This document shows, in pieces, positions 1 through 64,000 of a stretch of DNA of 64,000 nucleotides. The first letter of the stretch is position 1, and the number at the start of each line of letters is the position of its first letter. The notes under the pieces were generated by a model, which saw only the letters and a list, made by a program, of their open reading frames with translations, was not told where the DNA came from and made no database searches. A program made the position numbers and the translations under genes. The DNA is from a virus. The DNA lies in IMG/VR virus record IMGVR_UViG_3300007276_000035, positions 37,656 through 101,655 of that record. One strand, written 5' to 3'.

Positions 1-459
1 CTAATCAACTTCGCCCTGGAGTTTGATCCTGACATTATAATTGGTACTAGCATGGGCGGCTACATGGCAGCAGCTCTTCAGAATGCTTTCCAAAACAGCA
101 TAATATTACAGCAATGGCGGGACGACGGAAACATACCAAAACCTGGTATGTTTATTAACCCTTGCTTAGATCCTGGTCAACAGTTGCGTAAATATTTGGG
201 TGCTGGCGTTGACTATGATGACAACGAATATTTCCTTGAGCAGAGCACATTAGACTCTTATCCCATTGGACCAAACCCATTCCCAGTTACTGGTGTCCAG
301 GGAGTTGTGGTATTAGACTTAGCTGATGAAGTTATTGATGCGCAAGAAACATTTGCTACTTTAAGCAGCTATTTCCCTTGTCTTACTTTTAACGGTGGAA
401 GCCATCGGTTCGAACACATGGACGAAATTTTGCCCCTAGTAAAGTCTTTAGAGGTTTAA
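1..459 (+). CDS. YqiA-like alpha/beta hydrolase (5' end outside window)
   Basis: The frame is open from base 1, so the N-terminus lies upstream of the window. The visible part has the nucleophile elbow GTSMGGY near its start and a late G-G-S-H-R-F segment that fits the catalytic His region of YqiA/UPF0227-type esterases. About 150 residues are visible, whereas the family is near 190, so roughly a quarter is missing. The substrate is unknown. It is followed one base later by an exonuclease gene, suggesting one transcript. Confidence 0.7.
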   Translation, partial: LINFALEFDPDIIIGTSMGGYMAAALQNAFQNSIILQQWRDDGNIPKPGMFINPCLDPGQQLRKYLGAGVDYDDNEYFLEQSTLDSYPIGPNPFPVTGVQGVVVLDLADEVIDAQETFATLSSYFPCLTFNGGSHRFEHMDEILPLVKSLEV

Positions 460-460
460 A

Positions 461-1000
461 ATGACCACTCATGCTATGATCGACATTGAGACTCTGGATA
501 CAGAAGATACGGCTGTAATTTTAAGTATCGGTGTATGTAAGTTTAATCCTTATACCTCAGAGCAACCGCACACTCGCCAACTCTGGCTACCTAGCTTAGA
601 AGAACAGTTTAAGCTAGATCGGACTGCTAGCGAAAGCACATTAGAGTGGTGGAGCAAGCAAGATCCCGAAATCCTAGAACGGGCCTTAAGTGAAGTTGGC
701 CGCCAGTCCTGTGTTACAGTAGCGAAAGAAATAAACAAGTATTTTGTTGGCGTTGACGAAATTTGGGCACAAGGCGTTCTCTTTGACATTAATATTATTG
801 CTAATTTGTTTAAGATGCTTGATATCCATACTAATTGGGCATACTGGCAGATATCTGATAGTAGAACAATCTTTAAGATGATGCCTCAAGATCCACGCAA
901 AGGTCTTCAAGAAGATCTGCATGATGCGTCTGCAGATGCATATTATCAAGCAGTTTGTGTGCAGAAAACCTTTGCACAGTTCGGAGTAACACCCCGGTAA
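461..1000 (+). CDS. DexA-like 3'-5' exonuclease (RNase T/DEDD superfamily)
   Basis: The N-terminus carries the DEDD exonuclease motif I (MIDIETL, D8 and E10 as metal ligands). A late H-D-A-S-A-D-A segment fits motif III, and an internal E-I-W-A-Q-G segment fits motif II. The 179-residue length suits the small Rv2179c/T4 DexA-like exonucleases. T4 DexA trims single-stranded DNA; a role in host nucleic-acid turnover is inferred here. It starts one base after the hydrolase stop. Confidence 0.75.
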   Translation: MTTHAMIDIETLDTEDTAVILSIGVCKFNPYTSEQPHTRQLWLPSLEEQFKLDRTASESTLEWWSKQDPEILERALSEVGRQSCVTVAKEINKYFVGVDEIWAQGVLFDINIIANLFKMLDIHTNWAYWQISDSRTIFKMMPQDPRKGLQEDLHDASADAYYQAVCVQKTFAQFGVTPR

Positions 1001-1001
1001 T

Positions 1002-1009
1002 GATAAATA
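1002..1009 (+). promoter_or_regulatory. T4-type late promoter (GATAAATA)
   Basis: The octamer GATAAATA matches the T4 late -10 element (TATAAATA) in seven of eight bases and lies just after the exonuclease stop. The predicted start falls at the base of a perfect hairpin that covers the ribosome binding site of the next gene. Identical octamers precede other genes in the window. Confidence 0.6.
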
Positions 1010-1033
1010 GTGTTATCCAGGGGAGGATAACAC
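1010..1033 (+). promoter_or_regulatory. Hairpin presenting the Shine-Dalgarno of the lipoprotein gene
   Basis: GTGTTATCC (1010-1018) pairs perfectly with GGATAACAC (1025-1033), giving a 9-bp stem with the six-base loop AGGGGA. The Shine-Dalgarno AGGGGAGG spans loop and 3' stem, and the start codon follows at 1034. This should control translation of the downstream lipoprotein. Confidence 0.6.
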
Positions 1034-1429
1034 ATGAAAAAGATATTTTTTCTAGCGGTACTAATAATAACAACCGCTTGCAGTAACGAATCCCACACAG
1101 GTCCAATGACTGGAACCCCAGTTAACGGCCAGCCACAAGCGTACATCGACTTATGCAACAGAACTCCCGAAAGTGTTCTTTGCCCTCAAGATGTACCAGT
1201 AACACACGCTAACCTAAATGCGCATTGGTGTAATATATGCGCAGAAGATAATAATCAATATACCTGGTGTGAATCCCTAAAGTGTGAAGACACTTCAGCG
1301 GTGCGTAGCATTGAGGACACACAAACAAAAAGTAACGTTATGACTGGTCGAAAGGTTCGACTACGCGCAGATGCTTATATCAAGCTATGTCGTGATGACC
1401 CAGAGTCGTTGTTGTGCAAAAAGCAATAA
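1034..1429 (+). CDS. Small Cys-rich lipoprotein with a duplicated motif
   Basis: The N-terminus is a lipoprotein signal (MKK, hydrophobic core, then I-T-T-A-C as lipobox), so the mature protein should be lipidated at C16. The mature part contains eight further cysteines and two copies of a motif: AYIDLCNRTPESVLCPQ near residue 36 and AYIKLCRDDPESLLCKKQ at the C-terminus. This suggests an internal duplication, each copy with a possible disulfide. The function is unknown. It precedes a cysteine peptidase and a second lipoprotein, which suggests an envelope-directed module. Confidence 0.65.
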   Translation: MKKIFFLAVLIITTACSNESHTGPMTGTPVNGQPQAYIDLCNRTPESVLCPQDVPVTHANLNAHWCNICAEDNNQYTWCESLKCEDTSAVRSIEDTQTKSNVMTGRKVRLRADAYIKLCRDDPESLLCKKQ

Positions 1430-1482
1430 TCGATATAGTAACGTACTTGTTCAATATAATTAAGAACGTATGGGAGAAAATC

Positions 1483-1908
1483 ATGGATAATGATCGGGGT
1501 AGGCAGCTGCGTCCAGCTGAGCTACAAAAACTACAAAACAAGGCTTTTGCCTTGTTTGAATACAAACACGATGACAAAAACTACGGTGTAATGGAAGACT
1601 GGCGTAGTCATGCAGATTTACTTGCTGAAGGCAAGATTTTTGTTGATGACTGTGACGGGTATGCATTTACCATATGTGAGACACTATTACACATGGACGG
1701 TATAAAACCGGAAGACGTATTGTTTATAATTTGCGAAACAGAAACTGGCGAAGGCCATGCTGTAGCAGGTTATACCTCAGGGGGAACAACATGGATTTTG
1801 GAAAACCGTTATACGGAGATTTATGACTGGAAAAAGCGCTCGGGCTATAAATGGAACTACTATATGCAGTTTAACAATCCTGGGCAGTGGCACCAGATCG
1901 ACAAATAA
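1483..1908 (+). CDS. Transglutaminase-like cysteine peptidase (BTLCP type)
   Basis: The motifs D-D-C-D-G-Y (Cys about 57), G-E-G-H-A-V (His about 92) and W-I-L-E-N-R (Asn about 108) form the Cys-His-Asn/Asp triad of bacterial transglutaminase-like cysteine proteinases. LapG, which releases a surface adhesin, belongs to this superfamily. The chosen start has a good Shine-Dalgarno (GGGAGA); a GTG at 1414 would extend it by 23 residues. There is no obvious signal peptide from the short start, so export would have to be by another route. The target is unknown. Confidence 0.7.
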   Translation: MDNDRGRQLRPAELQKLQNKAFALFEYKHDDKNYGVMEDWRSHADLLAEGKIFVDDCDGYAFTICETLLHMDGIKPEDVLFIICETETGEGHAVAGYTSGGTTWILENRYTEIYDWKKRSGYKWNYYMQFNNPGQWHQIDK

Positions 1909-1927
1909 TAAAAATTAGGAGATCTAA

Positions 1928-2713
1928 ATGAATAAGATAAAACTATTTTCGTTAGCTCTAATAGTAATGTTTACAACTGGTTGCGCAAATCAAGCAGCTC
2001 AGGATTATTATATTGCTATGCAGGCAGCAGCAACAGCTAATTCAGTGCAGCAAGAAGCACGATATCGTGCATTAGCGACAGTTGCAGCAACAGGCGACGA
2101 AAATGCAGCAGTAGCAGCAACAATGGCTATAGCAATGACGCAAGACAAAGTGGTTGTACCACAATATGTGGAAAGCCAAAGTTTGAAATGGGCACAAGTG
2201 TTAGCAACTCCGGTAGCAGCAATAGCAGGTATTGCTATTCAAGCTGACGTAGCTAAAAATGCTAGTGACAACGCAACCAAGGTACAGTTAGGTTCACAGA
2301 ATACCACTATGGGCACTATACTTGGATTGAGCCAAGATCAGCAAAATGCATCAGTGTTAACAACGCAAAGTGTAGCTACTCTTGGGATGGCAGGCATAGA
2401 AGCTGTTAATGTAGCAGGGCAGCAATCTGCACTTGCTAATCAGCAGAATCTAGAAGTAGTACAAGCTACCTCACTAGCTGGGCTAAATGCACAAGGAACC
2501 GCTTATCAAAACGGTCTAAATGCAGTTACGGAAGTAAGCCAAGCAGGAATGCAGCAAATTACTACAGTTAGCAACAACGGTATTTCAGCAACTGAAAATA
2601 CAGCAATTGCTGGATTTAACTCTACGGAAAACATAATAAAGGATTATAATCAAGTTATACTTGACAATAATACGTTATTACAGTCGCTGATTCCAGCGCC
2701 AGTTTCACCTTAA
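1928..2713 (+). CDS. Ala/Gln-rich lipoprotein
   Basis: MNKIKLF followed by a hydrophobic stretch and T-T-G-C is a clear lipoprotein signal with lipidation at C19. The remaining 240 residues are rich in Ala, Gln, Asn and Thr, low in charge, and probably largely helical. There are repeated phrases such as QQSALANQQNLE and GLNAQG/GLNAVT. A strong AGGAGA precedes the start. No enzymatic motif is visible. It could coat the inner face of the outer membrane, for example in superinfection exclusion, but that is speculation. Confidence 0.65.
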   Translation: MNKIKLFSLALIVMFTTGCANQAAQDYYIAMQAAATANSVQQEARYRALATVAATGDENAAVAATMAIAMTQDKVVVPQYVESQSLKWAQVLATPVAAIAGIAIQADVAKNASDNATKVQLGSQNTTMGTILGLSQDQQNASVLTTQSVATLGMAGIEAVNVAGQQSALANQQNLEVVQATSLAGLNAQGTAYQNGLNAVTEVSQAGMQQITTVSNNGISATENTAIAGFNSTENIIKDYNQVILDNNTLLQSLIPAPVSP

Positions 2714-2732
2714 TAAATACCTTTTAAACTGG

Positions 2733-2761
2733 TTGACAGTGTACTTGAAATATAGTATACT
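2733..2761 (+). promoter_or_regulatory. Sigma-70 promoter
   Basis: TTGACA (2733-2738), a 17-bp spacer and TATACT (2756-2761) form a near-consensus host-type promoter in the 79-bp gap after the lipoprotein gene. It would drive the following small membrane-protein gene. Confidence 0.8.
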
Positions 2762-2792
2762 GTTAATCAGTGTTTAAATTTCGAGATAACTT

Positions 2793-2966
2793 ATGGAAAT
2801 TCTAATAGCATACGTTGTAGGTTCTTTAATAGGAGCTATAATATCATACCGGGCAGGTGTACGAGGTGGCGCTGATGCCACTCTTATATTGTTGGCGGAA
2901 AATAATTACATCCGGACTAAACTTGTCGACGGAGAAACACAAATTGTCCCACTAGATCAAGAATGA
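2793..2966 (+). CDS. Small membrane protein, 57 aa
   Basis: The N-terminus MEILIAYVVGSLIGAIISY is one transmembrane segment with GxxxG-like spacing, followed by a polar tail ending in PLDQE. It lies directly behind a near-consensus promoter, and its stop overlaps the next start (ATGA), which supports real translation. The family is unknown. Confidence 0.55.
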   Translation: MEILIAYVVGSLIGAIISYRAGVRGGADATLILLAENNYIRTKLVDGETQIVPLDQE

Positions 2967-3256
2967 CAAAGTTTGCAAAGGTCAAGTGCAAGTATATTCA
3001 CGTTAATCAGAATTATATTAAGCAAAACCTAAAGCATGGTACAGACCAGCCCGTTGTTACTGTGAAGTATGGTTCCAAGAATATATACGGACACGAAGTA
3101 AAAGTACACGGAGAGAGTGAAATAGTGTATTGTGGTCCTGGCAGGGTAGACCCTCTAATCCCATGTGGAGCTAGGGTAGTGATTAAAACATTCTCAGCCG
3201 TTACTGTACACAAATATGAAGAAGGAAAAATCACAGAAACAATAGAGATAGAATGA
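2963..3256 (+). CDS. Hypothetical protein, 97 aa
   Basis: This is a basic, probably beta-rich protein with three cysteines (K-C-K-Y, V-Y-C-G-P, I-P-C-G-A). The start overlaps the stop of the upstream membrane protein by ATGA, indicating translational coupling. No family is recognised. Confidence 0.5.
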   Translation: MTKFAKVKCKYIHVNQNYIKQNLKHGTDQPVVTVKYGSKNIYGHEVKVHGESEIVYCGPGRVDPLIPCGARVVIKTFSAVTVHKYEEGKITETIEIE

Positions 3257-3275
3257 GCTCGGGAGGGCGGAAAAT

Positions 3276-3420
3276 GTAAGTCATTGATTTTATTGGATAT
3301 TTTTTTCCTTATAAATCAATGACTTACAAAATCCACCAAAAATAGCTCAAATTATTTTAAAACTCCAATGAAATCAATAACTTACGTGGTTGACACGTAC
3401 TGTAATGGTGCTATTATATA
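3276..3420 (+). repeat. Regulatory cassette, copy 1
   Basis: GTAAGTCATTGATTT (3276-3290) and its exact reverse complement (3313-3327) form a 15-bp inverted repeat around a T-rich 22-nt loop. A third copy with one mismatch (AAATCAATAACTTAC, 3371-3385) lies four bases before a -35 box. The block recurs almost base for base at 32213 and in shortened form at 36018. The element looks like a binding site for a regulator; the inverted pair could also form an RNA hairpin. Confidence 0.8.
3390..3417 (+). promoter_or_regulatory. Sigma-70 promoter of cassette 1
   Basis: TTGACA (3390-3395), 16 bp, TATTAT (3412-3417). The repeated 15-bp element ends four bases upstream of the -35 box. The sequence just downstream (ACATGTAGGTTA) is shared with cassette 2. 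Confidence 0.75.
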
Positions 3421-3450
3421 CATGTAGGTTAAATAACGGAGTAGAGTTAG

Positions 3451-3789
3451 ATGGGTTTGATAGTTGATGTTTTGCGTTCAAGCGGTATGGATTGTACTGC
3501 TAACGGTGTTTCAAGTCAAAGCGATTGTCTCCTTGTTGCTAATGTTGATGGTCCTTTTGATCCAGGCGAGTATGCGCACAGGATGCCGATCGTTAACGTA
3601 GTAGAGGGTAACCTCCCCGGAACGGTTAAAGTAGTTCCAGCTAACATTTACAACCAAGCGCCAGAGCGCGTAATGATGGGCGGTAACTACGCTGCATCAA
3701 GTGACGCTCGCTGGAATCGCAAGTTAGAGCAGATAGCTGGTTCACGCCAGTCTGGTGCAGTTCCCATCCACGATCGTGTTGAGGCATAA
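3451..3789 (+). CDS. Hypothetical early protein, 112 aa
   Basis: This is the first gene behind cassette 1, with a GAGTAGAG ribosome binding site. The middle has P-x-E-R-V-M-M-G-G-N-Y-A-A-S-S-D-A-R and the end P-I-H-D-R-V-E, a pattern I associate with small phage and plasmid proteins of unknown function. There are two cysteines near the N-terminus and no membrane segment. Codon choice is somewhat richer in G and C than in the flanking lipoprotein genes. Confidence 0.55.
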   Translation: MGLIVDVLRSSGMDCTANGVSSQSDCLLVANVDGPFDPGEYAHRMPIVNVVEGNLPGTVKVVPANIYNQAPERVMMGGNYAASSDARWNRKLEQIAGSRQSGAVPIHDRVEA

Positions 3790-3792
3790 GAC

Positions 3793-4011
3793 ATGGACAA
3801 GAAAGCATACGAGTATTACCCTACGCGGGTTGAGTTTACCAAGTACTTCTTGTCTGGTACACTTGAAGGCATGACAGTTACGGAGCGCATGGGTTTCATA
3901 ACCTGGGATGACGCTTGCAAGTGGGCTGGTGGTGTAACAATGAGTGTCAAGTGCGACTACGTGGTACTTGAGATGCGCGACTTGCAGACTGGTGTTACGG
4001 AGAAGTTTTAA
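3793..4011 (+). CDS. Small hypothetical protein, 72 aa
   Basis: Second gene of the cassette 1 operon, three bases after its predecessor, with its stop overlapping the next ATG (TAATG). It contains a G-T-L-E-G-M-T segment and a W-D-D-A-C-K-W helix. No known family; probably a compact cytosolic protein. Confidence 0.5.
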   Translation: MDKKAYEYYPTRVEFTKYFLSGTLEGMTVTERMGFITWDDACKWAGGVTMSVKCDYVVLEMRDLQTGVTEKF

Positions 4012-4220
4012 TGGACTTGAACCCAGTTCAAACTGTTAGTAGTAAACTGGCCCAGGCTGGTATTAGGTTTACAACAGAAGCATTTTTGAGTAACTTTTAT
4101 GGTACACGGTTTATATTCGAATCACGCCGTGATGCTATAAAGGCAGAGAAGAAACTGGGCCGAGACTTCATTGTGCGAAAAAGCGGTATTACAAAAGAAT
4201 GGTACCTGGAGATATTTTAA
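4011..4220 (+). CDS. Small hypothetical protein, 69 aa
   Basis: Third gene of the operon, coupled at both ends by TAATG overlaps. A predicted alpha/beta fold contains a basic stretch (R-R-D-A-I-K-A-E-K-K-L) that could bind nucleic acid, but no domain is recognised. Confidence 0.45.
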   Translation: MDLNPVQTVSSKLAQAGIRFTTEAFLSNFYGTRFIFESRRDAIKAEKKLGRDFIVRKSGITKEWYLEIF

Positions 4221-4456
4221 TGCTAGTTGAATTTACTAAACCACTTGGCCCTTGGAAGACTATTTTCTGCAAGCTAGACGGTAAAGACTTAGCTCGAATA
4301 CGTGACGCAGGGACTAACGGATATCAGGTAACTGTTACCCGCATGATGTTCGAAGGACGGTTTGGTGCAACTAACACTAAGTATTTCAAAACACTAAAAA
4401 CAGCAAAGAATTTTGTAGAAGATAATGCTGTAGCAATTACAACAGGAGTTAAGTAA
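4220..4456 (+). CDS. Small hypothetical protein, 78 aa
   Basis: The start at 4220 has GGAGA upstream and overlaps the preceding stop. The protein is basic, with beta-strand-like segments and a C-terminal helix. Its TAATG overlap with the alarmone-hydrolase-like gene suggests co-expression. No family is recognised. Confidence 0.45.
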   Translation: MLVEFTKPLGPWKTIFCKLDGKDLARIRDAGTNGYQVTVTRMMFEGRFGATNTKYFKTLKTAKNFVEDNAVAITTGVK

Positions 4457-4962
4457 TGTCCGAAGTTATTGACAGAGCTATAGAGTTTGCTACGAGGGCA
4501 CACGGAACCCAGAAGAGAAAGTATACTGGCGAAGCGTATGTTACGCACCCTATTGCAGTCTCGAAAATTGTTGCTACGGTCCCTCACACTACAGCGATGC
4601 TGGTTGCTGCTATCCTTCACGACACAGTGGAAGATACGAATGTAACACTCAGCGAAATTGAAGCAGAGTTTGGGTCGGAAGTAGCAATGCTGGTTAACTG
4701 GTTAACTGATGTTAGTCAACTAGAAGATGGTAACAGAGAGTTAAGAAAGGCTATAGATAGGGCTCATTCAGCAGAGGCACCGCCTGATGCACAAACAATC
4801 AAGGTGGCTGACCTTATACATAATACTATAAGTATTAGTCAACACGATCCAGATTTTTGGAAAGTGTATCGACATGAAAAGCGAATGCTGCTCGATGCTC
4901 TTACACTTGCAGATGAAGCATTGCGGGACCAAGCAATTGCACAATTAGAGAGGGTTTGGTAA
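4456..4962 (+). CDS. MESH1/SpoT-type HD hydrolase, candidate (p)ppGpp hydrolase
   Basis: Motifs in order are K-Y-T-G-E-A-Y-V-T-H-P, A-A-I-L-H-D-T-V-E-D-T, L-x-x-W-L-T-D-V and K-V-A-D-L-I-H-N. These match the HD metal site and the E-D pair of the Rel/SpoT hydrolase domain and of MESH1-type small alarmone hydrolases. At 168 residues it is a stand-alone hydrolase with no synthetase, TGS or ACT domain. The likely role is to remove (p)ppGpp, or MESH1-type NADPH phosphatase activity, and so blunt the stringent response during infection. It sits in the cassette 1 early operon. Confidence 0.75.
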   Translation: MSEVIDRAIEFATRAHGTQKRKYTGEAYVTHPIAVSKIVATVPHTTAMLVAAILHDTVEDTNVTLSEIEAEFGSEVAMLVNWLTDVSQLEDGNRELRKAIDRAHSAEAPPDAQTIKVADLIHNTISISQHDPDFWKVYRHEKRMLLDALTLADEALRDQAIAQLERVW

Positions 4963-5174
4963 TGAAGCAGTATGCACGAATAAAAGACTACGGAGATGTC
5001 CTGATTCCTGTTGCACTACTTGAAAAGGTTGTTGCCCAAGGTTACTTAGTTAGGACGGACTATGTAGATAGCAAAGAAATTCTGTCTGAGGTTTACCCGA
5101 TACTAAACGTAGCAATGCACGATGAGAAGGAAGTTAAGGCTGTGTTAGCTCAGCAGATGTTAGAGGGAAAGTAG
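4962..5174 (+). CDS. Small hypothetical protein, 70 aa
   Basis: The start at 4962 (MKQYARIKDYG) overlaps the HD hydrolase stop as TAATG. The sequence has I-K-D-Y-G-D-V-L-I-P, a strand-like beginning, then a helical acidic C-terminus. No family is recognised. Confidence 0.45.
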   Translation: MKQYARIKDYGDVLIPVALLEKVVAQGYLVRTDYVDSKEILSEVYPILNVAMHDEKEVKAVLAQQMLEGK

Positions 5175-5175
5175 A

Positions 5176-5607
5176 ATGACTGATTACGTTGGTATAGAAA
5201 CACTGAAAGGATTAACAATTGCTAGTGTCATAGACAGCGACGATGCCTGTATTGTATTCAAAACGGTATGTGGCAGAACATTCACGATGCAGCATTTTCA
5301 GGATTGCTGTGAAGCTGTTTATGTTGAAGACATCTGCGGAGATTGGGATGACATTATAGGTTCTCCTATAGTTGTAGCTGAAGAAGTGATCTCGACTGAT
5401 GCTAAACCTTATGGCGATCCATTAATCGCCGCAGAACACATTTTACGTAACGGAGACAATGAACCCGTGGATGCCGATGACTCTCATACTTGGACGTTTT
5501 ACAAGTTAGACACAGTTAAAGGTGGTGTTACTATACGTTGGTTCGGCACTTCAAACGGCTACTACTCAGAATCGGTTTCTTTTTATGAAGGTGAGAATCC
5601 TCGGTAA
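5176..5607 (+). CDS. Phage protein of the DUF7448 type, 143 aa
   Basis: The segment M-Q-H-F-Q-D-C-C-E-A-V-Y-V-E-D-I-C-G-D-W and the later T-I-R-W-F-G-T-S-N-G-Y-Y-S-E fit a phage family I recall as DUF7448, of unknown function. The Cys-Cys-Glu and the conserved acidic residues might bind metal. It is strongly acidic. It abuts the SWIM protein gene by a TAATG overlap. Confidence 0.55.
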   Translation: MTDYVGIETLKGLTIASVIDSDDACIVFKTVCGRTFTMQHFQDCCEAVYVEDICGDWDDIIGSPIVVAEEVISTDAKPYGDPLIAAEHILRNGDNEPVDADDSHTWTFYKLDTVKGGVTIRWFGTSNGYYSESVSFYEGENPR

Positions 5608-5909
5608 TGCAAGTATTACAGGAAATAACTAAGTGGGAGGAAAGCACTCCTAACCACAAGTACTGGGTTAACAATGCAGGAAAGTTAGTTGCATTCGAAA
5701 ACAGCTTTGGTTACACTAAATTTAATCGACCTTTGCGTTTTGATAAAGCAAGACGCAAGTTTACGATCCTGGAAACTATCGAGGAAGCACTTCCGAAAAA
5801 CGCTCGTAAAGTGGAAGGCAGCAACGGAAAAATATACACAGTAACTGAAGACAAGTGTTCTTGCCCTGGTTTTCGCTTTCGTGGAACTTGTAAACATATG
5901 AAAGATTAA
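5607..5909 (+). CDS. SWIM zinc-finger protein, 100 aa
   Basis: The C-terminal 25 residues contain K-C-S-C-P-G-F-R-F-R-G-T-C-K-H, exactly the C-x-C-xn-C-x-H pattern of SWIM zinc fingers, which bind nucleic acid or protein. The N-terminal 75 residues are basic. It is the last gene of the cassette 1 operon. Confidence 0.65.
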   Translation: MQVLQEITKWEESTPNHKYWVNNAGKLVAFENSFGYTKFNRPLRFDKARRKFTILETIEEALPKNARKVEGSNGKIYTVTEDKCSCPGFRFRGTCKHMKD

Positions 5910-5972
5910 ACAATTACCCACTTGATGTCTTAAGTGTAGCCTAAAGAACACGAGCATAACTCCTAGGTATAC

Positions 5973-5978
5973 TAAATA
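5973..5978 (+). promoter_or_regulatory. TAAATA element 5 nt before a start codon
   Basis: CTAAATA ends at 5978 and the ATG is at 5984. A late-type promoter at this place would start transcription at or next to the A of the start codon. No Shine-Dalgarno is visible. Confidence 0.4.
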
Positions 5979-5983
5979 TAGTT

Positions 5984-7081
5984 ATGAATAATATCTATAA
6001 CATATACCCAAATTTAAAAAAGCACGGACACAAAATAGCTTTATACGATGACTTCTTGAACCGACTAAATCCTCAACTCACCGAGGATTTAAACACTTTA
6101 CTAGAGGATCATCAGTATGTGTTTCTGTTACGTGATGAGATCTTGTCTGTAGACTACATACAAATACTACATAACCTAACAAAAGATATACCACCGGGAC
6201 GATTGTTTCTGTTTGCAGCAAGTTTAAATCCTAAAGTGGCAGACTATTACTACGAATATTGTGAGGAGTTGGGTGTTAGAGCAATACCATTAATACTTTC
6301 TTCATTGATTGATATGCCAGTCGGGCAGCATACACAGCCAAAGATAAGTACTGGTGTTAGAAAAAAGAAGTTCTTGTGTTTTAATCGTGTACCTAGGGTA
6401 CATAGAATAATGTTATTAAAAGGACTCCACGAAAGAAATTTGGTTGATCAAGGCTTTGTTTCATTCGGTTTTGATCCACTAACGCCTGACATCGTAATAG
6501 ATAGTTTCCCTCCATCAATTAAAGATTTTCTTAATGAGCACAAAGACAAATGGCCTCTACTGCTCGATTACGACGATATAGTTTCTGTTAGCCACACGTC
6601 AATGATTGATTCCAGCTTATACCCTCTATTCGAGAATTCTTATTTTAGTGTAGTAAGTGAAACATACTTCTTTAACGGAACAGAACAGGATCCTCCGCAC
6701 CACTGGGAAAACAATTGGCAATATGTCTCTGTCCTAGCACCGTTTATATTTAAAGATGATATATCTATAACCGAAAAGACGTTTAGAGCCATATTTCACA
6801 AACATCCATTTATAATAGCCGGTGCTCCACACTCGTTAGCTAAGATAAGAGAATGGGGCTATCAGACTTTTTCGCCGTGGATAGACGAAAGCTACGATGC
6901 TTGTGAGGATCACGAAGCCAGACTAGAAATAATTCTAGAAGAAATAAATAGACTGTGTAGTCTGTCAGATCAAGAATTAAATAAAATGATAAACGAAATG
7001 GCAGATGTGCTAGAACATAACTACAGACTATATATAAACAAACCATACAACAGACAAATTACACAGGAACCGGTATTATGA
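5984..7081 (+). CDS. Fucosyltransferase-like phage protein, paralogue 1
   Basis: This 365-residue protein has N-F-S-V-V-S-E-T-like (Y-F-S-V-V-S-E-T-Y-F), then S-I-T-E-K-T-F-R-A-I-F-H-K-H-P-F-I-I, then a W-G-Y-Q-T-F-S-P-W-I-D-E-S-Y-D segment. This order resembles the C-terminal donor-binding half of GT10-type fucosyltransferases. Two relatives lie at 34740 and 58227. The acceptor is unknown; surface glycan or phage structural protein modification is possible. The ATGA overlap links it to the deformylase gene. Confidence 0.55.
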   Translation: MNNIYNIYPNLKKHGHKIALYDDFLNRLNPQLTEDLNTLLEDHQYVFLLRDEILSVDYIQILHNLTKDIPPGRLFLFAASLNPKVADYYYEYCEELGVRAIPLILSSLIDMPVGQHTQPKISTGVRKKKFLCFNRVPRVHRIMLLKGLHERNLVDQGFVSFGFDPLTPDIVIDSFPPSIKDFLNEHKDKWPLLLDYDDIVSVSHTSMIDSSLYPLFENSYFSVVSETYFFNGTEQDPPHHWENNWQYVSVLAPFIFKDDISITEKTFRAIFHKHPFIIAGAPHSLAKIREWGYQTFSPWIDESYDACEDHEARLEIILEEINRLCSLSDQELNKMINEMADVLEHNYRLYINKPYNRQITQEPVL

Positions 7082-7674
7082 AGCAGTATAATCCCTATGA
7101 CAAATATTCATCATCTGACGGCTTGGTATTAGACACCCTAGTTGTAGATGATGGGAAATGCGAATTAGTAGAACCAAGCCACCCAGCCCTGCATAAACGC
7201 GCATCTTTGGACCCATTCGATGGCACTGATTGGGTAGAACGTGAAAAAGAAATGCTTGACCTTATGCACGGTAAGTTAGGTGTAGGGTTAGCGTCCCCTC
7301 AAATCGGCTCAAGCTATAATATGTTTGTGATGCATCATAGCATCCTAGGTGATATAGGTGTGTACAATCCAACAGTTTTAGAAACAGAAGGTAAAGACCT
7401 GATAGAAGAAGGTTGCTTGTCCTGGCCGTTGCTGTACATACCAATATCTAGACCCGAAAGAATTAAAGTTAGTTATACAAAAAATGATGGCGAGACTATA
7501 GTAGAGACATGGATGGACGGGATGGATGCTCGGTGTTTCTTACACGAAGTAGATCATTTAAACGGTGTTAACTTTATAGACATCGTAAGTGAATTTAAAC
7601 TAAAACGTGCAAAAGAAAAGAGAGACAAGTTTTTTAAAAAGATGTCCAGGTCAGCCAAGAGGGTCAAATCTTAA
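7078..7674 (+). CDS. def: Peptide deformylase
   Basis: All three deformylase motifs are present: G-V-G-L-A-S-P-Q (motif 1), E-E-G-C-L-S (motif 2, metal Cys) and F-L-H-E-V-D-H-L-N-G (motif 3, HExxH). It should remove the formyl group from nascent N-termini at the ribosome. Phage deformylases are known from marine myoviruses. At 198 residues it has a longer N-terminus than minimal phage forms and a Lys/Arg-rich C-terminal tail that may bind the ribosome. In this genome it sits alongside a ClpS/ClpA/ClpP set, which reads protein N-termini. Confidence 0.9.
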   Translation: MKQYNPYDKYSSSDGLVLDTLVVDDGKCELVEPSHPALHKRASLDPFDGTDWVEREKEMLDLMHGKLGVGLASPQIGSSYNMFVMHHSILGDIGVYNPTVLETEGKDLIEEGCLSWPLLYIPISRPERIKVSYTKNDGETIVETWMDGMDARCFLHEVDHLNGVNFIDIVSEFKLKRAKEKRDKFFKKMSRSAKRVKS

Positions 7675-7677
7675 TAT

Positions 7678-8541
7678 ATGCTGAACCGATTTAATTTTTA
7701 TATTAATGATTTTGACCGTGTAAAAGACTATAGGGCTGAATACCCTGAAGCAGGAAAGATATTTAACTATCCTACTAGTTTTTGGTTAGGAACCCGCAAG
7801 AATAAAAAACGTCGACAGGCAGCGAATGTGCATAAGAGAGTAGTGCGACTGATGAAGCGTGTTGCTCCTGCTGAGCCTGTTCTAGTGATATACAATTTGC
7901 CTGATCGTGACATGGGTAATCACAGTAAAGGTGGCGCTGCTGACGACAAAGAATATCTAGAATTTATTCATGCTGTAGCTAGCGGTATAGGAAGTAGGAA
8001 ACCCATTCTAATATTCGAACCAGACGCAATACCGCATAGTACAATGATGACACAAGCACAACGAAAAAAACGATTATCATTAATGAAGAAAGCAATCAAG
8101 ATATTAACTGAGGAGAGTTCTGCTTTAATTTATATAGATATAGGACACAGCAATTGGTTGAGTGCTGAAGAAGCAGGAACATTATTCAACCAGGTATATG
8201 TAGAGGGGGTTTCTGGGTACAGTATTAATGTTAGTAACTTTCGCACTAATAAAGAAAGTATGCGGTGGGGAGGTCAAGTTGGAGATTATGCGCTAGTAAG
8301 TAACTTTGTGGTAGATACTAGTCGCAATGGTAATGGGCCTTACGGCAATAATTGGTGTAACCCTCCGGGTAGATGTTTAGGAACAGCACCTACCTTAAAT
8401 ACACACAATGAGAACTGCGATGCTTTTTTATGGATTAAGGTGCCTGGCGAAAGTGATGGTACATGTAACAATGGACCACGAGCAGGCCGCTTTTGGCCAG
8501 AGTACGCTAGAGAGTTAGTTCGTAATACGTCTTGGCTTTAA
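7678..8541 (+). CDS. GH6 family cellulase-like glycoside hydrolase
   Basis: The conserved GH6 segments appear in order: V-I-Y-N-L-P-D-R-D (catalytic Asp loop), I-F-E-P-D-A-I (the proton-donor Asp), Y-I-D-I-G-H-S-N-W-L, S-I-N-V-S-N-F, V-V-D-T-S-R-N-G-N-G-P, W-C-N-P-P-G-R and L-W-I-K-V-P-G-E-S-D-G. The family comprises endoglucanases and cellobiohydrolases acting on beta-1,4-glucan. At 287 residues it is a bare catalytic domain without signal peptide or carbohydrate-binding module. It could be a virion-borne enzyme for a glucan capsule or biofilm, or act after lysis. Its stop codon overlaps that of the convergent minus-strand gene. Confidence 0.88.
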   Translation: MLNRFNFYINDFDRVKDYRAEYPEAGKIFNYPTSFWLGTRKNKKRRQAANVHKRVVRLMKRVAPAEPVLVIYNLPDRDMGNHSKGGAADDKEYLEFIHAVASGIGSRKPILIFEPDAIPHSTMMTQAQRKKRLSLMKKAIKILTEESSALIYIDIGHSNWLSAEEAGTLFNQVYVEGVSGYSINVSNFRTNKESMRWGGQVGDYALVSNFVVDTSRNGNGPYGNNWCNPPGRCLGTAPTLNTHNENCDAFLWIKVPGESDGTCNNGPRAGRFWPEYARELVRNTSWL

Positions 8542-8894
8542 GATACGCCGCTTGGATCTGAAAAATCCTCAGCGTCTGGTGTAACAACTACGTTGTCTTT
8601 TTGATGGTCAGCATCAGGAACATTAATATCATTCTCTAAGTAATGCTTAACGCTACCAATATAATCATTAGCTTTGATAATCTTTGCTTGCCACCAATGC
8701 GGAAAGTCTGCATTATCTGGCGCACTGTCGAGCATCTTGTATAGCTCAACACAGTACTTGCCCATTTGAAACAGTTGCTTTTTAATAGCTGTGCGCTCAT
8801 CGTCGGTATGACCTATCGATGTTTTTGCTGTTTCTTCTTCGCCGTCCTCGTTAATGATTCCAGCTAGCAATTGCATACGTTCTATTTCATTCAT
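8538..8894 (-). CDS. Putative capsid-targeted internal protein, 118 aa
   Basis: The N-terminus MNEIERMQLLAGIINE is followed by D-G-E-E-E; I-N-E fits the [L/I]xE site of the T4-type prohead protease. The centre (H-W-W-Q-A-K-I-I-K-A-N-D-Y-I-G-S-V-K-H-Y-L) is a helical segment I recall from marine T4-like phage proteins. It is the last gene of the minus-strand block and overlaps the upstream gene. Function unknown. Confidence 0.55.
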   Translation of the reverse strand: MNEIERMQLLAGIINEDGEEETAKTSIGHTDDERTAIKKQLFQMGKYCVELYKMLDSAPDNADFPHWWQAKIIKANDYIGSVKHYLENDINVPDADHQKDNVVVTPDAEDFSDPSGVS

Positions 8895-9085
8895 TTGTTC
8901 AATCTCTTCTTGAATGCTTCAAATAATGGTAACAAGTCTTGTCTATGTGTACTAACTTCCTTACCGTCGAAGTAACTTGTAGTTACTAGTGTTAATTCTT
9001 TTTTGTTATCTATAATTTCCGTTTCTACTAACAAACGACTTTTAATTCCGTCTATTATTTTTTCTTCTAGGTTTAAATTAAACAC
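8891..9085 (-). CDS. Small hypothetical protein, 64 aa
   Basis: This short protein lies between two members of the putative internal-protein block, with overlapping start and stop on both sides. It has no clear [L/I]xE leader. The sequence looks like a beta meander followed by a helix. Confidence 0.45.
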   Translation of the reverse strand: MFNLNLEEKIIDGIKSRLLVETEIIDNKKELTLVTTSYFDGKEVSTHRQDLLPLFEAFKKRLNK

Positions 9086-9915
9086 TAGTACTCGTCCCCA
9101 TCATCACCCATTTCTCGCAGCTCTGTAACAGTATCCATCATAGTAGCCATGCTCTGTCCGGCGTAGCTATCATCACCAGCAGCACTCATGATGTGTCCGT
9201 ACCAGTATGCTTCTGCACGATTTCTAACTTGCCCACTTGGTAGTAAGCCCATAGCTTGATCAGTTAGTTCCATAATTGTCTGTGCAATTTCTTCTAGTTC
9301 ATCAGCAAGCATTGAGATATCACTATCTTCGCGTATAACAGATTCTTCTGTGTTGCCTTGTACTTCAGCTACAGCACCTTTTGCTTCTTCTTGTGTAAGC
9401 CAAGTAGCTACTGTTTTATTATTATCGCTGTAAATACTCCATGGCTCCATTGGTCGCCCAACTGCTCTCCATGGTGCAGGATAATCGTCGTTTGGTGCAA
9501 ATGCATTTACCTGCGGCGCATCGCCAATCCTAAACCCTTTCTCTTTGTATGCGGCCACTTTTTTGTCGCTTTTAACTTTAACATCTTTAAGTATGCTAGA
9601 ACCAGTATTAGTTTCGCCTTCGTCTGCTCTGTCCCGCCATGCGTCTAAGTCTTCGCCTAGGTCACTAAATACCGAAGAAAGATATGCGTGAACATCACTG
9701 CTACCAATTTCGTCTAGCTCTCTATCACCATAAAACTCAGCTGCTGATTCAACAGCTTGTAATACCTTTTCTGGACCATGCTTTTGAACTAGGTCCATGT
9801 ACTGCATTTTAATACGATGCATAATAGAATCATATACTGCTCGCATACTGTCAGTAGCCCATCTATCAAATGTGCTAGATTCAAATAAGTTTATTAGGTC
9901 ACGCATGTTCTTCAT
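9085..9915 (-). CDS. Putative capsid-targeted internal protein, 276 aa
   Basis: The N-terminus MKNMRDLINLFE is followed by S-S-T-F; L-F-E is a candidate prohead-protease site at residue 12. The first 100 residues are helical (H-R-I-K-M-Q-Y-M-D-L-V). A segment around residues 140-175 (W-R-A-V-G-R-P-M-E-P-W-S-I-Y) resembles a small beta domain, and the C-terminus is very acidic. The ribosome binding site is AGGA eight bases upstream. Function unknown. Confidence 0.55.
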   Translation of the reverse strand: MKNMRDLINLFESSTFDRWATDSMRAVYDSIMHRIKMQYMDLVQKHGPEKVLQAVESAAEFYGDRELDEIGSSDVHAYLSSVFSDLGEDLDAWRDRADEGETNTGSSILKDVKVKSDKKVAAYKEKGFRIGDAPQVNAFAPNDDYPAPWRAVGRPMEPWSIYSDNNKTVATWLTQEEAKGAVAEVQGNTEESVIREDSDISMLADELEEIAQTIMELTDQAMGLLPSGQVRNRAEAYWYGHIMSAAGDDSYAGQSMATMMDTVTELREMGDDGDEY

Positions 9916-9937
9916 TGTTATATTCCTGTTGGTAATT

Positions 9938-9960
9938 TTCTAAATTCGTTTATGTTATTG
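9938..9960 (-). repeat. Remnant duplicate of a leader-peptide start region
   Basis: These 23 bases match 10308-10330 (start of the next upstream gene, with its ATG and first codons) at 21 positions. In the remnant the ATG has become ATA, so it is not translated. It overlaps the stop codon of the gene at 9955. Confidence 0.6.
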
Positions 9961-10323
9961 GCTTTTGAGCCACTTACATAACTCTTCAACGCTACCGTCG
10001 AAGAACTTAATAGCTGGCTTGCCCTTCTTACCATCGTGCCAATAAACTGGACCTCCAGGTCTAGTGGTGCTGTACACATGCACTACTGCTAGACCATCTG
10101 GGCGGGTAATTATTGTGTGGGTGTTGCCTGGTGGTTCTTTAACAACACAACCGGCTACTTTTTTACCTGCAGAAGATTGTATGGCACGAAGTAAATCCTT
10201 TTCCTTGCTCAATGCTTTCTCCAGGTCCCTAACACGTTTTTTGGCTGCCACAAGATCGTCCTGCGTGTACTTCTTTTTGTTCGCTTCCTCAATTTTCTCT
10301 AATAGGATTCTAAATTCGTTCAT
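9955..10323 (-). CDS. Putative capsid-targeted internal protein with coiled coil, 122 aa
   Basis: The N-terminus MNEFRILLE is followed by K-I-E-E; L-L-E at residues 7-9 is a candidate cleavage site. Residues 15-50 (K-K-R-V-R-D-L-E-K-A-L-S-K-E-K) form a coiled coil. The C-terminal 70 residues are beta-rich. Its Shine-Dalgarno context (CAGGACTATAACATG) is nearly the same as that of the gene at 9915, consistent with a shared origin. Confidence 0.55.
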   Translation of the reverse strand: MNEFRILLEKIEEANKKKYTQDDLVAAKKRVRDLEKALSKEKDLLRAIQSSAGKKVAGCVVKEPPGNTHTIITRPDGLAVVHVYSTTRPGGPVYWHDGKKGKPAIKFFDGSVEELCKWLKSQ

Positions 10324-10324
10324 G

Positions 10325-11746
10325 TTATAGTCCTGCTAGTTGCCTAAGTTCAGCCATTGCGCTATCAATAGCATTCTGAGAAGTTTCTTCGACTGCTTCT
10401 TCTTCAACTGATTCTTCAGTTTCGTCTATTTCTGAATAGTCGTTAGCGTAATCATCTTCGCTAGGCTCACCTGAGCTGCCGCCTACTTTGCCAGTACCGT
10501 CACACTTGGTGCATTCGTAACTACGTGGTGCACCGTCCATGTCTACGCTGAAGTAATGCTCGCCTGTTCCGTCACAGTGTGGGCAATCGTCGCCGTCTGC
10601 TTCAGGCTCGTCTTCGCTTACATATTCAGCAGCGATGTCACTAAAGTCAACGCTATCCATCATGTCGTCTTCTGTATCTTGTACAGGAATTTCTTGATCG
10701 TCAGCTACGTCAAACTCATCGCTGGTATCTTCAGGCTCGCCTTCAGATTCTTCGCCACCAGCAGCGCGATCGCCATCATTATATGCACGGATTGCTAAAG
10801 TAGCTTGGTTGCTCAATCCAGCTTGCACTGAACTATCAACACTACTAATAAAATCAACTAGAGACTGTTGATCGCTAACAGAACCATCTGCTAAGCCTCC
10901 GCCTAGTTGCGCCATTGCATTGGAAAGCTCTGGTTCTTTTTCGCTTTCTGCATTACGCATAAGCAAACGCCCAATGTCAGCTAGCTTCTTCTCAGCATCA
11001 CTCATACCATAGTATGAACTTCTTCCTACCTGGAAAGGTACTGCCGCTGCTTCGTCAACACTTTCACTTAGTGGTAAGCCTGCAAGCTGGCGTAGTTCGT
11101 TTAAATTTTTCATATCAATACTCTCGTTAACTGTTATATTATATTTATCGTTTTCTGATTCATTAACACCCAATAGATAGTGTGCAACTAAATCAAAATA
11201 AGGTTTACCGTCTATGATTGTGTCAGCATCTATACCAGCCGCTTTTGTAAATGCGTCTCGATCGTTAGCAGCAACAGCATTTCTAACATCGGTTGCTGAA
11301 CTCAAGCGAGGTGTAGGCTTTTGATGTATACTAGCAAATTCGTAATAGCCATGCTTACCTTCTTTACCGTTATATTTTACTAAGGAATCAGTTAGCCAAG
11401 ATTCATCAGTATAAACGGTTAACGGTACTTTACCGTGTTCAGCATATACTTTGCTAGCAAGTGTAAACAGGTTTGATTCTGCAACAATGTGATTAGCTAC
11501 GCCTGGCCATAGTGCTTCCATTGCTTTAATCTTAACGTCGAATGGTAGAGGATCTTTCTTGCCTTGAGTAGATTTATTAGTGCCAACATACCAATGGTCG
11601 TTTTCGCTTGCCATTTGCCAGGCAGCAGCATGTCCCCTGTGGGGAGGATTGAACCGCCCGAACATTATACCCACAGTCTCGTATGAATCGTTGCTAGGCA
11701 AGGCACTGTTCTTTTCAAAGTCTTCTGTTATATCTTTAAATCTCAT
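10325..11746 (-). CDS. NMN-adenylyltransferase-like protein with capsid-targeting-like leader
   Basis: The chosen start gives MRFKDITE then D-F-E-K, with I-T-E as candidate cleavage site; an upstream in-frame ATG would overlap the preceding gene. Residues about 25-185 are a nucleotidyltransferase domain: G-R-F-N-P-P-H-R-G-H (HxGH) and R-L-S-S-A-T-D-V-R (SSxxxR). These fit NadM/NadR-type NMN adenylyltransferases, which make NAD from NMN and ATP. A second leader-like sequence, MKNLNELRQLAGLPLSE, begins at residue 212, and the C-terminus ends with A-E-L-R-Q-L-A-G-L. The tail is acidic with paired C-x-x-C-x-G-x-G zinc motifs as in DnaJ. It looks like a fusion of two proteins. Confidence 0.7.
   Translation of the reverse strand: MRFKDITEDFEKNSALPSNDSYETVGIMFGRFNPPHRGHAAAWQMASENDHWYVGTNKSTQGKKDPLPFDVKIKAMEALWPGVANHIVAESNLFTLASKVYAEHGKVPLTVYTDESWLTDSLVKYNGKEGKHGYYEFASIHQKPTPRLSSATDVRNAVAANDRDAFTKAAGIDADTIIDGKPYFDLVAHYLLGVNESENDKYNITVNESIDMKNLNELRQLAGLPLSESVDEAAAVPFQVGRSSYYGMSDAEKKLADIGRLLMRNAESEKEPELSNAMAQLGGGLADGSVSDQQSLVDFISSVDSSVQAGLSNQATLAIRAYNDGDRAAGGEESEGEPEDTSDEFDVADDQEIPVQDTEDDMMDSVDFSDIAAEYVSEDEPEADGDDCPHCDGTGEHYFSVDMDGAPRSYECTKCDGTGKVGGSSGEPSEDDYANDYSEIDETEESVEEEAVEETSQNAIDSAMAELRQLAGL
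11142..11149 (-). promoter_or_regulatory. Internal T4-type late promoter (GATAAATA, minus strand)
   Basis: GATAAATA lies inside the adenylyltransferase-like gene, 28 bases upstream of the in-frame ATG at 11113 that begins MKNLNELRQLAGL. A CGAGAG sequence sits before that ATG. The C-terminal half could therefore be made as a separate protein of about 262 residues. Confidence 0.5.
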
Positions 11747-11747
11747 A

Positions 11748-12887
11748 TTAAATACCAGGCTGCCATTTGTGTCTAGGAACAAATTTCACATTACCAAACT
11801 GCTTTTTGTCGTCACCGTATCTAACATGACCTTCACCTTTTGTATCCCAAATTTCGCCTTCTTGATCTTCTAGTTGATCAATTACACTGTTCTTAGCCAC
11901 TTGTATAATCTTAACTAACGTGAATATTTCTTCAGTGACGTTATTATACGCCTGGTCAAGCTCTTGTATTTTTGCTTGCTTGGGTTGACTTACAGTACTG
12001 TTAGCGAGCCATTGATAAAAGTGCTTACTACTTAATTTGTCTAGTTGCCTTGCTTTAGCAGTCTGGTTCACGTACTTGTAAATAATCTCTTTAACATCAG
12101 ACAAGCCTTTGACACCAGCAATGAATGTATCAATGTTCTTGCCATGCTGTGACACATACTTGTCAGCTTGATCTATTGCTGAAGTATCCACTTTAATTGG
12201 CTTCTTGTTGTATACTGGACCTAATACGATAATTGGGGCAGTGTTATTAAACTGACTAAAATCATCTATTGGTTGTTGATCGTTTTGGTTCATGCCGTAT
12301 TCTGGATAGTAAGCGTGTCCTACAATCATTGCGTCTGCTTGACTAATACGCTTGCCTAAGTCGCTGTCTTGACTTACGTGGTAACATGTACCTGAGTTTT
12401 CATTTGGACAAAAGTTATATATGCCGTTGTTGTCTAGTTCTGGGCGCGTAGAAAACATTAAGTCTCCGTATACAAACCCAACAAAATCCTTTGGTGTAGC
12501 TGCATCAAGTGGTGCGTATAAACTAGCAAACAATTTTGCAAACTGCTCTCTAGCAGGACCAGCAGCTTTAGTGCCTGTAGCAATAAAATTATAAAGTTCT
12601 TCTGCACTGTCTAGCTTAACATTGCGTCCCCAACCAGCAGTACCTGTAACTAGCAAAGGTCCGCCTGCAACTTCACGACCCCAATACACAGTAGGCTTAC
12701 CATCCCACTTCATGCGTATTGATGTTGATCCTTTATCTTGTGTAATTTCACGCAAGTGATCTAGTGCTTCTTTAACTCCAGCTGCACCGTAAAAGAATAC
12801 AAGATCTTCTAAATGATTAAAGGTTCTTCCTAGCTGTTTAAGCTCAAAAAGATTACGGGCTTCATAGATAAATTCAATCGCTTTCAT
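11748..12887 (-). CDS. KxDG nucleotidyltransferase (ligase-like) with capsid-targeting-like leader
   Basis: The N-terminus MKAIEFIYE is followed by A-R-N; I-Y-E at 7-9 is a candidate prohead-protease site. Residues 60-65 read K-W-D-G-K-P, the motif I lysine of ATP-dependent DNA/RNA ligases. Further along are F-V-Y-G-D-L-M-F (possible motif III), E-G-H-V-R (about 352, motif IV-like) and N-V-K-F (about 368, motif V-like). A covalent nucleotidyltransferase is therefore likely; DNA or RNA end joining is inferred. It has no Shine-Dalgarno, and a GATAAATA ends six bases before the ATG. Confidence 0.6.
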   Translation of the reverse strand: MKAIEFIYEARNLFELKQLGRTFNHLEDLVFFYGAAGVKEALDHLREITQDKGSTSIRMKWDGKPTVYWGREVAGGPLLVTGTAGWGRNVKLDSAEELYNFIATGTKAAGPAREQFAKLFASLYAPLDAATPKDFVGFVYGDLMFSTRPELDNNGIYNFCPNENSGTCYHVSQDSDLGKRISQADAMIVGHAYYPEYGMNQNDQQPIDDFSQFNNTAPIIVLGPVYNKKPIKVDTSAIDQADKYVSQHGKNIDTFIAGVKGLSDVKEIIYKYVNQTAKARQLDKLSSKHFYQWLANSTVSQPKQAKIQELDQAYNNVTEEIFTLVKIIQVAKNSVIDQLEDQEGEIWDTKGEGHVRYGDDKKQFGNVKFVPRHKWQPGI

Positions 12888-12893
12888 ATTACT

Positions 12894-12901
12894 TATTTAT
12901 C
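12894..12901 (-). promoter_or_regulatory. Late promoter abutting a start codon (minus strand)
   Basis: GATAAATA on the minus strand ends at 12894, six bases before the ATG at 12887. The predicted transcript would start at the start codon. Confidence 0.5.
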
Positions 12902-12917
12902 TACTTTACACGTATTT

Positions 12918-13742
12918 CTATCTGTAATATTTAATGTATTGCCTTGCGATATATTCCCCGATCAAGATATGTTCGGTGTCACTGAAGTGTCCCTGGGTTA
13001 ATGTACCATTACTGTTAACATGGTCGTAGCGGTTCTCTACTAGATTTGGCTTCGGCAATCTTTTTTGTATCTCAGCCCATTCGGTTAGTATATTACTATC
13101 AGACCATAGTTTTGAAGTATACGGTGATAGACCCAGCCAGGTTTCAGTCACATGAAACTCAAGACCATAGCTTTTACACAACAAAAATAAATGATTTATA
13201 ACTTCGGTATTAACATATTGTGAACAGCTTTCTGGATAGTACTTTATGGCTAATGCAACATCCGGGTCGTATCCTTCACTAGGATCCACGTCTTGGTATT
13301 CAATTCCGTGCCCTCGCTCAGTTCGATGTACATGAGTAGGAACTCCGGCATCGCTAACACCAAACAGCCTAGCTTCTTGTGTGGGGGTAAAAAATACGTT
13401 TATCTTGTCGTATTTTTTCTGTGCCTCATTGAGGTCATGAATTACAAACTGTGTGAGAGAATAAAGACCCCAGCCGTTTGACGATGAACTAAGGCAAAAA
13501 CTAATCATGTCATGCTCTAGTATATTACTAGCTATAGTAGGATACGCTAGATCAGGCCTTGAAAAACTTTTATCTGTCTTGATATATCGATAGGTATACT
13601 CTAATCCTGCATTTTCACCAGGATTAGTATAAACGTAGTCGCTGTTTTGCAGACTAACTTGTTGTATATGATCTGATGGGAAAAAATGTAATAGCTCTGC
13701 TCCCATGGGAATACTGCATCCTAACCAAATATCTAAGTTCAT
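12918..13742 (-). CDS. SGNH-like protein
   Basis: The N-terminus D-I-W-L-G-C-S-I-P-M-G-A-E-L fits the block I nucleophile strand of SGNH hydrolases, and the C-terminal G-H-F-S-D-T-E-H-I-L-I-G-E-Y fits the D-x-x-H block V. The same layout appears in the paralogues at 42877 and 43605, which share I-W-L-G-x-S and the early G-A-E. Whether it is an active esterase is unclear because the nucleophile context is G-C-S rather than G-D-S. It overlaps the dioxygenase-like gene by four bases. Confidence 0.6.
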   Translation of the reverse strand: MNLDIWLGCSIPMGAELLHFFPSDHIQQVSLQNSDYVYTNPGENAGLEYTYRYIKTDKSFSRPDLAYPTIASNILEHDMISFCLSSSSNGWGLYSLTQFVIHDLNEAQKKYDKINVFFTPTQEARLFGVSDAGVPTHVHRTERGHGIEYQDVDPSEGYDPDVALAIKYYPESCSQYVNTEVINHLFLLCKSYGLEFHVTETWLGLSPYTSKLWSDSNILTEWAEIQKRLPKPNLVENRYDHVNSNGTLTQGHFSDTEHILIGEYIARQYIKYYR

Positions 13743-14269
13743 GCGTGTTTAACTCCTACTATATGCACTCGGTCTTTTTCACCGTGGTTTATTGCACAGT
13801 GTAAACGTGTTGTGTTTGTTTCGTAAGTGTTACCGGCATCGAGATGAAAAATTTTCGCAGTCCAGTCATCTTCGTTGTAAAAGTACATTAGGCTAGTTGG
13901 GTTGGTTATAACAGGTATGTGTAATCGTATACTTTCCTTGTCTGGATACAGCTTATCGTCGTGTATAGAATATGCAGTCTTGGGAAGCATTTTTAAAATA
14001 CGCCAACGGTAATACTCAGGGTAGCGTAAAATACATTCTTCAATGTAAGTGCCTTTTAAATAATTATTTATTTGGTTGTATTCTGATTCTGGCATTGTTA
14101 TACTAGATGTTCTTCCAATACTGACAAGCCAATCGTTAGAGCCGGTCTTACTAGTAAGACTTATTTGTAATTCGTTTAATAAATTTTGTGAAGTAACTAG
14201 ATCTCTGATTTCAGTAGCTAGTAAATCTACATTGATATCAGAGTCTAGTTGTTTGACGTAGTTATGCAT
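13739..14269 (-). CDS. Aspartyl/asparaginyl beta-hydroxylase-like 2OG dioxygenase
   Basis: The C-terminal half has Y-S-I-H-D-D-K, then I-R-L-H-I-P-V-I-T, then H-L-D-A-G-N-T-Y-E, then R-L-H-C-A-I-N-H-G-E-K-D-R-V-H-I-V-G. This is the double-stranded beta-helix pattern with H-x-D and a distal His and Arg, as in Asp/Asn beta-hydroxylases. It probably uses Fe(II) and 2-oxoglutarate to hydroxylate a protein side chain. It is cotranscribed with the SGNH-like gene. Confidence 0.7.
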   Translation of the reverse strand: MHNYVKQLDSDINVDLLATEIRDLVTSQNLLNELQISLTSKTGSNDWLVSIGRTSSITMPESEYNQINNYLKGTYIEECILRYPEYYRWRILKMLPKTAYSIHDDKLYPDKESIRLHIPVITNPTSLMYFYNEDDWTAKIFHLDAGNTYETNTTRLHCAINHGEKDRVHIVGVKHA

Positions 14270-14295
14270 TATAACTACTTATAGTGTCTGTTAAA

Positions 14296-14481
14296 TTAAG
14301 CTACTTCTTTCTGAAGCATTCTGAATGCGCCGTAAGCTACACCAGCCATTGCGATATACTTAAGAAACGGGCTTGCTAGTAGTACTGCTAAGCTAACGCC
14401 TGCAATAACACCGCCGTCCCAAGTTGAACGCTCTGCTAATCTTGCTTTAACCCAATCTGTAATTTTAGTAATGAAATCCAT
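14296..14481 (-). CDS. Small membrane protein, possibly holin-like, 61 aa
   Basis: It has an amphipathic N-terminus (I-T-D-W-V-K-A-R-L-A-E-R-S-T-W) followed by one or two closely spaced hydrophobic segments (G-V-S-L-A-V-L-L-A-S-P-F-L and I-A-M-A-G-V-A-Y-G). A good GGAGA precedes the start. Size and topology fit a holin or small virion membrane protein; no direct evidence decides. Confidence 0.5.
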   Translation of the reverse strand: MDFITKITDWVKARLAERSTWDGGVIAGVSLAVLLASPFLKYIAMAGVAYGAFRMLQKEVA

Positions 14482-14493
14482 TGATCTCTCCTT

Positions 14494-15660
14494 TTAATCG
14501 TTATTATAAAGATACATTGATCGTGTAACCCAATTGCTGTTAAACCAATCAACTTTCTTGTCTATCTCATCGTCAACCCCGTTCGGAAAAGTTACTGTAG
14601 CAGTTTGCCTTTTTGGGTTGTGTGAGATTTTTGCTTGCGGGAATGTTCCCTGTAGTGATTTGTGTACTTTTTTATCTACGTGGAAGAACTTAACACCTGT
14701 AGCTCCATCTCCGTAGAACATTTCGTTAACATCACCAGGTGATTCTTTCTGATAAGGCTTGTTACATTTTATACAACGCTTAGGATCATGTGGGTCGTAT
14801 TCGTGTTCACATTTGTCCTCTGACATAGCGCCTTTGAGTTGATCTATTACGCTACGTTGACCTTTAACGTCTAAGCTCTTGCCCATAACCTTTAGTATTT
14901 GTGCAAGTTGTTCTTTGCTTGGATCTGACTCAATGAAGTCACTAAACAGTGTAGCTACCATTTTGTGTAGTGCTGCATTTCCAGCTAGTACCATTGGGCT
15001 TTCGTCTACAGCTTTAGGATTGCGCCAGTCTTTTTTCATTTTAGATTTTAGCCTATCGTAATCATCACTGCTACCTATACCTGCATTCTTTGGTACTGGT
15101 TTCTCACCTGGACCTGGACCTTTCTTTGCAGGTCTAGCTTTTTTCTTTTCTTCTACTGGTCTTGGTTCTAGGTCTTTGGTAGTAACCTTGTTCTTTTTCA
15201 TACGACTAGTTTCCTTGTTAACGTGGGCAAGTGCAGCTTCTTCAGAATCAAAGCCACCTTTAAAACGGTTAGCCCACTTACCTGCTCTAGTCTTCCAAGC
15301 ACGGTTAGCAGCTTCACCTACCATCTTGTTGCGCATTGGGTGTGGACTGGTGTTGCCCTTCTTGGGTGGCTTGTTGGTCTTGGGCTTAGGGTCACTAGCA
15401 CGAGCATGTGGAGTTCTTGCTTCATCAACGTTACCAGGAGTATGAGCCTCTTGGATGCCTTCATCCATTTCACGAGCTTCTTCATCACTCAGGTACATGT
15501 CAGTGTCACGGTCGTAATACTTGCCTTCTTGTGGATCGTAATAATATACTCTACCGTTCTTAGCGATAAACGGGCCTTCTAACCCGGGTATATCTGTATA
15601 GCGTTCACGGTCTATCTTAGGCAATGTAGACCAGCCTTCTAGTATCTCTTTAAATTTCAT
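14494..15660 (-). CDS. Putative capsid-targeted internal protein with zinc ribbon, 388 aa
   Basis: The N-terminus MKFKEILE is followed by G-W-S; I-L-E at 6-8 is a textbook [L/I]xE site, and a second (I-Q-E before A-H-T) occurs near residue 70. Residues 80-220 are very rich in Lys, Arg, Pro and Gly and should bind DNA. A zinc-binding segment C-E-H-E-Y-D-P-H-D-P-K-R-C-I-K-C lies near residue 290, and the C-terminus is a small alpha/beta domain. A late promoter and a GGGGAG site precede the gene. A packaged DNA-binding protein is the best guess. Confidence 0.55.
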   Translation of the reverse strand: MKFKEILEGWSTLPKIDRERYTDIPGLEGPFIAKNGRVYYYDPQEGKYYDRDTDMYLSDEEAREMDEGIQEAHTPGNVDEARTPHARASDPKPKTNKPPKKGNTSPHPMRNKMVGEAANRAWKTRAGKWANRFKGGFDSEEAALAHVNKETSRMKKNKVTTKDLEPRPVEEKKKARPAKKGPGPGEKPVPKNAGIGSSDDYDRLKSKMKKDWRNPKAVDESPMVLAGNAALHKMVATLFSDFIESDPSKEQLAQILKVMGKSLDVKGQRSVIDQLKGAMSEDKCEHEYDPHDPKRCIKCNKPYQKESPGDVNEMFYGDGATGVKFFHVDKKVHKSLQGTFPQAKISHNPKRQTATVTFPNGVDDEIDKKVDWFNSNWVTRSMYLYNND

Positions 15661-15687
15661 AAACTCCCCGAGCTAAAGCATTTAAAC

Positions 15688-15695
15688 ATATTTAT
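15688..15695 (-). promoter_or_regulatory. T4-type late promoter (GATAAATA, minus strand)
   Basis: GATAAATA on the minus strand lies 27 bases upstream of the ATG at 15660 and should drive the first gene of the minus-strand block. It is back to back with a sigma-70 promoter on the plus strand. Confidence 0.65.
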
Positions 15696-15704
15696 CTGAT
15701 CTTG

Positions 15705-15734
15705 GTTGACTTGATCCACTTTATACTGTATACT
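15705..15734 (+). promoter_or_regulatory. Sigma-70 promoter
   Basis: TTGACT (15705-15710), 18 bp, TATACT (15729-15734). It would start the plus-strand operon carrying the UvdE gene. Confidence 0.7.
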
Positions 15735-15765
15735 ATATACTAATCTAACAGTTTAAGGTAGTATT

Positions 15766-16041
15766 ATGTCTTGGAACATACGAATAATCAAACAAACCCA
15801 CCCCTGTGGTACTGCAACATACGGCCTACACGAAGTGCATTACGACGATGATATGCAACCTGTTAGTTGCACTGAAAACACTATAGCAATGTCTGCAGAA
15901 TCATGGGACGACCTATATGATTACTGTGTTATGGTATTACGCGCATTCATTAAGCCTGCATTAGACATGAGCATTTTCGAACAAGATGATGTACAAGAAT
16001 CAACAGACCGAGCACTGGGACTACTTAACAATGAGCTTTAA
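15766..16041 (+). CDS. Hypothetical protein, 91 aa
   Basis: An acidic small protein (W-N-I-R-I-I-K, then Y-G-L-H-E-V-H-Y-D-D) with a helical C-terminus. It follows a sigma-70 promoter and overlaps the UvdE start. The first 45 residues look like a beta hairpin; I recall similar short proteins in marine phages but no function. Confidence 0.5.
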   Translation: MSWNIRIIKQTHPCGTATYGLHEVHYDDDMQPVSCTENTIAMSAESWDDLYDYCVMVLRAFIKPALDMSIFEQDDVQESTDRALGLLNNEL

Positions 16042-17071
16042 TCAATCTATTAAGAGAATGGGGTTTTGTTGCAAGTACATGGACCCTGATCAAACACAGC
16101 CTAAAAAATTATTAGAGGAACTACAACGACCACTAAATACTCGTAGTACTACAATGACTTGGCTTAACAATCAAACCAAGGATGTTGCGTACCAGCGACT
16201 ATGGGAGTTAATGGAACATAACATTGCTTCGTACCAAAGGTTAGTAGAATATGCAGGCAGTTTACCAGAAAATATGCGCATGGTTAGGTTGGGTAGCGAT
16301 TGCTTGCCTGGCTTCACTCAGTCGGTGTGGGGACAACATTGGCGTCGAGGAGAAGTTCGACGATATGTGGAGACAAATCTTGCCAGAGTGGGCGAAACCG
16401 CTCGTAGGCTTGATGTTCGTCTTAGTTTTCATCCTGGTCAGTTTACTGTTTTGGCAAGTGATCGACCTGACGTAGTAGAAAAAAGCATCGAAGAATTAGA
16501 GTACCACGCATACATGGCAGAGCTAATGGGCTATGGTCAAGAGTTTATGGACTTTAAGATTAACGTACATATCTCCGGTAAGCAAGGTGCAGAAGGTATC
16601 GTTAAGGTACTACCTAGACTAAGCCCAGTTGCCCGTAATACTATGACAATAGAAAACGACGAAATGAAATGGGGTCTAGACGAAAGTCTTAAATTAAAAG
16701 ATCATTTAGCTTTAGTTCTAGACGTACACCATCACTGGATACGCGATGAAGAATATATTGAGGCAAACGATGACCGAGTTAAAGCAGTGGTCGACAGCTG
16801 GCGCGGTGTTCGCCCTGTCATTCATTATAGTTACAGCCGTTGTGAGCAGTTACCTGATGATGCTAGTAAGCATACTAATATGCATGATATCAAAAGTTTG
16901 TTGGAGCAAGGTTTTAAAAAGCAAAAACTCCGCGCACACAGTGAATACTATCCTAACAAGAAAGTAAACGAGTGGGCACTTAGCTTTTGGGACCAATTTG
17001 ATATTCAATGCGAAGCTAAAGCAAAAAATTTAGCAAGCAAACAACTATATGATCAATCGCTTAACCAATAG
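16031..17071 (+). CDS. uvsE: UV damage endonuclease (UvdE)
   Basis: The start MSFNQSIKRMGFCCKY matches the UvdE beginning. Further family segments are R-L-G-S-D-C-L-P-G, R-L-S-F-H-P-G-Q-F, N-V-H-I-S-G-K-Q-G, T-I-E-N-D-E-M and L-V-L-D-V-H-H-H-W, which supply the metal-binding His, Glu and Asp residues of this TIM-barrel enzyme. It incises DNA 5' of UV photoproducts in an alternative excision repair. At 346 residues it is full length. Confidence 0.9.
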   Translation: MSFNQSIKRMGFCCKYMDPDQTQPKKLLEELQRPLNTRSTTMTWLNNQTKDVAYQRLWELMEHNIASYQRLVEYAGSLPENMRMVRLGSDCLPGFTQSVWGQHWRRGEVRRYVETNLARVGETARRLDVRLSFHPGQFTVLASDRPDVVEKSIEELEYHAYMAELMGYGQEFMDFKINVHISGKQGAEGIVKVLPRLSPVARNTMTIENDEMKWGLDESLKLKDHLALVLDVHHHWIRDEEYIEANDDRVKAVVDSWRGVRPVIHYSYSRCEQLPDDASKHTNMHDIKSLLEQGFKKQKLRAHSEYYPNKKVNEWALSFWDQFDIQCEAKAKNLASKQLYDQSLNQ

Positions 17072-18056
17072 ATTTTTACCGCCAAGGCTTCCTTTCATAC
17101 CATTGTATGATGGCCAAGATACTATCTTATACTGTTACGGTGAGGTCGACACAGTCCTAGCACAAAAAGTATCGCCCAAAGCATCAATAATAACTATCGA
17201 CAATGCTGACGGTTTGCTTAACCGTGATGAAGAAACATTGTGTGTGTTGTTGTATACTTTAAAAGATGCACTCAACGAAGATCAACTCAAGCAGTTAACA
17301 CAAAGAAACATTCTAGTGGTTGCTCCAGTAGGGCACGAAGTAGTTGATGTTGAATTCCCGGCTAGCCATCCTGACGTGCTTAGTGTCGGAATACATAACA
17401 AAGACAATCTAGTTGAACTTAATTCAAATATCGGCGATATTGATATTTACGCTCATGCTAAAGATTTAAACCAAGCAGCTACTTTGGTCGCCAGCGGATG
17501 CCTACATTATATTCAAACAAAAATGGTACGCTATGCACACGAACTTAAAGATTATGTTTTACTTAGTGCGACCAGGAATGCATTAACTGGTCCGTGGCCA
17601 CCTTTTCATGACAAACATAAAGCAATTCACGGCAAGCATTTAAACAATAGAACAATGTTTGTTCCTACAAAGCAAGAACCTATGTTGTGGAACATGCCTA
17701 AGGACTTTAATCAATACTTTTTCATTAATAAGTATAAAACAAAATATATTCCACTAAATATATCGAACACAGTAAAAGAAGTTGACCTAGGCGATGTAAA
17801 TGAATTACCTGACTTTGTAGAACTTAAGAACAATGTTCTACGTATTGATCCGAATCGTGACGATATTAAACCAGGAATATATCAATTTGAGTTAACAGCA
17901 TATACGGCTGATACACACCAAATACAAACTTTTTATATACGGTTAAAAAGTAACACAGGAGAAGACATAGATTATACTTACGCATTAGTTAGGATAGACG
18001 GCGAGTACTTTGAGCTTGGTGTCGACGATGTGTTAGAATTTTCAGGCTATCATTAA
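17049..18056 (+). CDS. Degenerate subtilase-like protein
   Basis: Residues about 95-155 read like the S8 subtilase core: N-I-L-V-V-A-P-V-G-H, F-P-A-S-H-P-D-V-L-S-V-G-I, then N-S-N-I-G-D-I-D-I-Y-A-H. The positions that in active enzymes hold the oxyanion Asn (A-A-G-N) and the G-T-S-M-A serine are not conserved, and the Asp and His motifs are not seen. It is probably a non-catalytic scaffold or binding domain. The C-terminal 120 residues are beta-rich (Y-Q-F-E-L-T-A-Y-T). It sits in a chain with an SGNH protein and a glycosyltransferase. Confidence 0.45.
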   Translation: MINRLTNRFLPPRLPFIPLYDGQDTILYCYGEVDTVLAQKVSPKASIITIDNADGLLNRDEETLCVLLYTLKDALNEDQLKQLTQRNILVVAPVGHEVVDVEFPASHPDVLSVGIHNKDNLVELNSNIGDIDIYAHAKDLNQAATLVASGCLHYIQTKMVRYAHELKDYVLLSATRNALTGPWPPFHDKHKAIHGKHLNNRTMFVPTKQEPMLWNMPKDFNQYFFINKYKTKYIPLNISNTVKEVDLGDVNELPDFVELKNNVLRIDPNRDDIKPGIYQFELTAYTADTHQIQTFYIRLKSNTGEDIDYTYALVRIDGEYFELGVDDVLEFSGYH

Positions 18057-18977
18057 ATGATTAGAGACTTAGTTGTAATAGGAACAAGTATGGCCAGCGG
18101 CGTTGGCCAGGGCCTTGAGTCTCGCACAGCAGAAGATGGTGCCGTTGTTAGTTGGGTTACTGCCTTAGCTAATTTATTAGAGGTTGACAACGTTTGGAAT
18201 CATAGCTTACCTGGAAAGCCGATTGGGTTAGTTCACGCAGATTTTGTTGAATTCCATAGGCAATATATTAAAAGATACGGAACTAGCGAAAATCTCACAA
18301 TAATACTTGAATACAGTATGCCTAGCTATAGACATTGGGATCCTGTTGCTGCATCTAGATCCGACTGTATGGGTATGAATATAATCCCACTTGCGCAGTT
18401 TAGTCCCATCATGGATTGGGAAAAAGCAAGATCATCAGCATATTATCGAGATGCTAAATTTCTACAGACTGAATTTTACGAAAGGCGCGAGATAGACATG
18501 TTAGCAGTATCACGTAACGCTGGCGCTGACATGTATCAAAAAGTAACAGACGATGTTATTTTGCCTGACGAGGTTTTAGATTTTGAAGCTCGTGCATTAG
18601 AATGGTTTAGACCTACAGAAGAAAATAAATTACGTTACATGAAATATGCCTTCGACGAACTAGGTTCTGCCCAGCGACTGTGTAACCATTGGAATACAGC
18701 TTACTTGCAAACTTGGGCAGGAGGATTTAATGACGATTACAAACGCGGAGTTGATCGATTTCTAAAGCCGTTGTCACAAGGCAACCCACGACTAATACCA
18801 ATGCAAGAGTTTACGTCTATTACTGCTACTAACGACTGGAGTGATAAAGTGTGGCGTAATCATCCAGACGAAGTCGGACACAAACGAATCGCTGAATATT
18901 TTTACAATTACATTAAAGAACATAAGATATACGAAAGACCTAACAATAATTTATATAGAGGATATACTAGTGAGTAA
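18057..18977 (+). CDS. SGNH-like protein
   Basis: It starts with L-V-V-I-G-T-S-M-A-S-G-V-G, compatible with SGNH block I, and ends with N-H-P-D-E-V-G-H-K-R-I-A-E-Y-F, a typical block V (H-P-D-x-x-G-H). The middle (L-T-I-I-L-E-Y-S-M-P-S) occupies the block III position. It begins one base after the subtilase-like gene and overlaps the glycosyltransferase gene. It may add or remove acyl groups on a glycan; this is inferred from context. Confidence 0.6.
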   Translation: MIRDLVVIGTSMASGVGQGLESRTAEDGAVVSWVTALANLLEVDNVWNHSLPGKPIGLVHADFVEFHRQYIKRYGTSENLTIILEYSMPSYRHWDPVAASRSDCMGMNIIPLAQFSPIMDWEKARSSAYYRDAKFLQTEFYERREIDMLAVSRNAGADMYQKVTDDVILPDEVLDFEARALEWFRPTEENKLRYMKYAFDELGSAQRLCNHWNTAYLQTWAGGFNDDYKRGVDRFLKPLSQGNPRLIPMQEFTSITATNDWSDKVWRNHPDEVGHKRIAEYFYNYIKEHKIYERPNNNLYRGYTSE

Positions 18978-19800
18978 TTTGCTTTGCATGGCAGTGTCAA
19001 AAATTATTGGCGATTCAGCTGAATATAATAAAAATTTAGACAATCAAACATTATTTAATGCATACCAGGACATGTGTAATATTGTTTTACATAGCGCAGA
19101 AACATTCATCCAGGAAGACTTTGACATTGTGGTTTTTGGAGATGATGTTGAAAGTTATCAAGAAATATTTCATAAAAACTTTGCTAGCGTTTATGAAGCA
19201 TGGGATATTGATAGCCCTAATAACGTGTTGTTTTTGGACTGCGACACATTAATAATTAGCCCCACAGAAGTATTCGGTAAGTATGATCGCTTTCAATTAT
19301 TTAATTATACCGACCCTAAATCGCTGCAAGGACCAGACGCTAAAAACAAATACAACTTAGCGTTTGATCATTACTTTAATGCAGGGGTTAGGTATTATCC
19401 TGACACCATGACTAAAGAAGTATGGGACCTAGGTTGGAGCTATGCATCGGATTGGGATTACGATATTTGGGGTACAGAACAAATTATATTTAATGAAATG
19501 ATGTTCTCACAAGACCGCGATCATACTACCTGGTTAAAGCCAGAAATGAATTACCAAATTCCAGGCGTTGCATTTAATAGCTTGGGTGCTTATGGTAAAG
19601 TACATCAACTTGATAGACTGAACGGGTGTAATGTCCAGGATGCTAACATTTTACATTTACATGGAACACGCGGTGCCTTGAACACATTGTTACAACAATG
19701 GGTTATTTGGAAACAAATAACTAACGAGGAGTTTGAGTTTGATAATTTTGTCGTGGTTAAAGATAGCGATGGTAATGCTACAAACTTGCAACAAAAATAA
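18970..19800 (+). CDS. GT8-like glycosyltransferase
   Basis: The D-x-D-type metal site is in V-L-F-L-D-C-D-T-L-I, followed by H-Y-F-N-A-G-V-R-Y-Y-P, G-T-E-Q-I-I-F-N-E and I-L-H-L-H-G-T-R-G, the usual order of a GT-A fold retaining enzyme of the GT8 kind. The GTG at 18970 overlaps the preceding stop; an ATG at 18988 is an alternative. Sugar donor and acceptor are unknown. Confidence 0.65.
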   Translation: MSNLLCMAVSKIIGDSAEYNKNLDNQTLFNAYQDMCNIVLHSAETFIQEDFDIVVFGDDVESYQEIFHKNFASVYEAWDIDSPNNVLFLDCDTLIISPTEVFGKYDRFQLFNYTDPKSLQGPDAKNKYNLAFDHYFNAGVRYYPDTMTKEVWDLGWSYASDWDYDIWGTEQIIFNEMMFSQDRDHTTWLKPEMNYQIPGVAFNSLGAYGKVHQLDRLNGCNVQDANILHLHGTRGALNTLLQQWVIWKQITNEEFEFDNFVVVKDSDGNATNLQQK

Positions 19801-19989
19801 TTTTTTAAATAATGGCGCCACTAAGTAAAAAACTGGACAGTCTAGTTGCAGTACTCTGCGTCTAAATAGCCTATACTAAGAGGGAGGCACACAATATTAC
19901 TTGTTAGACTGAACATCAACTGTCCGTACTAATATTTACTAAAAAATACAAAAATCTATTCTAAACGGTGGATTTTAAGTCAAAACAGC
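19801..19989 (+). other. Intergenic region without a gene
   Basis: No open frame of useful length is seen. GGACAGT (19835-19841) can pair with ACTGTCC (19919-19925), enclosing about 80 nt, so a structured RNA is possible but weakly supported. The 3' part is A/T-rich and runs into a sigma-70 promoter. Confidence 0.3.
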
Positions 19990-20018
19990 TTGACCGACCA
20001 ATTAAAGTGTAGTATAAT
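19990..20018 (+). promoter_or_regulatory. Sigma-70 promoter
   Basis: TTGACC (19990-19995), 17 bp, TATAAT (20013-20018), followed 25 bases later by the start of the Sm-like gene with an AAGGAA site. Confidence 0.8.
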
Positions 20019-20042
20019 GTATATAACATAAAGGAATTAATC

Positions 20043-20348
20043 ATGCTAATCGATAAACCAATTGCAAAGAACGATGTAGTAACAATCAAACTATTAAGTG
20101 GCGAAGAACTTATTGCGACTTATGTTAACGAAGAAAATGGTAAGTATAATGTAGACAAGCCAGTGCAACTAGTTAGTGTCCCAGGAGACAATGGCCAAAT
20201 GGGAGTGCAGTTCCATCCTTACTTGGTTACTAGTGCAAGCACTTCGTTTGGCATAAACACTGCATTAGTTGTTACACTATGTCCTAGCTCTGATCAAGTA
20301 GCTAAAATGTATTTAGAACAAACTACTAGTATACAACTCGCAACATAA
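20043..20348 (+). CDS. Sm/LSm-like small protein, 101 aa
   Basis: The N-terminal part (V-V-T-I-K-L-L-S-G-E-E-L-I-A-T-Y) resembles the Sm1 strand pattern of LSm/Hfq-like proteins, and I recall Sm-like annotations for similar phage proteins. A role in RNA binding is plausible. First gene of an operon with a nuclease and a QueD-like gene. Confidence 0.5.
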   Translation: MLIDKPIAKNDVVTIKLLSGEELIATYVNEENGKYNVDKPVQLVSVPGDNGQMGVQFHPYLVTSASTSFGINTALVVTLCPSSDQVAKMYLEQTTSIQLAT

Positions 20349-20358
20349 GGAAGAAAAA

Positions 20359-20832
20359 ATGATCTATGAATATAATTGTATAATTGATCACGTAGTCGAC
20401 GGTGACACCATAGACGTACACATTGACTTAGGGTTTGATAACTGGGTCAAGCACCAGCGTATTAGACTACATGACATAGACACTCCAGAAACACGCACTA
20501 GTGATAAAATAGAAGAACACTTCGGTGAGCTTGCTGAACAGTTTGTTAAGAAAATGCTGCCAGAAGGTAGCATACAAAGATTAAAAAGCAAAGCATATAA
20601 CCCAAAAGGATCATACGGACGTATACTTGCAGATTTTGAATTTTATGACGCCCCTAACGATCGCTGGACTAGTCTTTGCCAAACACTAGTGGACGTAGGA
20701 TATGCTGCTAAGTATAGAACTGGCCAGGATCAAATATTAATGGAACAAGAACATCTAAATAATAGAAGAAAGTTGATAGACGCAGGCATTTCGACAATGA
20801 CCTACGAAGAAGCAGGAGTCGAGGAGGCTTAA
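20359..20832 (+). CDS. Staphylococcal-nuclease-like (SNase) protein
   Basis: The SNase motifs V-V-D-G-D-T-I-D-V, I-R-L-H-D-I-D-T-P-E and Y-N-P-K-G-S-Y-G-R-I-L-A-D are present, supplying the catalytic Asp, Arg and Glu. At 157 residues it is a bare OB-fold nuclease with no signal peptide, so it should act in the cytoplasm on host DNA or RNA. Confidence 0.85.
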   Translation: MIYEYNCIIDHVVDGDTIDVHIDLGFDNWVKHQRIRLHDIDTPETRTSDKIEEHFGELAEQFVKKMLPEGSIQRLKSKAYNPKGSYGRILADFEFYDAPNDRWTSLCQTLVDVGYAAKYRTGQDQILMEQEHLNNRRKLIDAGISTMTYEEAGVEEA

Positions 20833-21329
20833 TGTATATTTCAACAAAATCATATGGACCCAGTGAAGGCTTTGCTGTATGCTACAGACAGTGGCGAGCA
20901 GATCGCAAAAGTGGGAAAGGCAAGGATGAGCTATATAGTATCAATGAAGTGCCAGGATGTAGTGCATTGCATGGTTACGCATTAGGGTTTCACTTCGAGT
21001 TCTCTTGTGAAACACTTGATGCTCGTAATTGGGTTGTGGACTTTGGTAGTCTACGATCGTTTAAAGAGTTCCTTAAAGAAAACTTCGATCATACTATGCT
21101 AGTAGCACAAGACGACCCCGAGTTTGAAACATTTGAAATGTTGCACAATAAAGCATTAGCTAAGATGGTTGTGGTGGAAGCCACTGGGTGTGAAGCATTA
21201 GCTAAGTTCTTGTGTGATTATCTAAACAATATTTGGTTACCAGATAACTATCCAAATGGCGGAATAGTTTGCACTAAGTTTGAGGTTAGAGAAACACCAA
21301 GCAATAGTGCTATGTATGTACCCTCATAA
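20832..21329 (+). CDS. QueD/PTPS-like T-fold protein
   Basis: F-H-F-E-F-S, W-V-V-D-F-G-S-L-R-S-F-K, N-F-D-H-T-M-L-V and E-T-P-S-N-S-A-M-Y follow the order of 6-pyruvoyl-tetrahydropterin / 6-carboxy-tetrahydropterin synthases. The catalytic Cys may be that of C-S-A-L-H-G-Y. The usual H-G-H zinc motif reads H-G-Y and the first zinc His is not obvious, so activity is uncertain. If active it would make a 7-deazaguanine precursor used for DNA or tRNA modification. No QueC, QueE or transglycosylase is in the window. Confidence 0.65.
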   Translation: MYISTKSYGPSEGFAVCYRQWRADRKSGKGKDELYSINEVPGCSALHGYALGFHFEFSCETLDARNWVVDFGSLRSFKEFLKENFDHTMLVAQDDPEFETFEMLHNKALAKMVVVEATGCEALAKFLCDYLNNIWLPDNYPNGGIVCTKFEVRETPSNSAMYVPS

Positions 21330-21372
21330 TCAGTAGAGTTTACATAAATGTTGTTATATCAGAGCGATATTT

Positions 21373-22589
21373 ATGGTAAATACATACATGTTCTTTGGTA
21401 TACTCACATTAATAACCGCGTTAAGCATAGCAGGCGTTGCTGCCTGGTTTAGTATTGCAGGCCTTATGGCTATTTTCAGTGCAAGTGCAATTGCCATAGC
21501 CATCATGGCAGGAGTACTTGAAGTAGGCAAACTAGTTACAGCTAGTTGGCTTTATAGGCACTGGCAAGAAACTAGATTCATGATGAAGGTGTACATGACT
21601 AGTGCAGTTGTGGTTTTAATGCTTATTACTAGCATGGGTATATTTGGATTCTTATCAAAAGCGCACCTAGACCAAGCAGCAGAAGGCGGCAACAATAATT
21701 TACTAATTAAACGAATAGAACAGCAAATGGTGCGAGAACAACGTGCAATTACTGATGCAGATATTGTAATCGGCAGTTAGATCAAGCAGTACAAACATTA
21801 ATGGATTATGATCGGATTCGAGGTAAAGATGGGGCAATTGCTGTTAGGAAAAGCCAAGCAGAAGAAAGAGCAGATCTAAAAGAAATTATAACAAGAGCAT
21901 CAGGTAATATCGCTACACTCCAAGATGATTTGCTTCCATTAAAAGAAAAAGAATTACAAGTAGAATTAAAAGTTGGGCCACTAAAATATGTCGCTGAACT
22001 TGTTTACGGGGAAAGTTCAGAGGAATTATTAGATAAAGCAGTTCGATTGTTTATACTATTATTAATATTTGTTTTTGATCCATTGGCTATAATGATGATT
22101 ATAGCAGCTAACCAAACACTACTTCATCACGGGGTATCATTAGAAAAAAGATATACGTCATCCGATGAAGAAGATGAACCTCCAAAAAAAAAGAGTAGCG
22201 AGCCAGTAAATGAGAAACAGAATGAGAAACGCGCAGACAAACCGTCAGCGACAACAACGGTCCTGGATGAATCTTCAAAGCGAGAGCGAGAAAGACTTGA
22301 GCAATACATCAATAGACTCGAGTCTGATAAAGCCGATTTGGAGTCCGAAAAAGAATACCTCAAAAACAGACCAAAAGAAATAGAATACATAGTTAAAGAA
22401 AAGCCCATTTCGCGTGTTGTTACAATCGAAGACACCGAAAGGGTAGATGCTCTAACTAAACAAGTAGAGGAACTAACCAAACAGCTTGCTCAGCAGCCTA
22501 AGCCTACACAAAAACAAAAGGAAGCTGATCTAAAAAACAAAATGGGCTTTTGGGCTGTGCCATTACCGGGCAAGGATAAAGATATATAA
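21373..22589 (+). pseudogene. Membrane protein split by a frameshift
   Basis: The first part (21373-21780) has two or three membrane segments and ends I-V-I-G-S. One frame back, translation continues without a break as R-Q-L-D-Q-A-V-Q-T-L-M-D-Y-D-R and on to 22589, including another membrane segment (L-F-I-L-L-L-I-F-V-F) and a long coiled coil with many charged residues. The two halves read as one protein of about 405 residues, of a type I recall intact in marine T4-like phages. The shift lies near 21770. No classical slippery heptamer is visible, so mutation or assembly error is the simplest explanation. Confidence 0.65.
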
Positions 22590-23860
22590 TGTCTACTGAA
22601 GAATTAACATGCAGTTTTTGTAGTAAGCCTCGCTCAGACGTAGACAAGCTAATTGCTGGTCCTGCTGTCTATATTTGCAATGAATGTATTACAATTAGTT
22701 ACAATATTGTTCAAGAAACCGAGATAGAAGAAGAGGTTGAACAGGAACCGCAAGAAGAAGCCATCTTAACGCCTTTAGAAATTAAGAAGTACTTAGACGA
22801 ATACATAGTCGGGCACAATGATGCAAAACAGATGCTAGCAGTTAGTGCGTATAATCATTACAAGCGCGTAGATAACGACAATGACATATTTCTAGAAAAG
22901 AGTAATATTATGCTACTTGGTCCTACTGGGTCTGGTAAGACTCTATTCGCAAAAACACTAGCAAATAAGCTAAGTGTGCCGTTTGCTATAGCGGACGCAA
23001 CTACATTAACTGAATCAGGGTACATCGGAGAAGACGTAGAAAGTATTATCGAGCGACTACTTTCGGTTGCTAACTACGATGTAGAAAAAGCTCAGCGCGG
23101 AATAATATATATAGACGAAATTGATAAAAAAGCTAGGTCAGAATCAAGCTCAAATGCTCGCGATGTGTCAGGCGAAGGTGTGCAACAGGCATTGCTACGC
23201 ATGATAGAAGGTACTACATTAAAAGTAAAAGTAGACACATTTAAGATTGAAAACCAATACATAGACTTTGATACGTCGAATGTTTTGTTTATATTGGGTG
23301 GCGCATTTGTGGGAATAGAAAAATTAATAAACAAACGGCATAAGTCAAAAACAAATATTGGATTTAATGCTAACATAAAAAATAAAGCAGAACGTGAAAA
23401 CACACTTAGCGATGTTACAACTGATGATTTAATCAAGTTTGGAATAATTCCTGAATTAATGGGCAGAGTACCTATCATTGGTGTACTTGATCGCTTAACT
23501 GAAAAAGAATTACGATTGATTTTAACGCATGTTAAAAATAACCTAATAGACCAAGAAAAGCATCTATTACAATTAGACGGAATAATACTTGAGTTTAGCG
23601 AAAGCTATTATAATACAGTTGCACGCCTAAGTGCTAAAGCAGGCATGGGAGCAAGGACGTTAAAGACTATCGTAGATAACAGTCTTATTAGTATTATGTA
23701 TAGAGCCCCAGAACTTCAAGAAGCCGGGGTAGTAAAAATATCCTTCGATAAATATCCAGTAAGCAAAGACATAAAGCCTACGCTGCATTACGATAAAGGT
23801 AGACCAGTAGTAGACAAACAGTACACAATATACAGAGGAAAGTATGAAGAACAATTATAA
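22589..23860 (+). CDS. clpX: ClpX, AAA+ unfoldase of ClpXP
   Basis: The 423-residue protein is full length. It has the zinc-binding domain (C8, C11, C30, C33), Walker A G-P-T-G-S-G-K-T at 111-118, the pore loop G-Y-I-G (144-147), Walker B I-I-Y-I-D-E-I-D ending at 179, the R-K-H-like K-R-H, the I-G-F ClpP-docking loop at 257-259, and L-M-G-R-V-P. It should unfold tagged proteins and feed them to ClpP; a phage ClpP lies at 45525. It overlaps the upstream membrane gene by one base and the bS21 gene by 17. Confidence 0.93.
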   Translation: MSTEELTCSFCSKPRSDVDKLIAGPAVYICNECITISYNIVQETEIEEEVEQEPQEEAILTPLEIKKYLDEYIVGHNDAKQMLAVSAYNHYKRVDNDNDIFLEKSNIMLLGPTGSGKTLFAKTLANKLSVPFAIADATTLTESGYIGEDVESIIERLLSVANYDVEKAQRGIIYIDEIDKKARSESSSNARDVSGEGVQQALLRMIEGTTLKVKVDTFKIENQYIDFDTSNVLFILGGAFVGIEKLINKRHKSKTNIGFNANIKNKAERENTLSDVTTDDLIKFGIIPELMGRVPIIGVLDRLTEKELRLILTHVKNNLIDQEKHLLQLDGIILEFSESYYNTVARLSAKAGMGARTLKTIVDNSLISIMYRAPELQEAGVVKISFDKYPVSKDIKPTLHYDKGRPVVDKQYTIYRGKYEEQL

Positions 23861-24200
23861 GTCAAATAACAATCAACCTATCATAACAGGCGCAAGTGTG
23901 TTTGTTAGGAACGATGATGTTAATGGGGCACTGCGTAGACTCAAGAAGATCTTAGAAGCTGATAACAGACAAAAAGATTTAGCAAGACACGAGTTTTTCG
24001 AAAAAGACAGCTCAAGAAAGAAACGGGCACGTGACCAAGCCAAGAAAAGAACTAAGCGTGATAATCAAGCGGGCATAGAAGCAGGCACAGCTAATCGTCC
24101 TACTGGTCTAAAATGGATGAAGTCAAAGCGTAAGCGTAGAAAAATAATCGATGCCGATTATGCGTTTAATGTAGCAAGGCGCCGAAGCCAAACACGCTAA
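23844..24200 (+). CDS. rpsU: Ribosomal protein bS21 homologue with C-terminal extension
   Basis: Residues 18-70 follow the bS21 pattern: V-F-V-R-N-D-D-V-N-G-A-L-R-R-L-K-K, then H-E-F-F-E-K-D-S-S-R-K-K-R-A-R. A further 45 basic residues extend beyond the usual bS21 length of about 70. bS21 sits near the anti-Shine-Dalgarno end of 16S rRNA, and phage copies are known. It could replace the host protein and bias initiation to phage mRNA, which is relevant because many genes here appear leaderless. It lies within the ClpX-IscU operon. Confidence 0.75.
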   Translation: MKNNYKSNNNQPIITGASVFVRNDDVNGALRRLKKILEADNRQKDLARHEFFEKDSSRKKRARDQAKKRTKRDNQAGIEAGTANRPTGLKWMKSKRKRRKIIDADYAFNVARRRSQTR

Positions 24201-24202
24201 CT

Positions 24203-24934
24203 GTGAAAAAACTATTCGTTGCTGGTTGCAGTTTTAGTAATTACACCGAAGTAGATAAAGTATACGGTGAGTTTGCTAGCGAAAAGATGGGTATAGAATA
24301 TAGACATCTAGCTGGTGGCTGTGGCAGCAACGATCGTTCCATTCGACTTATAATGAGTGCTATCTTAAACGGCAGCATGGACCCAGGCGATATTATAGTT
24401 TATCAACCAACAGAGTCAACCCGCACTGAATTTGCAAGCTGGTCCTTAACTGATACTCCAGATGGAAAACTGTACATGGACTCCATCTGGCCCTGGGTAA
24501 AACACGAGAAGAATGCATTATTAGAATACACGGAAACCAATACAGTGATAACTCGATGGAAAACAGACAGTCACAAGTGGCAACCAGGCAAAGACGCTGA
24601 GCTCCACAGAGCATACGAAATGTATGGCACTGTCTATAACCATGCACTAGAAATAGAGCGTAACAAATTACTTATGCTTCGGGAATTTGTAAACTCACGT
24701 AATATAAATTTTACAGTATTATGGACTGGGTATGCGTTAGATTTGCTAGAAACATACAGCATATTACTCGATGATCAAGATATACAATTAACAGAAATTT
24801 GTCCAGAATTAGCACCGGAGCCACTGGAAGAATATCAATTACACGGGACAGACCTGGCTCATTTGTCTCTAGAAGGACATAAACTATTAGGCGATAGATT
24901 AGCTAGCGCCTTAAACACTACATTCGGAGAGTAA
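24203..24934 (+). CDS. SGNH-like protein (GCSF type)
   Basis: It starts with K-L-F-V-A-G-C-S-F-S-N-Y, a block I variant, contains H-L-A-G-G-C-G-S-N-D-R-S as block II, and ends G-T-D-L-A-H-L-S-L-E-G-H-K-L-L. This is the GCSF group of phage SGNH proteins, of unknown substrate. A GTG start follows the bS21 stop by two bases. A relative lies at 55599. Confidence 0.6.
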   Translation: MKKLFVAGCSFSNYTEVDKVYGEFASEKMGIEYRHLAGGCGSNDRSIRLIMSAILNGSMDPGDIIVYQPTESTRTEFASWSLTDTPDGKLYMDSIWPWVKHEKNALLEYTETNTVITRWKTDSHKWQPGKDAELHRAYEMYGTVYNHALEIERNKLLMLREFVNSRNINFTVLWTGYALDLLETYSILLDDQDIQLTEICPELAPEPLEEYQLHGTDLAHLSLEGHKLLGDRLASALNTTFGE

Positions 24935-24935
24935 A

Positions 24936-25319
24936 ATGGCATACAGTGATAAAGTTTTAGATCATTACGAAAACCCGCGCAACGTTGGTAAGTTTGATCC
25001 AAAAGAAGATAGCATAGGCACCGGAATGGTGGGCGCGCCAGCATGTGGTGACGTAATGAGACTACAAATTAAAGTTGGTAAAGATGGTTTAATCGAAGAC
25101 GCTAAGTTTAAAACATACGGTTGCGGCAGTGCTATTGCATCAAGTTCGCTACTAACTGAATGGGTAAAAGGAATGACACTAGAACAAGCAAGTGAAGTGC
25201 GAAACACAGAAATTGCTCAAGAACTAGCATTACCGCCAGTTAAAATACATTGCAGTGTATTAGCTGAGGATGCTATCAAAGCCGCCGTTCGCGACTATCG
25301 AGAAAAGCATGGATCTTAA
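24936..25319 (+). CDS. iscU: IscU, iron-sulfur cluster scaffold
   Basis: This is a complete IscU of 127 residues. The three cluster ligands fall at the same numbers as in E. coli: C37 (G-A-P-A-C-G-D), C63 (Y-G-C-G-S) and C106 (I-H-C-S-V), with H105 and D39. The L-P-P-V-K motif at 99-103, recognised by the HscA chaperone, is intact, so it can probably use the host HscA/HscB release system. It builds [2Fe-2S] clusters from sulfur supplied by a cysteine desulfurase. It is one gene away from bS21 and two from ClpX. Confidence 0.95.
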   Translation: MAYSDKVLDHYENPRNVGKFDPKEDSIGTGMVGAPACGDVMRLQIKVGKDGLIEDAKFKTYGCGSAIASSSLLTEWVKGMTLEQASEVRNTEIAQELALPPVKIHCSVLAEDAIKAAVRDYREKHGS

Positions 25320-25713
25320 AAAAGCATTATGGTACACAGCAGGAATGCTGTGTCTAGTGTTAGCTTATATTGGATTTATACTACCAGGTATTCCTTTTAG
25401 CATTCCATTGGTAGGTGCAGCGTATTGCTTTGCTAAATCAAGTGAAAAAATGCACGACTGGTTATATAACCATCCTTGGTTTGGTGAGTTCTTAACAAAC
25501 TTTACTGAAAAGAAAATATTTCCTACCAAAGCAAAGTACATGATGGTAGCAATGATGTCTACAACTGTAGTCATTATGTGGTTTACTACACATAACCTTG
25601 TTGCTGTATTTTGGGCAGCACTGTTTATGGCAAGTGGTGCATGGTGGACTTGGCGCTTGCCAGGTAGTGAGGAAGAATGGGAAAAGAGACAGAACAAATC
25701 TACTACGAAGTAG
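25309..25713 (+). CDS. YbaN/DUF454-like inner membrane protein
   Basis: Starting from ATG 25309 (MDLKKALWYTAGMLCLV), it has G-F-I-L-P-G-I-P-F-S-I-P near the first membrane segment, A-A-Y-C-F-A-K-S-S-E-K, and H-P-W-F-G-E-F, the signature of DUF454. Three or four membrane segments are expected. It overlaps the IscU stop by 11 bases. Function of the family is unknown. Confidence 0.75.
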   Translation: MDLKKALWYTAGMLCLVLAYIGFILPGIPFSIPLVGAAYCFAKSSEKMHDWLYNHPWFGEFLTNFTEKKIFPTKAKYMMVAMMSTTVVIMWFTTHNLVAVFWAALFMASGAWWTWRLPGSEEEWEKRQNKSTTK

Positions 25714-26117
25714 ACCTTCCACAATTACCGGATGATATATTAGACTCTGATCCGGAATCAATCCTTAAACGTACCTGTACCTTCGACCGTATCGAATACG
25801 GGTACGGTAGCTTTGAAGCAAACCCAGAGCTATACGAGTTCTTACAGCCCTACTACAAAACGCCAATTATTGTACGCTATCAATTAGTGCTTAACGACTT
25901 ACCTAAGCACACTGACTTTTGTGATCAAGACTACAAATGCAATTACATTATTACACCAGGTGGTGACAATGTAATAACCACCTGGTACAAACAGGATCGC
26001 GTATTAGCTTATACTCAATTCGAATCACAGTTATGGTACAAGTTTAACGTGACACTTGAACACGATGTAATAAATGTAAAATCACCTCGCGTAAGTGTAA
26101 CGGTGAAAGAAACATGA
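25677..26117 (+). CDS. 2OG dioxygenase-like beta-helix protein, 146 aa
   Basis: P-K-H-T-D-F-C-D gives an H-x-D pair, followed by N-Y-I-I-T-P-G-G and later L-E-H-D-V-I-N-V-K-S-P-R-V-S-V-T-V with a distal His and Arg. This layout fits the double-stranded beta-helix of Fe(II)/2-oxoglutarate oxygenases. The substrate is unknown. It overlaps both neighbours. Confidence 0.5.
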   Translation: MGKETEQIYYEVDLPQLPDDILDSDPESILKRTCTFDRIEYGYGSFEANPELYEFLQPYYKTPIIVRYQLVLNDLPKHTDFCDQDYKCNYIITPGGDNVITTWYKQDRVLAYTQFESQLWYKFNVTLEHDVINVKSPRVSVTVKET

Positions 26118-26416
26118 AGCGGTACTTAATAACAGCTTGGATGATCTTGATTTGGTGTTTGTTGTTACCTATAACACCATTTATTAAACAAAGTAACTGT
26201 TGGTATTATAGTGTAAAGAAACGTATATCGCAGGGCGGATCTATTGAGGCAATAGCAAGTAAGTATTGGTCAGGATATCACTTTGCTTGGATAGATCAAG
26301 ACGGGGTTTTCCATGATTATAATGTAAGATACCGCTTACCTGATCACAGCCCTTGGTGGAAGTTTATCTTATATAGCGGCAGAGAGCGTGAATTCAAAAG
26401 AATAAAAATAGGTTGA
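26114..26416 (+). CDS. Single-pass membrane protein, 100 aa
   Basis: One N-terminal transmembrane segment (W-M-I-L-I-W-C-L-L-L-P-I) is followed by a soluble domain with aromatic residues (Y-H-F-A-W-I-D-Q-D-G-V). ATGA overlap with the preceding gene. The soluble part contains a C-W-Y-Y and an H-F-A-W, faintly like a papain-like motif, which is not enough for an assignment. Confidence 0.5.
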   Translation: MKRYLITAWMILIWCLLLPITPFIKQSNCWYYSVKKRISQGGSIEAIASKYWSGYHFAWIDQDGVFHDYNVRYRLPDHSPWWKFILYSGREREFKRIKIG

Positions 26417-26441
26417 CAAGTTACTATTAACCTAGTAATAT
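26413..26441 (+). promoter_or_regulatory. Sigma-70 promoter
   Basis: TTGACA (26413-26418), 17 bp, TAATAT (26436-26441); TATAGT at 26439 is an alternative -10. It overlaps the end of the previous gene and precedes a gene with a good AGGAG site. Confidence 0.6.
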
Positions 26442-26479
26442 AGTATATATAGTTACAATTTTACTAGGAGTAATAGTAC

Positions 26480-26899
26480 ATGACAATGCACCTATTAGGT
26501 CACCAGTATTCAACTATCAACACCAAGAAGCGTAAAGTGAAGTATACAAGAGCACAGCAAGAATCGTGGACTAAAGAGTGGCGCGCACAAAACAAATGGA
26601 ACAAGCAACGCGGGTTTCCATCTATTACCTTAGAAGAATTTATCGATCAATTGCACGGCAAGACTAAACGTGTATTGAAACAACCTACATTGTCTGCTCC
26701 TCAAACTACAAATTATCGAGAGACACAACCATATCCTAGTAAAAGCGACGAAGGTGTGGGTATCGCTGGTAAACAAGAACCAAAAGTTTACGACGGTGAG
26801 CGCAAGTTGTTGGGTATTGCTACAATGCATAAGTCAAATATGGTACCTGTGTTTGATCAAGAAAGTGCAAAAGATATAGCTAACATGAGGCGTAACTAA
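26480..26899 (+). CDS. Hypothetical basic protein, 139 aa
   Basis: The N-terminal 60 residues are Lys/Arg/Trp-rich (K-K-R-K-V-K-Y-T-R-A-Q-Q-E-S-W), suggesting nucleic-acid contact. A later segment Y-D-G-E-R-K-L-L-G-I-A-T-M-H-K-S-N-M-V-P-V-F reads as a beta hairpin seen in several phage proteins. Own sigma-70 promoter and strong ribosome binding site. Function unknown. Confidence 0.5.
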   Translation: MTMHLLGHQYSTINTKKRKVKYTRAQQESWTKEWRAQNKWNKQRGFPSITLEEFIDQLHGKTKRVLKQPTLSAPQTTNYRETQPYPSKSDEGVGIAGKQEPKVYDGERKLLGIATMHKSNMVPVFDQESAKDIANMRRN

Positions 26900-27111
26900 T
26901 GAATTACTTTAACATGCAAGGTCCATTAATTAATTTGGATCATGTGCGTAAAATTACAGAAATCGTAGACATTGCGCACCCCAGCGATTCCAGAATAACA
27001 GCAGGCTTTACATTAGAATACAGTGACGGAACCGTAGAAAAGTTTGCTGGCTCTGGTGATACAATGACATCATTGTACGAACGGTTAAGAACACGGGCAC
27101 AAAAGTTCTAG
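26899..27111 (+). CDS. Small hypothetical protein, 70 aa
   Basis: Overlaps the previous stop (TAATG). Two beta strands and a C-terminal helix are likely (F-T-L-E-Y-S-D-G-T-V-E-K-F). No family recognised. Confidence 0.45.
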   Translation: MNYFNMQGPLINLDHVRKITEIVDIAHPSDSRITAGFTLEYSDGTVEKFAGSGDTMTSLYERLRTRAQKF

Positions 27112-27138
27112 ATTTTAGAACAAGAGCATATATCCAAA

Positions 27139-27190
27139 GATAAATAAAGTTGTAACAAAAACAAATAATACGCCAATTGGGTTTATTTGT
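27139..27190 (+). promoter_or_regulatory. Late promoter and hairpin in the Hsp20 leader
   Basis: GATAAATA at 27139-27146 is a T4-type late element. ACAAATAA (27161-27168) pairs with TTATTTGT (27183-27190) around a 14-nt loop. An A/U-rich hairpin in a small heat-shock gene leader could act as a thermosensor, but its stem does not cover the AAGGAG site, so a simple leader structure or weak terminator is as likely. Confidence 0.4.
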
Positions 27191-27228
27191 GTTACATTAA
27201 ATCTTGCTTAACTTAAAGGAGATACACT

Positions 27229-27705
27229 ATGACAAGCAAACCATTACGACTCTCATTGAGAGATCTTCAAAACACCCCATTAGGTAAACTAGGCATTGGA
27301 TTCGATCGCACGTTCGAAGACATGTTCGACGCAGCAGGCGCTTGCTTAACAGGTAACGGAGGCTACCCTCCCTACAATATTGCTAAACTTACCGATGACC
27401 TTGGCAGCAGCACTTACGAAATAACGTTAGCTGTAGCTGGATTCAAGGATGACGACATAGAGATTGTTGTCGAAAACAATCATTTGCGTGTCGTTGGTAA
27501 TTCTAACGCATTGTCTCAAAAAGAAGACGTATCGGTGGAATACCTACATAAAGGCATTGCGGAGCGCAACTTTACCCGCACTTTTACTTTGGCAGAACAT
27601 GTAGAAGTACGAGAAGCTCTTTTGCGTGATGGTATCTTAAAGATACGATTGGTGAGAACTGTCCCAGAGGAACTACAACCTCTGAAGATAGAAATCAAAT
27701 CTTAA
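27229..27705 (+). CDS. Hsp20 small heat-shock protein
   Basis: A central alpha-crystallin domain (Y-E-I-T-L-A-V-A-G-F-K-D-D-D-I-E-I, then R-N-F-T-R-T-F-T-L-A-E-H-V, then L-R-D-G-I-L-K-I-R-L) is followed by a short tail with L-K-I-E-I. Length 158 is typical. It holds unfolding proteins in a refoldable state and works with Clp and Hsp70/DnaJ machines, both represented here. A perfect terminator-like hairpin follows the gene. Confidence 0.92.
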   Translation: MTSKPLRLSLRDLQNTPLGKLGIGFDRTFEDMFDAAGACLTGNGGYPPYNIAKLTDDLGSSTYEITLAVAGFKDDDIEIVVENNHLRVVGNSNALSQKEDVSVEYLHKGIAERNFTRTFTLAEHVEVREALLRDGILKIRLVRTVPEELQPLKIEIKS

Positions 27706-27710
27706 TCAAC

Positions 27711-27736
27711 ATGGTCCCTGTTCAAGCAGGGACCAT
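27711..27736 (+). terminator. Terminator-like hairpin after Hsp20
   Basis: ATGGTCCCTG and CAGGGACCAT pair perfectly over 10 bp with a six-base loop (TTCAAG). Only a short T stretch follows, so termination may be partial, with read-through into the ClpS gene. Confidence 0.65.
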
Positions 27737-27759
27737 TAACTTTACACACAGAGGTACAA

Positions 27760-28056
27760 ATGGCTAACACTAAAACAAAAACCAAAGAATCAGTTGATAT
27801 TTCTTACCCTAGTCGATTTAAGGTAATAATCCACAATGATGACTTTACGCCTGTTGAATTTGTTATTCAGCTATTAGTTGAAATATTTAACAAGACAATC
27901 GACGAAGCTAACGATATAACTATGCTAGTGCATACACAAGGATCTGGTATAGCAGGAGTTTACAGCTACGAAGTAGCAGAACAAAAACTCCATGAGGCGA
28001 GTTTAATTATAAGGCACAAAGGGCATCCGCTTCTGGTCGAAATAGAGGCTGTGTGA
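27760..28056 (+). CDS. clpS: ClpS, N-end-rule adaptor for ClpAP
   Basis: The ClpS core is intact: I-H-N-D-D-F-T-P-V-E-F-V (the Asp pair that holds the N-terminal amino group), L-V-H-T-Q-G-S-G-I-A-G-V-Y (the pocket His) and Y-E-V-A-E-Q-K. The disordered N-terminus of about 18 residues, needed to regulate ClpA, is present. It delivers proteins with bulky N-terminal residues to ClpA. The stop overlaps the cysteine desulfurase start by GTGA. Confidence 0.93.
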   Translation: MANTKTKTKESVDISYPSRFKVIIHNDDFTPVEFVIQLLVEIFNKTIDEANDITMLVHTQGSGIAGVYSYEVAEQKLHEASLIIRHKGHPLLVEIEAV

Positions 28057-29279
28057 AAAATATTTTTAACAAACGGTATTTTTCTATATTTAAAAATAAT
28101 CCAGATTTAATTTATATGGATAGTGCAGCTAGCACACAAACGCACGATTCTGTTCTGCAAGCTATGCATCGTTATTACACTGAATATAGAGCTAATGTAG
28201 GTAGAGGTGAATATCCTTTGTCTGAGCAAGCTACGATAGCCGTAGATATAGCAAGAGAACAAGTAGCATCGCTTCTATCAACAACAGCAGACCATATACT
28301 GTTTACTAGCGGTGCTACGCAAGGATTAAACATGGTAGCAAATTGGAACAAAAGTGTTCCTCAAGTTATCATAACAGAACTAGAACATAATGCAAACATA
28401 GTGCCTTGGTTAGCTCAAGGCCGGACAGTGCATAATAACCAATTACGTGTTATCCCAAGTTCGGGAAGCACAATTAACATAGACAAAGCCGTAGAAATAC
28501 TTGAAGAAGCACCTGCTGGTTCTTTACTTAGTATAACAATGGTTAGTAACGTATCAGGCGTAGATGTCTGTACGGACAGATTAATAAAAATGGCGAGATC
28601 CTTAGGGCATCAGGTTTGCATAGATGCTTGTCAAGGAATGCCGTATTGTTTGCCAGCTGGAATAGCTAGTGGATTGTTTAGCACTATAATAGATGCAGAC
28701 TACCTGGTGTTTAGTGCGCATAAGATGTACGGCCCAACCGGAGTAGGGGCGGTATATGTTAAGCACAATCTAGATAAAATGAGACCACAATACTTTGGTG
28801 GCGGCGCAGTAGCAAATGTTACGTTTGATGGCATTGAATATTCGACAGGTGTCAGCAAGCATGAACCTGGAACACCAAACATTGCTTCTATAATTGGATT
28901 TGGGCAGATTGCTGAAATGTATAGTTATGTAGGTTACGAAAAAATACTTGATCTTTACCTAAACAAATTTAAACTAAGTAGGCAGTATTTTGCAAATATC
29001 CCTGGCCTAACTCCTGTAGGACGGTCTGACGCAAGCACTCGACTATCGGTATCCATGGCAACCTTTATTCCCAACAATCACCATAGTTCAGATATAAGTA
29101 CACTGCTTAGTAGAACAAATTTGGCAGTCAGAACAGGTAGACTATGTTCTCACCCTTACGTAGATAAGATTTCAAAAGGTAAGGGAGTTGTTAGACTTAG
29201 CTGGGGTTTATACAACGACGAAGATGATTTTAGACAAGCTCGAGAGATACTTGAAAACACAATGAAGAAACTTAATTAG
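28053..29279 (+). CDS. sufS: SufS-type cysteine desulfurase
   Basis: The 408-residue protein has the group II desulfurase features: E-H-N-A-N at 111, D-A-C-Q-G around 191, F-S-A-H-K-M-Y-G with the PLP lysine at 224, and R-T-G-R-L-C-S-H-P with the persulfide cysteine at 365. It removes sulfur from cysteine and passes it to SufE, present here at 45096. It starts with GTG inside the ClpS stop, so the two are translationally coupled. Confidence 0.93.
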   Translation: MKNIFNKRYFSIFKNNPDLIYMDSAASTQTHDSVLQAMHRYYTEYRANVGRGEYPLSEQATIAVDIAREQVASLLSTTADHILFTSGATQGLNMVANWNKSVPQVIITELEHNANIVPWLAQGRTVHNNQLRVIPSSGSTINIDKAVEILEEAPAGSLLSITMVSNVSGVDVCTDRLIKMARSLGHQVCIDACQGMPYCLPAGIASGLFSTIIDADYLVFSAHKMYGPTGVGAVYVKHNLDKMRPQYFGGGAVANVTFDGIEYSTGVSKHEPGTPNIASIIGFGQIAEMYSYVGYEKILDLYLNKFKLSRQYFANIPGLTPVGRSDASTRLSVSMATFIPNNHHSSDISTLLSRTNLAVRTGRLCSHPYVDKISKGKGVVRLSWGLYNDEDDFRQAREILENTMKKLN

Positions 29280-29288
29280 GAGACACAC

Positions 29289-29822
29289 ATGCAAACATTT
29301 GTAGTTACAGTTCCAGAAGTAACATTTAAAACTAGGATTCAAACAGACGAAGCACCAGGCTTTGCTTGGAAGGATGTAACAAGTAGAGATATATTCCAGG
29401 GCAAGCGAGTTGCTGTATTTTCACTTCCTGGCGCATTTACTCCTACATGCTCTAGTACCCATTTGCCGGGATTCGAAGCTGCATACGATCAGCTTAAAGA
29501 GCAAGGTATTGATGAAGTATACTGCATAAGTGTAAACGATGCATTTACTATGAATGCTTGGTTAACAAGCCTGGATATTGAGAACGTTAAGCCTATACCA
29601 GACGGCAGCGGTGAGTTTACTCGCAAGATGGGCTTTTTGGTAAACAAAGACAACCTTGGTTTTGGTATGCGTTCTTGGCGCTATAGCATGATTGTAAGAG
29701 ATGGCGTAGTAGAAATGATGTGGGTAGAGCCAGGTCTTAAGGATAACGCAGAAAATGACCCGTTCATAGTTAGTGATGCACAGACTATGCTCGACTTTCT
29801 AAAGAAACCCAAAGAAGAATAA
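29289..29822 (+). CDS. Peroxiredoxin, Prx5 type
   Basis: S-L-P-G-A-F-T-P-T-C-S-S-T-H-L-P-G-F is the peroxidatic cysteine site of Prx5/AhpE-like enzymes, with the conserved Thr and a downstream Arg in M-R-S-W-R-Y-S. It reduces peroxides. Placed directly after the desulfurase, it would protect nascent iron-sulfur clusters and phage enzymes from oxidative damage. Strong GGAGA site. Confidence 0.9.
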   Translation: MQTFVVTVPEVTFKTRIQTDEAPGFAWKDVTSRDIFQGKRVAVFSLPGAFTPTCSSTHLPGFEAAYDQLKEQGIDEVYCISVNDAFTMNAWLTSLDIENVKPIPDGSGEFTRKMGFLVNKDNLGFGMRSWRYSMIVRDGVVEMMWVEPGLKDNAENDPFIVSDAQTMLDFLKKPKEE

Positions 29823-29833
29823 AGGAGACAGTA

Positions 29834-30013
29834 ATGGCAGGAAAAGGTGACACCCCTCGTCCACTATCAGTGACGAGAAAACAGTTCGACGATGAATATG
29901 ATAGAATATTCCGGAAGCGAGCTGAAGACAAGAAGCGCAAAGAAGCACTCGACCAACTCGCTGAAATAGCGCAAGAACATGGCGAATATGACACAAAACC
30001 GGAGAAAGAATAA
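29834..30013 (+). CDS. Small basic/acidic phage protein, 59 aa
   Basis: The beginning M-A-G-K-G-D-T-P-R-P is a widespread phage protein signature of unknown function. The rest is a charged helix. An AAAGGAGA site lies upstream, and it follows the peroxiredoxin gene by 11 bases. Confidence 0.6.
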   Translation: MAGKGDTPRPLSVTRKQFDDEYDRIFRKRAEDKKRKEALDQLAEIAQEHGEYDTKPEKE

Positions 30014-30016
30014 AGG

Positions 30017-30045
30017 TTGACACATATACAAATAGGTAGTAAAAT
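30017..30045 (+). promoter_or_regulatory. Sigma-70 promoter giving a leaderless start
   Basis: TTGACA (30017-30022), 17 bp, TAAAAT (30040-30045). The ATG is at 30052, seven bases after the -10 box, with no Shine-Dalgarno. Confidence 0.7.
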
Positions 30046-30051
30046 AAGTAT

Positions 30052-30483
30052 ATGAGTAAATTACTAAACTTATTAGAAAAGTGTGACCGCAAAAGAGTTA
30101 TTCTCGATCGACAAAGTTCTGATCCTTATTTAACACGATATTACTTGCTATTTAAAGATCGGCCTTCATGGTTTCCGTTTAACATATTTTTGCATAATTT
30201 TCATAAAGGAGACCCTGATGACTTACACGATCATCCTTGGCCTTATTTCACTTTTATACTGCGTGGTGGTTATTGGGAGCATACTCCAGGAGGACGATTC
30301 TGGAGAGGCCGCGGGCATTTTAGAATCTGCGGTGCTCGTAGTTTGCATCGGATTGAGCTTGACCCTGATCACGATACTTGGACATTATTTATACCTGGAC
30401 TCAAGTTACGCGAGTGGGGGTTTGTAGATAATGGTATTTGGAAACAACACGAAGATTATTTAACTGAGAAATACAAAGGGTAA
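30052..30483 (+). CDS. Cupin-like protein, 143 aa
   Basis: F-N-I-F-L-H-N-F and D-L-H-D-H-P-W-P-Y-F-T-F-I-L-R-G-G-Y-W-E-H carry the metal-binding His pattern of cupins, with a second motif around S-L-H-R-I-E-L. Similar proteins occur in many phages without known substrate. The start codon lies at the predicted transcription start. Confidence 0.7.
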   Translation: MSKLLNLLEKCDRKRVILDRQSSDPYLTRYYLLFKDRPSWFPFNIFLHNFHKGDPDDLHDHPWPYFTFILRGGYWEHTPGGRFWRGRGHFRICGARSLHRIELDPDHDTWTLFIPGLKLREWGFVDNGIWKQHEDYLTEKYKG

Positions 30484-30490
30484 CGCTACA

Positions 30491-30658
30491 GTGATAGTTT
30501 GTGTTTGCGGGAATGTATCCACTGAAGATGTAAAGAATACAGAACAAAAAACTTTAGAGGAATTTAAAAAAGAAACCGGAGCGTGTGTCAAGTGCTGCAA
30601 GTGCTGTGACACACTTAATCATTATTGGAATAAGTTTCATGAAAATCAAAATAGTTAA
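30491..30658 (+). CDS. BFD-like [2Fe-2S] ferredoxin, 55 aa
   Basis: The GTG-started frame reads M-I-V-C-V-C-G-N-V-S, then 25 residues, then G-A-C-V-K-C-C-K-C-C. This C-x-C...C-x-x-C spacing (C4, C6, C32, C35) is that of bacterioferritin-associated ferredoxin. BFD draws iron out of bacterioferritin by electron transfer, using a ferredoxin reductase of the type encoded at 37782. A CC-CC cluster at the end adds extra thiols. It overlaps the deaminase start by 20 bases. Confidence 0.65.
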   Translation: MIVCVCGNVSTEDVKNTEQKTLEEFKKETGACVKCCKCCDTLNHYWNKFHENQNS

Positions 30659-31283
30659 AGCCTACATGGACACAGCGTTCCGCTTTGCAGAATGTAGTAC
30701 AGCAGTACGCGCTAAAGTAGGAGCTATTGTTGTTAAGGATGATAGCATTATTTCAATCGGATATAACGGTACCCCCAGCGGCTGGGGTAATTGCTGCGAA
30801 ACGAGAGAGTATATGTCTCCGGATGCAGGAAGTTGGCTTGACCCAGACACTATCGAAGAACAATGGCCTTATACAGAAATTGTCGAAGAAGCAGACGTAG
30901 AAGTTGATCAAGAAGCATATAAGGCTTATGTAGCAGTATTAAATACCAATGAGTTTGTTGCGCCTTTAGAGATACACTACAGGAAAACTGGTGAAGTCTT
31001 TCGTTCGGAAAAACGTTATGCACTAGTAACCAAACCAGAAGTAAACCATGCTGAGTTTAATGCGATTGTTAAGCTAGCCAAACGAACCGAAAGTTCGGAT
31101 GGTGCTACACTATTTTGCACACACAGTCCTTGCGAAAATTGTGCAAAACTTATTGCACTAAGTGGAATCAGAACAGTTTATTACGGCAAAGACTGGCCTA
31201 GCAGCAAAACATCGCCACAAGGCTTAGAGTACTTAAAGAAATCCTCAGTAGAGGTAATTAGAGTATTGGGATACCAAGAATGA
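30639..31283 (+). CDS. dCMP deaminase-like protein
   Basis: The zinc site is V-N-H-A-E-F-N-A and S-P-C-E-N-C-A-K. The ATG at 30639 gives M-K-I-K-I-V-K-A-Y-M-D-T-A-F, the usual start; a longer frame upstream would run through the BFD gene. An insertion of about 60 residues separates the first strand from the HAE motif, longer than in T4 Cd. It converts dCMP to dUMP for thymidylate synthesis. Confidence 0.85.
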   Translation: MKIKIVKAYMDTAFRFAECSTAVRAKVGAIVVKDDSIISIGYNGTPSGWGNCCETREYMSPDAGSWLDPDTIEEQWPYTEIVEEADVEVDQEAYKAYVAVLNTNEFVAPLEIHYRKTGEVFRSEKRYALVTKPEVNHAEFNAIVKLAKRTESSDGATLFCTHSPCENCAKLIALSGIRTVYYGKDWPSSKTSPQGLEYLKKSSVEVIRVLGYQE

Positions 31284-31669
31284 CAACTACATTTGGTTAT
31301 GATCATCTAGATGAGCTTCAAGATCGCTACCCCGCACCGATAGGAGATAGTTATCTAGCAGGCGCAATAGAGGGATATTTACTACACGGTATTCTCCCAG
31401 GGCCTTTTTTAGAAGCTATGCTTTCTAATGATCTTTTTGGTGCAGTGGGGAACGCCGTGAATCACGGCGTTCTTAGAAGCGCAGATTATAGGGATCGCAA
31501 GCATTTATATGATTCTGCACGGTGGATCAAGAAATATGTTCCCAAGGAAGCATACGGTTCACGAAAGAAAGTAGCTGAATGGAGTAAAAACAAAAAACTA
31601 AGAGAACAGTTTCGTTTAGAGTATGCTGCATCAAAGTTAAGCGGGTGCCCGATTATTAACTTTGGATAA
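31280..31669 (+). CDS. Hypothetical phage protein, 129 aa
   Basis: The sequence has G-A-I-E-G-Y-L-L-H-G-I-L-P-G and a basic helical C-terminus (R-K-K-V-A-E-W-S-K-N-K-K). A perfect 10-bp hairpin with a three-base loop is embedded in the coding sequence at 31450-31472. ATGA overlap with the deaminase. Function unknown. Confidence 0.5.
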   Translation: MTTTFGYDHLDELQDRYPAPIGDSYLAGAIEGYLLHGILPGPFLEAMLSNDLFGAVGNAVNHGVLRSADYRDRKHLYDSARWIKKYVPKEAYGSRKKVAEWSKNKKLREQFRLEYAASKLSGCPIINFG

Positions 31670-31672
31670 ATA
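31665..31672 (+). promoter_or_regulatory. Late promoter 5 nt before a start codon
   Basis: GATAAATA ends at 31672; the ATG of the next reading frame is at 31678. No Shine-Dalgarno is seen. Confidence 0.5.
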
Positions 31673-31677
31673 AATGT

Positions 31678-32208
31678 ATGGTATCCAGAATCGAATTCAG
31701 CCGCAATCCCGAACTCACAGTAAAACGTGTTCCGAGTGATGCGCAACACATCGGTAAACTCAAGAGTCTCGATGTGTATTGGCATGAACCTGACTCCGAT
31801 GAGGGTGATGTATATGTTACTAGGCAAGACGAGCGTAACCGGAAAAGAATAGTCGCCCTTTGACAGTTTGGAAAGTTTCCTGGTAAACCAGCATGGCAAG
31901 TAGACATGGCATCAGTTAACCCCCAATATCAGGGACACGGAATAGTGCCTATGATTTATCGTTTTTTGATGCTAAACATTCCGGGATTTATATTACAAGC
32001 AGGTAGCACACAAAGCAGGGGTGGCAGGGCTATCTGGAACGTCCTTGCTAATTTCAAGGACATTGTTGTATATACTATGAAAGGTAAAGAAGCCATTGAG
32101 CTAGGGTCAGATCCGCTAAGCGGGGAAGTATCTGGTGAAGAAGACGGCATTACTGTATACGGTGATTACGATGACAACAAAACTCAAGTTTACGCAACAA
32201 AACGCTAA
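31678..32208 (+). pseudogene. GNAT-like acetyltransferase with an in-frame TGA
   Basis: The frame runs 61 codons to TGA at 31861-31863 and continues open in the same frame to 32208. After the stop it reads Q-F-G-K-F-P-G-K-P-A-W-Q-V-D-M-A-S-V, then N-P-Q-Y-Q-G-H-G-I, the acetyl-CoA loop of GNAT enzymes. Upstream is a beta region (Y-V-T-R-Q-D-E-R-N-R-K-R-I-V-A-L). A nonsense mutation in a 176-residue protein is the simplest reading; read-through is possible. An internal start at 31906 would give only the second half. Confidence 0.6.
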
Positions 32209-32212
32209 AAAC

Positions 32213-32355
32213 GTAAGTCATTGATTTTATTGGATATTTTTTTCCTTATAAATCAATGACTTACAAAATCCACTAAAATAGCTCAAATTATTTTAAAAAC
32301 CTATATATTTCAATGACTTACATGGTTGACACATGTAGTAGATGTGCTATCATAT
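32213..32355 (+). repeat. Regulatory cassette, copy 2
   Basis: The 15-bp inverted repeat (32213-32227 and 32250-32264) and its loop are identical to copy 1. The third element (32307-32321) differs at the second to fourth bases of the element and again stops four bases before the -35 box. The whole copy, including downstream ACATGTAGGTTA, is nearly the same as 3276-3430. Confidence 0.8.
32326..32353 (+). promoter_or_regulatory. Sigma-70 promoter of cassette 2
   Basis: TTGACA (32326-32331), 16 bp, TATCAT (32348-32353). Same geometry as copies 1 and 3. Confidence 0.7.
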
Positions 32356-32387
32356 ACATGTAGGTTAAAAAACAGAGAGTAGAGCTT

Positions 32388-32771
32388 ATGTCAAATAGTT
32401 ATACAGTGTACCAAATACAACCCACCAAGGAAGAATACGATCGCATCAACCGTGAGGGTTGGGGTGCGTTACAGTGTCCCGAGATGGAACGTATGCGAGC
32501 CAAGCAAGACTTGAGCCTGCACGGCGCCCAAGCATACGAGGGTTGGATGAAGCATCACTTCTATGCTGTAGCAGTTGTTGAAGCTGATAGCCTAGAAGAT
32601 GCATTCCGTCTTACTAATCTGTGGAACGACGAGACCAGAGTTTACAGAATGTCAGCTAAGATGCATTCATTGTCTGTGGGTGACGTCTTGTTTGACGGTC
32701 GTGACTACATAATGGTTGATACGTTTGGTTTCAAGAAAGTTGATTCTAGCGTAGCTGAAGAGGTATCTTAA
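32388..32771 (+). CDS. YodL-like domain protein, 127 aa
   Basis: The C-terminal half reads R-V-Y-R-M-S-A-K-M-H-S-L-S-V-G-D-V-L, then Y-I-M-V-D-T-F-G-F-K-K-V, a pattern I recall from YodL-like domains of plasmid and phage proteins. Function unknown. First gene behind cassette 2, with GAGAGTAGAG upstream. Codon use is more GC-rich than that of neighbours. Confidence 0.55.
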   Translation: MSNSYTVYQIQPTKEEYDRINREGWGALQCPEMERMRAKQDLSLHGAQAYEGWMKHHFYAVAVVEADSLEDAFRLTNLWNDETRVYRMSAKMHSLSVGDVLFDGRDYIMVDTFGFKKVDSSVAEEVS

Positions 32772-32772
32772 T

Positions 32773-33015
32773 ATGAAAACTGCTGGCGAAGCATATAGCA
32801 AGTGGGTCGAACTGAAAGCCCGAGAGTACGATGACGCGAGCCGTAGTGGTAGTATGCGTCCTAGTGAGGTTGTTAAGCCTTACGAGATGCTCCGGTTGAT
32901 GGATGTTATCTACGATGCTCCGTTTGGTCCGATCGATGATGAACTCATTGGTTCTGTGTACAGTGATGTCAGGCTGGCAGCGAAAGAAATTGCCGAGAAG
33001 AGGGTAGCAGCATGA
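32773..33015 (+). CDS. Small helical protein, 80 aa
   Basis: Charged and largely helical (Y-S-K-W-V-E-L-K-A-R-E-Y-D-D-A). It follows the YodL-like gene by one base and overlaps the next by four. No family recognised. Confidence 0.45.
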   Translation: MKTAGEAYSKWVELKAREYDDASRSGSMRPSEVVKPYEMLRLMDVIYDAPFGPIDDELIGSVYSDVRLAAKEIAEKRVAA

Positions 33016-33383
33016 GCAGGGAACGATTAATCGAGATAGTAGAAGAAGGCACACTAGACCCAATGATGGCTCTACAGATGTGTGCCCGGTGGATGACAGA
33101 TGACGAGTGCCACAACATGTTGGATGCTCACGAGCTTACAGATCGTTTCCTTGAAGACGAGGAAGAAACGGACTACAGTAACCGAGAGCCTTTTGCTCGC
33201 CACGGTGGCGCGTATGATCGAGGCGCTGCTGATGCGTATTATCGGAGACCGTGTGCTCCGCATTATTACACAGGCAGTTCCCATCAGTCCACCCGCATTG
33301 AGCAACCCGATATGTCCGAAGAAGAAGTAATGGCATATAGGCAAGGCTTCCAGGATCAACGCGACTCAGGAGAATTCAAATAA
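33012..33383 (+). CDS. Hypothetical phage protein, 123 aa
   Basis: The second half has H-G-G-A-Y-D-R-G-A-A-D-A-Y-Y-R-R-P and ends A-Y-R-Q-G-F-Q-D-Q-R-D-S-G-E-F-K. I recall this conserved tail from many phage proteins of unknown function. The first half is acidic and helical. ATGA-type overlap with the preceding gene. Confidence 0.55.
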   Translation: MSRERLIEIVEEGTLDPMMALQMCARWMTDDECHNMLDAHELTDRFLEDEEETDYSNREPFARHGGAYDRGAADAYYRRPCAPHYYTGSSHQSTRIEQPDMSEEEVMAYRQGFQDQRDSGEFK

Positions 33384-33859
33384 TGATTGCTGATGTAACT
33401 ATTAAAAGCAAGGATTTTTCACTTATTCACAATTCGTTGTGTAGACTTCGTGATGCCTCAGAAAGTAGTAAAAAAATCAAGCACTCAGACTTGCGCAAGA
33501 TAGTCGAGACGCTGTATGGAGCTCTGGGTGATGCGTATAAGCAAGATTGGGCTGCTCACGATAAGGCATCGGATTACTGGCGAGGAGTTGCTGACCAAAG
33601 GAACTATACTTCTATTTGGTCCATGTACGAAGTAAAATCTTGCCAAGACCCGCACCCTTACCAAGGACACACTGCGCTAGTCTACGATACATTTTGGGGT
33701 GACGCAAACTCAATAGAAGTAGCCATTAATGGTTCTACTTGGCTTGACTTGTATGACGCAGCAGATCGAGTTATATACCAAAGTGGTGATGAGCACCACA
33801 TATTCATAGAAAACTTCTATGTCGAAGACGGTGTACTAAAATTAAGCACAGGTTCATAA
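33383..33859 (+). CDS. Hypothetical protein, 158 aa
   Basis: A helical N-terminal half (L-C-R-L-R-D-A-S-E-S-S-K-K-I) and a beta-rich C-terminal half (S-I-E-V-A-I-N-G-S-T-W-L-D-L-Y). Overlaps the previous gene by TAATG. No family recognised. Confidence 0.45.
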   Translation: MIADVTIKSKDFSLIHNSLCRLRDASESSKKIKHSDLRKIVETLYGALGDAYKQDWAAHDKASDYWRGVADQRNYTSIWSMYEVKSCQDPHPYQGHTALVYDTFWGDANSIEVAINGSTWLDLYDAADRVIYQSGDEHHIFIENFYVEDGVLKLSTGS

Positions 33860-33884
33860 AGTAAACTAACCGGAGATACAAAAA

Positions 33885-34475
33885 GTGAAAACACTAGTTA
33901 AATTGGCACTCATCGCATCATTGTCAACAAGCGCAATCGCGGGGGAGCTCAACTACAATCGAACATTGGTGGTGGCTGATAGTTTGGGAGCAGCAGCAAG
34001 CTCGTGGCCGCAACAGTTACAAGCGATTGATAGTTCTCTTAATGTACAAAACAATGCACAGGGCGGAAGAAAAACAGGCGATGTAGACTTGCCGCGTGAT
34101 GTTCGTTGCGGTGGTTGGTTTGGTGGCCGTGACTGTGTTGTTCTGTTAGCACTAGGGTCAAATGATACCGAATACACTAATTTGAAGATCGCGAGCGGCA
34201 CCAGACGCTTGATTGATCAAGCTAAACTATTAGGTGCTGTACCTATCATTGTGCTGCCGCCTGTGCATAAAAACTCACCTGACATGGAAAGGGTTCGCAA
34301 GTATATTACGCGAGCTGCTGGACAGCGTAATGTTCGGGTCATTGACCTAGAAAACGTTTGGGATGACAGTCGACTGACAGATGGCGTTCATCCTAATGCA
34401 TCACTAAGTCAAGATGTTGCATTCTATATCTATGATGAGCTTATTCGGATTAAAGCTGAGCTTGGGGTTGAGTAA
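33885..34475 (+). CDS. Secreted SGNH/GDSL hydrolase
   Basis: An N-terminal signal peptide (M-K-T-L-V-K-L-A-L-I-A-S-L-S-T-S-A-I-A) is followed by the four SGNH blocks: V-V-A-D-S-L-G (Ser), N-A-Q-G-G (Gly), L-A-L-G-S-N-D (Asn) and T-D-G-V-H-P (Asp, His). It should be an active periplasmic esterase or lipase of the TesA/thioesterase I kind. A GTG start has CGGAGA upstream. Of all SGNH-like proteins here it is the only one with signal peptide and complete catalytic residues. Confidence 0.8.
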   Translation: MKTLVKLALIASLSTSAIAGELNYNRTLVVADSLGAAASSWPQQLQAIDSSLNVQNNAQGGRKTGDVDLPRDVRCGGWFGGRDCVVLLALGSNDTEYTNLKIASGTRRLIDQAKLLGAVPIIVLPPVHKNSPDMERVRKYITRAAGQRNVRVIDLENVWDDSRLTDGVHPNASLSQDVAFYIYDELIRIKAELGVE

Positions 34476-34497
34476 ACCTAATTTAACAGGAGATCCG

Positions 34498-34743
34498 ATG
34501 GATCACGTATATATAGTAGTAACTAGGACCTGGCGCAGAGAAACTGAGTTGCAAAAGGTCTTTGCTTCAAAACAACATGCAAGAGAATATGTGCTTGCAT
34601 GTTGCGAAAAAGAAAAAGAGCAACACCTCGAATATGACTACAGGAATTTCGATGATGATGTTACGGAATTGTACAATTCCAGATATGGCAAAAGCGGGAT
34701 GCCTGTGTGTTATTATCACATTTATCGGTGGGCTGTTAGTTGA
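34498..34743 (+). CDS. Small hypothetical protein, 81 aa
   Basis: The ATG at 34498 has AGGAGA upstream; a longer frame would run into the SGNH gene. It is charged, with two adjacent cysteines (A-C-C-E-K-E-K-E) and an aromatic end (V-C-Y-Y-H-I-Y-R-W). No family recognised. Confidence 0.5.
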   Translation: MDHVYIVVTRTWRRETELQKVFASKQHAREYVLACCEKEKEQHLEYDYRNFDDDVTELYNSRYGKSGMPVCYYHIYRWAVS

Positions 34744-35918
34744 TCATTAATGAGTTAGTTCCTCTATTAGAAGAAGTAGAAGTAGATAATACGTATAGCA
34801 CTCGGCTAAAACGCTGGAGCAGTATACCGATGTTGTCTGAACCATGCATGCCTTTCTTACACCAAGAACAACAATGGTATTGCGTAGAGGTACAAACTGA
34901 TTTAAAAAACGTAGACTCGTTGGCTGCATTACCTTTTGTTGAGTTCATCGACGAGATAAGATCAGGCAAAGTAATCTTAGGACTTTTTAACCTCAATGAA
35001 AGTTTTACTTGGATAGTAGACCTAGGTTATCGCATCGCAACCGAATTAAACATACCACCTAATCATATTGCATTATTTTCTAATGCAGGGCGATTAGATA
35101 TTAGCCCAGACACATTTCGATACTTTTGGATTAGGGACTTTGAATCCATAATCTCCAATCAAGTAAAGGCGCACCCAGATGACACTACTTTGTGTCGCAA
35201 AGACCATAATGGGGTTTTTGAAAAGAAATACTTAATGTTAAATCGTCGTTGGCGATTGCACAGGCCTTACTTTGTTGCTCTGCTCAACGAAACTAATCTG
35301 TTAGATCAAGGCCTCGTAAGTTTGGCGCCAGCTGATTGTGGGTTCGACTGGGATCAAATAATTCAGTTAACCGATGGCATAGCACTAGATATGTATACCA
35401 ATCACGAGTGGCCTGAATTTAAACCCAGGATACTACAAGCATTAACCAATGCTAAGTTGTTACCGCCAATGTATTTAGACACAGACGATTTAACAATAAA
35501 CCAAGCAGACTATCAACCACACACAAACAAGTTGTATGAACAAACGTATTTTAGTGTAGTGTCAGAAACTAATTATTTCGGCCCTGGGGACAGTAGAGCA
35601 CCATTCTTGAGTGAAAAGACATTCAAGACTATCGCGCATCGGCATCCGTTTGTAATGTTGGCACCAAGCGAAACAATGGCGTGCCTTAAGGATATAGGAT
35701 ACAAGACGTTCGACGGCTTTATAGACGAAACATATGACAAAGAAAAGAATGACGTTACCCGAATGAAAATGGTACTAGAGGAAACTAGACGCTTGTGCAG
35801 CTTGTCGCCTGATGAGGTTAAACAATTTGTTCAAGGCACTAGTGCAATTTGCGAGCATAACCTTGCTTTAATGAGAAACCGACCAGTTAACGATTTTTAC
35901 AAGGAGATGAACCTATGA
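34740..35918 (+). CDS. Fucosyltransferase-like phage protein, paralogue 2
   Basis: The C-terminal half matches paralogue 1 closely: T-Y-F-S-V-V-S-E-T-N-Y-F, L-S-E-K-T-F-K-T-I-A-H-R-H-P-F-V, then I-G-Y-K-T-F-D-G-F-I-D-E-T-Y-D and R-L-C-S-L-S. The middle K-K-Y-L-M-L-N-R-R-W-R-L-H-R corresponds to K-F-L-C-F-N-R-V-P-R-V-H-R in paralogue 1. The N-terminal domains are different. A TTG start overlaps the preceding stop. Confidence 0.55.
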   Translation: MIINELVPLLEEVEVDNTYSTRLKRWSSIPMLSEPCMPFLHQEQQWYCVEVQTDLKNVDSLAALPFVEFIDEIRSGKVILGLFNLNESFTWIVDLGYRIATELNIPPNHIALFSNAGRLDISPDTFRYFWIRDFESIISNQVKAHPDDTTLCRKDHNGVFEKKYLMLNRRWRLHRPYFVALLNETNLLDQGLVSLAPADCGFDWDQIIQLTDGIALDMYTNHEWPEFKPRILQALTNAKLLPPMYLDTDDLTINQADYQPHTNKLYEQTYFSVVSETNYFGPGDSRAPFLSEKTFKTIAHRHPFVMLAPSETMACLKDIGYKTFDGFIDETYDKEKNDVTRMKMVLEETRRLCSLSPDEVKQFVQGTSAICEHNLALMRNRPVNDFYKEMNL

Positions 35919-36010
35919 AGTACGTTAAAGAGATAGTCGATAATGAAGCACATTTGGCGTTTGTTTTGGTGCTAATATCAGGGGCAGTATTGCTATATAT
36001 AACCCCGTAA
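35915..36010 (+). CDS. Tiny membrane protein, 31 aa
   Basis: One transmembrane segment (A-F-V-L-V-L-I-S-G-A-V-L-L-Y-I) after a short charged start. The ATGA overlap with the glycosyltransferase-like gene argues for translation. Function unknown. Confidence 0.4.
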   Translation: MKYVKEIVDNEAHLAFVLVLISGAVLLYITP

Positions 36011-36017
36011 AATAAAT

Positions 36018-36114
36018 CCCTTATAAATCAATGACTTACAAAATCAAGTTATTTTAAAAGTCCTTATAAATCAATGACTTACGTGGTTGACAAAACCTGT
36101 ATGTGTGCTATAAT
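36018..36114 (+). repeat. Regulatory cassette, copy 3 (direct-repeat form)
   Basis: CCTTATAAATCAATGACTTAC occurs twice in the same direction (15-bp cores at 36025-36039 and 36068-36082). The left arm of the inverted repeat seen in copies 1 and 2 is missing. The second core again lies four bases before a -35 box. Because the core survives without its inverted partner, it is probably a protein site rather than only an RNA hairpin. Confidence 0.8.
36087..36114 (+). promoter_or_regulatory. Sigma-70 promoter of cassette 3
   Basis: TTGACA (36087-36092), 16 bp, TATAAT (36109-36114): the strongest of the three cassette promoters. Confidence 0.8.
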
Positions 36115-36145
36115 AGTTATGTTAATTAGGAATTAGGAGTAATAA

Positions 36146-36340
36146 ATGCTTAACCCGATGCAAGTACTGCAAAACTTCGCTCTTTTTATGTTCGATCAGG
36201 CCCTTGTAGCAGACAGGCAGATTCCGGATTTCGATGAATTCCACGGCGATGCTGTCGCGGTGTTCGGAACGTACATGTACACCAACAAGCAGATCGCTGC
36301 GGCGTATGAATACGCTCTGCGAATAGAGGAGGCAGCATGA
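36146..36340 (+). CDS. Small hypothetical protein, 64 aa
   Basis: First gene behind cassette 3 with a TTAGGAGTAA site. A compact helical protein (L-Q-N-F-A-L-F-M-F-D-Q-A) with markedly GC-richer codons than the flanking glycosyltransferase gene. Overlaps the next start. Confidence 0.45.
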   Translation: MLNPMQVLQNFALFMFDQALVADRQIPDFDEFHGDAVAVFGTYMYTNKQIAAAYEYALRIEEAA

Positions 36341-36519
36341 TTATTTTTCCTGGAGACTATGTGCTGTACAATAACAAAGTTCAGCAAGTAGTAGATACGG
36401 ACGGCGACATGATGATCCTGCTTGATGATGGTACTTGGGTTGTCGCAAACGAAACTGAGATTGATGGTATTCGTAGCGCCGGTGAAGTAACACAATTTCT
36501 TGAAGAGAGTTTAGCATAA
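36337..36519 (+). CDS. Small beta-rich protein, 60 aa
   Basis: Reads as a small SH3-like barrel (G-D-Y-V-L-Y-N-N-K-V-Q-Q-V-V-D, then M-M-I-L-L-D-D-G-T-W-V-V). Such folds often bind RNA or protein; none is proven here. ATGA and TAATG overlaps with both neighbours. Confidence 0.45.
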   Translation: MIIFPGDYVLYNNKVQQVVDTDGDMMILLDDGTWVVANETEIDGIRSAGEVTQFLEESLA

Positions 36520-36737
36520 TGGGACTAAGAAGCTGGCCAGAACCCACAGAAAGCGACTTCATGGTTGCCCGGACTGGCATCGAAATACAAGCAGAAGCAG
36601 CTGGACTTGACCTGGCTGACCCAGGTGTGATACAGTTCATTAACAACCAAGTGGCAGTCTTAAGTGAACTGCGAGCTGAGAATCGCCAACTGCAAAGTCA
36701 CTTGCATCCGAAGTCACTAGAGAAGGAAAACAGTTAA
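36519..36737 (+). CDS. Small helical protein, 72 aa
   Basis: Acidic N-terminus and helical C-terminus (L-S-E-L-R-A-E-N-R-Q-L-Q-S-H-L). Last gene of the cassette 3 group in close overlap. No family recognised. Confidence 0.4.
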   Translation: MGLRSWPEPTESDFMVARTGIEIQAEAAGLDLADPGVIQFINNQVAVLSELRAENRQLQSHLHPKSLEKENS

Positions 36738-36781
36738 GATATCAGTAACCAAAATCTAGAGTAGTGTTTTAGTTGAGTTGT

Positions 36782-36787
36782 TAAATA
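36782..36787 (+). promoter_or_regulatory. TAAATA element 5 nt before a start codon
   Basis: TTAAATA ends at 36787 and the ATG is at 36793; no Shine-Dalgarno is visible. Confidence 0.4.
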
Positions 36788-36792
36788 ACGTT

Positions 36793-37008
36793 ATGAAAAA
36801 ATCAACTACACAAATGACCAAGAAAGAATTGCTCGATATAATACGCAGCAAAGACGAGCTCATCGCAAGCCTCAATGACAGAATAGACGAACTTGAAGGT
36901 ATGGCTATTGCAAGTGCAGCTAGCCCTATGGACGCTGATAGTAGCAGGATGATGGCTCTAATGAATCAGCGTATTAAAAAGTTAGAGGAAACGATTAATG
37001 ACCAATAA
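36793..37008 (+). CDS. Coiled-coil protein, 71 aa
   Basis: Starting from ATG 36793 (M-K-K-S-T-T-Q-M-T-K-K-E-L-L-D-I-I), it has two heptad stretches (L-I-A-S-L-N-D-R-I-D-E-L and Q-R-I-K-K-L-E-E-T-I). It overlaps the cyclotransferase-like gene by 11 bases. Function unknown. Confidence 0.5.
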   Translation: MKKSTTQMTKKELLDIIRSKDELIASLNDRIDELEGMAIASAASPMDADSSRMMALMNQRIKKLEETINDQ

Positions 37009-37372
37009 CGTATTTGTGTATGGTACACTCAAGCACAATGGTCGAATAAGTTTACTCAGCCAGCCCGGCGCCAAGTTGATCACTGTTACAGAAACTGCTA
37101 TGCCTTTGTACGATATGATTAACTTAGGTAGCTTCCCGGGTGTCCTCGTAGGAGGCGATTCGTACGTAGTTGGTGAACTTTGGGAAGTTGATAACGAAGC
37201 AATGAAAGACTTGGATCGTATTGAGGGTTATCCTACATTCTATAATAGGCAAATAGTAGAAACCTTACATGGTCCAGCTTGGATGTATTACTTATCGGCT
37301 AGTGATTTTCCAAGTGAACAAACTATGAAACCGTCAACGGAAAATAAACTAGAGTGGAAAAATAATGACTAA
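36998..37372 (+). CDS. Gamma-glutamylcyclotransferase-like (AIG2/GGCT) protein
   Basis: V-F-V-Y-G-T-L-K opens the GGCT fold, followed by F-P-G-V-L, G-E-L-W-E-V and D-R-I-E-G-Y-P-T-F-Y-N-R, which contains the catalytic Glu. The family releases 5-oxoproline from gamma-glutamyl compounds such as glutathione breakdown products, or reverses polyamine and aminoglycoside conjugates. Its substrate here is unknown. Phage copies are known. Confidence 0.8.
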   Translation: MTNNVFVYGTLKHNGRISLLSQPGAKLITVTETAMPLYDMINLGSFPGVLVGGDSYVVGELWEVDNEAMKDLDRIEGYPTFYNRQIVETLHGPAWMYYLSASDFPSEQTMKPSTENKLEWKNND

Positions 37373-37781
37373 AGAAGTAGATTTAAATTTGTACAAGGAT
37401 TTCGTTGAAGCAGTAACAAGCAACGAATCAAACAATACATCGGTACTAACCAAACGACTTGACTGGTTAGATCAAGAACACGCAACAGTAAACCCTGCCT
37501 TGCTACTTACATCAGCTATAGGACTTGCAGCGGAGTGTGGCGAGTTTGCGGAGATCCCAAAGAAGGTAGTCTTCCAAGGTAAGCCGTTGGACTCAGCAAC
37601 AGTATACCACATGAAGCGTGAGCTAGGTGATATTATGTGGTACTGGGTTAATGCATGTCGCGCATTAGACATTGATCCGAACGATGTTATTGTTGAAAAC
37701 GTAGATAAGCTAAAAGCCCGCTATCCCGGCGGTAAGTTTGACGTATCAAAATCAGAGAACAGAAAGGACGGTGATCTGTAA
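37365..37781 (+). CDS. mazG: MazG-like nucleotide pyrophosphohydrolase
   Basis: The metal-binding pattern A-E-C-G-E-F-A-E and E-L-G-D-I-M-W-Y is that of the all-alpha NTP pyrophosphatases. Phage MazG is usually proposed to act on dNTPs or (p)ppGpp-related pools; together with the HD hydrolase at 4456 this gives two genes aimed at alarmone or nucleotide balance. Overlaps the upstream gene by eight bases. Confidence 0.85.
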   Translation: MTKEVDLNLYKDFVEAVTSNESNNTSVLTKRLDWLDQEHATVNPALLLTSAIGLAAECGEFAEIPKKVVFQGKPLDSATVYHMKRELGDIMWYWVNACRALDIDPNDVIVENVDKLKARYPGGKFDVSKSENRKDGDL

Positions 37782-38504
37782 TTGTACACCGAAAAGGTTG
37801 TTGACGTATTTCACTACGGTGAGAGCATGTTTCGATTTCGAACCACGCGCGATACAACCTTTCGCTTTAAGAACGGCGAGTTCGCTATGATTGGCATGTA
37901 CAGTCAGAAGTATAAGAGAGAAATACATCGTGCGTATAGTATTGTAAGTACAAGCTACGATGATTATCTTGAATTCCTTAGTATCAAAATTGAGGATGGG
38001 CCTCTTACTAGTGAACTACAGCATATCCAACCAGGCGATGAGATTTTAATCAAGCCTAAAACAACAGGTAGTCTTTGTGCAGACTACTTAACTCCTAAAG
38101 AGAATCTTGTCATGTTATCTACAGGAACAGGACTTGCTCCATTTGTGAGTATAATCCGAGACCCGTATACCTACGAAAGATTCAAAAACGTTTACTTATT
38201 TCATACAGTACGAAAGGTAAACGAGCTAGCATTTAGTAACACAATACTTGATGTGTGCAACGATGTACCGCTAACCTACATACCAACAGTGACCCAAGAA
38301 CCGTACGAACGGGAAGGACGCTTTTGGAAATATCTACCTGGCGTACTAGGACACGAATTAGATTATGACATAGATGGTGTTATGGTCTGCGGCAGTATGC
38401 AACTAAACAAAGAATGCCGAGATAAGTTTAGTACAGCAGGATGGCAAGAAGGAAACACCGGAGAAATGGGTGATTTCTTATTAGAACGTGCATTTGTAGG
38501 TTGA
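37782..38504 (+). CDS. fpr: Flavodoxin/ferredoxin-NADP+ reductase
   Basis: The FAD motif R-A-Y-S-I-V-S, then D-G-P-L-T-S, then the NADP-binding L-S-T-G-T-G-L-A-P-F and V-M-V-C-G-S, and the C-terminal L-L-E-R-A-F-V-G are those of bacterial subclass FPRs. It starts with TTG directly after the MazG stop; the first 23 residues match the family, so this start is needed. It could reduce the BFD-like ferredoxin at 30491 or supply electrons for cluster assembly. A promoter follows directly. Confidence 0.9.
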   Translation: MYTEKVVDVFHYGESMFRFRTTRDTTFRFKNGEFAMIGMYSQKYKREIHRAYSIVSTSYDDYLEFLSIKIEDGPLTSELQHIQPGDEILIKPKTTGSLCADYLTPKENLVMLSTGTGLAPFVSIIRDPYTYERFKNVYLFHTVRKVNELAFSNTILDVCNDVPLTYIPTVTQEPYEREGRFWKYLPGVLGHELDYDIDGVMVCGSMQLNKECRDKFSTAGWQEGNTGEMGDFLLERAFVG

Positions 38505-38528
38505 CAGTAATCTATTCTGTGCTATAAT
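38501..38528 (+). promoter_or_regulatory. Sigma-70 promoter
   Basis: TTGACA (38501-38506), 16 bp, TATAAT (38523-38528), overlapping the reductase stop. The sequence after the -10 (GTACATGTAG) is like that of cassettes 1 and 2, but the 15-bp element is absent. Confidence 0.8.
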
Positions 38529-38560
38529 GTACATGTAGATATTATTTGTAGGAGAAAACA

Positions 38561-38926
38561 ATGAAATGTTTTATAGCATTTTGGTGTAACGAAGGCTTCG
38601 AGTATGTCGAAGACATTACTAAGTTGCACCCTGACATTGTTAACATGGAGATAGCACAAGCTATTTTATCTGGTGAAACAGCACCTACCCAGCCTGAGCG
38701 GAAACAAAGCGAACTGGGTAAACGCATTCATGGCATGAAAATGCGAGGACAATTTAATTCTCAGCGAGATTACGAATTGTATCTTTTCACTGCGCAAGAA
38801 ACTTTAACATACGATGATGTTATGCAATGGGTTGACTCAACCCCACAAGATGCAGTAGATTGGATCAGGCGCAACGGTAGTCCATTACTAAAGAAGTTCC
38901 CTAGAGCCGAAACGGTAATCGCATAA
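38561..38926 (+). CDS. Hypothetical protein, 121 aa
   Basis: Own promoter and AGGAGA site. Two cysteines and an aromatic start (C-F-I-A-F-W-C-N-E-G-F-E-Y), then a helical basic middle. No family recognised. Confidence 0.45.
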   Translation: MKCFIAFWCNEGFEYVEDITKLHPDIVNMEIAQAILSGETAPTQPERKQSELGKRIHGMKMRGQFNSQRDYELYLFTAQETLTYDDVMQWVDSTPQDAVDWIRRNGSPLLKKFPRAETVIA

Positions 38927-39432
38927 TGAACAAATTAAATGATATAGAAACAGGATGGATATTTGTTGGCGTTGTCCAGTGTGTGTTTATCCTTTCAATG
39001 GTAATGCTTGCAGGGTGCATGGGTGGTAGCTTAAAGCCAGCTGACACAGTTCGCAAAGACGCCAAACAAATAGAAGACGTCAAAGAAGGAACCATCATAC
39101 AAATTGTTGATGTTACTATACGAGGTAACACAGAAGCAGCACAGGCTGCTGGTGGTTTACTTGGTGGCTACGCAGCAAACAGAGCAACACGTGACCAAGA
39201 CGAAGTTGTTCAAGTATTAGCATCAGCTGGCGGATTACTAGTTGGTACTATTGTTGGAGACTCTATGAGCGATTTGGCGCTAGATAAACCAGGTGTCAAT
39301 TTGTTAGTTAAGTCTAGAGGTAGAATTATAGCTATAACGCAGCAAGTGGATCGTAGACAGAACTTCAAGGTCAACGATAATGTCTGGATCATTGGGTCTG
39401 GTAAAAAAGTAAGAGTGCTCCTTAAGGATTAA
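38926..39432 (+). CDS. SlyB-like glycine-zipper lipoprotein
   Basis: A hydrophobic segment ending in V-M-L-A-G-C looks like a lipobox, although 25 residues precede the hydrophobic core. The mature part has A-A-G-G-L-L-G-G-Y-A-A and S-A-G-G-L-L-V-G-T-I-V-G-D, the glycine zippers of SlyB/Pcp-type outer-membrane lipoproteins, and a beta-rich end. Possible role in envelope integrity or superinfection exclusion. Confidence 0.65.
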   Translation: MNKLNDIETGWIFVGVVQCVFILSMVMLAGCMGGSLKPADTVRKDAKQIEDVKEGTIIQIVDVTIRGNTEAAQAAGGLLGGYAANRATRDQDEVVQVLASAGGLLVGTIVGDSMSDLALDKPGVNLLVKSRGRIIAITQQVDRRQNFKVNDNVWIIGSGKKVRVLLKD

Positions 39433-39434
39433 AA

Positions 39435-40220
39435 ATGACAAATAGATACTTTAAAGTTGACCTAGGAAGATATGGTGCTGAATTAACAATCGGTACTGTA
39501 AACAAAGAGTTTGTTGAGTACTGGAATGATAAGCCCCCAGAAGAACTTGTTGACCATTTGCAAGCAGTTAATTGGTCTGATAATAGTGCAGAGGACACTG
39601 ATAGTCCTCCTATGATTGATGACTTTGATACTTCTTGGTCAGAAGTAGATGACTTTGAGCATTTGTTTGCGCCAGCAGCCTCCGGCAGTTATGAGGTAGT
39701 AGAGGTAGAAATAACGCCAGGCGCTGAGTTTTCTTGCGGTGAGCTAGTTTGGGCCAACCCAGACGAACACAGATACAGCGAAGACAAGTATACTGAACTA
39801 GGCGAAAGTGTTCGGTATGACCATGAAAACTTTTTGTATGGAAGAGAAGCGTACACTAGCGAACCTACCGAAGATGTTCTTGCTTCACTGAGTGAAGACC
39901 AAGAGCTATGCCCAGTTCTTGTGTATGCTAGTGTAGAGAAAGGTTGCTTCGGGGAAGTTGTTATCCAGACAACCGGGAGTGATTTTGATCCTGAGCTATT
40001 TTCAGTTGGTACAGTAGAAACAGATCTCGATGAACTAATTGAGACTTGCTGGTATGATGGCGCAGAAGTTATCATAAACCAAGATAACATATCAACCGAC
40101 AGTAGGGACACTAACGTATTAGTAGGATACATAAATCCTGAATGGCACGGAGAGTCAACCGACTTTGCTGCTGATACTGAACTTCTTCGAGAGCTACTGT
40201 TAGACTTTTATCCGGCATAA
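39435..40220 (+). CDS. Acidic hypothetical protein, 261 aa
   Basis: Very acidic throughout, with many Asp/Glu/Trp/Tyr residues (D-D-F-D-T-S-W-S-E-V-D-D-F-E-H) and no membrane segment. Such composition suits a DNA-mimic or a protein-binding decoy, but nothing more specific is visible. It follows the SlyB-like gene by two bases. Confidence 0.45.
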   Translation: MTNRYFKVDLGRYGAELTIGTVNKEFVEYWNDKPPEELVDHLQAVNWSDNSAEDTDSPPMIDDFDTSWSEVDDFEHLFAPAASGSYEVVEVEITPGAEFSCGELVWANPDEHRYSEDKYTELGESVRYDHENFLYGREAYTSEPTEDVLASLSEDQELCPVLVYASVEKGCFGEVVIQTTGSDFDPELFSVGTVETDLDELIETCWYDGAEVIINQDNISTDSRDTNVLVGYINPEWHGESTDFAADTELLRELLLDFYPA

Positions 40221-40293
40221 ACCAAAATATTTGAGCACTGTAGGTATGTTCGGTTAAGTAACGTATATAGGCGTCCAGGCTGGAGAATTGCTA

Positions 40294-40854
40294 GTGATAA
40301 TTGATAAACAAAAAGTACATACAAATGACCCGTCAGTGCAGGACTTGCTAACAGAAGTTAATGCGTCTGTAGACCTACAGCAGATGTTTTCAACGTTCCA
40401 TGGCGATAAATTTAATCTTACTCCGGTAATAACATATCTAGCCGCTCTTGGGATTGATTACAACAAGTTTGGGGTAACAAACCAAGCACCTGTCGCAGTA
40501 ACATCACTACCTTCTGGCGGGCAGTTAGGGGTGCATACTGATCTCAATGAATCAGAGTACACATTGATAATCCCTTTGCAAGGAAAATGCAGTTGGGTAG
40601 AATACGCTATCCGCGACGGTGAATCACCCGAATACATTACAGTAGGTGGTGGTAAGCCTTTCTATTTAAAGTGGGAAGAAAAACAACTAGGAGCAAAGAT
40701 AGTTACTCCAATTCTTGGCGCACACTTTGTAAGCACTTCTGGTCCACACAATGTGATCAATGTAGATGAGAATGAAAGAAGCATACTAATGTCAGTGCGA
40801 TTAGGCATAAACTTTAAATTACATACATTCCTCAAGGACAAGAATGCGAATTGA
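40294..40854 (+). CDS. 2OG dioxygenase-like protein
   Basis: L-G-V-H-T-D-L-N gives the H-x-D pair and P-H-N-V-I-N-V-D-E-N-E-R-S the distal His and Arg of an Fe(II)/2OG beta-helix. The GTG at 40294 is eight bases from a GGAG; a TTG at 40288 is too close to it. Third such protein in the window after 13739 and 25677. Substrate unknown. Confidence 0.55.
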   Translation: MIIDKQKVHTNDPSVQDLLTEVNASVDLQQMFSTFHGDKFNLTPVITYLAALGIDYNKFGVTNQAPVAVTSLPSGGQLGVHTDLNESEYTLIIPLQGKCSWVEYAIRDGESPEYITVGGGKPFYLKWEEKQLGAKIVTPILGAHFVSTSGPHNVINVDENERSILMSVRLGINFKLHTFLKDKNAN

Positions 40855-41938
40855 CAATGAATTAAAACTAGACTACAATGATGTACTGTTTAGGCCGAAA
40901 CGAAGTGAGATGGCTAGTCGGAGTGAAGTTGATCTAAGCAAAACATACACTTTCCGTAACAGTGGTGCAGTTTATAACGGAATCCCTATTATGGCAGCAA
41001 ATATGGATGGGGTGGGCACTTTTAATATTGCTGCTACATTGAAAGAACATGGCTTGTTTACTTGTCTAGTTAAAAATTATGAGCTTGAAGATTGGAAGGA
41101 CAATCAAGACTTATTCTTTCCAGAGAACACCGCTATTAGTACAGGGGTTACTAAAGAAGATCTAGCAAAAACAAAGAAGATCATAAAGCAAAACTCCAGC
41201 ATTAAATATATTTGCATCGATGTAGCTAACGGTTACAGTGAAAAGTTCCTAGAAGTGGTAAGTAAGTATAGAGACTTGTATCCTGACCTTGTTATTATGG
41301 CAGGCAATGTTGTCACACCTGATATAACTGAGGAACTTATACTGCGTGGAACTGATATTGTTAAAGTGGGTATTGGCCCAGGTAGCGTGTGTACTACTCG
41401 CATTAAAACTGGCGTGGGTTACCCTCAACTTTCCGCGGTCATCGAATGCGCTGATGCGGCGCATGGCCTTGGTGGTCATATTATTGCTGATGGTGGTTGC
41501 AGTACTCCTGGTGATGTGGCTAAATCCTTTGGGGCAGGGGCTGATTTTGTTATGCTCGGAGGGATGCTAGCTGGCACCACACAGGGCGGTGGCGAAGTAA
41601 TACACAAGAAATACCGCACCAACGAGGTAGGTTGGAAAGGGGTAATGGACGATGTATATAAAACTCAAGCAGTAATTAAATTTCACGGAATGAGTTCAAC
41701 TAGGGCACAGGAGAAAAACGGTGGCACAAAAAATTATAGAGCAAGTGAAGGTAGAGTTGTTGAGGTTCCATTCCGCGGTGATGTCGAGTCCATTGTGCGA
41801 GACATTTTGGGCGGGCTCAGGAGTACTTGTACTTATGTGGGTGCTCGGACTTTAAAAGAGCTTCCTAAGCGTACAACGTTTATTCGTTGTACTAACACAC
41901 ACAATAAAGTCTACGAAAGTAATACCGTGGGCGAATAA
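40844..41938 (+). CDS. guaC: GMP reductase
   Basis: The IMPDH/GMPR barrel motifs are complete: P-I-M-A-A-N-M-D, G-P-G-S-V-C-T-T-R (catalytic Cys), I-A-D-G-G-C, F-V-M-L-G-G-M-L-A-G and F-H-G-M-S-S. Downstream E-G-R-V-V-E-V-P and T-C-T-Y-V-G-A-R fit GuaC rather than IMP dehydrogenase, and there is no CBS insertion. It converts GMP to IMP using NADPH, releasing ammonia, thereby recycling guanine nucleotides into adenine nucleotides. Confidence 0.9.
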   Translation: MRIDNELKLDYNDVLFRPKRSEMASRSEVDLSKTYTFRNSGAVYNGIPIMAANMDGVGTFNIAATLKEHGLFTCLVKNYELEDWKDNQDLFFPENTAISTGVTKEDLAKTKKIIKQNSSIKYICIDVANGYSEKFLEVVSKYRDLYPDLVIMAGNVVTPDITEELILRGTDIVKVGIGPGSVCTTRIKTGVGYPQLSAVIECADAAHGLGGHIIADGGCSTPGDVAKSFGAGADFVMLGGMLAGTTQGGGEVIHKKYRTNEVGWKGVMDDVYKTQAVIKFHGMSSTRAQEKNGGTKNYRASEGRVVEVPFRGDVESIVRDILGGLRSTCTYVGARTLKELPKRTTFIRCTNTHNKVYESNTVGE

Positions 41939-41947
41939 GGATAATAA

Positions 41948-42871
41948 ATGGAACCAACATTAGCAAACATTTTAGCATATAATCGAAACCCGCACCTAAC
42001 TAAATTTTGTACAGAAAGACTAGAGGCGCTGATAAACGAAGGTGTGTATCATAGCGATATTGACGAACTTAGCACATGCATAATCGATAAGTTAACAGCT
42101 TACAAAGACAAGCATGGCGTAAGGAAAGTGATGGTTGGTATGAGCGGTGGTATTGATAGTGCTCTTACGGCAGCACTGTTCAAGAAAGCAGGATACTTTG
42201 TTTACGGTATAACAATGCCTATCCATCAGAAGCCTGAAGAAACAGGTCTAGCGTGGGAGGCAATGGATACCCTTGGTGTTGAATCCCTAGAGATAAACTT
42301 ATCTCGTGCTTACGAAGGCATGTATAATGAGTTCCAGCAATTCGACAACACGTTAATAAATGATCGAAGCGCCAAGCGTAGAGGCAACATCAAGGCTCGT
42401 TTGCGCATGATGACTCTGTATAATTTTGCAAGTTTGCATGGCGGTATTGTCGCTAGCACTGATAATTTTAGCGAGCTAGCAGCAGGGTTTTGGACACTAC
42501 ATGGTGACGTGGGTGATGTTGCGCCAATACAATCGTTAACTAAGTCTTGGGAAGTTCCTGCTCTTGCTGAGCTTATGGGTGTTCCAAAAAGCATCATACA
42601 AGCCACACCAACTGACGGTTTAGGTATTAGTCATTCAGATGAATCTCAACTTGGCTTTAGTTACCTTGCGTTTGATGTTATGTTGCTAAGTCTTATGACT
42701 ACTGGTATAGACGAATACGCAATCGATGAAGGCTCAGCGAGAATGCTTAATGCAATCAAGAGTAGAATTAAGAATACATCGTTTAAGCGTAACAATCCAT
42801 ACAACTTAGACCACCCAAAATTTGAAGACAGATTTGATCTACTAGCTAAGTTAGATGATAGTCTAGAATAA
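41948..42871 (+). CDS. nadE: Ammonia-dependent NAD+ synthetase
   Basis: V-G-M-S-G-G-I-D-S-A is the pyrophosphatase loop; G-N-I-K-A-R-L-R-M and S-T-D-N-F-S-E-L-A-A-G-F-W-T-L-H-G-D complete the NadE pattern. There is no glutaminase domain, so ammonia is used directly; the GMP reductase just upstream releases ammonia. It converts nicotinic acid adenine dinucleotide to NAD. With the adenylyltransferase-like gene at 10325, the phage covers two steps of NAD formation. Confidence 0.9.
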   Translation: MEPTLANILAYNRNPHLTKFCTERLEALINEGVYHSDIDELSTCIIDKLTAYKDKHGVRKVMVGMSGGIDSALTAALFKKAGYFVYGITMPIHQKPEETGLAWEAMDTLGVESLEINLSRAYEGMYNEFQQFDNTLINDRSAKRRGNIKARLRMMTLYNFASLHGGIVASTDNFSELAAGFWTLHGDVGDVAPIQSLTKSWEVPALAELMGVPKSIIQATPTDGLGISHSDESQLGFSYLAFDVMLLSLMTTGIDEYAIDEGSARMLNAIKSRIKNTSFKRNNPYNLDHPKFEDRFDLLAKLDDSLE

Positions 42872-42876
42872 ACATT

Positions 42877-43605
42877 ATGTTTATATGGCTTGGAGATAGT
42901 TGGCAAATAGGCGCAGAATTAAGAAAGGATTCTAAACGTGAGTTGTCATTTGACTTGCGGTTTCCGCACCAGTCACTGATTCACGAGGACGATCCAGAGT
43001 TAGCATATCCTAGTTTAGTAAGTCAGCATTTTAATCAAGACATATTAGTATTAGCAATAGGTGGCGGTAGTATGCATTTTGCTGCTTATGCTCTAATGCA
43101 ATTGCTGTTAAATCGAACAACATTTGACGAGCCAACTACTGTGTTTGTACCTGACACAGGAGAAATGCGCAGGTTTGGTATTAACCTAATAGGGCAAACA
43201 GTACATGAAGGCTCAGACCTAGCAAATATAAGGGACCGAGATCCGTATCAAACTTACCAAGATATAAATCGAGAGCAATTTGCGATTTACGATTATACTA
43301 TGGCATTAAATAATATCTATTTAACTGCTGAAAAACTAGGTATACATCTTGTGCGATATCATTCTTGGTGTGTAGCTGAACCGATGATGGATCTATTATT
43401 GATACCAGAAGAAAATCACTACCACAAAGAACAATTTACGTTAACAAGTGACCTTCAAAGTTACACTGATGATGTTTACAAGACTTTTATGTATCCATGT
43501 GAAGCGCACCCTAACGTAGTAGGACACAAAGCAATGGCAAACGCAATGATAAATTTACTAGACGATAATGATAATTTTAGACAAACAAGAAAGGACTTAT
43601 ACTAA
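42877..43605 (+). CDS. SGNH-like protein, tandem copy 1
   Basis: M-F-I-W-L-G-D-S-W-Q-I-G-A-E-L holds the nucleophile in a G-D-S context, A-I-G-G-G-S-M-H-F is block II, and C-E-A-H-P-N-V-V-G-H is block V. It is adjacent to and alike with the next gene over the whole length (shared I-W-L-G-x-S-W, R-R-F-G, I-Y/V-Y-D-Y-T-M-A-L-N), so the pair arose by tandem duplication. Confidence 0.65.
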   Translation: MFIWLGDSWQIGAELRKDSKRELSFDLRFPHQSLIHEDDPELAYPSLVSQHFNQDILVLAIGGGSMHFAAYALMQLLLNRTTFDEPTTVFVPDTGEMRRFGINLIGQTVHEGSDLANIRDRDPYQTYQDINREQFAIYDYTMALNNIYLTAEKLGIHLVRYHSWCVAEPMMDLLLIPEENHYHKEQFTLTSDLQSYTDDVYKTFMYPCEAHPNVVGHKAMANAMINLLDDNDNFRQTRKDLY

Positions 43606-44363
43606 TGTTTATATGGCTAGGACATAGTTGGGTAGTTGGTGCCGAGATGGCAGAGCTAATAACTAAAACGCCCAGTGTAGCAAGTGCTAAGTTTCCTCAC
43701 GTAGCAGCAACCGATGCCCCTGAGCTAGCATACCCAGACATAGTAAGCAAAATGTTTGGCGAAAGTTATGTTAACTTCGGTCGAGGAGGATCAAGTGTTC
43801 ATTTTGCTAATTGGAACTTGATACAACTGATAAAAGACAATACGGTTTTCCATGAACCTACTACAGTACTTTTCAGCCATTGTTCAGAACTTAGACGGTT
43901 CGGCCGACATTTAATTACAAAAGAGCATATCCACGATGGTCAGGCAGCATTCGGTATAGCAAGCCTAAAAGATAAAGATAAATACCTAGCAGAAGACCCG
44001 ACCCTTGAGAAATACGGTGGAGTCAGAAATTTAGAACGGTCTGAGTTTTGCGTGTATGATTACACAATGGCACTGAATACTATGTACTTAGCAACAAAAC
44101 AGCTAGGTGTAAATTTAGTGGTTTACAGTGTAACAAATACATCTGAACTTAACGAAGACGATCTTATAGTTCCACCTGAATGCTTTTTAGAAAGTAATCA
44201 GCCTGTATTGGGACAAGAGGTTTTTGATAATCCCAACAAATACATGCATCCTTGCCTAGGACATGCAAACATAGAGGGAAACAAAATTATAGCAGATCGC
44301 ATGAAAACTGCCCTAGATATGAATCCAGTATTTAAATCAATCAGGCAAGATCTTTATAAATAA
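43605..44363 (+). CDS. SGNH-like protein, tandem copy 2
   Basis: M-F-I-W-L-G-H-S-W-V-V-G-A-E-M replaces the Asp of the G-D-S motif by His, and block V reads H-P-C-L-G-H-A-N-I-E-G-N. Overlaps copy 1 by one base. The altered motif suggests change of function or a binding role. Confidence 0.6.
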   Translation: MFIWLGHSWVVGAEMAELITKTPSVASAKFPHVAATDAPELAYPDIVSKMFGESYVNFGRGGSSVHFANWNLIQLIKDNTVFHEPTTVLFSHCSELRRFGRHLITKEHIHDGQAAFGIASLKDKDKYLAEDPTLEKYGGVRNLERSEFCVYDYTMALNTMYLATKQLGVNLVVYSVTNTSELNEDDLIVPPECFLESNQPVLGQEVFDNPNKYMHPCLGHANIEGNKIIADRMKTALDMNPVFKSIRQDLYK

Positions 44364-44402
44364 TTACACTATTTTATATAACCAATCTTAAGGAGAACGA
44401 TA

Positions 44403-44735
44403 ATGGACATTATGAATTTTGGAAGTTTGCTAATACTGCTTGCCGTTGTTGCCGCAGCATTTGCAGTAGTCGTGTTTATCAAAAAACAAGACGACAAGAA
44501 AGATGAAGAAGGTACTGCTCTTGAGGAGGTAACAAGAAGTATTGTTACAGTAGAAAAGCCAGCGCCTCTTCCTAGTAACGCAGAACTCATCAAGAAAACC
44601 AAGAAAGCCCTTAAAGAGTTCGCACAAGACACTTGGGGTATCGAACTTGATGTTACTAAGACCAAAGCAACAATGATCGAAGACCTGTTGACTTCACACA
44701 AAGAAGCTGTAACTTTGTACAAGAACGCAGATTAA
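44403..44735 (+). CDS. Single-pass membrane protein, 110 aa
   Basis: An N-terminal transmembrane segment (L-L-I-L-L-A-V-V-A-A-A-F-A-V-V-V-F-I) followed by a charged linker and a C-terminal helical domain (K-A-T-M-I-E-D-L-L-T-S-H-K-E) that resembles a SAP-like helix pair. AAGGAGA upstream. Function unknown. Confidence 0.5.
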   Translation: MDIMNFGSLLILLAVVAAAFAVVVFIKKQDDKKDEEGTALEEVTRSIVTVEKPAPLPSNAELIKKTKKALKEFAQDTWGIELDVTKTKATMIEDLLTSHKEAVTLYKNAD

Positions 44736-44743
44736 GATAAATA
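44736..44743 (+). promoter_or_regulatory. T4-type late promoter (GATAAATA)
   Basis: GATAAATA directly after the membrane-protein stop; the predicted transcript begins at a chain of three hairpins. Confidence 0.6.
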
Positions 44744-44747
44744 GATA

Positions 44748-44849
44748 TTGTGAGAACTTCATCCTTCTCACAATTAACCTTGTTTTACTGATGCTACCTA
44801 AAGTAGGTCAATCAAAACAAGTTAGGTTGGTGCTACGATGTAGACCAAC
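44748..44849 (+). ncRNA. Three-hairpin structured leader or small RNA
   Basis: Hairpin 1: TTGTGAGAA/TTCTCACAA (44748-44756, 44765-44773), 9 bp, perfect. Hairpin 2: AACC (44776-44779), TTGTTT, TGAT (44789-44792) and ACCTA (44796-44800) pair in turn with TAGGT (44804-44808), ATCA (44811-44814), AAACAA and GGTT (44825-44828). Hairpin 3: GTTGGT-G-CTAC (44826-44836) with GTAG-ACCAAC (44840-44849), ten pairs with one bulge. Hairpins 2 and 3 compete for 44826-44828, which would allow a switch. No open frame covers it. Confidence 0.5.
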
Positions 44850-44885
44850 AAACGGATGCTAGAAATTTAGATTCGGAGAAAAAGA

Positions 44886-45050
44886 ATGTCTAAAGAAACT
44901 CACCTAAACCCGGTGACAGACGCGAGTCTGTCTATATGCCCTAAAACATCAATATGTGAAAAGGTAGACAAGATGATAATGTGCTTCGGCGCAATGATGG
45001 TAACAGCATCTGCTAGCTTTACTATATTTTATGGACTAGGTTCAATGTAA
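44886..45050 (+). CDS. Small membrane protein, 54 aa
   Basis: A polar half with two cysteines (S-L-S-I-C-P-K-T-S-I-C-E-K) is followed by a transmembrane segment (C-F-G-A-M-M-V-T-A-S-A-S-F-T-I-F-Y-G-L-G). GGAGA lies eight bases upstream. A strong UUCG hairpin follows the stop. Function unknown. Confidence 0.55.
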   Translation: MSKETHLNPVTDASLSICPKTSICEKVDKMIMCFGAMMVTASASFTIFYGLGSM

Positions 45051-45052
45051 AC

Positions 45053-45076
45053 TTATTGGGTCTTCGGACCCAATAA
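45053..45076 (+). terminator. UUCG-tetraloop hairpin
   Basis: TTATTGGGTC, loop TTCG, GACCCAATAA: a perfect 10-bp stem with the extra-stable UUCG loop, two bases after a stop codon. No T-run follows, so it may protect the 3' end or terminate only in part. Confidence 0.65.
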
Positions 45077-45095
45077 CTTAATAAAAAGAATTATT

Positions 45096-45470
45096 ATGTT
45101 ACAACACTACATAGACACAGTTAATAATTTTTATTCTGCAGAAGAATTTGATGATTGGCTGCTTAGTCTTAGTGATCCAATTCCCACTAGTATTTCTAAA
45201 GAAATACGCAAAAAAAGTAACTTAGTTAGAGGATGCGAAATCTCTACCTGGTTATCACGCACCGAATCAGAGGATGGTCCGGTAATACTTTACGACAGCG
45301 ACTCTAGGATGAACTTGGGCTTAGCTAAGATAATAGTAGACGTTTGTAATTCAACTGGCGTAAATAATTTAAGTTTTTATGACCTCAATGAAGTTACACA
45401 GTTCTTAACACTAAACAAGAAGCGCGGCTTACAACTAATGTTAAACAAAATACGTTTAATAATGTCTTGA
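45096..45470 (+). CDS. sufE: SufE, sulfur acceptor for the cysteine desulfurase
   Basis: N-L-V-R-G-C-E-I-S-T-W-L contains the persulfide-accepting cysteine (C47) in the family context, and the end L-N-K-K-R-G-L-Q-L-M-L-N-K-I-R matches the SufE C-terminal helix. The acidic pocket before the Cys loop is present. At 124 residues it is slightly shorter than the E. coli protein. It would take sulfur from the SufS-type enzyme at 28053. The ClpP gene follows. Confidence 0.85.
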   Translation: MLQHYIDTVNNFYSAEEFDDWLLSLSDPIPTSISKEIRKKSNLVRGCEISTWLSRTESEDGPVILYDSDSRMNLGLAKIIVDVCNSTGVNNLSFYDLNEVTQFLTLNKKRGLQLMLNKIRLIMS

Positions 45471-45495
45471 CAAACTAGAAAAACCACGTTATACT
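45467..45495 (+). promoter_or_regulatory. Sigma-70 promoter
   Basis: TTGACA (45467-45472), 17 bp, TATACT (45490-45495), overlapping the SufE stop and driving ClpP and the A-type carrier. Confidence 0.85.
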
Positions 45496-45524
45496 ATATA
45501 CTCACAGTACACAGGAGAAGCAAT

Positions 45525-46112
45525 GTGAATTATGTACCTTATGTAATAGAGCAAACAAGCAACGGTGAACGTAGTTATGATATCTACAGTCGGATGCTTA
45601 AAGAACGTATCATTTTTCTTAATGGTGAAGTTAATGACCCAGTAAGCAATAGCATCTGCGCACAGATGTTATTTCTAGAAGCTGAAGACCCAGACTCGGA
45701 TATCTCTTTTTACATTAATAGTCCTGGCGGCCTTGTGTCAGCAGGTATGGCAATGTATGATACTATGCAGTACATTAAGCCAGATGTGTGTACAATTGTT
45801 ATGGGTCAAGCATGTAGCATGGGCAGCTTTCTTGCGCAAGCAGGAACACCCGGTAAGCGAAAAATGCTTCCCTATGCTCGCCATATGATTCACCAACCTA
45901 GTGGTGGTGCTCAAGGCAAAGCAAGTGACATTGAAATTTCGTATAAAGAGATCATGAACATCAAGAAAACAATGACTAAACTATATGTAAAGCACAACTC
46001 TGCAGGCAAGACATACGAAGAATTTGAAGCGGCGCTAGACCGTGACACGTATATGACAGCAAAAGAGTCGCTTGACTTTGGTTTAATAGACGAAATTGTT
46101 AAGTCGCGTTAG
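45525..46112 (+). CDS. clpP: ClpP, serine protease subunit
   Basis: The catalytic triad is intact: [10 protein letters not shown] (Ser), H-M-I-H-Q-P-S-G-G (His) and D-R-D-T-Y-M (Asp). The oxyanion strand Y-I-N-S-P-G-G and the dimerising handle helix ([15 protein letters not shown]) are present. No long propeptide is evident. The GTG start has AGGAGA seven bases upstream. It should form the tetradecamer that partners ClpX (22589) and ClpA (60066). Confidence 0.95.
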
Positions 46113-46122
46113 CCATTAGTGG

Positions 46123-46128
46123 TAAATA
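46123..46128 (+). promoter_or_regulatory. TAAATA element 6 nt before a start codon
   Basis: GTAAATA ends at 46128 and the ATG of the A-type carrier gene is at 46135. No Shine-Dalgarno is seen. Confidence 0.4.
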
Positions 46129-46134
46129 AGTTGT

Positions 46135-46494
46135 ATGGACACATTTGATCCGACAACAAGTTTAATCACACTAACTGACAAAGCGCAAGAGCACTTTGCT
46201 AAGGTAGCAACCGACAACGAAGCACTAGGTATTCGGTTGCGCCTAGGTGGTGGTGGATGTGCTGGTTTCCAGTATGAATGGGATATTGTTAAAGACATGG
46301 GCGATATCAAACTACAAGAATTTAGTTTACCTTTCACCGAGTGGACATTCTGGTTAGACAGCGCAAGCCAACAATACTTAGCTGGCAGCATAATTGATAA
46401 AAAAGCTGGCATCACGGGTGAATACATTGATATATCAAGTCCACTAGCAAGCAGTGCATGTGGTTGTGGCGAAAGTGTGAGCTTCACGTTATGA
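46135..46494 (+). CDS. A-type iron-sulfur carrier (IscA/ErpA/SufA family)
   Basis: The three conserved cysteines are C42 (G-G-G-G-C-A-G-F) and C109 and C111 (S-A-C-G-C-G-E-S). The A-type family takes clusters from the IscU scaffold and delivers them to target proteins. Length 119 is typical. It is 22 bases after ClpP and overlaps the VOC-domain gene. Confidence 0.93.
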   Translation: MDTFDPTTSLITLTDKAQEHFAKVATDNEALGIRLRLGGGGCAGFQYEWDIVKDMGDIKLQEFSLPFTEWTFWLDSASQQYLAGSIIDKKAGITGEYIDISSPLASSACGCGESVSFTL

Positions 46495-47354
46495 ACGCGG
46501 AATTCTGCTTTGTTGAGTACAGCTTTAATCCTGAAATAATCACGCTTAGCTCAATGGAAAGTCTACTAACTAAGTTAGGCTTTCAACGTAGAGCTTATCG
46601 AGATGAAGGGAATCACGTATTCTGGTTTCAGGGTAAATCATTAATTCTAGTAACGCAAGACACAACAATAAGCGCGCCAGCTATTACTGGTCTAGGTTTT
46701 GTAGTAGAGGAAAAAGAAATAGCATTACTTGGGACTGAGTTAGATATTTCTACTGCCATGTATTACTGCTTAGATCCACAAGGACTTAAAAACTACTTTG
46801 TTCCGTACGATTCAGAAGACAGCAACGTTGTTGGATTTGGATTTAAGCCCATTCCTGAAAATAAAGAACATAAGAATATCGGCTTAACAAGCATAAGCGG
46901 CGTAACATATAATTGCTGCCAATCTTCTTTACTATCATATTACGAAACACTAGGGTTTCGGGTAACCAAGCAAGGCGAACATTACGATCAGCTTACCGCT
47001 AAAAATAATAGATTTACTATAATGGCGTGCCTAAATAATGATAACTTACAAGTACAAAACCTTATCTTTGAAACACAAGATACATTTATTACTACTGCGC
47101 TATGTGTAGCTAACAAAATAAAACTTAAACACTTTGACATTAATCGAGATGAATTAGACTTTGGGAAACTAAGTCACTTGGTATATGGGTACAACTGCAA
47201 TGCGTCAGGGAATGCTAACAGTTATACTATTGAGAATTTCATACCAGATGCATTACCTAGCATTGATATAATTTTCAGAATGAGAAAACAGTTTATCGAC
47301 ATATCGGAACACACACTACGAGAATGCTATGCAGCCGAGTCAGAAGCAAAGTAA
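46491..47354 (+). CDS. VOC/glyoxalase-superfamily protein (HPPD-like)
   Basis: The N-terminus (F-V-E-Y-S-F-N, then L-G-F-Q-R-R-A-Y, then V-F-W-F-Q-G-K) follows the first beta-alpha-beta module of 4-hydroxyphenylpyruvate dioxygenase-like proteins, and a second module starts near residue 125 (I-G-L-T-S-I-S-G-V-T-Y). The three metal ligands are not clearly conserved, so catalysis is uncertain. The ATG at 46491 overlaps the carrier stop. Confidence 0.55.
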   Translation: MNAEFCFVEYSFNPEIITLSSMESLLTKLGFQRRAYRDEGNHVFWFQGKSLILVTQDTTISAPAITGLGFVVEEKEIALLGTELDISTAMYYCLDPQGLKNYFVPYDSEDSNVVGFGFKPIPENKEHKNIGLTSISGVTYNCCQSSLLSYYETLGFRVTKQGEHYDQLTAKNNRFTIMACLNNDNLQVQNLIFETQDTFITTALCVANKIKLKHFDINRDELDFGKLSHLVYGYNCNASGNANSYTIENFIPDALPSIDIIFRMRKQFIDISEHTLRECYAAESEAK

Positions 47355-47643
47355 AATAATACCAGACCTTTATTCGGAAGAATACCTCCAAGAATCATTT
47401 GGTTCTCTTACTCCGTCGATCGAAGAACGCACCTTGCGGACGTTTAATTCATGGGTGGCCTGGCGCAACACCGAGCTTGCCATATCACCTAATGTGCCAC
47501 CATGGAAAATACGCAAAGTAGTTAACCAACGCGGCTTACGTTATTTCGAAGATTATATTATCTCTAACAACAGAATCCGTTTTAGGGATAAATCCCAAGC
47601 AGGCTTAATGTTGCTAGTGTTAGGAGAAAAAGTTTCATGCTAG
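47329..47643 (+). CDS. Hypothetical protein, 104 aa
   Basis: Helical, basic, with W-V-A-W-R-N-T-E-L and R-K-V-V-N-Q-R-G-L-R-Y-F. Overlaps the genes on both sides. No family recognised. Confidence 0.45.
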   Translation: MQPSQKQSKIIPDLYSEEYLQESFGSLTPSIEERTLRTFNSWVAWRNTELAISPNVPPWKIRKVVNQRGLRYFEDYIISNNRIRFRDKSQAGLMLLVLGEKVSC

Positions 47644-47945
47644 ATTATTATTCCAAAGCCCAGGGGCTGACAGAAGAACAACTGTTAAATGAAATGGAGT
47701 CGATTAACAAACGGTTAATGCGAGGGCCAAGTCATGCTATAGAAGAACAATTGCTGGCTATGTTAGCAACCCTTGAGACAGCGTACCACGATACTCTAGA
47801 AACAGCAAGACTCAAGAACAGCAAAGATGAAGTATTAAATATAGGCGAGATAGAAGTTGTCGAATATACGCCAGATTACTCTGAGTCTGAAATGCTCGTA
47901 CATGTAGTTAATCAGTATATAGACCCGACGGAGAAAAAGAAATGA
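47637..47945 (+). CDS. Helical hypothetical protein, 102 aa
   Basis: Heptad-like helices in the first 60 residues (E-E-Q-L-L-N-E-M-E-S-I-N-K-R-L) and an acidic C-terminus. Overlaps both neighbours. Function unknown. Confidence 0.45.
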   Translation: MLDYYSKAQGLTEEQLLNEMESINKRLMRGPSHAIEEQLLAMLATLETAYHDTLETARLKNSKDEVLNIGEIEVVEYTPDYSESEMLVHVVNQYIDPTEKKK

Positions 47946-48664
47946 ACAGTTTTGTGCTAGAAAAAACATTGAAGTTAAGACTAATTGCACTGTCTAGTAC
48001 GCAAGACCTTAATATACTTAACTACGATTTTAAATTTACATTGTTAACTGTTATGGAAAGTGAGTCTTCTTCAGATCTAGAAAAAGCCCAACAAACACAA
48101 AACATTAGTTATAACACAATAATTACGTTCCTAACTGACCTCGTAGACAATAGCATTATAGTAGTTGGTAACAAAGCAAGTGATATGGACGCAATAAGTG
48201 GATTTACTAATAACCTCATTGTAGTTCCGGACTTATCAGAGCTTAGCTTGATAGCTACATTACATTCGAAGCTTAATGCTATTACTGCTGAAGCTACAAC
48301 TGTAGATAAAATTACACTAAGAGATGTGGATTCAGACTTGTCGTACGAATATATACTGTTAGATGATCACTATGACGAATTACCTTCGGCAGAAGAATGG
48401 TCCAATGAACTTAGCTACTGGCCTGGTTGCTGGTGGAATAGGGTTGATATAACTACATCTGATCGTATTGCAGAAAATAAAAAAGAACATACCAAATGGC
48501 TAAAGATTAAGAAAGAACACAACATAGACGAAATAAACAAACAGTGGTTACATTCTATAGAGCAAGCCTTTGCGTGTACTAGTTTAGGAGAAGGCCAAGT
48601 CATTGAAGTTGACTTTGAAGCCAACGAACCGAAGCCAGCGTGGCGCCCAGTTTTTGTTGATTGA
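47942..48664 (+). CDS. Hypothetical protein, 240 aa
   Basis: The first 150 residues alternate strands and helices; the second part has an aromatic segment (W-S-N-E-L-S-Y-W-P-G-C-W-W-N-R-V-D) and a basic helix. I recall comparable proteins in marine T4-like phages but no function. ATGA overlap with the preceding gene; a promoter overlaps its stop. Confidence 0.45.
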   Translation: MNSFVLEKTLKLRLIALSSTQDLNILNYDFKFTLLTVMESESSSDLEKAQQTQNISYNTIITFLTDLVDNSIIVVGNKASDMDAISGFTNNLIVVPDLSELSLIATLHSKLNAITAEATTVDKITLRDVDSDLSYEYILLDDHYDELPSAEEWSNELSYWPGCWWNRVDITTSDRIAENKKEHTKWLKIKKEHNIDEINKQWLHSIEQAFACTSLGEGQVIEVDFEANEPKPAWRPVFVD

Positions 48665-48689
48665 CAAAAACACAACTACATAGTATAAT
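48661..48689 (+). promoter_or_regulatory. Sigma-70 promoter giving a leaderless start
   Basis: TTGACA (48661-48666), 17 bp, TATAAT (48684-48689): full consensus. The ATG is at 48696, seven bases after the -10 box. Confidence 0.85.
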
Positions 48690-48695
48690 ATTATT

Positions 48696-49163
48696 ATGAA
48701 TGACATTATCGCAGACACAAACACTGCAATTGAGGTATTATACCGAGATAGAAGTTTAACTGATATAATAGTATCCGAAGAATTGTGTGAAGAATATAAC
48801 AAAGTAGCACAGCTATTAGAATTAGATCCGTTACATAGTACTATAGACAGTAGCACAGATTTTGTAATCCCTGACGAATATAAGCAAATTAATGTTGAGC
48901 AATATATCTTAAATTTAGTTCCTGCTGATTCTGATCCAATGGTTATCGCAAGGGTAGAGGAGGAGTTAGCACTGTTTAATGCCAAAAACCTATACTCGTT
49001 GCTACAATTGATGATATATATAGTTGATGCTATGCGTAAAGAAAATATAGTTTGGGGTATAGGCCGCGGTAGTAGTGTAGCAAGTTATTGTTTATACTTA
49101 TTAGGCGTACACCAAATAGACAGTATAAAGTATGAATTAGACATACATGAATTTTTAAAGTAG
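48696..49163 (+). CDS. DnaE-like fragment (DNA polymerase III alpha motif), 155 aa
   Basis: The C-terminal 45 residues read I-V-W-G-I-G-R-G-S-S-V-A-S-Y-C-L-Y-L-L-G-V, then I-D-S-I-K-Y-E-L-D-I-H-E-F-L. In bacterial DnaE the segment G-P-G-R-G-S-A-A-G-S followed by D-P-L-x-Y-x-L-L-F-E-R-F-L leads into the catalytic Asp motifs. Here the protein stops before those, so it cannot be a polymerase. It may bind nucleotides or act as a decoy. Full-consensus promoter and no leader. Confidence 0.6.
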   Translation: MNDIIADTNTAIEVLYRDRSLTDIIVSEELCEEYNKVAQLLELDPLHSTIDSSTDFVIPDEYKQINVEQYILNLVPADSDPMVIARVEEELALFNAKNLYSLLQLMIYIVDAMRKENIVWGIGRGSSVASYCLYLLGVHQIDSIKYELDIHEFLK

Positions 49164-49171
49164 AGGATAAC

Positions 49172-49609
49172 ATGGCAATAAGAAAATCAAACCGAGGCGC
49201 TACTGTAGACATGGATGCGTTGATATCAAAATCTAATCCTAGTAGCCCGTCTGTTGGCAACATGCGAGTTAATGCAAATGGTGATAGGTTAGGCTCTAAT
49301 GGTGAGGTGATCCAAAAAAACGAAGATCGTGTCAGAGAATATTACAAGGACAATCCTCGTAGCAGCACAAACAACGCAAGCCTTAAAGGCGGAATGCAAA
49401 ATACTCAAGAGCCGACAGTAAAGGAAACTACAAAGCCTGCAACCAAAAAGAAATCTATTAAGCCAGATACTGAACCAGTAGTAGAACCAGTAGTAGAACC
49501 AGTAGAGTTCGATGCACCTGATGAAGTACAGCCACTAGGATACAAAGAAGTACACTTACCTAACGGTGATATAGATATGGTTCCATATTACAAAGAAGAA
49601 GATAAATGA
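49172..49609 (+). CDS. Low-complexity hypothetical protein, 145 aa
   Basis: The start M-A-I-R-K-S-N-R-G-A-T-V-D-M-D-A-L and the end L-G-Y-K-E-V-H-L-P-N-G-D are conserved-looking; between them lies a Lys/Thr/Pro linker with a P-V-V-E-P-V-V-E-P-V repeat. I recall relatives in T4-like marine phages. Possibly virion associated. Confidence 0.5.
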   Translation: MAIRKSNRGATVDMDALISKSNPSSPSVGNMRVNANGDRLGSNGEVIQKNEDRVREYYKDNPRSSTNNASLKGGMQNTQEPTVKETTKPATKKKSIKPDTEPVVEPVVEPVEFDAPDEVQPLGYKEVHLPNGDIDMVPYYKEEDK

Positions 49610-49666
49610 TAGGTCAGGTGCTAGATATTCTCAACAATAATATGAAAACCAAATAACGGGTGCAAA

Positions 49667-50014
49667 ATGAAACTACATGCAATTAACGACGATATACTAT
49701 GCACCGAAGGCGACTTCGGCGACCAAGTGCTAAAGTCAACTGGTATTATCGTAAAGAGTAACGCTAAAGAAAGTCAGGGTATTACAGCTCGCTGGTTTAA
49801 AATACTAAGTGTCGGCCCTGACGCTGATCAGAACCTAAAGCCTGGACAATGGTTGTTAGTGGAATATGGTCGTTGGTCAAACGGTCTTCGTATTGATCAA
49901 GATACAACTATCTGGAAAGTTGACCCAGAGCGATTACTTGCTATTGCCGATGAGAAACCTGAAACATTTTATTACAATAGAGAAGTAGCTACCGCTGACA
50001 AACTGGTGTATTAA
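49667..50014 (+). CDS. GroES/gp31-like co-chaperonin
   Basis: L-H-A-I-N-D-D-I-L-C opens a GroES-like barrel; S-T-G-I-I-V-K-S-N lies at the mobile-loop position; V-G-P-D-A-D and V-E-Y-G-R-W-S-N-G complete it. T4 gp31 replaces GroES to fold the major capsid protein inside host GroEL. At 115 residues its size is similar to gp31. Confidence 0.75.
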   Translation: MKLHAINDDILCTEGDFGDQVLKSTGIIVKSNAKESQGITARWFKILSVGPDADQNLKPGQWLLVEYGRWSNGLRIDQDTTIWKVDPERLLAIADEKPETFYYNREVATADKLVY

Positions 50015-50716
50015 ATGCCAGCTTTTCCTAGAGAGGAAAGACTACCAATATTTAAAGATATAAACATTGACTGGGAAAACAGTAATGTTCTTGACTTTGG
50101 TGGTAACCGAGGAAACTTACTTGAAGATTTAGTAGCTTCGGAATATGATTTTAATCCTGAAAATTATACGTCACTTGATGTTGACCCGTCAGGACTAGAG
50201 CTTGGTCAACAAAACTTTCCAGCAAGCTCTTGGGTACATTACAACGCTGGCAATCCGGTATATAACCCAAATGGTGTAACCGGACATGCATTACCTTTCA
50301 GACCTAATACGTTTGACGTTAGTGTAGCATATAGTGTTCATAGTCACAGCACATACGAACAGCTAGTTTGGGATTTAACACAACTCAAGAAAGTAACCAA
50401 GCCAGGCGGTCTTATTGTGACTACTATTGTTGACAGGGATTTGCTTAACTTATTTCTATATAAACGCCTCAATGAATATCCCGAAGTAAGTATCCCAAAC
50501 GACTTCAATCATCTAGAAACGTATCTTTATTTTATTAACGGTAATATAATAGCTAACGACTTACGAAGTACAATAAAAAAGAAGCATTTAGTCACAGTGT
50601 ACGATGTAGATTGGCTAGCAGAAGACTTGACAGAACGAGGTTTTGATGTTACTATAAGAAATAAGATATCTGCGATAAGTCAGATCCCATTGGAGATTAA
50701 AAACAATGAAAGATAG
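50015..50716 (+). CDS. SAM-dependent methyltransferase (class I)
   Basis: N-V-L-D-F-G-G-N-R-G-N-L is motif I, S-L-D-V-D-P-S-G motif II, and F-D-V-S-V-A-Y-S-V-H-S-H and K-P-G-G-L-I-V-T the later motifs. The substrate is not evident; small molecules or proteins are more likely than DNA since no target-recognition region is seen. Starts directly after the co-chaperonin stop. Confidence 0.75.
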   Translation: MPAFPREERLPIFKDINIDWENSNVLDFGGNRGNLLEDLVASEYDFNPENYTSLDVDPSGLELGQQNFPASSWVHYNAGNPVYNPNGVTGHALPFRPNTFDVSVAYSVHSHSTYEQLVWDLTQLKKVTKPGGLIVTTIVDRDLLNLFLYKRLNEYPEVSIPNDFNHLETYLYFINGNIIANDLRSTIKKKHLVTVYDVDWLAEDLTERGFDVTIRNKISAISQIPLEIKNNER

Positions 50717-50867
50717 AAGATCGGGAGTAGGCACACTTGGTTTGTTAGGTTTAGCCCTTACTGTATTAGTTATCACGGGCCACCTAAGTGCCTGGTTTCT
50801 GATAGCTGGCGTGTTTTTTATAATAGTTGGGATCGGGGACGAAATAGAAGATCACAGTAACATTTAA
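50706..50867 (+). CDS. Small membrane protein, 53 aa
   Basis: Two hydrophobic stretches (L-G-L-L-G-L-A-L-T-V-L-V-I and W-F-L-I-A-G-V-F-F-I-I-V-G-I) with a short turn, charged ends. Overlaps the methyltransferase stop. A holin-like or assembly role is possible but unproven. Confidence 0.5.
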   Translation: MKDRRSGVGTLGLLGLALTVLVITGHLSAWFLIAGVFFIIVGIGDEIEDHSNI

Positions 50868-50884
50868 CCTTAAGGAGGTGTCTC

Positions 50885-51118
50885 GTGAGTACTATTGTTA
50901 ATAAGAAAATTTCTTCTTACGTAGATATGTTGTATTTGGAAATTATAAATCCCTACAACGACGGATACACAACATGGGGCTACAAGAAAGACTTGTATGA
51001 TGCAATTTTTTATATCGAGGACAAGTTAGCTGACTGCTCAAGCCACGGCGCGGTAGAAACTGAATACCTCAAAGAACAGAAAATCGCACGAGCACAAAAA
51101 ATTCTAGAAGGAAAATAA
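50885..51118 (+). CDS. Small hypothetical protein, 77 aa
   Basis: A GTG start lies six bases after a perfect AAGGAGG. The protein is helical and charged with a Tyr-rich middle. The strong site with a weak start codon suggests tuned expression. No family recognised. Confidence 0.5.
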   Translation: MSTIVNKKISSYVDMLYLEIINPYNDGYTTWGYKKDLYDAIFYIEDKLADCSSHGAVETEYLKEQKIARAQKILEGK

Positions 51119-51121
51119 TAC

Positions 51122-51937
51122 ATGAAGCTTGGCATAGTGGGTAGCGGGTTTGTTGGCAGTAGTGTAATCAATGGATTTAATCGTCCTGAAGTTGAACAAT
51201 GGGTAGTAGATCCTAAAAAGACAACCACTACAATGGATGAACTTATTAATGCAAAGCCTGAGATAGTATTTGTATGTGTGCCCACACCAAACACCGAAAA
51301 CGGCGAAGTAGACATATCCATAGTTTTTGATGTACTTGAGCAAATGCATTACAAGAGATACAAGGGAATCGTTGTGCTTAAAAGCACAATCACTCCTGAC
51401 TTACTTGAATCATTAACCCGCATATACCCAGATTTAAGAATAATTTATAACCCTGAGTTTTTAACCGCACAAAATGCGTGGGCAGACTTTCTTAATCCCC
51501 CGATGCAAATATTAGGAGGTGACTGGGACGATTGCATACAAGTCGAAAAGGCGTATGTAGAACACAGCAACGTTAAGATTGTGCCTACGTTTAAAACAGA
51601 CTTGACAAGTGCAAGTCTTATTAAGTACACAATTAACGCATGGCTTGCTACGAAAGTAGTGTTTATGAATGAACTGCATTTACTCCACGCTCGCGCAAAC
51701 TGCGAAACATCATGGGATCAATTTACAGAAATGCTTTCTACTGATTTGCGCATAGGTAATAGTCATATGCAAGTCCCTGGCCCCGACCACAGCTATGGTT
51801 TTGGTGGTGCATGTTTTCCTAAGGACACACAAGCATTGCTAAACTTTGCATCACGATATCTAGAACAAGAACTAAGTGTGCTAGATCAAGCAGTGGCGCG
51901 TAACAACGAACTAAGACAGGAGAAACATCACAAATGA
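51122..51937 (+). CDS. UDP-glucose/GDP-mannose dehydrogenase-like protein
   Basis: V-G-S-G-F-V-G-S-S is the NAD-binding glycine motif, F-V-C-V-P-T-P the family segment, I-Y-N-P-E-F-L-T the substrate loop, and G-F-G-G-A-C-F-P-K-D-T carries the catalytic Cys. The C-terminal UDP-binding domain is missing, so at 271 residues it is about two thirds of a bacterial Ugd. Such short forms occur in phages. It may make a uronic acid for surface or DNA decoration together with the glycosyltransferase-like genes. Confidence 0.8.
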   Translation: MKLGIVGSGFVGSSVINGFNRPEVEQWVVDPKKTTTTMDELINAKPEIVFVCVPTPNTENGEVDISIVFDVLEQMHYKRYKGIVVLKSTITPDLLESLTRIYPDLRIIYNPEFLTAQNAWADFLNPPMQILGGDWDDCIQVEKAYVEHSNVKIVPTFKTDLTSASLIKYTINAWLATKVVFMNELHLLHARANCETSWDQFTEMLSTDLRIGNSHMQVPGPDHSYGFGGACFPKDTQALLNFASRYLEQELSVLDQAVARNNELRQEKHHK

Positions 51938-52071
51938 AAAAGGAAAAAGTTAACATAATAGATTTTTTAACTAACGACGAAAATCCTACACTAAAAAGAC
52001 TCGAAGCTCAACTCCTGAAGGATCCCGAGTTTATAAAGTTACTCAAAGATAAAGGCTATAAACAAAAATGA
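51934..52071 (+). CDS. Small charged protein, 45 aa
   Basis: The frame is linked by ATGA overlaps to both the dehydrogenase and the clamp loader. The sequence is a charged helix (L-K-R-L-E-A-Q-L-L-K-D-P-E-F-I-K). In T4 a small subunit gene (62) follows the clamp-loader gene; this one precedes it and is much shorter, so it is not the gp62 counterpart. Confidence 0.5.
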   Translation: MKKEKVNIIDFLTNDENPTLKRLEAQLLKDPEFIKLLKDKGYKQK

Positions 52072-52988
52072 AAGAACTATGGACTGAAAAGTATCGACCC
52101 AACACAACAAACGATTATGTGTTTAGGGACAGTGATCAAAAAAGACAAGTAAGAGGCTGGATTGCTAGTGGAGCTATGCCACATTTGTTGTTTAGTGGTA
52201 GCCCTGGCGTAGGCAAAACTACGTTAGCTAAATTGTTGTTACACGAGTTAGACGTAAACGATTTGGACGTACTAGAGATTAACGCTAGTAATGAAAACAA
52301 TATAGACACCATCAGAAATAAGATTACAAACTTTGCTAGCACAATGCCATTTGGTGACATGAAGTATGTGTTGCTAGATGAAGCTGACTACATTACACCA
52401 AACGGTCAAGCAGCGTTGCGCGGCGTAATGGAAATGTATCATACTAGCTGTAGGTTCTTGTTAACGTGTAACTATCCACAACGTATTATTCCTGCACTAC
52501 ATAGTCGTTGCCAGGGATTTCACATTGAAAAATTAGATGTAACAGAATTTACTGCTCGTATTGCTACCATTGCTGTTACTGAGGGAGTAGATCTAGATCT
52601 TGATACATTGGACACTTATGTACAAGCTACCTATCCTGACTTACGCAAGTGCATTAATTTAGTACAGCAAAATGTGGTAGATGGCAAACTACAATCGCCA
52701 CAAGCTGGTGATGAATCTACTAGCGATTGGATGCTAGAAGCAATCGCATTATTCAAATCCAATAAGTTTAAAGAAGCACGAACACTTGTGGTTAACAAGG
52801 CTAGACCAGAAGAGTATGATGATATATTTAGGTTTATGTATCGTAACTTAGAGTTATGGGGAGAAACTGACATGCAGCAAGACCAGGCCTTGATTGTTAT
52901 ACGCGATGGTATGGTTAAGAGCGTAGCTTGTGCTGACCCTGAGATTAACTTATCTGCTACGTTTGTAGAACTTGGCATGATTAGCTAA
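52068..52988 (+). CDS. Sliding clamp loader ATPase (T4 gp44/RFC small subunit)
   Basis: W-T-E-K-Y-R-P opens the RFC family, followed by Walker A G-S-P-G-V-G-K-T-T, the DEAD-box-like Walker B L-L-D-E-A-D-Y and the S-R-C arginine finger motif H-S-R-C-Q-G-F. It loads the sliding clamp for the phage replicase. The 306-residue length is close to gp44. Polymerase, clamp and gp62 are outside the window. Confidence 0.93.
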   Translation: MKELWTEKYRPNTTNDYVFRDSDQKRQVRGWIASGAMPHLLFSGSPGVGKTTLAKLLLHELDVNDLDVLEINASNENNIDTIRNKITNFASTMPFGDMKYVLLDEADYITPNGQAALRGVMEMYHTSCRFLLTCNYPQRIIPALHSRCQGFHIEKLDVTEFTARIATIAVTEGVDLDLDTLDTYVQATYPDLRKCINLVQQNVVDGKLQSPQAGDESTSDWMLEAIALFKSNKFKEARTLVVNKARPEEYDDIFRFMYRNLELWGETDMQQDQALIVIRDGMVKSVACADPEINLSATFVELGMIS

Positions 52989-52991
52989 ATA
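52986..52991 (+). promoter_or_regulatory. TAAATA element 5 nt before a start codon
   Basis: CTAAATA overlaps the clamp-loader stop, ends at 52991, and the next ATG is at 52997. Confidence 0.4.
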
Positions 52992-52996
52992 GTATT

Positions 52997-53275
52997 ATGA
53001 CAACAGAGACAGAAAAAATAATATGGTATAAACGTTTTTGGAACTGGATAGTTAGTTTGTTCCTTGAAGAATACGAACTAACTGTCTGGTACGTTTATGA
53101 GGAATATGATGATTCACTGGGTATGAAAGTAACTAGACGCAGCGAGCGTACATACCTACTTAAAGACATAAGAAAGAAAACTCCTACTCACATACGCGGA
53201 AAAGATATAAATGGATACGACTTTGAAATTAAAACAGTTGCTCCGTTTGACTATCAGATTACAAAAACAAAGTAA
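52997..53275 (+). CDS. Hypothetical protein, 92 aa
   Basis: An amphipathic aromatic start (I-I-W-Y-K-R-F-W-N-W-I-V-S-L-F) suggests membrane association; the rest is a beta-rich basic domain (V-T-R-R-S-E-R-T-Y-L-L-K). The stop is directly next to that of the convergent nitroreductase gene. Confidence 0.5.
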   Translation: MTTETEKIIWYKRFWNWIVSLFLEEYELTVWYVYEEYDDSLGMKVTRRSERTYLLKDIRKKTPTHIRGKDINGYDFEIKTVAPFDYQITKTK

Positions 53276-53920
53276 TTAGTGAACTATAACGTCGATTGGT
53301 TGTTTCTTTTTGCTAGGAAACACAATGTCGTGATCCTTGTGATGAACACGCCTTGGTAACTTTCCTGGTACCCCGATGCCCATTATTAATACAGCACTAT
53401 CTTCTAAGCCGAGTAGTTCAGCAACACCTGTGGGATTAAAACATGCACAGCAACCTGTACCATAACCCATAAGGCTAGCAGTTAAGTTAGCGTATCCAGC
53501 TGCTACACCTACTGCCATTTCACGATCACGCATAACTTCATTCAACACCTGATCATGATCATAATCATACCTTAAGTATTCATAGTTATTAACTATACGA
53601 GCACCGTTTTCTTCAGTGTTTGCTGCTTCGAAGACTAGCACAAGGTGCGCTAGTGTTTGACTGTTAGTTGTAATAGTTTGTTTTTCATCACCTATACCAA
53701 AGCCTTCGGTTAGCAAATGCAACTTTTCGATAATGTCACGATCTTGCAATACGTGTACCTTATAAAACGATGCATTTTGTTTGCTAGGACATTGGGTTAC
53801 ACTTTCTAAAATAATATCAACGTCTTCTTGCGGCATTTCAGCATCAAGATCCCAGTTGCGTTGAACGTGCTGGCTACGATGTATTGTTTTAAATAAGTCT
53901 TTATGTGATTTGTTAACCAT
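53276..53920 (-). CDS. Nitroreductase-family flavoprotein
   Basis: I-H-R-S-Q-H-V-Q-R-N-W-D, then V-T-Q-C-P-S-K-Q-N-A-S-F-Y, then D-R-E-M-A-V-G-V-A-A-G-Y-A-N-L, G-Y-G-T-G-C-C-A-C-F and I-M-G-I-G-V-P form the FMN-binding pattern of the NfsA/NfsB family. It reduces nitro or quinone compounds or flavins with NAD(P)H. Similar genes are known in cyanophages. The late promoter and AGGAGA lie upstream. Confidence 0.85.
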   Translation of the reverse strand: MVNKSHKDLFKTIHRSQHVQRNWDLDAEMPQEDVDIILESVTQCPSKQNASFYKVHVLQDRDIIEKLHLLTEGFGIGDEKQTITTNSQTLAHLVLVFEAANTEENGARIVNNYEYLRYDYDHDQVLNEVMRDREMAVGVAAGYANLTASLMGYGTGCCACFNPTGVAELLGLEDSAVLIMGIGVPGKLPRRVHHKDHDIVFPSKKKQPIDVIVH

Positions 53921-53941
53921 TAGTTTCTCCTATAACAATTG

Positions 53942-53949
53942 TATTTATC
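53942..53949 (-). promoter_or_regulatory. T4-type late promoter (GATAAATA, minus strand)
   Basis: GATAAATA on the minus strand, directly after the PhoH terminator's T-run and 21 bases upstream of the nitroreductase start. Confidence 0.65.
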
Positions 53950-53973
53950 AAAAAAATAGGAGCCGAAGCCCCC
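53950..53973 (-). terminator. Rho-independent terminator with UUCG loop after PhoH
   Basis: On the minus strand GGGGGC, loop TTCG, GCTCCT (four Watson-Crick and two wobble pairs) is followed by seven T. It separates the PhoH transcript from the nitroreductase late promoter. Confidence 0.8.
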
Positions 53974-53991
53974 ATTTAAACTATATGTAGT

Positions 53992-54747
53992 TTACACTTC
54001 GTCGTATAAAGCCAATACTTCAGCAACAGCAGGGTGACGTTCGATATCAGTACTATCGAATTCCACTAGCTTGATTCTACTCGAACCACTGCTTATTAAC
54101 CGCTCTATAAACATTTTGAGTCCATTGCTCTCAAAACCTCGATCGTGTTGCGCTAAGTCACCAGTTACTACAATCTTAGAACCGTCACCAATTCTAGTTA
54201 GTAGCATCTTCATCTGGCTGTCTGTAGCGTTTTGCATTTCATCTGCTATAATAAAAGAGTTCTTAAATGTTCGACCTCGCATGTATGCTAACGGGGCAAC
54301 TTCTATCTTGTTATCGCCTAACATATATTCAATCTGGTCTGGTGTGTAATACTCTTCAAAGATATCAAATATCGGTCTTGTCCACGGTGCCATCTTCTCT
54401 TGTAACGTGCCTGGTAAGAAACCATGTTGCTCGTCCACACTTACGGCAGGACGCGTCACAACAAACTTATCTACATTGCCTGACTTTAATCCTTTAATAC
54501 CTGCTAGTGTTGAGATTAGTGTTTTGCCTGTTCCTGCTGGTCCTACTGCAAACACTATGTTGATGTTGTGATCTTCTAGATAACCTAGTAAATCATCCTG
54601 GTGGAAATTTCTTGGGGTAATTTCTACTGATTTAATACGTTGACGCTCCATTGGGGCATCTGTTTTAACTAGTCTCAAATAACTATCTCCTTGATTTTTT
54701 TGGTTGCGATATTTGTTACAACTTTCTTTGCGTTTCTTCCTTGCCAT
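53992..54747 (-). CDS. phoH: PhoH-like ATPase
   Basis: Walker A G-P-A-G-T-G-K-T and Walker B F-I-I-A-D-E-M-Q-N, with V-T-R-P-A-V and L-T-R-I-G-D-G-S, are the PhoH family motifs. The ATG at 54747 has a GGGAGA site; a longer start at 54780 is less likely. PhoH is a predicted RNA helicase/ATPase common in marine phages; its role is unsettled. Confidence 0.92.
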   Translation of the reverse strand: MARKKRKESCNKYRNQKNQGDSYLRLVKTDAPMERQRIKSVEITPRNFHQDDLLGYLEDHNINIVFAVGPAGTGKTLISTLAGIKGLKSGNVDKFVVTRPAVSVDEQHGFLPGTLQEKMAPWTRPIFDIFEEYYTPDQIEYMLGDNKIEVAPLAYMRGRTFKNSFIIADEMQNATDSQMKMLLTRIGDGSKIVVTGDLAQHDRGFESNGLKMFIERLISSGSSRIKLVEFDSTDIERHPAVAEVLALYDEV

Positions 54748-54956
54748 GGGTACATCTCCCGTTCGGCCACTAGAAAACACAGTGCAGGTTGTAGCCTACC
54801 ATGCTTTTTAGATGGGTTAAGAGGTTGGTTGGTATGATTGTTGTTTTGCGTCATACAATAATATTTAGCTTAAAACTCAAACCATAATATACTGTTATAA
54901 AATAGAATGTCGCGCTCTCCTAATAACAATAATCATCCCCGTTCCTTCTTAAAAGC
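54748..54956. other. Divergent intergenic region between PhoH and late genes
   Basis: About 210 bp without an open frame of useful length. On the minus strand GCTAAATA at 54869-54862 is a weak late-type element for PhoH, with a leader of about 110 nt. No strong sigma-70 promoter is evident. Confidence 0.3.
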
Positions 54957-54964
54957 GATAAATA
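54957..54964 (+). promoter_or_regulatory. T4-type late promoter (GATAAATA)
   Basis: GATAAATA 21 bases upstream of the ATG at 54986, with TTGGAG as ribosome binding site. Confidence 0.7.
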
Positions 54965-54985
54965 CTTATAACTTGGAGTTACGCT

Positions 54986-55552
54986 ATGACAATCGCAGTT
55001 AAAATGCTAAATGATCAGATAAGAAAAATATCTGAAACTAATACATTACTTGATATGCTTCTAGAATTTGAACGTATTCTAGAAGATATCGATCTTTATT
55101 CATACGCTAATTGGCAGAAGGGTGAGATTCTCGAAGGTCCTGTGTTTAGCAGGCACTTTATTACTGTTACGCTAATGTACCCTGAAAAAGATATGCCAGA
55201 TCCTAATGGCGCGAAGCGTTTGTTTGATAAAGACTGTTTAGTTAAGTATAAGAAGAATACACTCATTAGCCCTGTAAAAGTAAAATCCTTTGATGATGTT
55301 ACTACTGAGCTAGGCCCCGACGGTAAGACCAGAACAAAAGCCAAAACAAAATCAGAGCCAGTTTGGACTGTAGAGATACAAATGCCCCGCCGTTACGTGG
55401 ATGAATTTAATACTGATGTTATAAAAGCAGATGAAGATGCTTACGTAGACACAGAAAGCCTTAACCAAGAAGAACTTGCTGACGCAGAACAAATGGTTAA
55501 AGGTACCCAAGAAGACGACGATCTAAATGCACAACTGCCGGGCGAGTTTTAA
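54986..55552 (+). CDS. Conserved late phage protein, 188 aa
   Basis: L-L-D-M-L-L-E-F-E-R-I-L-E-D, then Y-A-N-W-Q-K-G-E-I-L-E-G-P, then Y-P-E-K-D-M-P-D-P-N-G-A-K-R-L are segments I recall from T4-like marine phages; the C-terminus is acidic. Position behind a late promoter suggests a virion or assembly role. Function unknown. Confidence 0.6.
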   Translation: MTIAVKMLNDQIRKISETNTLLDMLLEFERILEDIDLYSYANWQKGEILEGPVFSRHFITVTLMYPEKDMPDPNGAKRLFDKDCLVKYKKNTLISPVKVKSFDDVTTELGPDGKTRTKAKTKSEPVWTVEIQMPRRYVDEFNTDVIKADEDAYVDTESLNQEELADAEQMVKGTQEDDDLNAQLPGEF

Positions 55553-55584
55553 AACCTAATCCTTTAAGTCTGTCTTACTTTTTT

Positions 55585-55592
55585 AATAAATA
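55585..55592 (+). promoter_or_regulatory. Late promoter 6 nt before a start codon
   Basis: AATAAATA ends at 55592, and the ATG is at 55599; no Shine-Dalgarno is visible. Confidence 0.5.
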
Positions 55593-55598
55593 TTAGTC

Positions 55599-56432
55599 AT
55601 GAAAAGATTATTTGCATTCGGGTGCAGCTTCACCCGCTATTGGTGGCCTACTTGGGTTTTAGCCATTGATGAAAACTTTGACGAAACCCAAAACTGGGCC
55701 CTACCAGGCGGCAGCAATCCATTTATAGCAACTAGCGTAACAGAAGCCAATCAGCGCCACAAGTTCACCAAAGACGACACTGTTATCATTATGTGGACTA
55801 GTGTGGCTAGAGATGCATTTTATAACGATATTTGGTTCTTAGTCGGAAACGTATACGACCCTAATCCACCATTTAATATACCTCAAGATGATCGGTGGAG
55901 CTTGCGTGGTTACACTATGCGTGACTTAGCAGCAGTATCAAGTACTCGCGCCTTGCTAGAAAACATAGGATGCAACTTTATTTTTACGAGCATGATTGGC
56001 TTTGACGAAGATCCATCAAACGTACCAATAAACGTACCACTCGCTAGACATTTTAATAGTGACAGCGAGAAGTTCAGAATAGAAGACACTGACGATATCA
56101 TGGATCTTTATAAAGATGATTTATCTATATTCAGACGTAGCACATACGATGTTATATATGACCAAGACTTCCTAAGTAAGCCGTTACCAAACGGGAACTC
56201 GCGCCACGATCTCCATCCTAGGCCTGACGAAGCAGGTAAGTTTGCAGAAATAGTATTGCCGGAGTTTCCTATTTCGAGTGCTAAATGGGATATCCTGCAT
56301 GATGCCACAGCTAGTATAGATGAGTTTTATGCGCAACAAGACATCGGTGAACGTATGCGTGGCACCGATGAAAACCCAACGATACTACAAAGATATCTTG
56401 AATTATTAAGAACTGGCCCTGAAAGATTTTAA
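55599..56432 (+). CDS. SGNH-like protein (GCSF type)
   Basis: L-F-A-F-G-C-S-F-T-R-Y-W-W corresponds to block I, L-P-G-G-S-N-P block II, M-W-T-S-V-A-R block III and R-H-D-L-H-P-R-P-D-E-A-G block V. It resembles the protein at 24203. Late expression suggests a virion-linked role, for example deacylation of host surface glycans; this is inferred. Confidence 0.6.
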   Translation: MKRLFAFGCSFTRYWWPTWVLAIDENFDETQNWALPGGSNPFIATSVTEANQRHKFTKDDTVIIMWTSVARDAFYNDIWFLVGNVYDPNPPFNIPQDDRWSLRGYTMRDLAAVSSTRALLENIGCNFIFTSMIGFDEDPSNVPINVPLARHFNSDSEKFRIEDTDDIMDLYKDDLSIFRRSTYDVIYDQDFLSKPLPNGNSRHDLHPRPDEAGKFAEIVLPEFPISSAKWDILHDATASIDEFYAQQDIGERMRGTDENPTILQRYLELLRTGPERF

Positions 56433-56438
56433 TAGAAT

Positions 56439-56446
56439 GATAAATA
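56439..56446 (+). promoter_or_regulatory. T4-type late promoter (GATAAATA)
   Basis: GATAAATA 36 bases upstream of the ATG at 56483, in a 50-bp gap. Confidence 0.65.
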
Positions 56447-56482
56447 TAAACATAGTACTGTAATAAAAATTGAGATTAAACA

Positions 56483-57247
56483 ATGGGCCTTAAAATAAAC
56501 GACTTAAAAGATACAATTATTAGTAGACTAAGCATCGACGAGTTCGAGCCAAAGACTGGCAAAATTGAAGACATTGTGGTTCTGGGAATTCGTGTTACTG
56601 ATAGTCCGGCAGGCAAAGACTTATACGATTACCTAGGATCTAGCTACATAGAATCGCGTGATATAGAAGTATCACCAAACCCAAATGACGAAAACTACTT
56701 CTTTGTATTTGTTGAACTTAATCGAGATTCGGAAGTATTAGAAAATATCCGTAGACTTATATTAGATGTTGAGAACGTTAGCGGCAAGTTATCATGGACT
56801 GCTACTACACACCTCACCGACGAATACTTTCCGTTACATAGCGACGAACTAGCACAATTTGTTATTACCGAACCAAGCGAGTATGTAACCAAAGACGAAA
56901 AACAACAACAAGAAGCAGAGGCAATACACATGGAACAACAAGAACGAAACAAAAATATTAGAGATTTCTTTGTTGAAAGCGCACTAAGTAATGTGCAACT
57001 CGAAGGAGACACATTAGAACTTACTCGTGGCAAAATACGTGTTGAGCTTGAAGTGGTTAACTTTGGATCATCAAAAGAAACAATGAAAAAGTCAGGCATT
57101 AACGAAAGCGCATTAAAGCCGTTAGACAGCGTGTTCCGTGCATTTAACAGTATGCTAGGTGAAATGAAAGCAGTGCCTATTGATGATTACGTAGTAATTT
57201 ATCATCCAAACCATGACGAAACAGTGTTAGTAGCTAAAAGATGCTAA
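56483..57247 (+). CDS. Late hypothetical protein, 254 aa
   Basis: An alpha/beta N-terminal domain, a Gln/Glu-rich helical linker (K-Q-Q-Q-E-A-E-A-I-H-M-E-Q-Q-E-R-N-K-N) near residue 145, and a C-terminal beta domain (L-T-R-G-K-I-R-V-E-L-E-V). I recall similar proteins in marine T4-like phages, where they may be structural. It overlaps the spanin gene. Confidence 0.5.
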   Translation: MGLKINDLKDTIISRLSIDEFEPKTGKIEDIVVLGIRVTDSPAGKDLYDYLGSSYIESRDIEVSPNPNDENYFFVFVELNRDSEVLENIRRLILDVENVSGKLSWTATTHLTDEYFPLHSDELAQFVITEPSEYVTKDEKQQQEAEAIHMEQQERNKNIRDFFVESALSNVQLEGDTLELTRGKIRVELEVVNFGSSKETMKKSGINESALKPLDSVFRAFNSMLGEMKAVPIDDYVVIYHPNHDETVLVAKRC

Positions 57248-57711
57248 ACTTAATTCGTTCAATACCGTACTTAGCTATAGTTGGTGCTATAGGTTTTGCT
57301 TCGCATTGGTTTATAGTAGACCGATTAAAAAGTGAGATAGAAGACTTACAGCTAGGTCTTCAATCGTGTATAACCGAAAAGGTGTCAAATGAAGTTGCAA
57401 AGAAAGAACAAGAAGCAACAATTAAAGAGCTAAATCGACGCAGCGAAATAATGAAAATCAACATAAACGAATTAGCTGTTAGGAACCAAGGCTTAGCTAG
57501 AGAAAGAGACGAATATGTTAGCATATTTAGAAAGCATGATCTATCTAAGTTAGCTAAGCGCAAACCTGGATTAATAGAACCACGCATTAACAAAGGTACA
57601 GAAGAAGTTTTTAAACAGGTTGAAAAAGACAGCAGAGAGACACGAGATGTTATTGAAGACGACGGCTTTATTCCTTACCTTTACGACGATCTTTATTACG
57701 AGCGGATGTAG
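57241..57711 (+). CDS. Inner-membrane spanin subunit (Rz-like)
   Basis: An N-terminal membrane anchor (A-I-V-G-A-I-G-F-A-S-H-W-F-I) is followed by a long coiled coil (K-S-E-I-E-D-L-Q-L-G-L-Q, then E-A-T-I-K-E-L-N-R-R) and a basic Pro-containing region. The topology and the overlapping lipoprotein gene identify it as the i-spanin that joins inner and outer membranes for the last step of lysis. Confidence 0.75.
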   Translation: MLNLIRSIPYLAIVGAIGFASHWFIVDRLKSEIEDLQLGLQSCITEKVSNEVAKKEQEATIKELNRRSEIMKININELAVRNQGLARERDEYVSIFRKHDLSKLAKRKPGLIEPRINKGTEEVFKQVEKDSRETRDVIEDDGFIPYLYDDLYYERM

Positions 57712-58096
57712 TTTATTTGGTTCTAAAGAACCAACAGAGATAACTGTAATTACAAAACCGGTTCCTTTAGAGATATATCAACCGCCCCTACCACAAGAAA
57801 TTAAACTTGAAGGTATACAGTGGTTTGTAATCACTGACAGCAACTTAGAAGAAAAATTAAAAGAAATCAGAACATTCCAGGGTGGCGATCTAGTTGTATT
57901 TGCTATGACTCCTCAAGCGTATGAGAACATGTCGTATAATTTACAAGAAATGCGACGATACATTAATCAACAAAAACAAATCATTTTGTATTACAGGAAA
58001 ACTACAGCCGATGGACAAGACCTTAATGGTGACGGTATAATCGACCGTAGAGATTGGGAAATAGCAAAAAAACAACAGCAAGAAGAAGATACTTAA
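57647..58096 (+). CDS. Outer-membrane spanin lipoprotein with EF-hand-like loop
   Basis: The ATG at 57647, inside the i-spanin gene in another frame, gives a lipoprotein signal ending in I-T-S-G-C. The Pro-rich segment and Q-W-F-V-I-T-D-S-N-L-E-E-K-L are those of T4-like phage o-spanins. The C-terminus has D-L-N-G-D-G-I-I-D-R-R-D-W-E, a complete dockerin/EF-hand calcium loop (D-x-N-x-D-G-x-I-D-x-x-D). Calcium binding at the outer membrane is therefore likely. Confidence 0.75.
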   Translation: MLLKTTALFLTFTTIFITSGCSLFGSKEPTEITVITKPVPLEIYQPPLPQEIKLEGIQWFVITDSNLEEKLKEIRTFQGGDLVVFAMTPQAYENMSYNLQEMRRYINQQKQIILYYRKTTADGQDLNGDGIIDRRDWEIAKKQQQEEDT

Positions 58097-58101
58097 TATC
58101 A

Positions 58102-58230
58102 ATGATCTACAGTCATATAATACGAGGTTGGGGTCCAAATTTCAATTTAAATTCTGAAATGCACAATCTTCTATTAGCTATTGGCACAATACGTCAGGTT
58201 GTTTCAGGAAACTTACTGCATACACAATGA
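58102..58230 (+). CDS. Possible small protein, 42 aa
   Basis: A 42-codon frame starting six bases after the o-spanin stop and overlapping the next gene by ATGA. The sequence (I-I-R-G-W-G-P-N-F, then L-L-L-A-I-G-T-I-R-Q) has no known match. The tight spacing is the only support. Confidence 0.35.
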   Translation: MIYSHIIRGWGPNFNLNSEMHNLLLAIGTIRQVVSGNLLHTQ

Positions 58231-59243
58231 CAACACAATTTCTTAGAGCACCTGACTTCATGCATTTTCTATACGACATAGAGTTCCTGCCGGACCTCGA
58301 ACATATCATTGTGACTAGTTTTGCTGAGCGTGTTAATCACGAGGAACTTGAGCAAGCAGACAAATTTAGAGAACTTTCGGCGTTGTCCGGGATTCCATTG
58401 CACAACATTAAGTTAATACTCGATGATTCGGCTGGGGTTCGTGACCTAGATATTCCCGTAGAGTATATGTATTTTCCAGCCCATGCTGTCGTTGCCGCAT
58501 ACAATCAAAACAAATACAATATACCTTTTACTGCATTTAACAAAAAATCGCCAGAGGCATTAGCTTTGCTAGGCAAGACTACCAGACCACGTATCGAATT
58601 TTTAATAAATGTTTTCCAGAATCACTATGGCTTTTATCAGAAGTTGCGCTATTCGTTTATGCTTAGAGACCAGGCTTTGTTCAGAGACGTATGCAATACA
58701 CTAAACCTATCTAATGACGTATCGGACCTTTTGCTATCATGCTTACCGCGCTACATAGACCTAAAACAAGACACGATATACCAAAAAGAAAACCCACCTG
58801 AGGTGACCTCACATTATATAGGGTACCCATTTGATCCTAGGTTGTACAATAACACGTTTATGAGTGTTGTTATGGAAACAATCTCTAATATGGATTTAGT
58901 ATCCGAAAAAACATGGCGCCCAATTCAAAACGGGCATCCGTTCGTTGTTTATGCCGGACCAAATTGGCAATCTTATATGGAGAATAACGGCATAGATACG
59001 TTTTCAGACATAGTAACACACATTACCGATGAACCAGATACTAGCAAGTATGCAGTAGCCTGCGAAGAAGCGTTTGATGCATTCAAAGCAACATCAGGAT
59101 TGGATAAACGTGTTCTTGATAACGCTCGTGTTGCCAAAGAGCTAGTTAATAAGTATAGAAAAGAGCTAGAAGCGTTTACAAATATCCCGCTTGATCAGGT
59201 GCTACACAACGTAGTTTATAGGAACTTGGGCGATAACCATTAA
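58227..59243 (+). CDS. Fucosyltransferase-like phage protein, paralogue 3
   Basis: F-M-S-V-V-M-E-T-I-S-N, L-V-S-E-K-T-W-R-P-I-Q-N-G-H-P-F-V-V-Y-A-G-P match the donor-site block of paralogues at 5984 and 34740, with the rest diverged. E-T...E-K-T is the GT10-like signature. Late position, next to lysis genes. Acceptor unknown. Confidence 0.5.
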   Translation: MTTQFLRAPDFMHFLYDIEFLPDLEHIIVTSFAERVNHEELEQADKFRELSALSGIPLHNIKLILDDSAGVRDLDIPVEYMYFPAHAVVAAYNQNKYNIPFTAFNKKSPEALALLGKTTRPRIEFLINVFQNHYGFYQKLRYSFMLRDQALFRDVCNTLNLSNDVSDLLLSCLPRYIDLKQDTIYQKENPPEVTSHYIGYPFDPRLYNNTFMSVVMETISNMDLVSEKTWRPIQNGHPFVVYAGPNWQSYMENNGIDTFSDIVTHITDEPDTSKYAVACEEAFDAFKATSGLDKRVLDNARVAKELVNKYRKELEAFTNIPLDQVLHNVVYRNLGDNH

Positions 59244-59249
59244 AAGTAC

Positions 59250-59279
59250 TTGACACATACTCGGATAGTATGCTATAAT
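59250..59279 (+). promoter_or_regulatory. Sigma-70 promoter giving a nearly leaderless start
   Basis: TTGACA (59250-59255), 18 bp, TATAAT (59274-59279); the DnaJ ATG is at 59287, eight bases after the -10 box. Confidence 0.8.
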
Positions 59280-59286
59280 TGTTCAT

Positions 59287-60069
59287 ATGAATCATTATCA
59301 AACCCTAGGATTATCCCCGGATGCGTCACCCAGTGATGTAAAAAAAGCATATCGAAAATTAGCAAGCAAGCACCATCCCGACAAGGGCGGTGACGCAGAG
59401 CAATTTAAGCGTATCAGCGAAGCGTACGAACAAATAACAAACCCTTCACCTGACCCACACGCTTATAGAGAGCAAACTTCCTACACTAGGGACCAGTTTG
59501 AAGAAATGTTCGGACAGGGCGATCCACTCAACGGGTTTTTCCGACAGGGACCAAGGCGAAATCCTGATGTAGTTACTAACATCAACATTTCGTTGCTGCA
59601 ATCATATACTGGCGATGACTTCTTGTTGGACTTAGGGTTCGCTAAAGAAATGTTACAGCTACAGCCAGGCATAAGAGACCAAACCAAACTGCGCGTTCCG
59701 AATAAAGGACATCAGCGGTTCAGTCAACTGCCACCCGGAGACTTAATTGTGCGAGTGAGTGTGGTATGTCCAGCGGGGATAGCGCGTGACAATGACGACT
59801 TGTATCAGAGGGTTAAAATTAATTCGATTGATGCTATATTAGGATGTAACATAGAACTTAATCATATCTCAGGAAAAAAATTAAACATCAAAGTCCCTAA
59901 GCATACACAGCCTGGGTCCAAGTTAAGGTTAACTGGCTGGGGAATGCCTAATCCAGTTAATCAGAAGAAAGGAAACTTTTATGCAATAGTTGAAATTGTT
60001 ACTCCAGCAATAACCAATGAAAAGCACATCGAAATGTTAAATATAATTAAACAAGAGGCAATACAATGA
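59287..60069 (+). CDS. DnaJ-like co-chaperone (CbpA type)
   Basis: A J domain (Y-Q-T-L-G-L-S-P-D-A-S, then K-K-A-Y-R-K-L-A, then H-H-P-D-K-G with the HPD motif) is followed by the two C-terminal beta domains and no zinc finger. It should stimulate host DnaK. The short Gly/Phe-rich linker is replaced by a F-G-Q-G-D-P-L-N-G-F-F segment. The stop overlaps the ClpA start, linking DnaJ/DnaK with an unfoldase in one operon. Confidence 0.9.
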   Translation: MNHYQTLGLSPDASPSDVKKAYRKLASKHHPDKGGDAEQFKRISEAYEQITNPSPDPHAYREQTSYTRDQFEEMFGQGDPLNGFFRQGPRRNPDVVTNINISLLQSYTGDDFLLDLGFAKEMLQLQPGIRDQTKLRVPNKGHQRFSQLPPGDLIVRVSVVCPAGIARDNDDLYQRVKINSIDAILGCNIELNHISGKKLNIKVPKHTQPGSKLRLTGWGMPNPVNQKKGNFYAIVEIVTPAITNEKHIEMLNIIKQEAIQ

Positions 60070-62264
60070 GTAAAATTACTACCGTTGAAGAAATCTTTAC
60101 TTCTGCTATAGTATACGCAGCAGAGTTGGAACATGAATATGTTACTATCGAGCATGTTATGTCGATGCTACTGTCACATCCTGACGTCGAAGAATTGTGT
60201 GCGAACAATGATATTGATATTGATCAAATCAAATCAGACCTTAATAGTTACTTAGCTGATAACGAATTACACGGACTCGCTTGTCCAAACGGAAGCAAAG
60301 GTGTTCCTAAAAGGACAGGTGGGGTAGAGCGCGTTGTCCAGCGCGGAATTGCCCAATTGCATTTTGCTGAGCGCAAGCAAATTCTACCGCTTGATTTAAT
60401 GACAAGCATACTATGTGAAGAAGAATGCTTTGCTAAATATTTCTGTGAAGTTAATGGCCTTACTAAGGAATTGATTACTACTGAAGTTGAAGACCATGCA
60501 ACATCAGAAGAAGCTAAGCAACTGCTTGCTGAGTACACCGTTAACTTAAACGAGCAAGCAGAAAAAAGCCTCATTGATCCTCTTATTGGGCGACTAGAAG
60601 AAGTCGAAGATGTTGTTCATGTACTAGCAAGGCGTAAGAAGAATAACTGTGTCCTAGTAGGTGAGCCTGGAACAGGTAAGACTGCTATTGCTGAAGGACT
60701 TGCTAAGAAGATTGTAGATGACGATGTACCCAAGACACTAAAAGGCAAAGTTGTCTATAGTATGGACTTGGGTACTATGCTAGCAGGAACACGATATAGA
60801 GGCGACTTTGAAGAACGTCTTAAAGGTGTACTTAAAGCACTAGAAGAAGATCCTAATGCAATTTTGTTTATTGATGAGATACACATGATCATGGGTGCAG
60901 GAGCTAGTGGTTCAGGTAACATTGATGCTGCTAACTTGCTCAAGCCGGTATTGGGAAGAGGACGTATGCTTACAATTGGTGCTACCACGCCAGACGAGTT
61001 TGCGGATACATTTGACAAAGATCGTGCATTGATGCGTCGATTCGCTCGCATTGATATTGAAGAAACTGATGTAGAAAGTACTAAGCAAATTGTTCATGGC
61101 TTGAAGCATCACTACGAACAGTTCCACGGTGTAACCTACGATACAAAACTGCTAGAGCGCAGTGTAGAACTTACTGATCGTTATATTAAGACTAAGCACT
61201 TCCCAGACAAAGCTCTTGATGTAGTTGATGCAGCAGGTGCTGCCGTTAAACTAAAAGATCAAGAAAAAGTCACAATGCAAGATATTGTTCGTGTTATTAG
61301 TAAGATTAGTAAAATTGGTGAGGACATAATTGATATAGATAGTACTAGTGGATTTGAAACACTAAGCGATCGTATTAAGACTAAAGTTTACGGGCAAGAC
61401 GAAGCTATCGACACAATGGTTGAAGCTATACTGGTTGCTAAAGCAGGGCTACGTGAACCGCACAAGCCTATCGGTAGCTTCCTACTTGTTGGACCAACCG
61501 GTACTGGCAAAACAGAATCAGCTCGCGCGTTAGCTGGAGAACTACAGTGTCCGCTAGTTAAGTTTGATATGAGTGAATACCAAGAACGCCATAGTGTAAG
61601 TAAGTTAATTGGTGCTCCTCCAGGCTATGTCGGTCACGCAGAAGGTAAGATGGGGCAAGGGCAATTGCTTGCTGCCGTAGAAGAATCGCCTAATTGCGTG
61701 TTGCTTCTTGATGAAGTTGAAAAGGCTGCGCCTGAAGTTCTGCAAGTGTTGTTGCAAATTATGGACGACGGTGTGCTAACTGGTAGTGCAGGCAAAAAAG
61801 TAGACTTCTCTAATGTTGTTATGCTCATGACATCTAACTTAGGTGCAGCGGCAGCGGAAAAGAAGCGCATAGGGTTTGGTGATTTAGATAATTCAAGTCA
61901 AGTAGGAAAAGCTATCGAAAAGTTCTTTACTCCGGAGTTCCGCAACAGAATGGATGCAGTAGTTGGTTTCAACAAGCTGGCTCCAGAACAAATGCTACAG
62001 ATTGTTTCACGTCTTGTACTAGAAACAAATATGTTACTGAGCACCAACGACAGCACAGTGCGTATTAAGATTAGCGCCAAAGCAAAACGACAACTAGCAA
62101 AAGATGGGTATGATCCGAGCATGGGTGCAAGACCGTTGAAACGTGTGTTTGAATCAGAAGTTAAGAAGCCATTGAGTCGTAAAGTATTGTTTGACTCGCT
62201 TGAGAACTGTGTCGTTACCGTAGATTATAAGAAAGATGGCGGTTACTACTTTGTTGTTAAGTGA
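60066..62264 (+). CDS. clpA: ClpA-like double AAA+ unfoldase
   Basis: An N-domain of about 150 residues (two Clp_N-like repeats) is followed by AAA-1 with G-E-P-G-T-G-K-T and L-F-I-D-E-I-H, and AAA-2 with G-P-T-G-T-G-K-T and L-L-L-D-E-V-E-K. There is no ClpB middle domain. K-K-R-I-G-F-G-D-L near residue 600 is at the ClpP-docking loop (I-G-L in E. coli ClpA). So this is a protease partner rather than a disaggregase. At 732 residues it is full length and can pair with the phage ClpP and ClpS. Confidence 0.93.
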
Positions 62265-62946
62265 TGAAAAACTACTAGGGGATAACTATAAAGGGCACAC
62301 AGTTACCCCTATTGCCAGTACGTTCTACAAAAAATACATTTATCGTGTAACTTTTGGTGATACTTCATTCCGTAAAAAACTTCGGTCCTGGGCTGAAGAC
62401 AATATTGCTAATGATTACAAAATAAGAGTTAATCGAATCATTAGCAAAAAAGGCCCGGTGCGTTATCAGCCTATTAGACTGTATTTGATGTCGATTGATG
62501 ACTTGAACCTAGTTCTTGATACTTTTAATGACGGGGAAATTGCAGAGCTTAGTGGTGTTACTAATAGCGATCTACGTGATCAGCTAGCTGATGATAAGAT
62601 TCATTTAGAATCTAAGCCTCATAAGTATTTCCAGAAGTTTGAATATAAAGTAGTTTGCGCTGGACCAAAAATACAGCGTACCCCAATGGGATTTCCCCGG
62701 GGCCCACACAATCATTGGCGTGTGTATAGCATAAGGCGAGCACGGCTAACTCCTCTGCAATGCGCAAAAATACTAGAATTTATCTCGTGCCAAGCAAGCA
62801 CAGAAGACTATGTTTACAGAAAAAGTTTTGATACCCTAACCATCTTTGGAACTAACGCAGTCGCAAAAGAAATAATGCCGTTGATACGGTTAACTCAGCC
62901 TGACGTGCATCTTAAAGTTTACAAGTGTGTTACTCCAATTATCTGA
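62236..62946 (+). CDS. Hypothetical protein, 236 aa
   Basis: Basic alpha/beta protein with W-A-E-D-N-I-A-N-D-Y-K-I-R-V-N and G-P-H-N-H-W-R-V-Y-S-I-R-R-A-R. The start overlaps ClpA by 29 bases; an internal TTG slightly later is possible. No family recognised. Confidence 0.5.
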   Translation: MAVTTLLLSDEKLLGDNYKGHTVTPIASTFYKKYIYRVTFGDTSFRKKLRSWAEDNIANDYKIRVNRIISKKGPVRYQPIRLYLMSIDDLNLVLDTFNDGEIAELSGVTNSDLRDQLADDKIHLESKPHKYFQKFEYKVVCAGPKIQRTPMGFPRGPHNHWRVYSIRRARLTPLQCAKILEFISCQASTEDYVYRKSFDTLTIFGTNAVAKEIMPLIRLTQPDVHLKVYKCVTPII

Positions 62947-62952
62947 TAAATA
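62945..62952 (+). promoter_or_regulatory. T4-type late promoter (GATAAATA)
   Basis: GATAAATA overlaps the stop of the previous gene and lies 27 bases upstream of an ATG with a GAGGAGAT site. Confidence 0.7.
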
Positions 62953-62979
62953 CTATTGCAATACAGAGGAGATATACAC

Positions 62980-63144
62980 ATGGCTAAAGTACACGCCGAA
63001 TCAATTACTATTGAAATAAGTCGCTTGGTTAAAGACAGTGAGTCGGTTACTCCAGTAGTAACGGCTGAAATTGCTGCTACAATAGAACAAGTAGCACAAG
63101 AACTAATTACTGGCGCTATCGTAGAAATAAAGGAAATTAAGTAA
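62980..63144 (+). CDS. Small late protein, 54 aa
   Basis: M-A-K-V-H-A-E-S-I-T-I-E-I-S-R-L-V-K, then helical and acidic (I-A-A-T-I-E-Q-V-A-Q-E-L-I). Strong ribosome binding site and late promoter. Likely virion-associated by position; function unknown. Confidence 0.55.
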   Translation: MAKVHAESITIEISRLVKDSESVTPVVTAEIAATIEQVAQELITGAIVEIKEIK

Positions 63145-63146
63145 CA

Positions 63147-63560
63147 ATGCCAATTTGTAGACGCAGCGTAACAATTTTAACTACTACTGGTACTACTATG
63201 AATCAGTATAGTGACGAAATTAAAGGCGACAGCTATTATGGTTACACCGATGGATTACATACTGTTCAAGTAATTTATGATCAATATGTAGGTCGCATAC
63301 GTTTACAAGCAACACTTGATTTAGAACCTACTAGTGATAGTTGGTTTGATATTATTCCTGACATAACTACTGGTAAAGAATGGAACCCTTTGGGTTACTT
63401 GCAATGGAACCTCAATGAGCCTGCATTAATCAGCGAGGCCTATACCTTCCGTGGAAACTACACATACATGCGTGTGTACATGGACCGCGAACATATTGGC
63501 GATGGCACAACGTATAGCTCAGAATACGGCCAGCTAAGACAAATAATCCTTTCTAGTTAA
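63147..63560 (+). CDS. Late beta-rich protein, 137 aa
   Basis: The sequence is rich in Tyr, Thr and Gly with many short strands (V-G-R-I-R-L-Q-A-T-L-D-L, then Y-L-Q-W-N-L-N-E-P, then Y-M-R-V-Y-M-D-R-E), as in T4-like neck or tail-fibre-associated proteins. Follows the 54-residue gene by two bases. Confidence 0.55.
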   Translation: MPICRRSVTILTTTGTTMNQYSDEIKGDSYYGYTDGLHTVQVIYDQYVGRIRLQATLDLEPTSDSWFDIIPDITTGKEWNPLGYLQWNLNEPALISEAYTFRGNYTYMRVYMDREHIGDGTTYSSEYGQLRQIILSS

Positions 63561-63609
63561 TTTTTAATATACTTTCCGAACTATCCGTCTGACCTGTTTA
63601 CCAAAAAGT

Positions 63610-63617
63610 GATAAATA
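63610..63617 (+). promoter_or_regulatory. T4-type late promoter (GATAAATA)
   Basis: GATAAATA 28 bases upstream of the ATG at 63646, with TAGGAT as ribosome binding site. Confidence 0.7.
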
Positions 63618-63645
63618 CTTGTTATTAACGCTCGTAGGATAAAAC

Positions 63646-64000
63646 ATGGCCAATACTTACATAGAATTAAACGATACTACTAACAGCTATATAGGACAGG
63701 AAGGCAAGTACCTTCGCGTAAATCCTGATGCTAATGCGGTTATATTTTCCGATATTTGTTTAGAGTTTCTAGACAATGTACGGTCTGCACCTGGTCCTGT
63801 CAACGGTGACGTGCTAGCTTATAGCTCAACAACTAGCGAATGGCGCCCTATATCAAATGACCCGTATACCACAGGAAACGGTATACAAATAGACAACGGA
63901 CAAATTAATGTTATTGCTGGATCAGGCGGCGGATTAACTTCAAACATTAACGGAATTTATATTACACCACTTTCAAACGTAAGTGGTGCGTACGGTGGCA
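63646..64000 (+). CDS. Virion structural protein, probably fibre or tail (3' end outside window)
   Basis: The frame is open to the window end. The visible 118 residues include Y-I-E-L-N-D-T-T-N-S-Y-I-G-Q-E-G-K, A-P-G-P-V-N-G-D-V-L-A-Y and W-R-P-I-S-N-D-P-Y. A 'G-D-V-L-A-Y-S-S-T-T-S-E-W' segment is typical of repeated units in tail-fibre and neck proteins of T4-like marine phages. Expressed from a late promoter. Confidence 0.6.
   Translation, partial: MANTYIELNDTTNSYIGQEGKYLRVNPDANAVIFSDICLEFLDNVRSAPGPVNGDVLAYSSTTSEWRPISNDPYTTGNGIQIDNGQINVIAGSGGGLTSNINGIYITPLSNVSGAYGG

What the first reader, a model, noticed from the sequence alone, without database searches (positions are those of the whole stretch)
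8538..15660. Minus-strand block of proteins with T4-like capsid-targeting leaders
Five proteins begin with an 8-12-residue leader and a sixth with a 16-residue leader, each ending in [L/I]xE: MKFKEILE, MKAIEFIYE, MRFKDITE, MNEFRILLE, MKNMRDLINLFE and MNEIERMQLLAGIINE. In T4 the prohead protease gp21 cuts after (L/I)xE, and internal proteins such as IPIII carry leaders like MKTYQEFIAE that send them into the prohead for ejection with DNA. The block therefore predicts a set of proteins injected into the host, including an NMN-adenylyltransferase and a ligase-like enzyme.
Basis: partly seen in the sequence, partly recalled or inferred. Interest (0 to 1): 0.9.

Follow-up and report, generated by a model that had tools for sequence, protein, structure and literature searches.

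The report
Tagged capsid cargo of T4-like jumbo phages
A marine giant phage attaches short cut-off address labels to a set of its proteins, apparently so that they are loaded into the virus head (and probably delivered with the DNA); this is the known phage-T4 trick in a different sequence dialect, plus what looks like a second label copied from the head's own scaffold protein.

Summary
The six N-termini exist exactly as described. [LI]xE with Glu at residue 7-20 is common by chance (~10-20% of proteins), but here it marks 8/10 genes of the minus-strand block against 13/137 elsewhere in the contig (p=2e-6), and 52/89 against 106/599 genes in nine related contigs (p=5e-15). In two orthologous families with 49 distinct leaders, P1 is Glu in 49/49 and P3 is Leu/Ile/Val in 49/49, while leader length and sequence vary. 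DUF6267 enzymes occur with and without leaders.

The contig is a fragment without head genes. A gp21-type (PF03420) protease is encoded by PA5oct, its closest cultured relative, and by both relative contigs that contain the head module. In PA5oct the syntenic block is largely flagged ESI-MS/MS virion protein.

It ends the gp22-like scaffold and many cargo proteins, and internally it is often followed by [LIV]xE (16/28 against 12% expected). I propose that it is a scaffold-mimic docking tag.

Best reading: a lineage-specific prohead-targeting and cleavage system, like T4's CTS but not its sequence. Injection is inferred. 'NMN-adenylyltransferase' is not established; 'ligase-like' rests on motifs only.

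The parts
14494..15660 (-). 388-aa protein, leader MKFKEILE (15637-15660); residues 15-63 related to small Vibrio jumbo-phage proteins (phrog_13298)
   Evidence: related ORF in G006 11204-12028 starts MNIFDITEA
15689..15696 (-). GATAAATA, putative T4-type late promoter element 36 bases before the MKFKEILE gene
   Evidence: GATAAATA upstream of 120 genes against 6.1 expected in nine contigs
14296..14481 (-). 61-aa probable membrane protein, conserved in the block (49% to G005); its [LI]xE at residue 17 is probably chance
13739..14269 (-). 176-aa protein without leader, conserved in the block (41-43% to G005, G006)
12918..13742 (-). 274-aa protein without leader; no Pfam match
11748..12887 (-). 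379-aa DUF6267 enzyme (invariant KWDG, EGxV; ligase-like motifs), leader MKAIEFIYE (12861-12887)
   Evidence: Pfam PF19782 3e-18, alignment A1, residues 1-24 disordered in the model
12894..12901 (-). GATAAATA 14 bases before the DUF6267 start
10325..11746 (-). 473-aa protein: leader MRFKDITE (11723-11746), nucleotidyltransferase domain (residues ~20-203), internal tag and site, acidic region with CxxCxGxG zinc-finger-like motif, C-terminal tag
   Evidence: phrog_395 cytidyltransferase 2e-14; PF01467 and DnaJ zinc-finger matches below cut-off
11063..11104 (-). internal LAG[IL] tag followed by a cleavage-like site: LNELRQLAGLPLSE
10328..10357 (-). C-terminal LAG[IL] tag: MAELRQLAGL-stop
9955..10323 (-). 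122-aa protein, leader MNEFRILLE (10297-10323)
9085..9915 (-). 276-aa protein, leader MKNMRDLINLFE (9880-9915); part resembles a tag-bearing 644-aa protein of G002 (70438-72372)
8891..9085 (-). 64-aa GTG-start ORF; its MFNLNLEE is probably chance
8538..8894 (-). 118-aa protein, N-terminal tag plus site MNEIERMQLLAGIINE (8847-8894); orthologues start MNEIQRLQQLAGLSITE and MNEIEKLQQLAGI

Best explanation
The minus-strand block is a cargo module of a T4-related jumbo phage. Its proteins are made late, recruited into the prohead core by short terminal peptides, cut free by the gp21-type prohead protease after [LI]xE, enclosed in the head with the DNA, and probably ejected into the host. Two signals are used: (1) an N-terminal propeptide of 8-17 residues in a lineage-specific dialect (M[KR][ILF]x[DE][IVF]...[LI]xE), a functional analogue of T4's capsid-targeting sequence; (2) an amphipathic h..h[KR]xLAG[IL] tag, also found at the C-terminus of the gp22-like scaffold, placed at the N-terminus, inside or at the C-terminus of cargo and, when not terminal, often followed by a protease-like site. 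Shown here: presence, clustering, conservation of P1 Glu and P3 Leu/Ile/Val, presence or absence among orthologues, sharing of the tag with the scaffold, protease in relatives, MS flags in the syntenic block of PA5oct. Inferred: cleavage, packaging and injection of these very proteins, and the docking role of the tag.
For: Clustering of leaders in this contig and in related contigs. P1=Glu 49/49 and P3=L/I/V 49/49 in two orthologous families with otherwise variable leaders. DUF6267 leaderless in Vibrio phage 2.275.O and XaC1 but with leaders elsewhere. PF03420 protease in PA5oct, KVP40, Melnitz, S-CAM4, S-SM2, six further phages besides T4 and both relative contigs that hold head genes; the MCP site YLSE|A of relatives matches T4 FLTE|A. 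PA5oct block after the helicase: 12 of 18 genes flagged ESI-MS/MS (p=0.0045), and 7/93 flagged against 1/174 unflagged proteins start M[KRLF][ILF]x[DE][IVF] (p=0.003, post hoc). Tag: about 26 instances in ten contigs against about 2 in shuffles, ends gp22 in four phages or contigs and several cargo families, internal copies followed by [LIV]xE in 16/28 against 12% (p=2e-8). GATAAATA late-promoter-like site before the block.
Against: No proteomics of this virus. No S77 protease in the record held, which is a fragment without head genes. A bare [LI]xE leader does not predict MS detection in PA5oct (17% of flagged, 24% of unflagged); only the refined start does, and that test was post hoc with few cases. 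Several block members (176-, 274-, 61-, 64-aa) have no convincing leader. The gp22 end in Salicola SCTP-2, XaC1 and CBB only loosely resembles the tag. No cargo with a scaffold-like end was found in T4, KVP40, S-SM2 or Melnitz.
Confidence: 0.78

Rival explanations
1. The proteins are structural core (scaffold-like) proteins that shape the prohead and are then degraded or kept there; they are cut by the protease but not delivered as effectors to the host.
For: The tag is shared with the gp22-like scaffold; acidic regions occur in the 473-aa protein; T4 core proteins carry the same cleavage motif and are mostly removed (PMC9026906).
Against: Several carry enzyme-type domains (DUF6267 with KWDG, nucleotidyltransferase, amidoligase-like) whose bodies are exchanged between relatives, which fits T4 internal proteins better than scaffolds.
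Confidence: 0.25
2. The N-terminal peptides are conserved for another purpose (chaperone or membrane contact, assembly of the enzymes themselves) and the [LI]xE is incidental.
For: The first residues of the leaders are amphipathic; no cleavage has been shown.
Against: Glu at P1 and Leu/Ile/Val at P3 never vary at the junction in 49 leaders while other positions do; unrelated proteins share the pattern; the leader is missing in some orthologues.
Confidence: 0.1
3. Chance: [LI]xE is frequent and the first reader picked matches.
For: Background of 10-24%.
Against: Clustering in this contig (p=1.7e-6) and in related contigs (p=5e-15), and junction conservation.
Confidence: 0.03

Closest known systems
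T4 capsid-targeting sequence (CTS) of internal proteins IPII and IPIII, and related propeptides of Alt, gp24 and gp21
   Same: Short N-terminal propeptide on unrelated mature proteins, ending in L/I-X-E, the cleavage motif of the S77 prohead protease; variable cargo (PMC9026906, PMC3012670; T4 sequences read).
   Different: The window's leaders do not follow M[KQ]xxxxF[IL]xE (that form is in T4, KVP40, S-SM2 and Melnitz); cargo includes large enzyme-like proteins; a second scaffold-shared tag is used.
Virion-protein block downstream of the gp41-type helicase in Pseudomonas jumbo phage PA5oct
   Same: Syntenic position, homologous MFLKD protein, leaders of the same dialect, MS-flagged virion proteins, same scaffold tag.
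   Different: PA5oct has no DUF6267 match and its cytidyltransferase gp177 starts MSILTSILNNTLNSV, without a leader of this kind.
phiKZ/SPN3US inner-head proteins with propeptides
   Same: Packaged and ejected proteins cut by a prohead protease (PMC5694885, PMC10052503).
   Different: Mostly long propeptides (111-254 residues) and an AxE/SxE-type motif.
Scaffold-mediated cargo loading (e.g. engineered P22 scaffold fusions)
   Same: Cargo recruited through a scaffold-derived peptide (own knowledge).
   Different: Here the tag would be natural and shared by several unrelated phage proteins; docking not shown.

Membership tests
T4-type CTS / internal proteins | short (7-20 residue) N-terminal propeptide ending in [LI]xE | tested here: met
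T4-type CTS / internal proteins | same propeptide type on non-homologous mature proteins | tested here: met
T4-type CTS / internal proteins | sequence pattern of the T4 CTS, M[KQ]xxxxF[IL]xE | tested here: not met
   present in T4, KVP40, S-SM2, Melnitz; the window's leaders use another dialect
T4-type CTS / internal proteins | gp21-type S77 prohead protease in the same virus | tested here: inconclusive
   absent from the 101-kb fragment, which lacks the head module; present in PA5oct and in both relative contigs with head genes
T4-type CTS / internal proteins | protein found in virions with N-terminus cleaved after Glu | not testable with these tools
   only ESI-MS/MS flags of PA5oct proteins are available
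T4-type CTS / internal proteins | ejection into the host | not testable with these tools
   none
DUF6267 (PF19782) | match above Pfam's gathering score | tested here: met
   66.6 bits against 27
nucleic-acid ligase / covalent nucleotidyltransferase | motif I KxDG, motif IV EGxV, later Lys motif | tested here: met
   invariant K60-W-D-G63 and E352-G353-x-V355; nearly invariant KLVD
nucleic-acid ligase / covalent nucleotidyltransferase | ligase fold | tested here: inconclusive
   model pLDDT 73; no significant PDB match
NMN adenylyltransferase | match above the NMNAT model cut-off | tested here: not met
   nadR model 15.1 bits against 341; only weak generic cytidylyl/adenylyltransferase matches, phrog_395 cytidyltransferase 2e-14

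The most novel reading that the evidence does not exclude
T4-related jumbo phages use a second, natural cargo-loading code: an amphipathic h..h[KR]xLAG[IL] peptide shared with the C-terminus of their gp22-like scaffold docks unrelated proteins into the prohead core. Multi-domain cargo is built as a polyprotein with 'tag plus [LIV]xE' cassettes between domains, so that the prohead protease releases the parts inside the head.
Probability: 0.45. Interest if true: 0.78.

Novelty: new variant of a known kind. Interest (0 to 1): 0.62.

Why it matters
What jumbo phages carry in their heads is largely unknown, and most of their genes have no function. If the leaders and the LAG[IL] tag are address labels, capsid cargo can be read from sequence in a large group of uncultured phages, including enzymes that would act on the host at once. 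It would also give new natural peptides for loading proteins into phage heads.

Tried and rejected
Bare [LI]xE as a predictor of virion proteins in PA5oct: rejected, no enrichment. Exact T4 late promoter TATAAATA: 2 in the window against 6.5 expected; the lineage's element is GATAAATA. DUF6267 fold by AlphaFold plus Foldseek: no significant match. PDB sequence searches with DUF6267 and the nucleotidyltransferase: nothing significant. Single-protein scan of viral contigs with DUF6267: no relative; the helicase worked. Test whether cargo of classical T4-likes carries their own gp22 end (h..Y[LMA]): essentially not found. Literature searches found no report of such leaders or of the LAG[IL] tag in this jumbo lineage, within the held open-access library only.
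Full report
What the sequence is. The window is positions 37656-101655 of a 101,655-base virus record. By its gp41-type helicase the closest cultured phages are the Pseudomonas jumbo phage PA5oct group (52% identity), then Sinorhizobium phage Phosso and Agrobacterium phage Atu_ph07. It is a T4-related jumbo phage of which only a fragment is held; by eye no portal, capsid or scaffold gene was seen in it and a search for the S77 prohead protease found nothing.

Observation. The minus-strand block has ten ORFs and the six N-termini are as described. The bare motif is weak: 17-24% of PA5oct proteins have [LI]xE with Glu at residue 6-20, and MS-detected proteins have it no more often than others. 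The evidence lies in clustering and conservation. With Glu at residue 7-20, 8 of 10 block genes match, 7 of 12 in a second block at record 11593-23268 (just after the helicase), and 13 of 137 elsewhere (minus block against rest p=1.7e-6). In nine related contigs including this one, genes within 12 kb after the helicase match in 52 of 89 cases and all others in 106 of 599 (p=5e-15). These contigs are related, so the p-value overstates independence.

Relatives. The helicase search gave 80 loci. The ORFs after the helicase mostly begin with such leaders: MRFIEISKPLITE, MEFLLLDKVLTE, MKISDIIVE, MLIEEIETVTE and so on. In two families where the conserved body starts right after the leader (...E|ARMVWR and ...E|[AS]RL[YF]R), 49 distinct leaders have Glu at P1 in 49 and Leu, Ile or Val at P3 in 49, while P2 and the upstream residues vary. 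The DUF6267 enzyme starts directly at its conserved NTHLEHLED/NTHIEHLDD in Vibrio phage 2.275.O and XaC1 but carries a leader in most relatives. Methylophilales phage Melnitz has DUF6267, a basic protein and a cytidyltransferase next to each other after its helicase, with starts MLTLINFSKYITE, MKKFSELTSELIE and MKKFSEIIE; S-SM2 cytidyltransferase starts MKSFFQFLSE.

Protease. PF03420 is found in PA5oct, KVP40, Melnitz, S-CAM4, S-SM2 and in the two relative contigs that hold head genes (G002 E=4e-28, G007 E=8e-28), and in seven further phages including T4. T4's own sites were read as a control: MNEPQLLIE (gp21), MLKEQLIAE (gp22), FLTE|AEIGG (gp23), MAKINELLRE (gp24). The capsid protein of relatives has YLSE|AATAG (G002) or QLSE|AATTG (G007) at the equivalent place.

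Virion evidence. The PA5oct record flags 93 proteins ESI-MS/MS. Its block after the helicase has 12 of 18 compared genes flagged (p=0.0045), and 7 of 93 flagged but 1 of 174 unflagged proteins start M[KRLF][ILF]x[DE][IVF] (p=0.003). I had seen the flagged N-termini before writing that expression, so it is post hoc. The scaffold-position gene of PA5oct (84724-85830) is not flagged, as expected of a protein degraded in maturation.

A second element. The 16-residue 'leader' MNEIERMQLLAGIINE is MNEIQRLQQLAGLSITE and MNEIEKLQQLAGI in orthologues. The same h..h[KR]xLAG[IL] string ends the gp22-like scaffold (IRKLAGLSK in G002 and G007, LRRLAGIK in PA5oct, LTKIAGIRK in Vibrio 2.275.O) and ends the window's 473-aa protein (AELRQLAGL), the 757- and 762-aa nucleotidyltransferase polyproteins of G006 and G005, and about twenty proteins of a variable slot after the helicase. 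In ten contigs 26 instances were counted against about 2 in shuffled proteins. When not terminal it is followed within 10 residues by [LIV]xE in 16 of 28 cases against 12% in the same proteins (p=2e-8), e.g. LAGLPLSE in the window. In PA5oct two MS-flagged proteins carry it (gp281, gp249); in Pectobacterium phage CBB an annotated virion structural protein does. In T4, KVP40, S-SM2 and Melnitz the scaffold end differs and essentially no cargo shares it. This makes a scaffold-mimic docking tag the simplest reading, but docking itself is not shown.

Cargo. DUF6267 has invariant KWDG, EGxV and a nearly invariant KLVD, as in covalent nucleotidyltransferases and ligases; the model is only fair (pLDDT 73), its first 24 residues are disordered, and no fold match is significant. 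The 473-aa protein has a generic HxGH nucleotidyltransferase domain and an acidic region with a CxxCxGxG zinc-finger-like motif; NMN specificity is not supported. The 1459-aa protein of the second block is amidoligase-like (phrog_2443, 4e-6). The minus block is conserved in place in G005 (47638-54134) and G006 (10043-20268), with several members exchanged.

Expression. GATAAATA, resembling T4's late element, stands upstream of 120 of 685 genes in nine contigs against 6.1 expected; ATAAATA precedes portal and tail genes in relatives, and here GATAAATA stands 36 bases before the MKFKEILE gene and 14 before DUF6267. This fits late expression of the block; the promoter itself is inferred.

Known or new. 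T4's capsid-targeting sequence and the L/I-X-E motif are well established, and CTS has been proposed as a general way for T4-like phages to load proteins (PMC9026906, PMC3012670). New here, as far as the held library shows, are the different dialect in the PA5oct-like jumbo lineage, the breadth of enzyme-like cargo, and the scaffold-shared tag. I therefore call it a new variant of a known kind: it works like CTS, while the T4 sequence pattern itself was tested and not met.

Noticed in passing
window 7678-8541 (+): Glycosyl hydrolase family 6 (cellulase-type) gene next to a peptide deformylase gene (7078-7674); the GH6-like neighbour is also beside the block in G005 and G006.
   Followed up: partly
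nine related contigs: GATAAATA is strongly enriched upstream of genes (120 against 6.1); ATAAATA sits in two position classes, about -12 to -14 and -26 to -44 from the start codon; the close class would give nearly leaderless mRNA.
   Followed up: partly
record 15548-19927 (L001): 1459-aa amidoligase-like protein with leader MRLNEFSKEQVSE; relatives reach 2000 residues.
   Followed up: partly
window 24936-25319, 28053-29279, 45096-45470: By eye, IscU-like, SufS-like and SufE-like genes: the phage may encode iron-sulfur cluster assembly.
   Followed up: no
record 35307-35984 and 35989-36600: Tandem paralogues (53% identical); only the second has a clear leader, MLIENIITE.
   Followed up: no
T4 NC_000866 about 18966-19130 (- strand; loci L252-L254): 54-aa ORF starting MKTFKEFIKE, a T4-style capsid-targeting leader.
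   Followed up: no
window 15986-17071 (+): UvdE-type UV endonuclease gene beside the block; similar genes stand beside it in G005 and G006.
   Followed up: no
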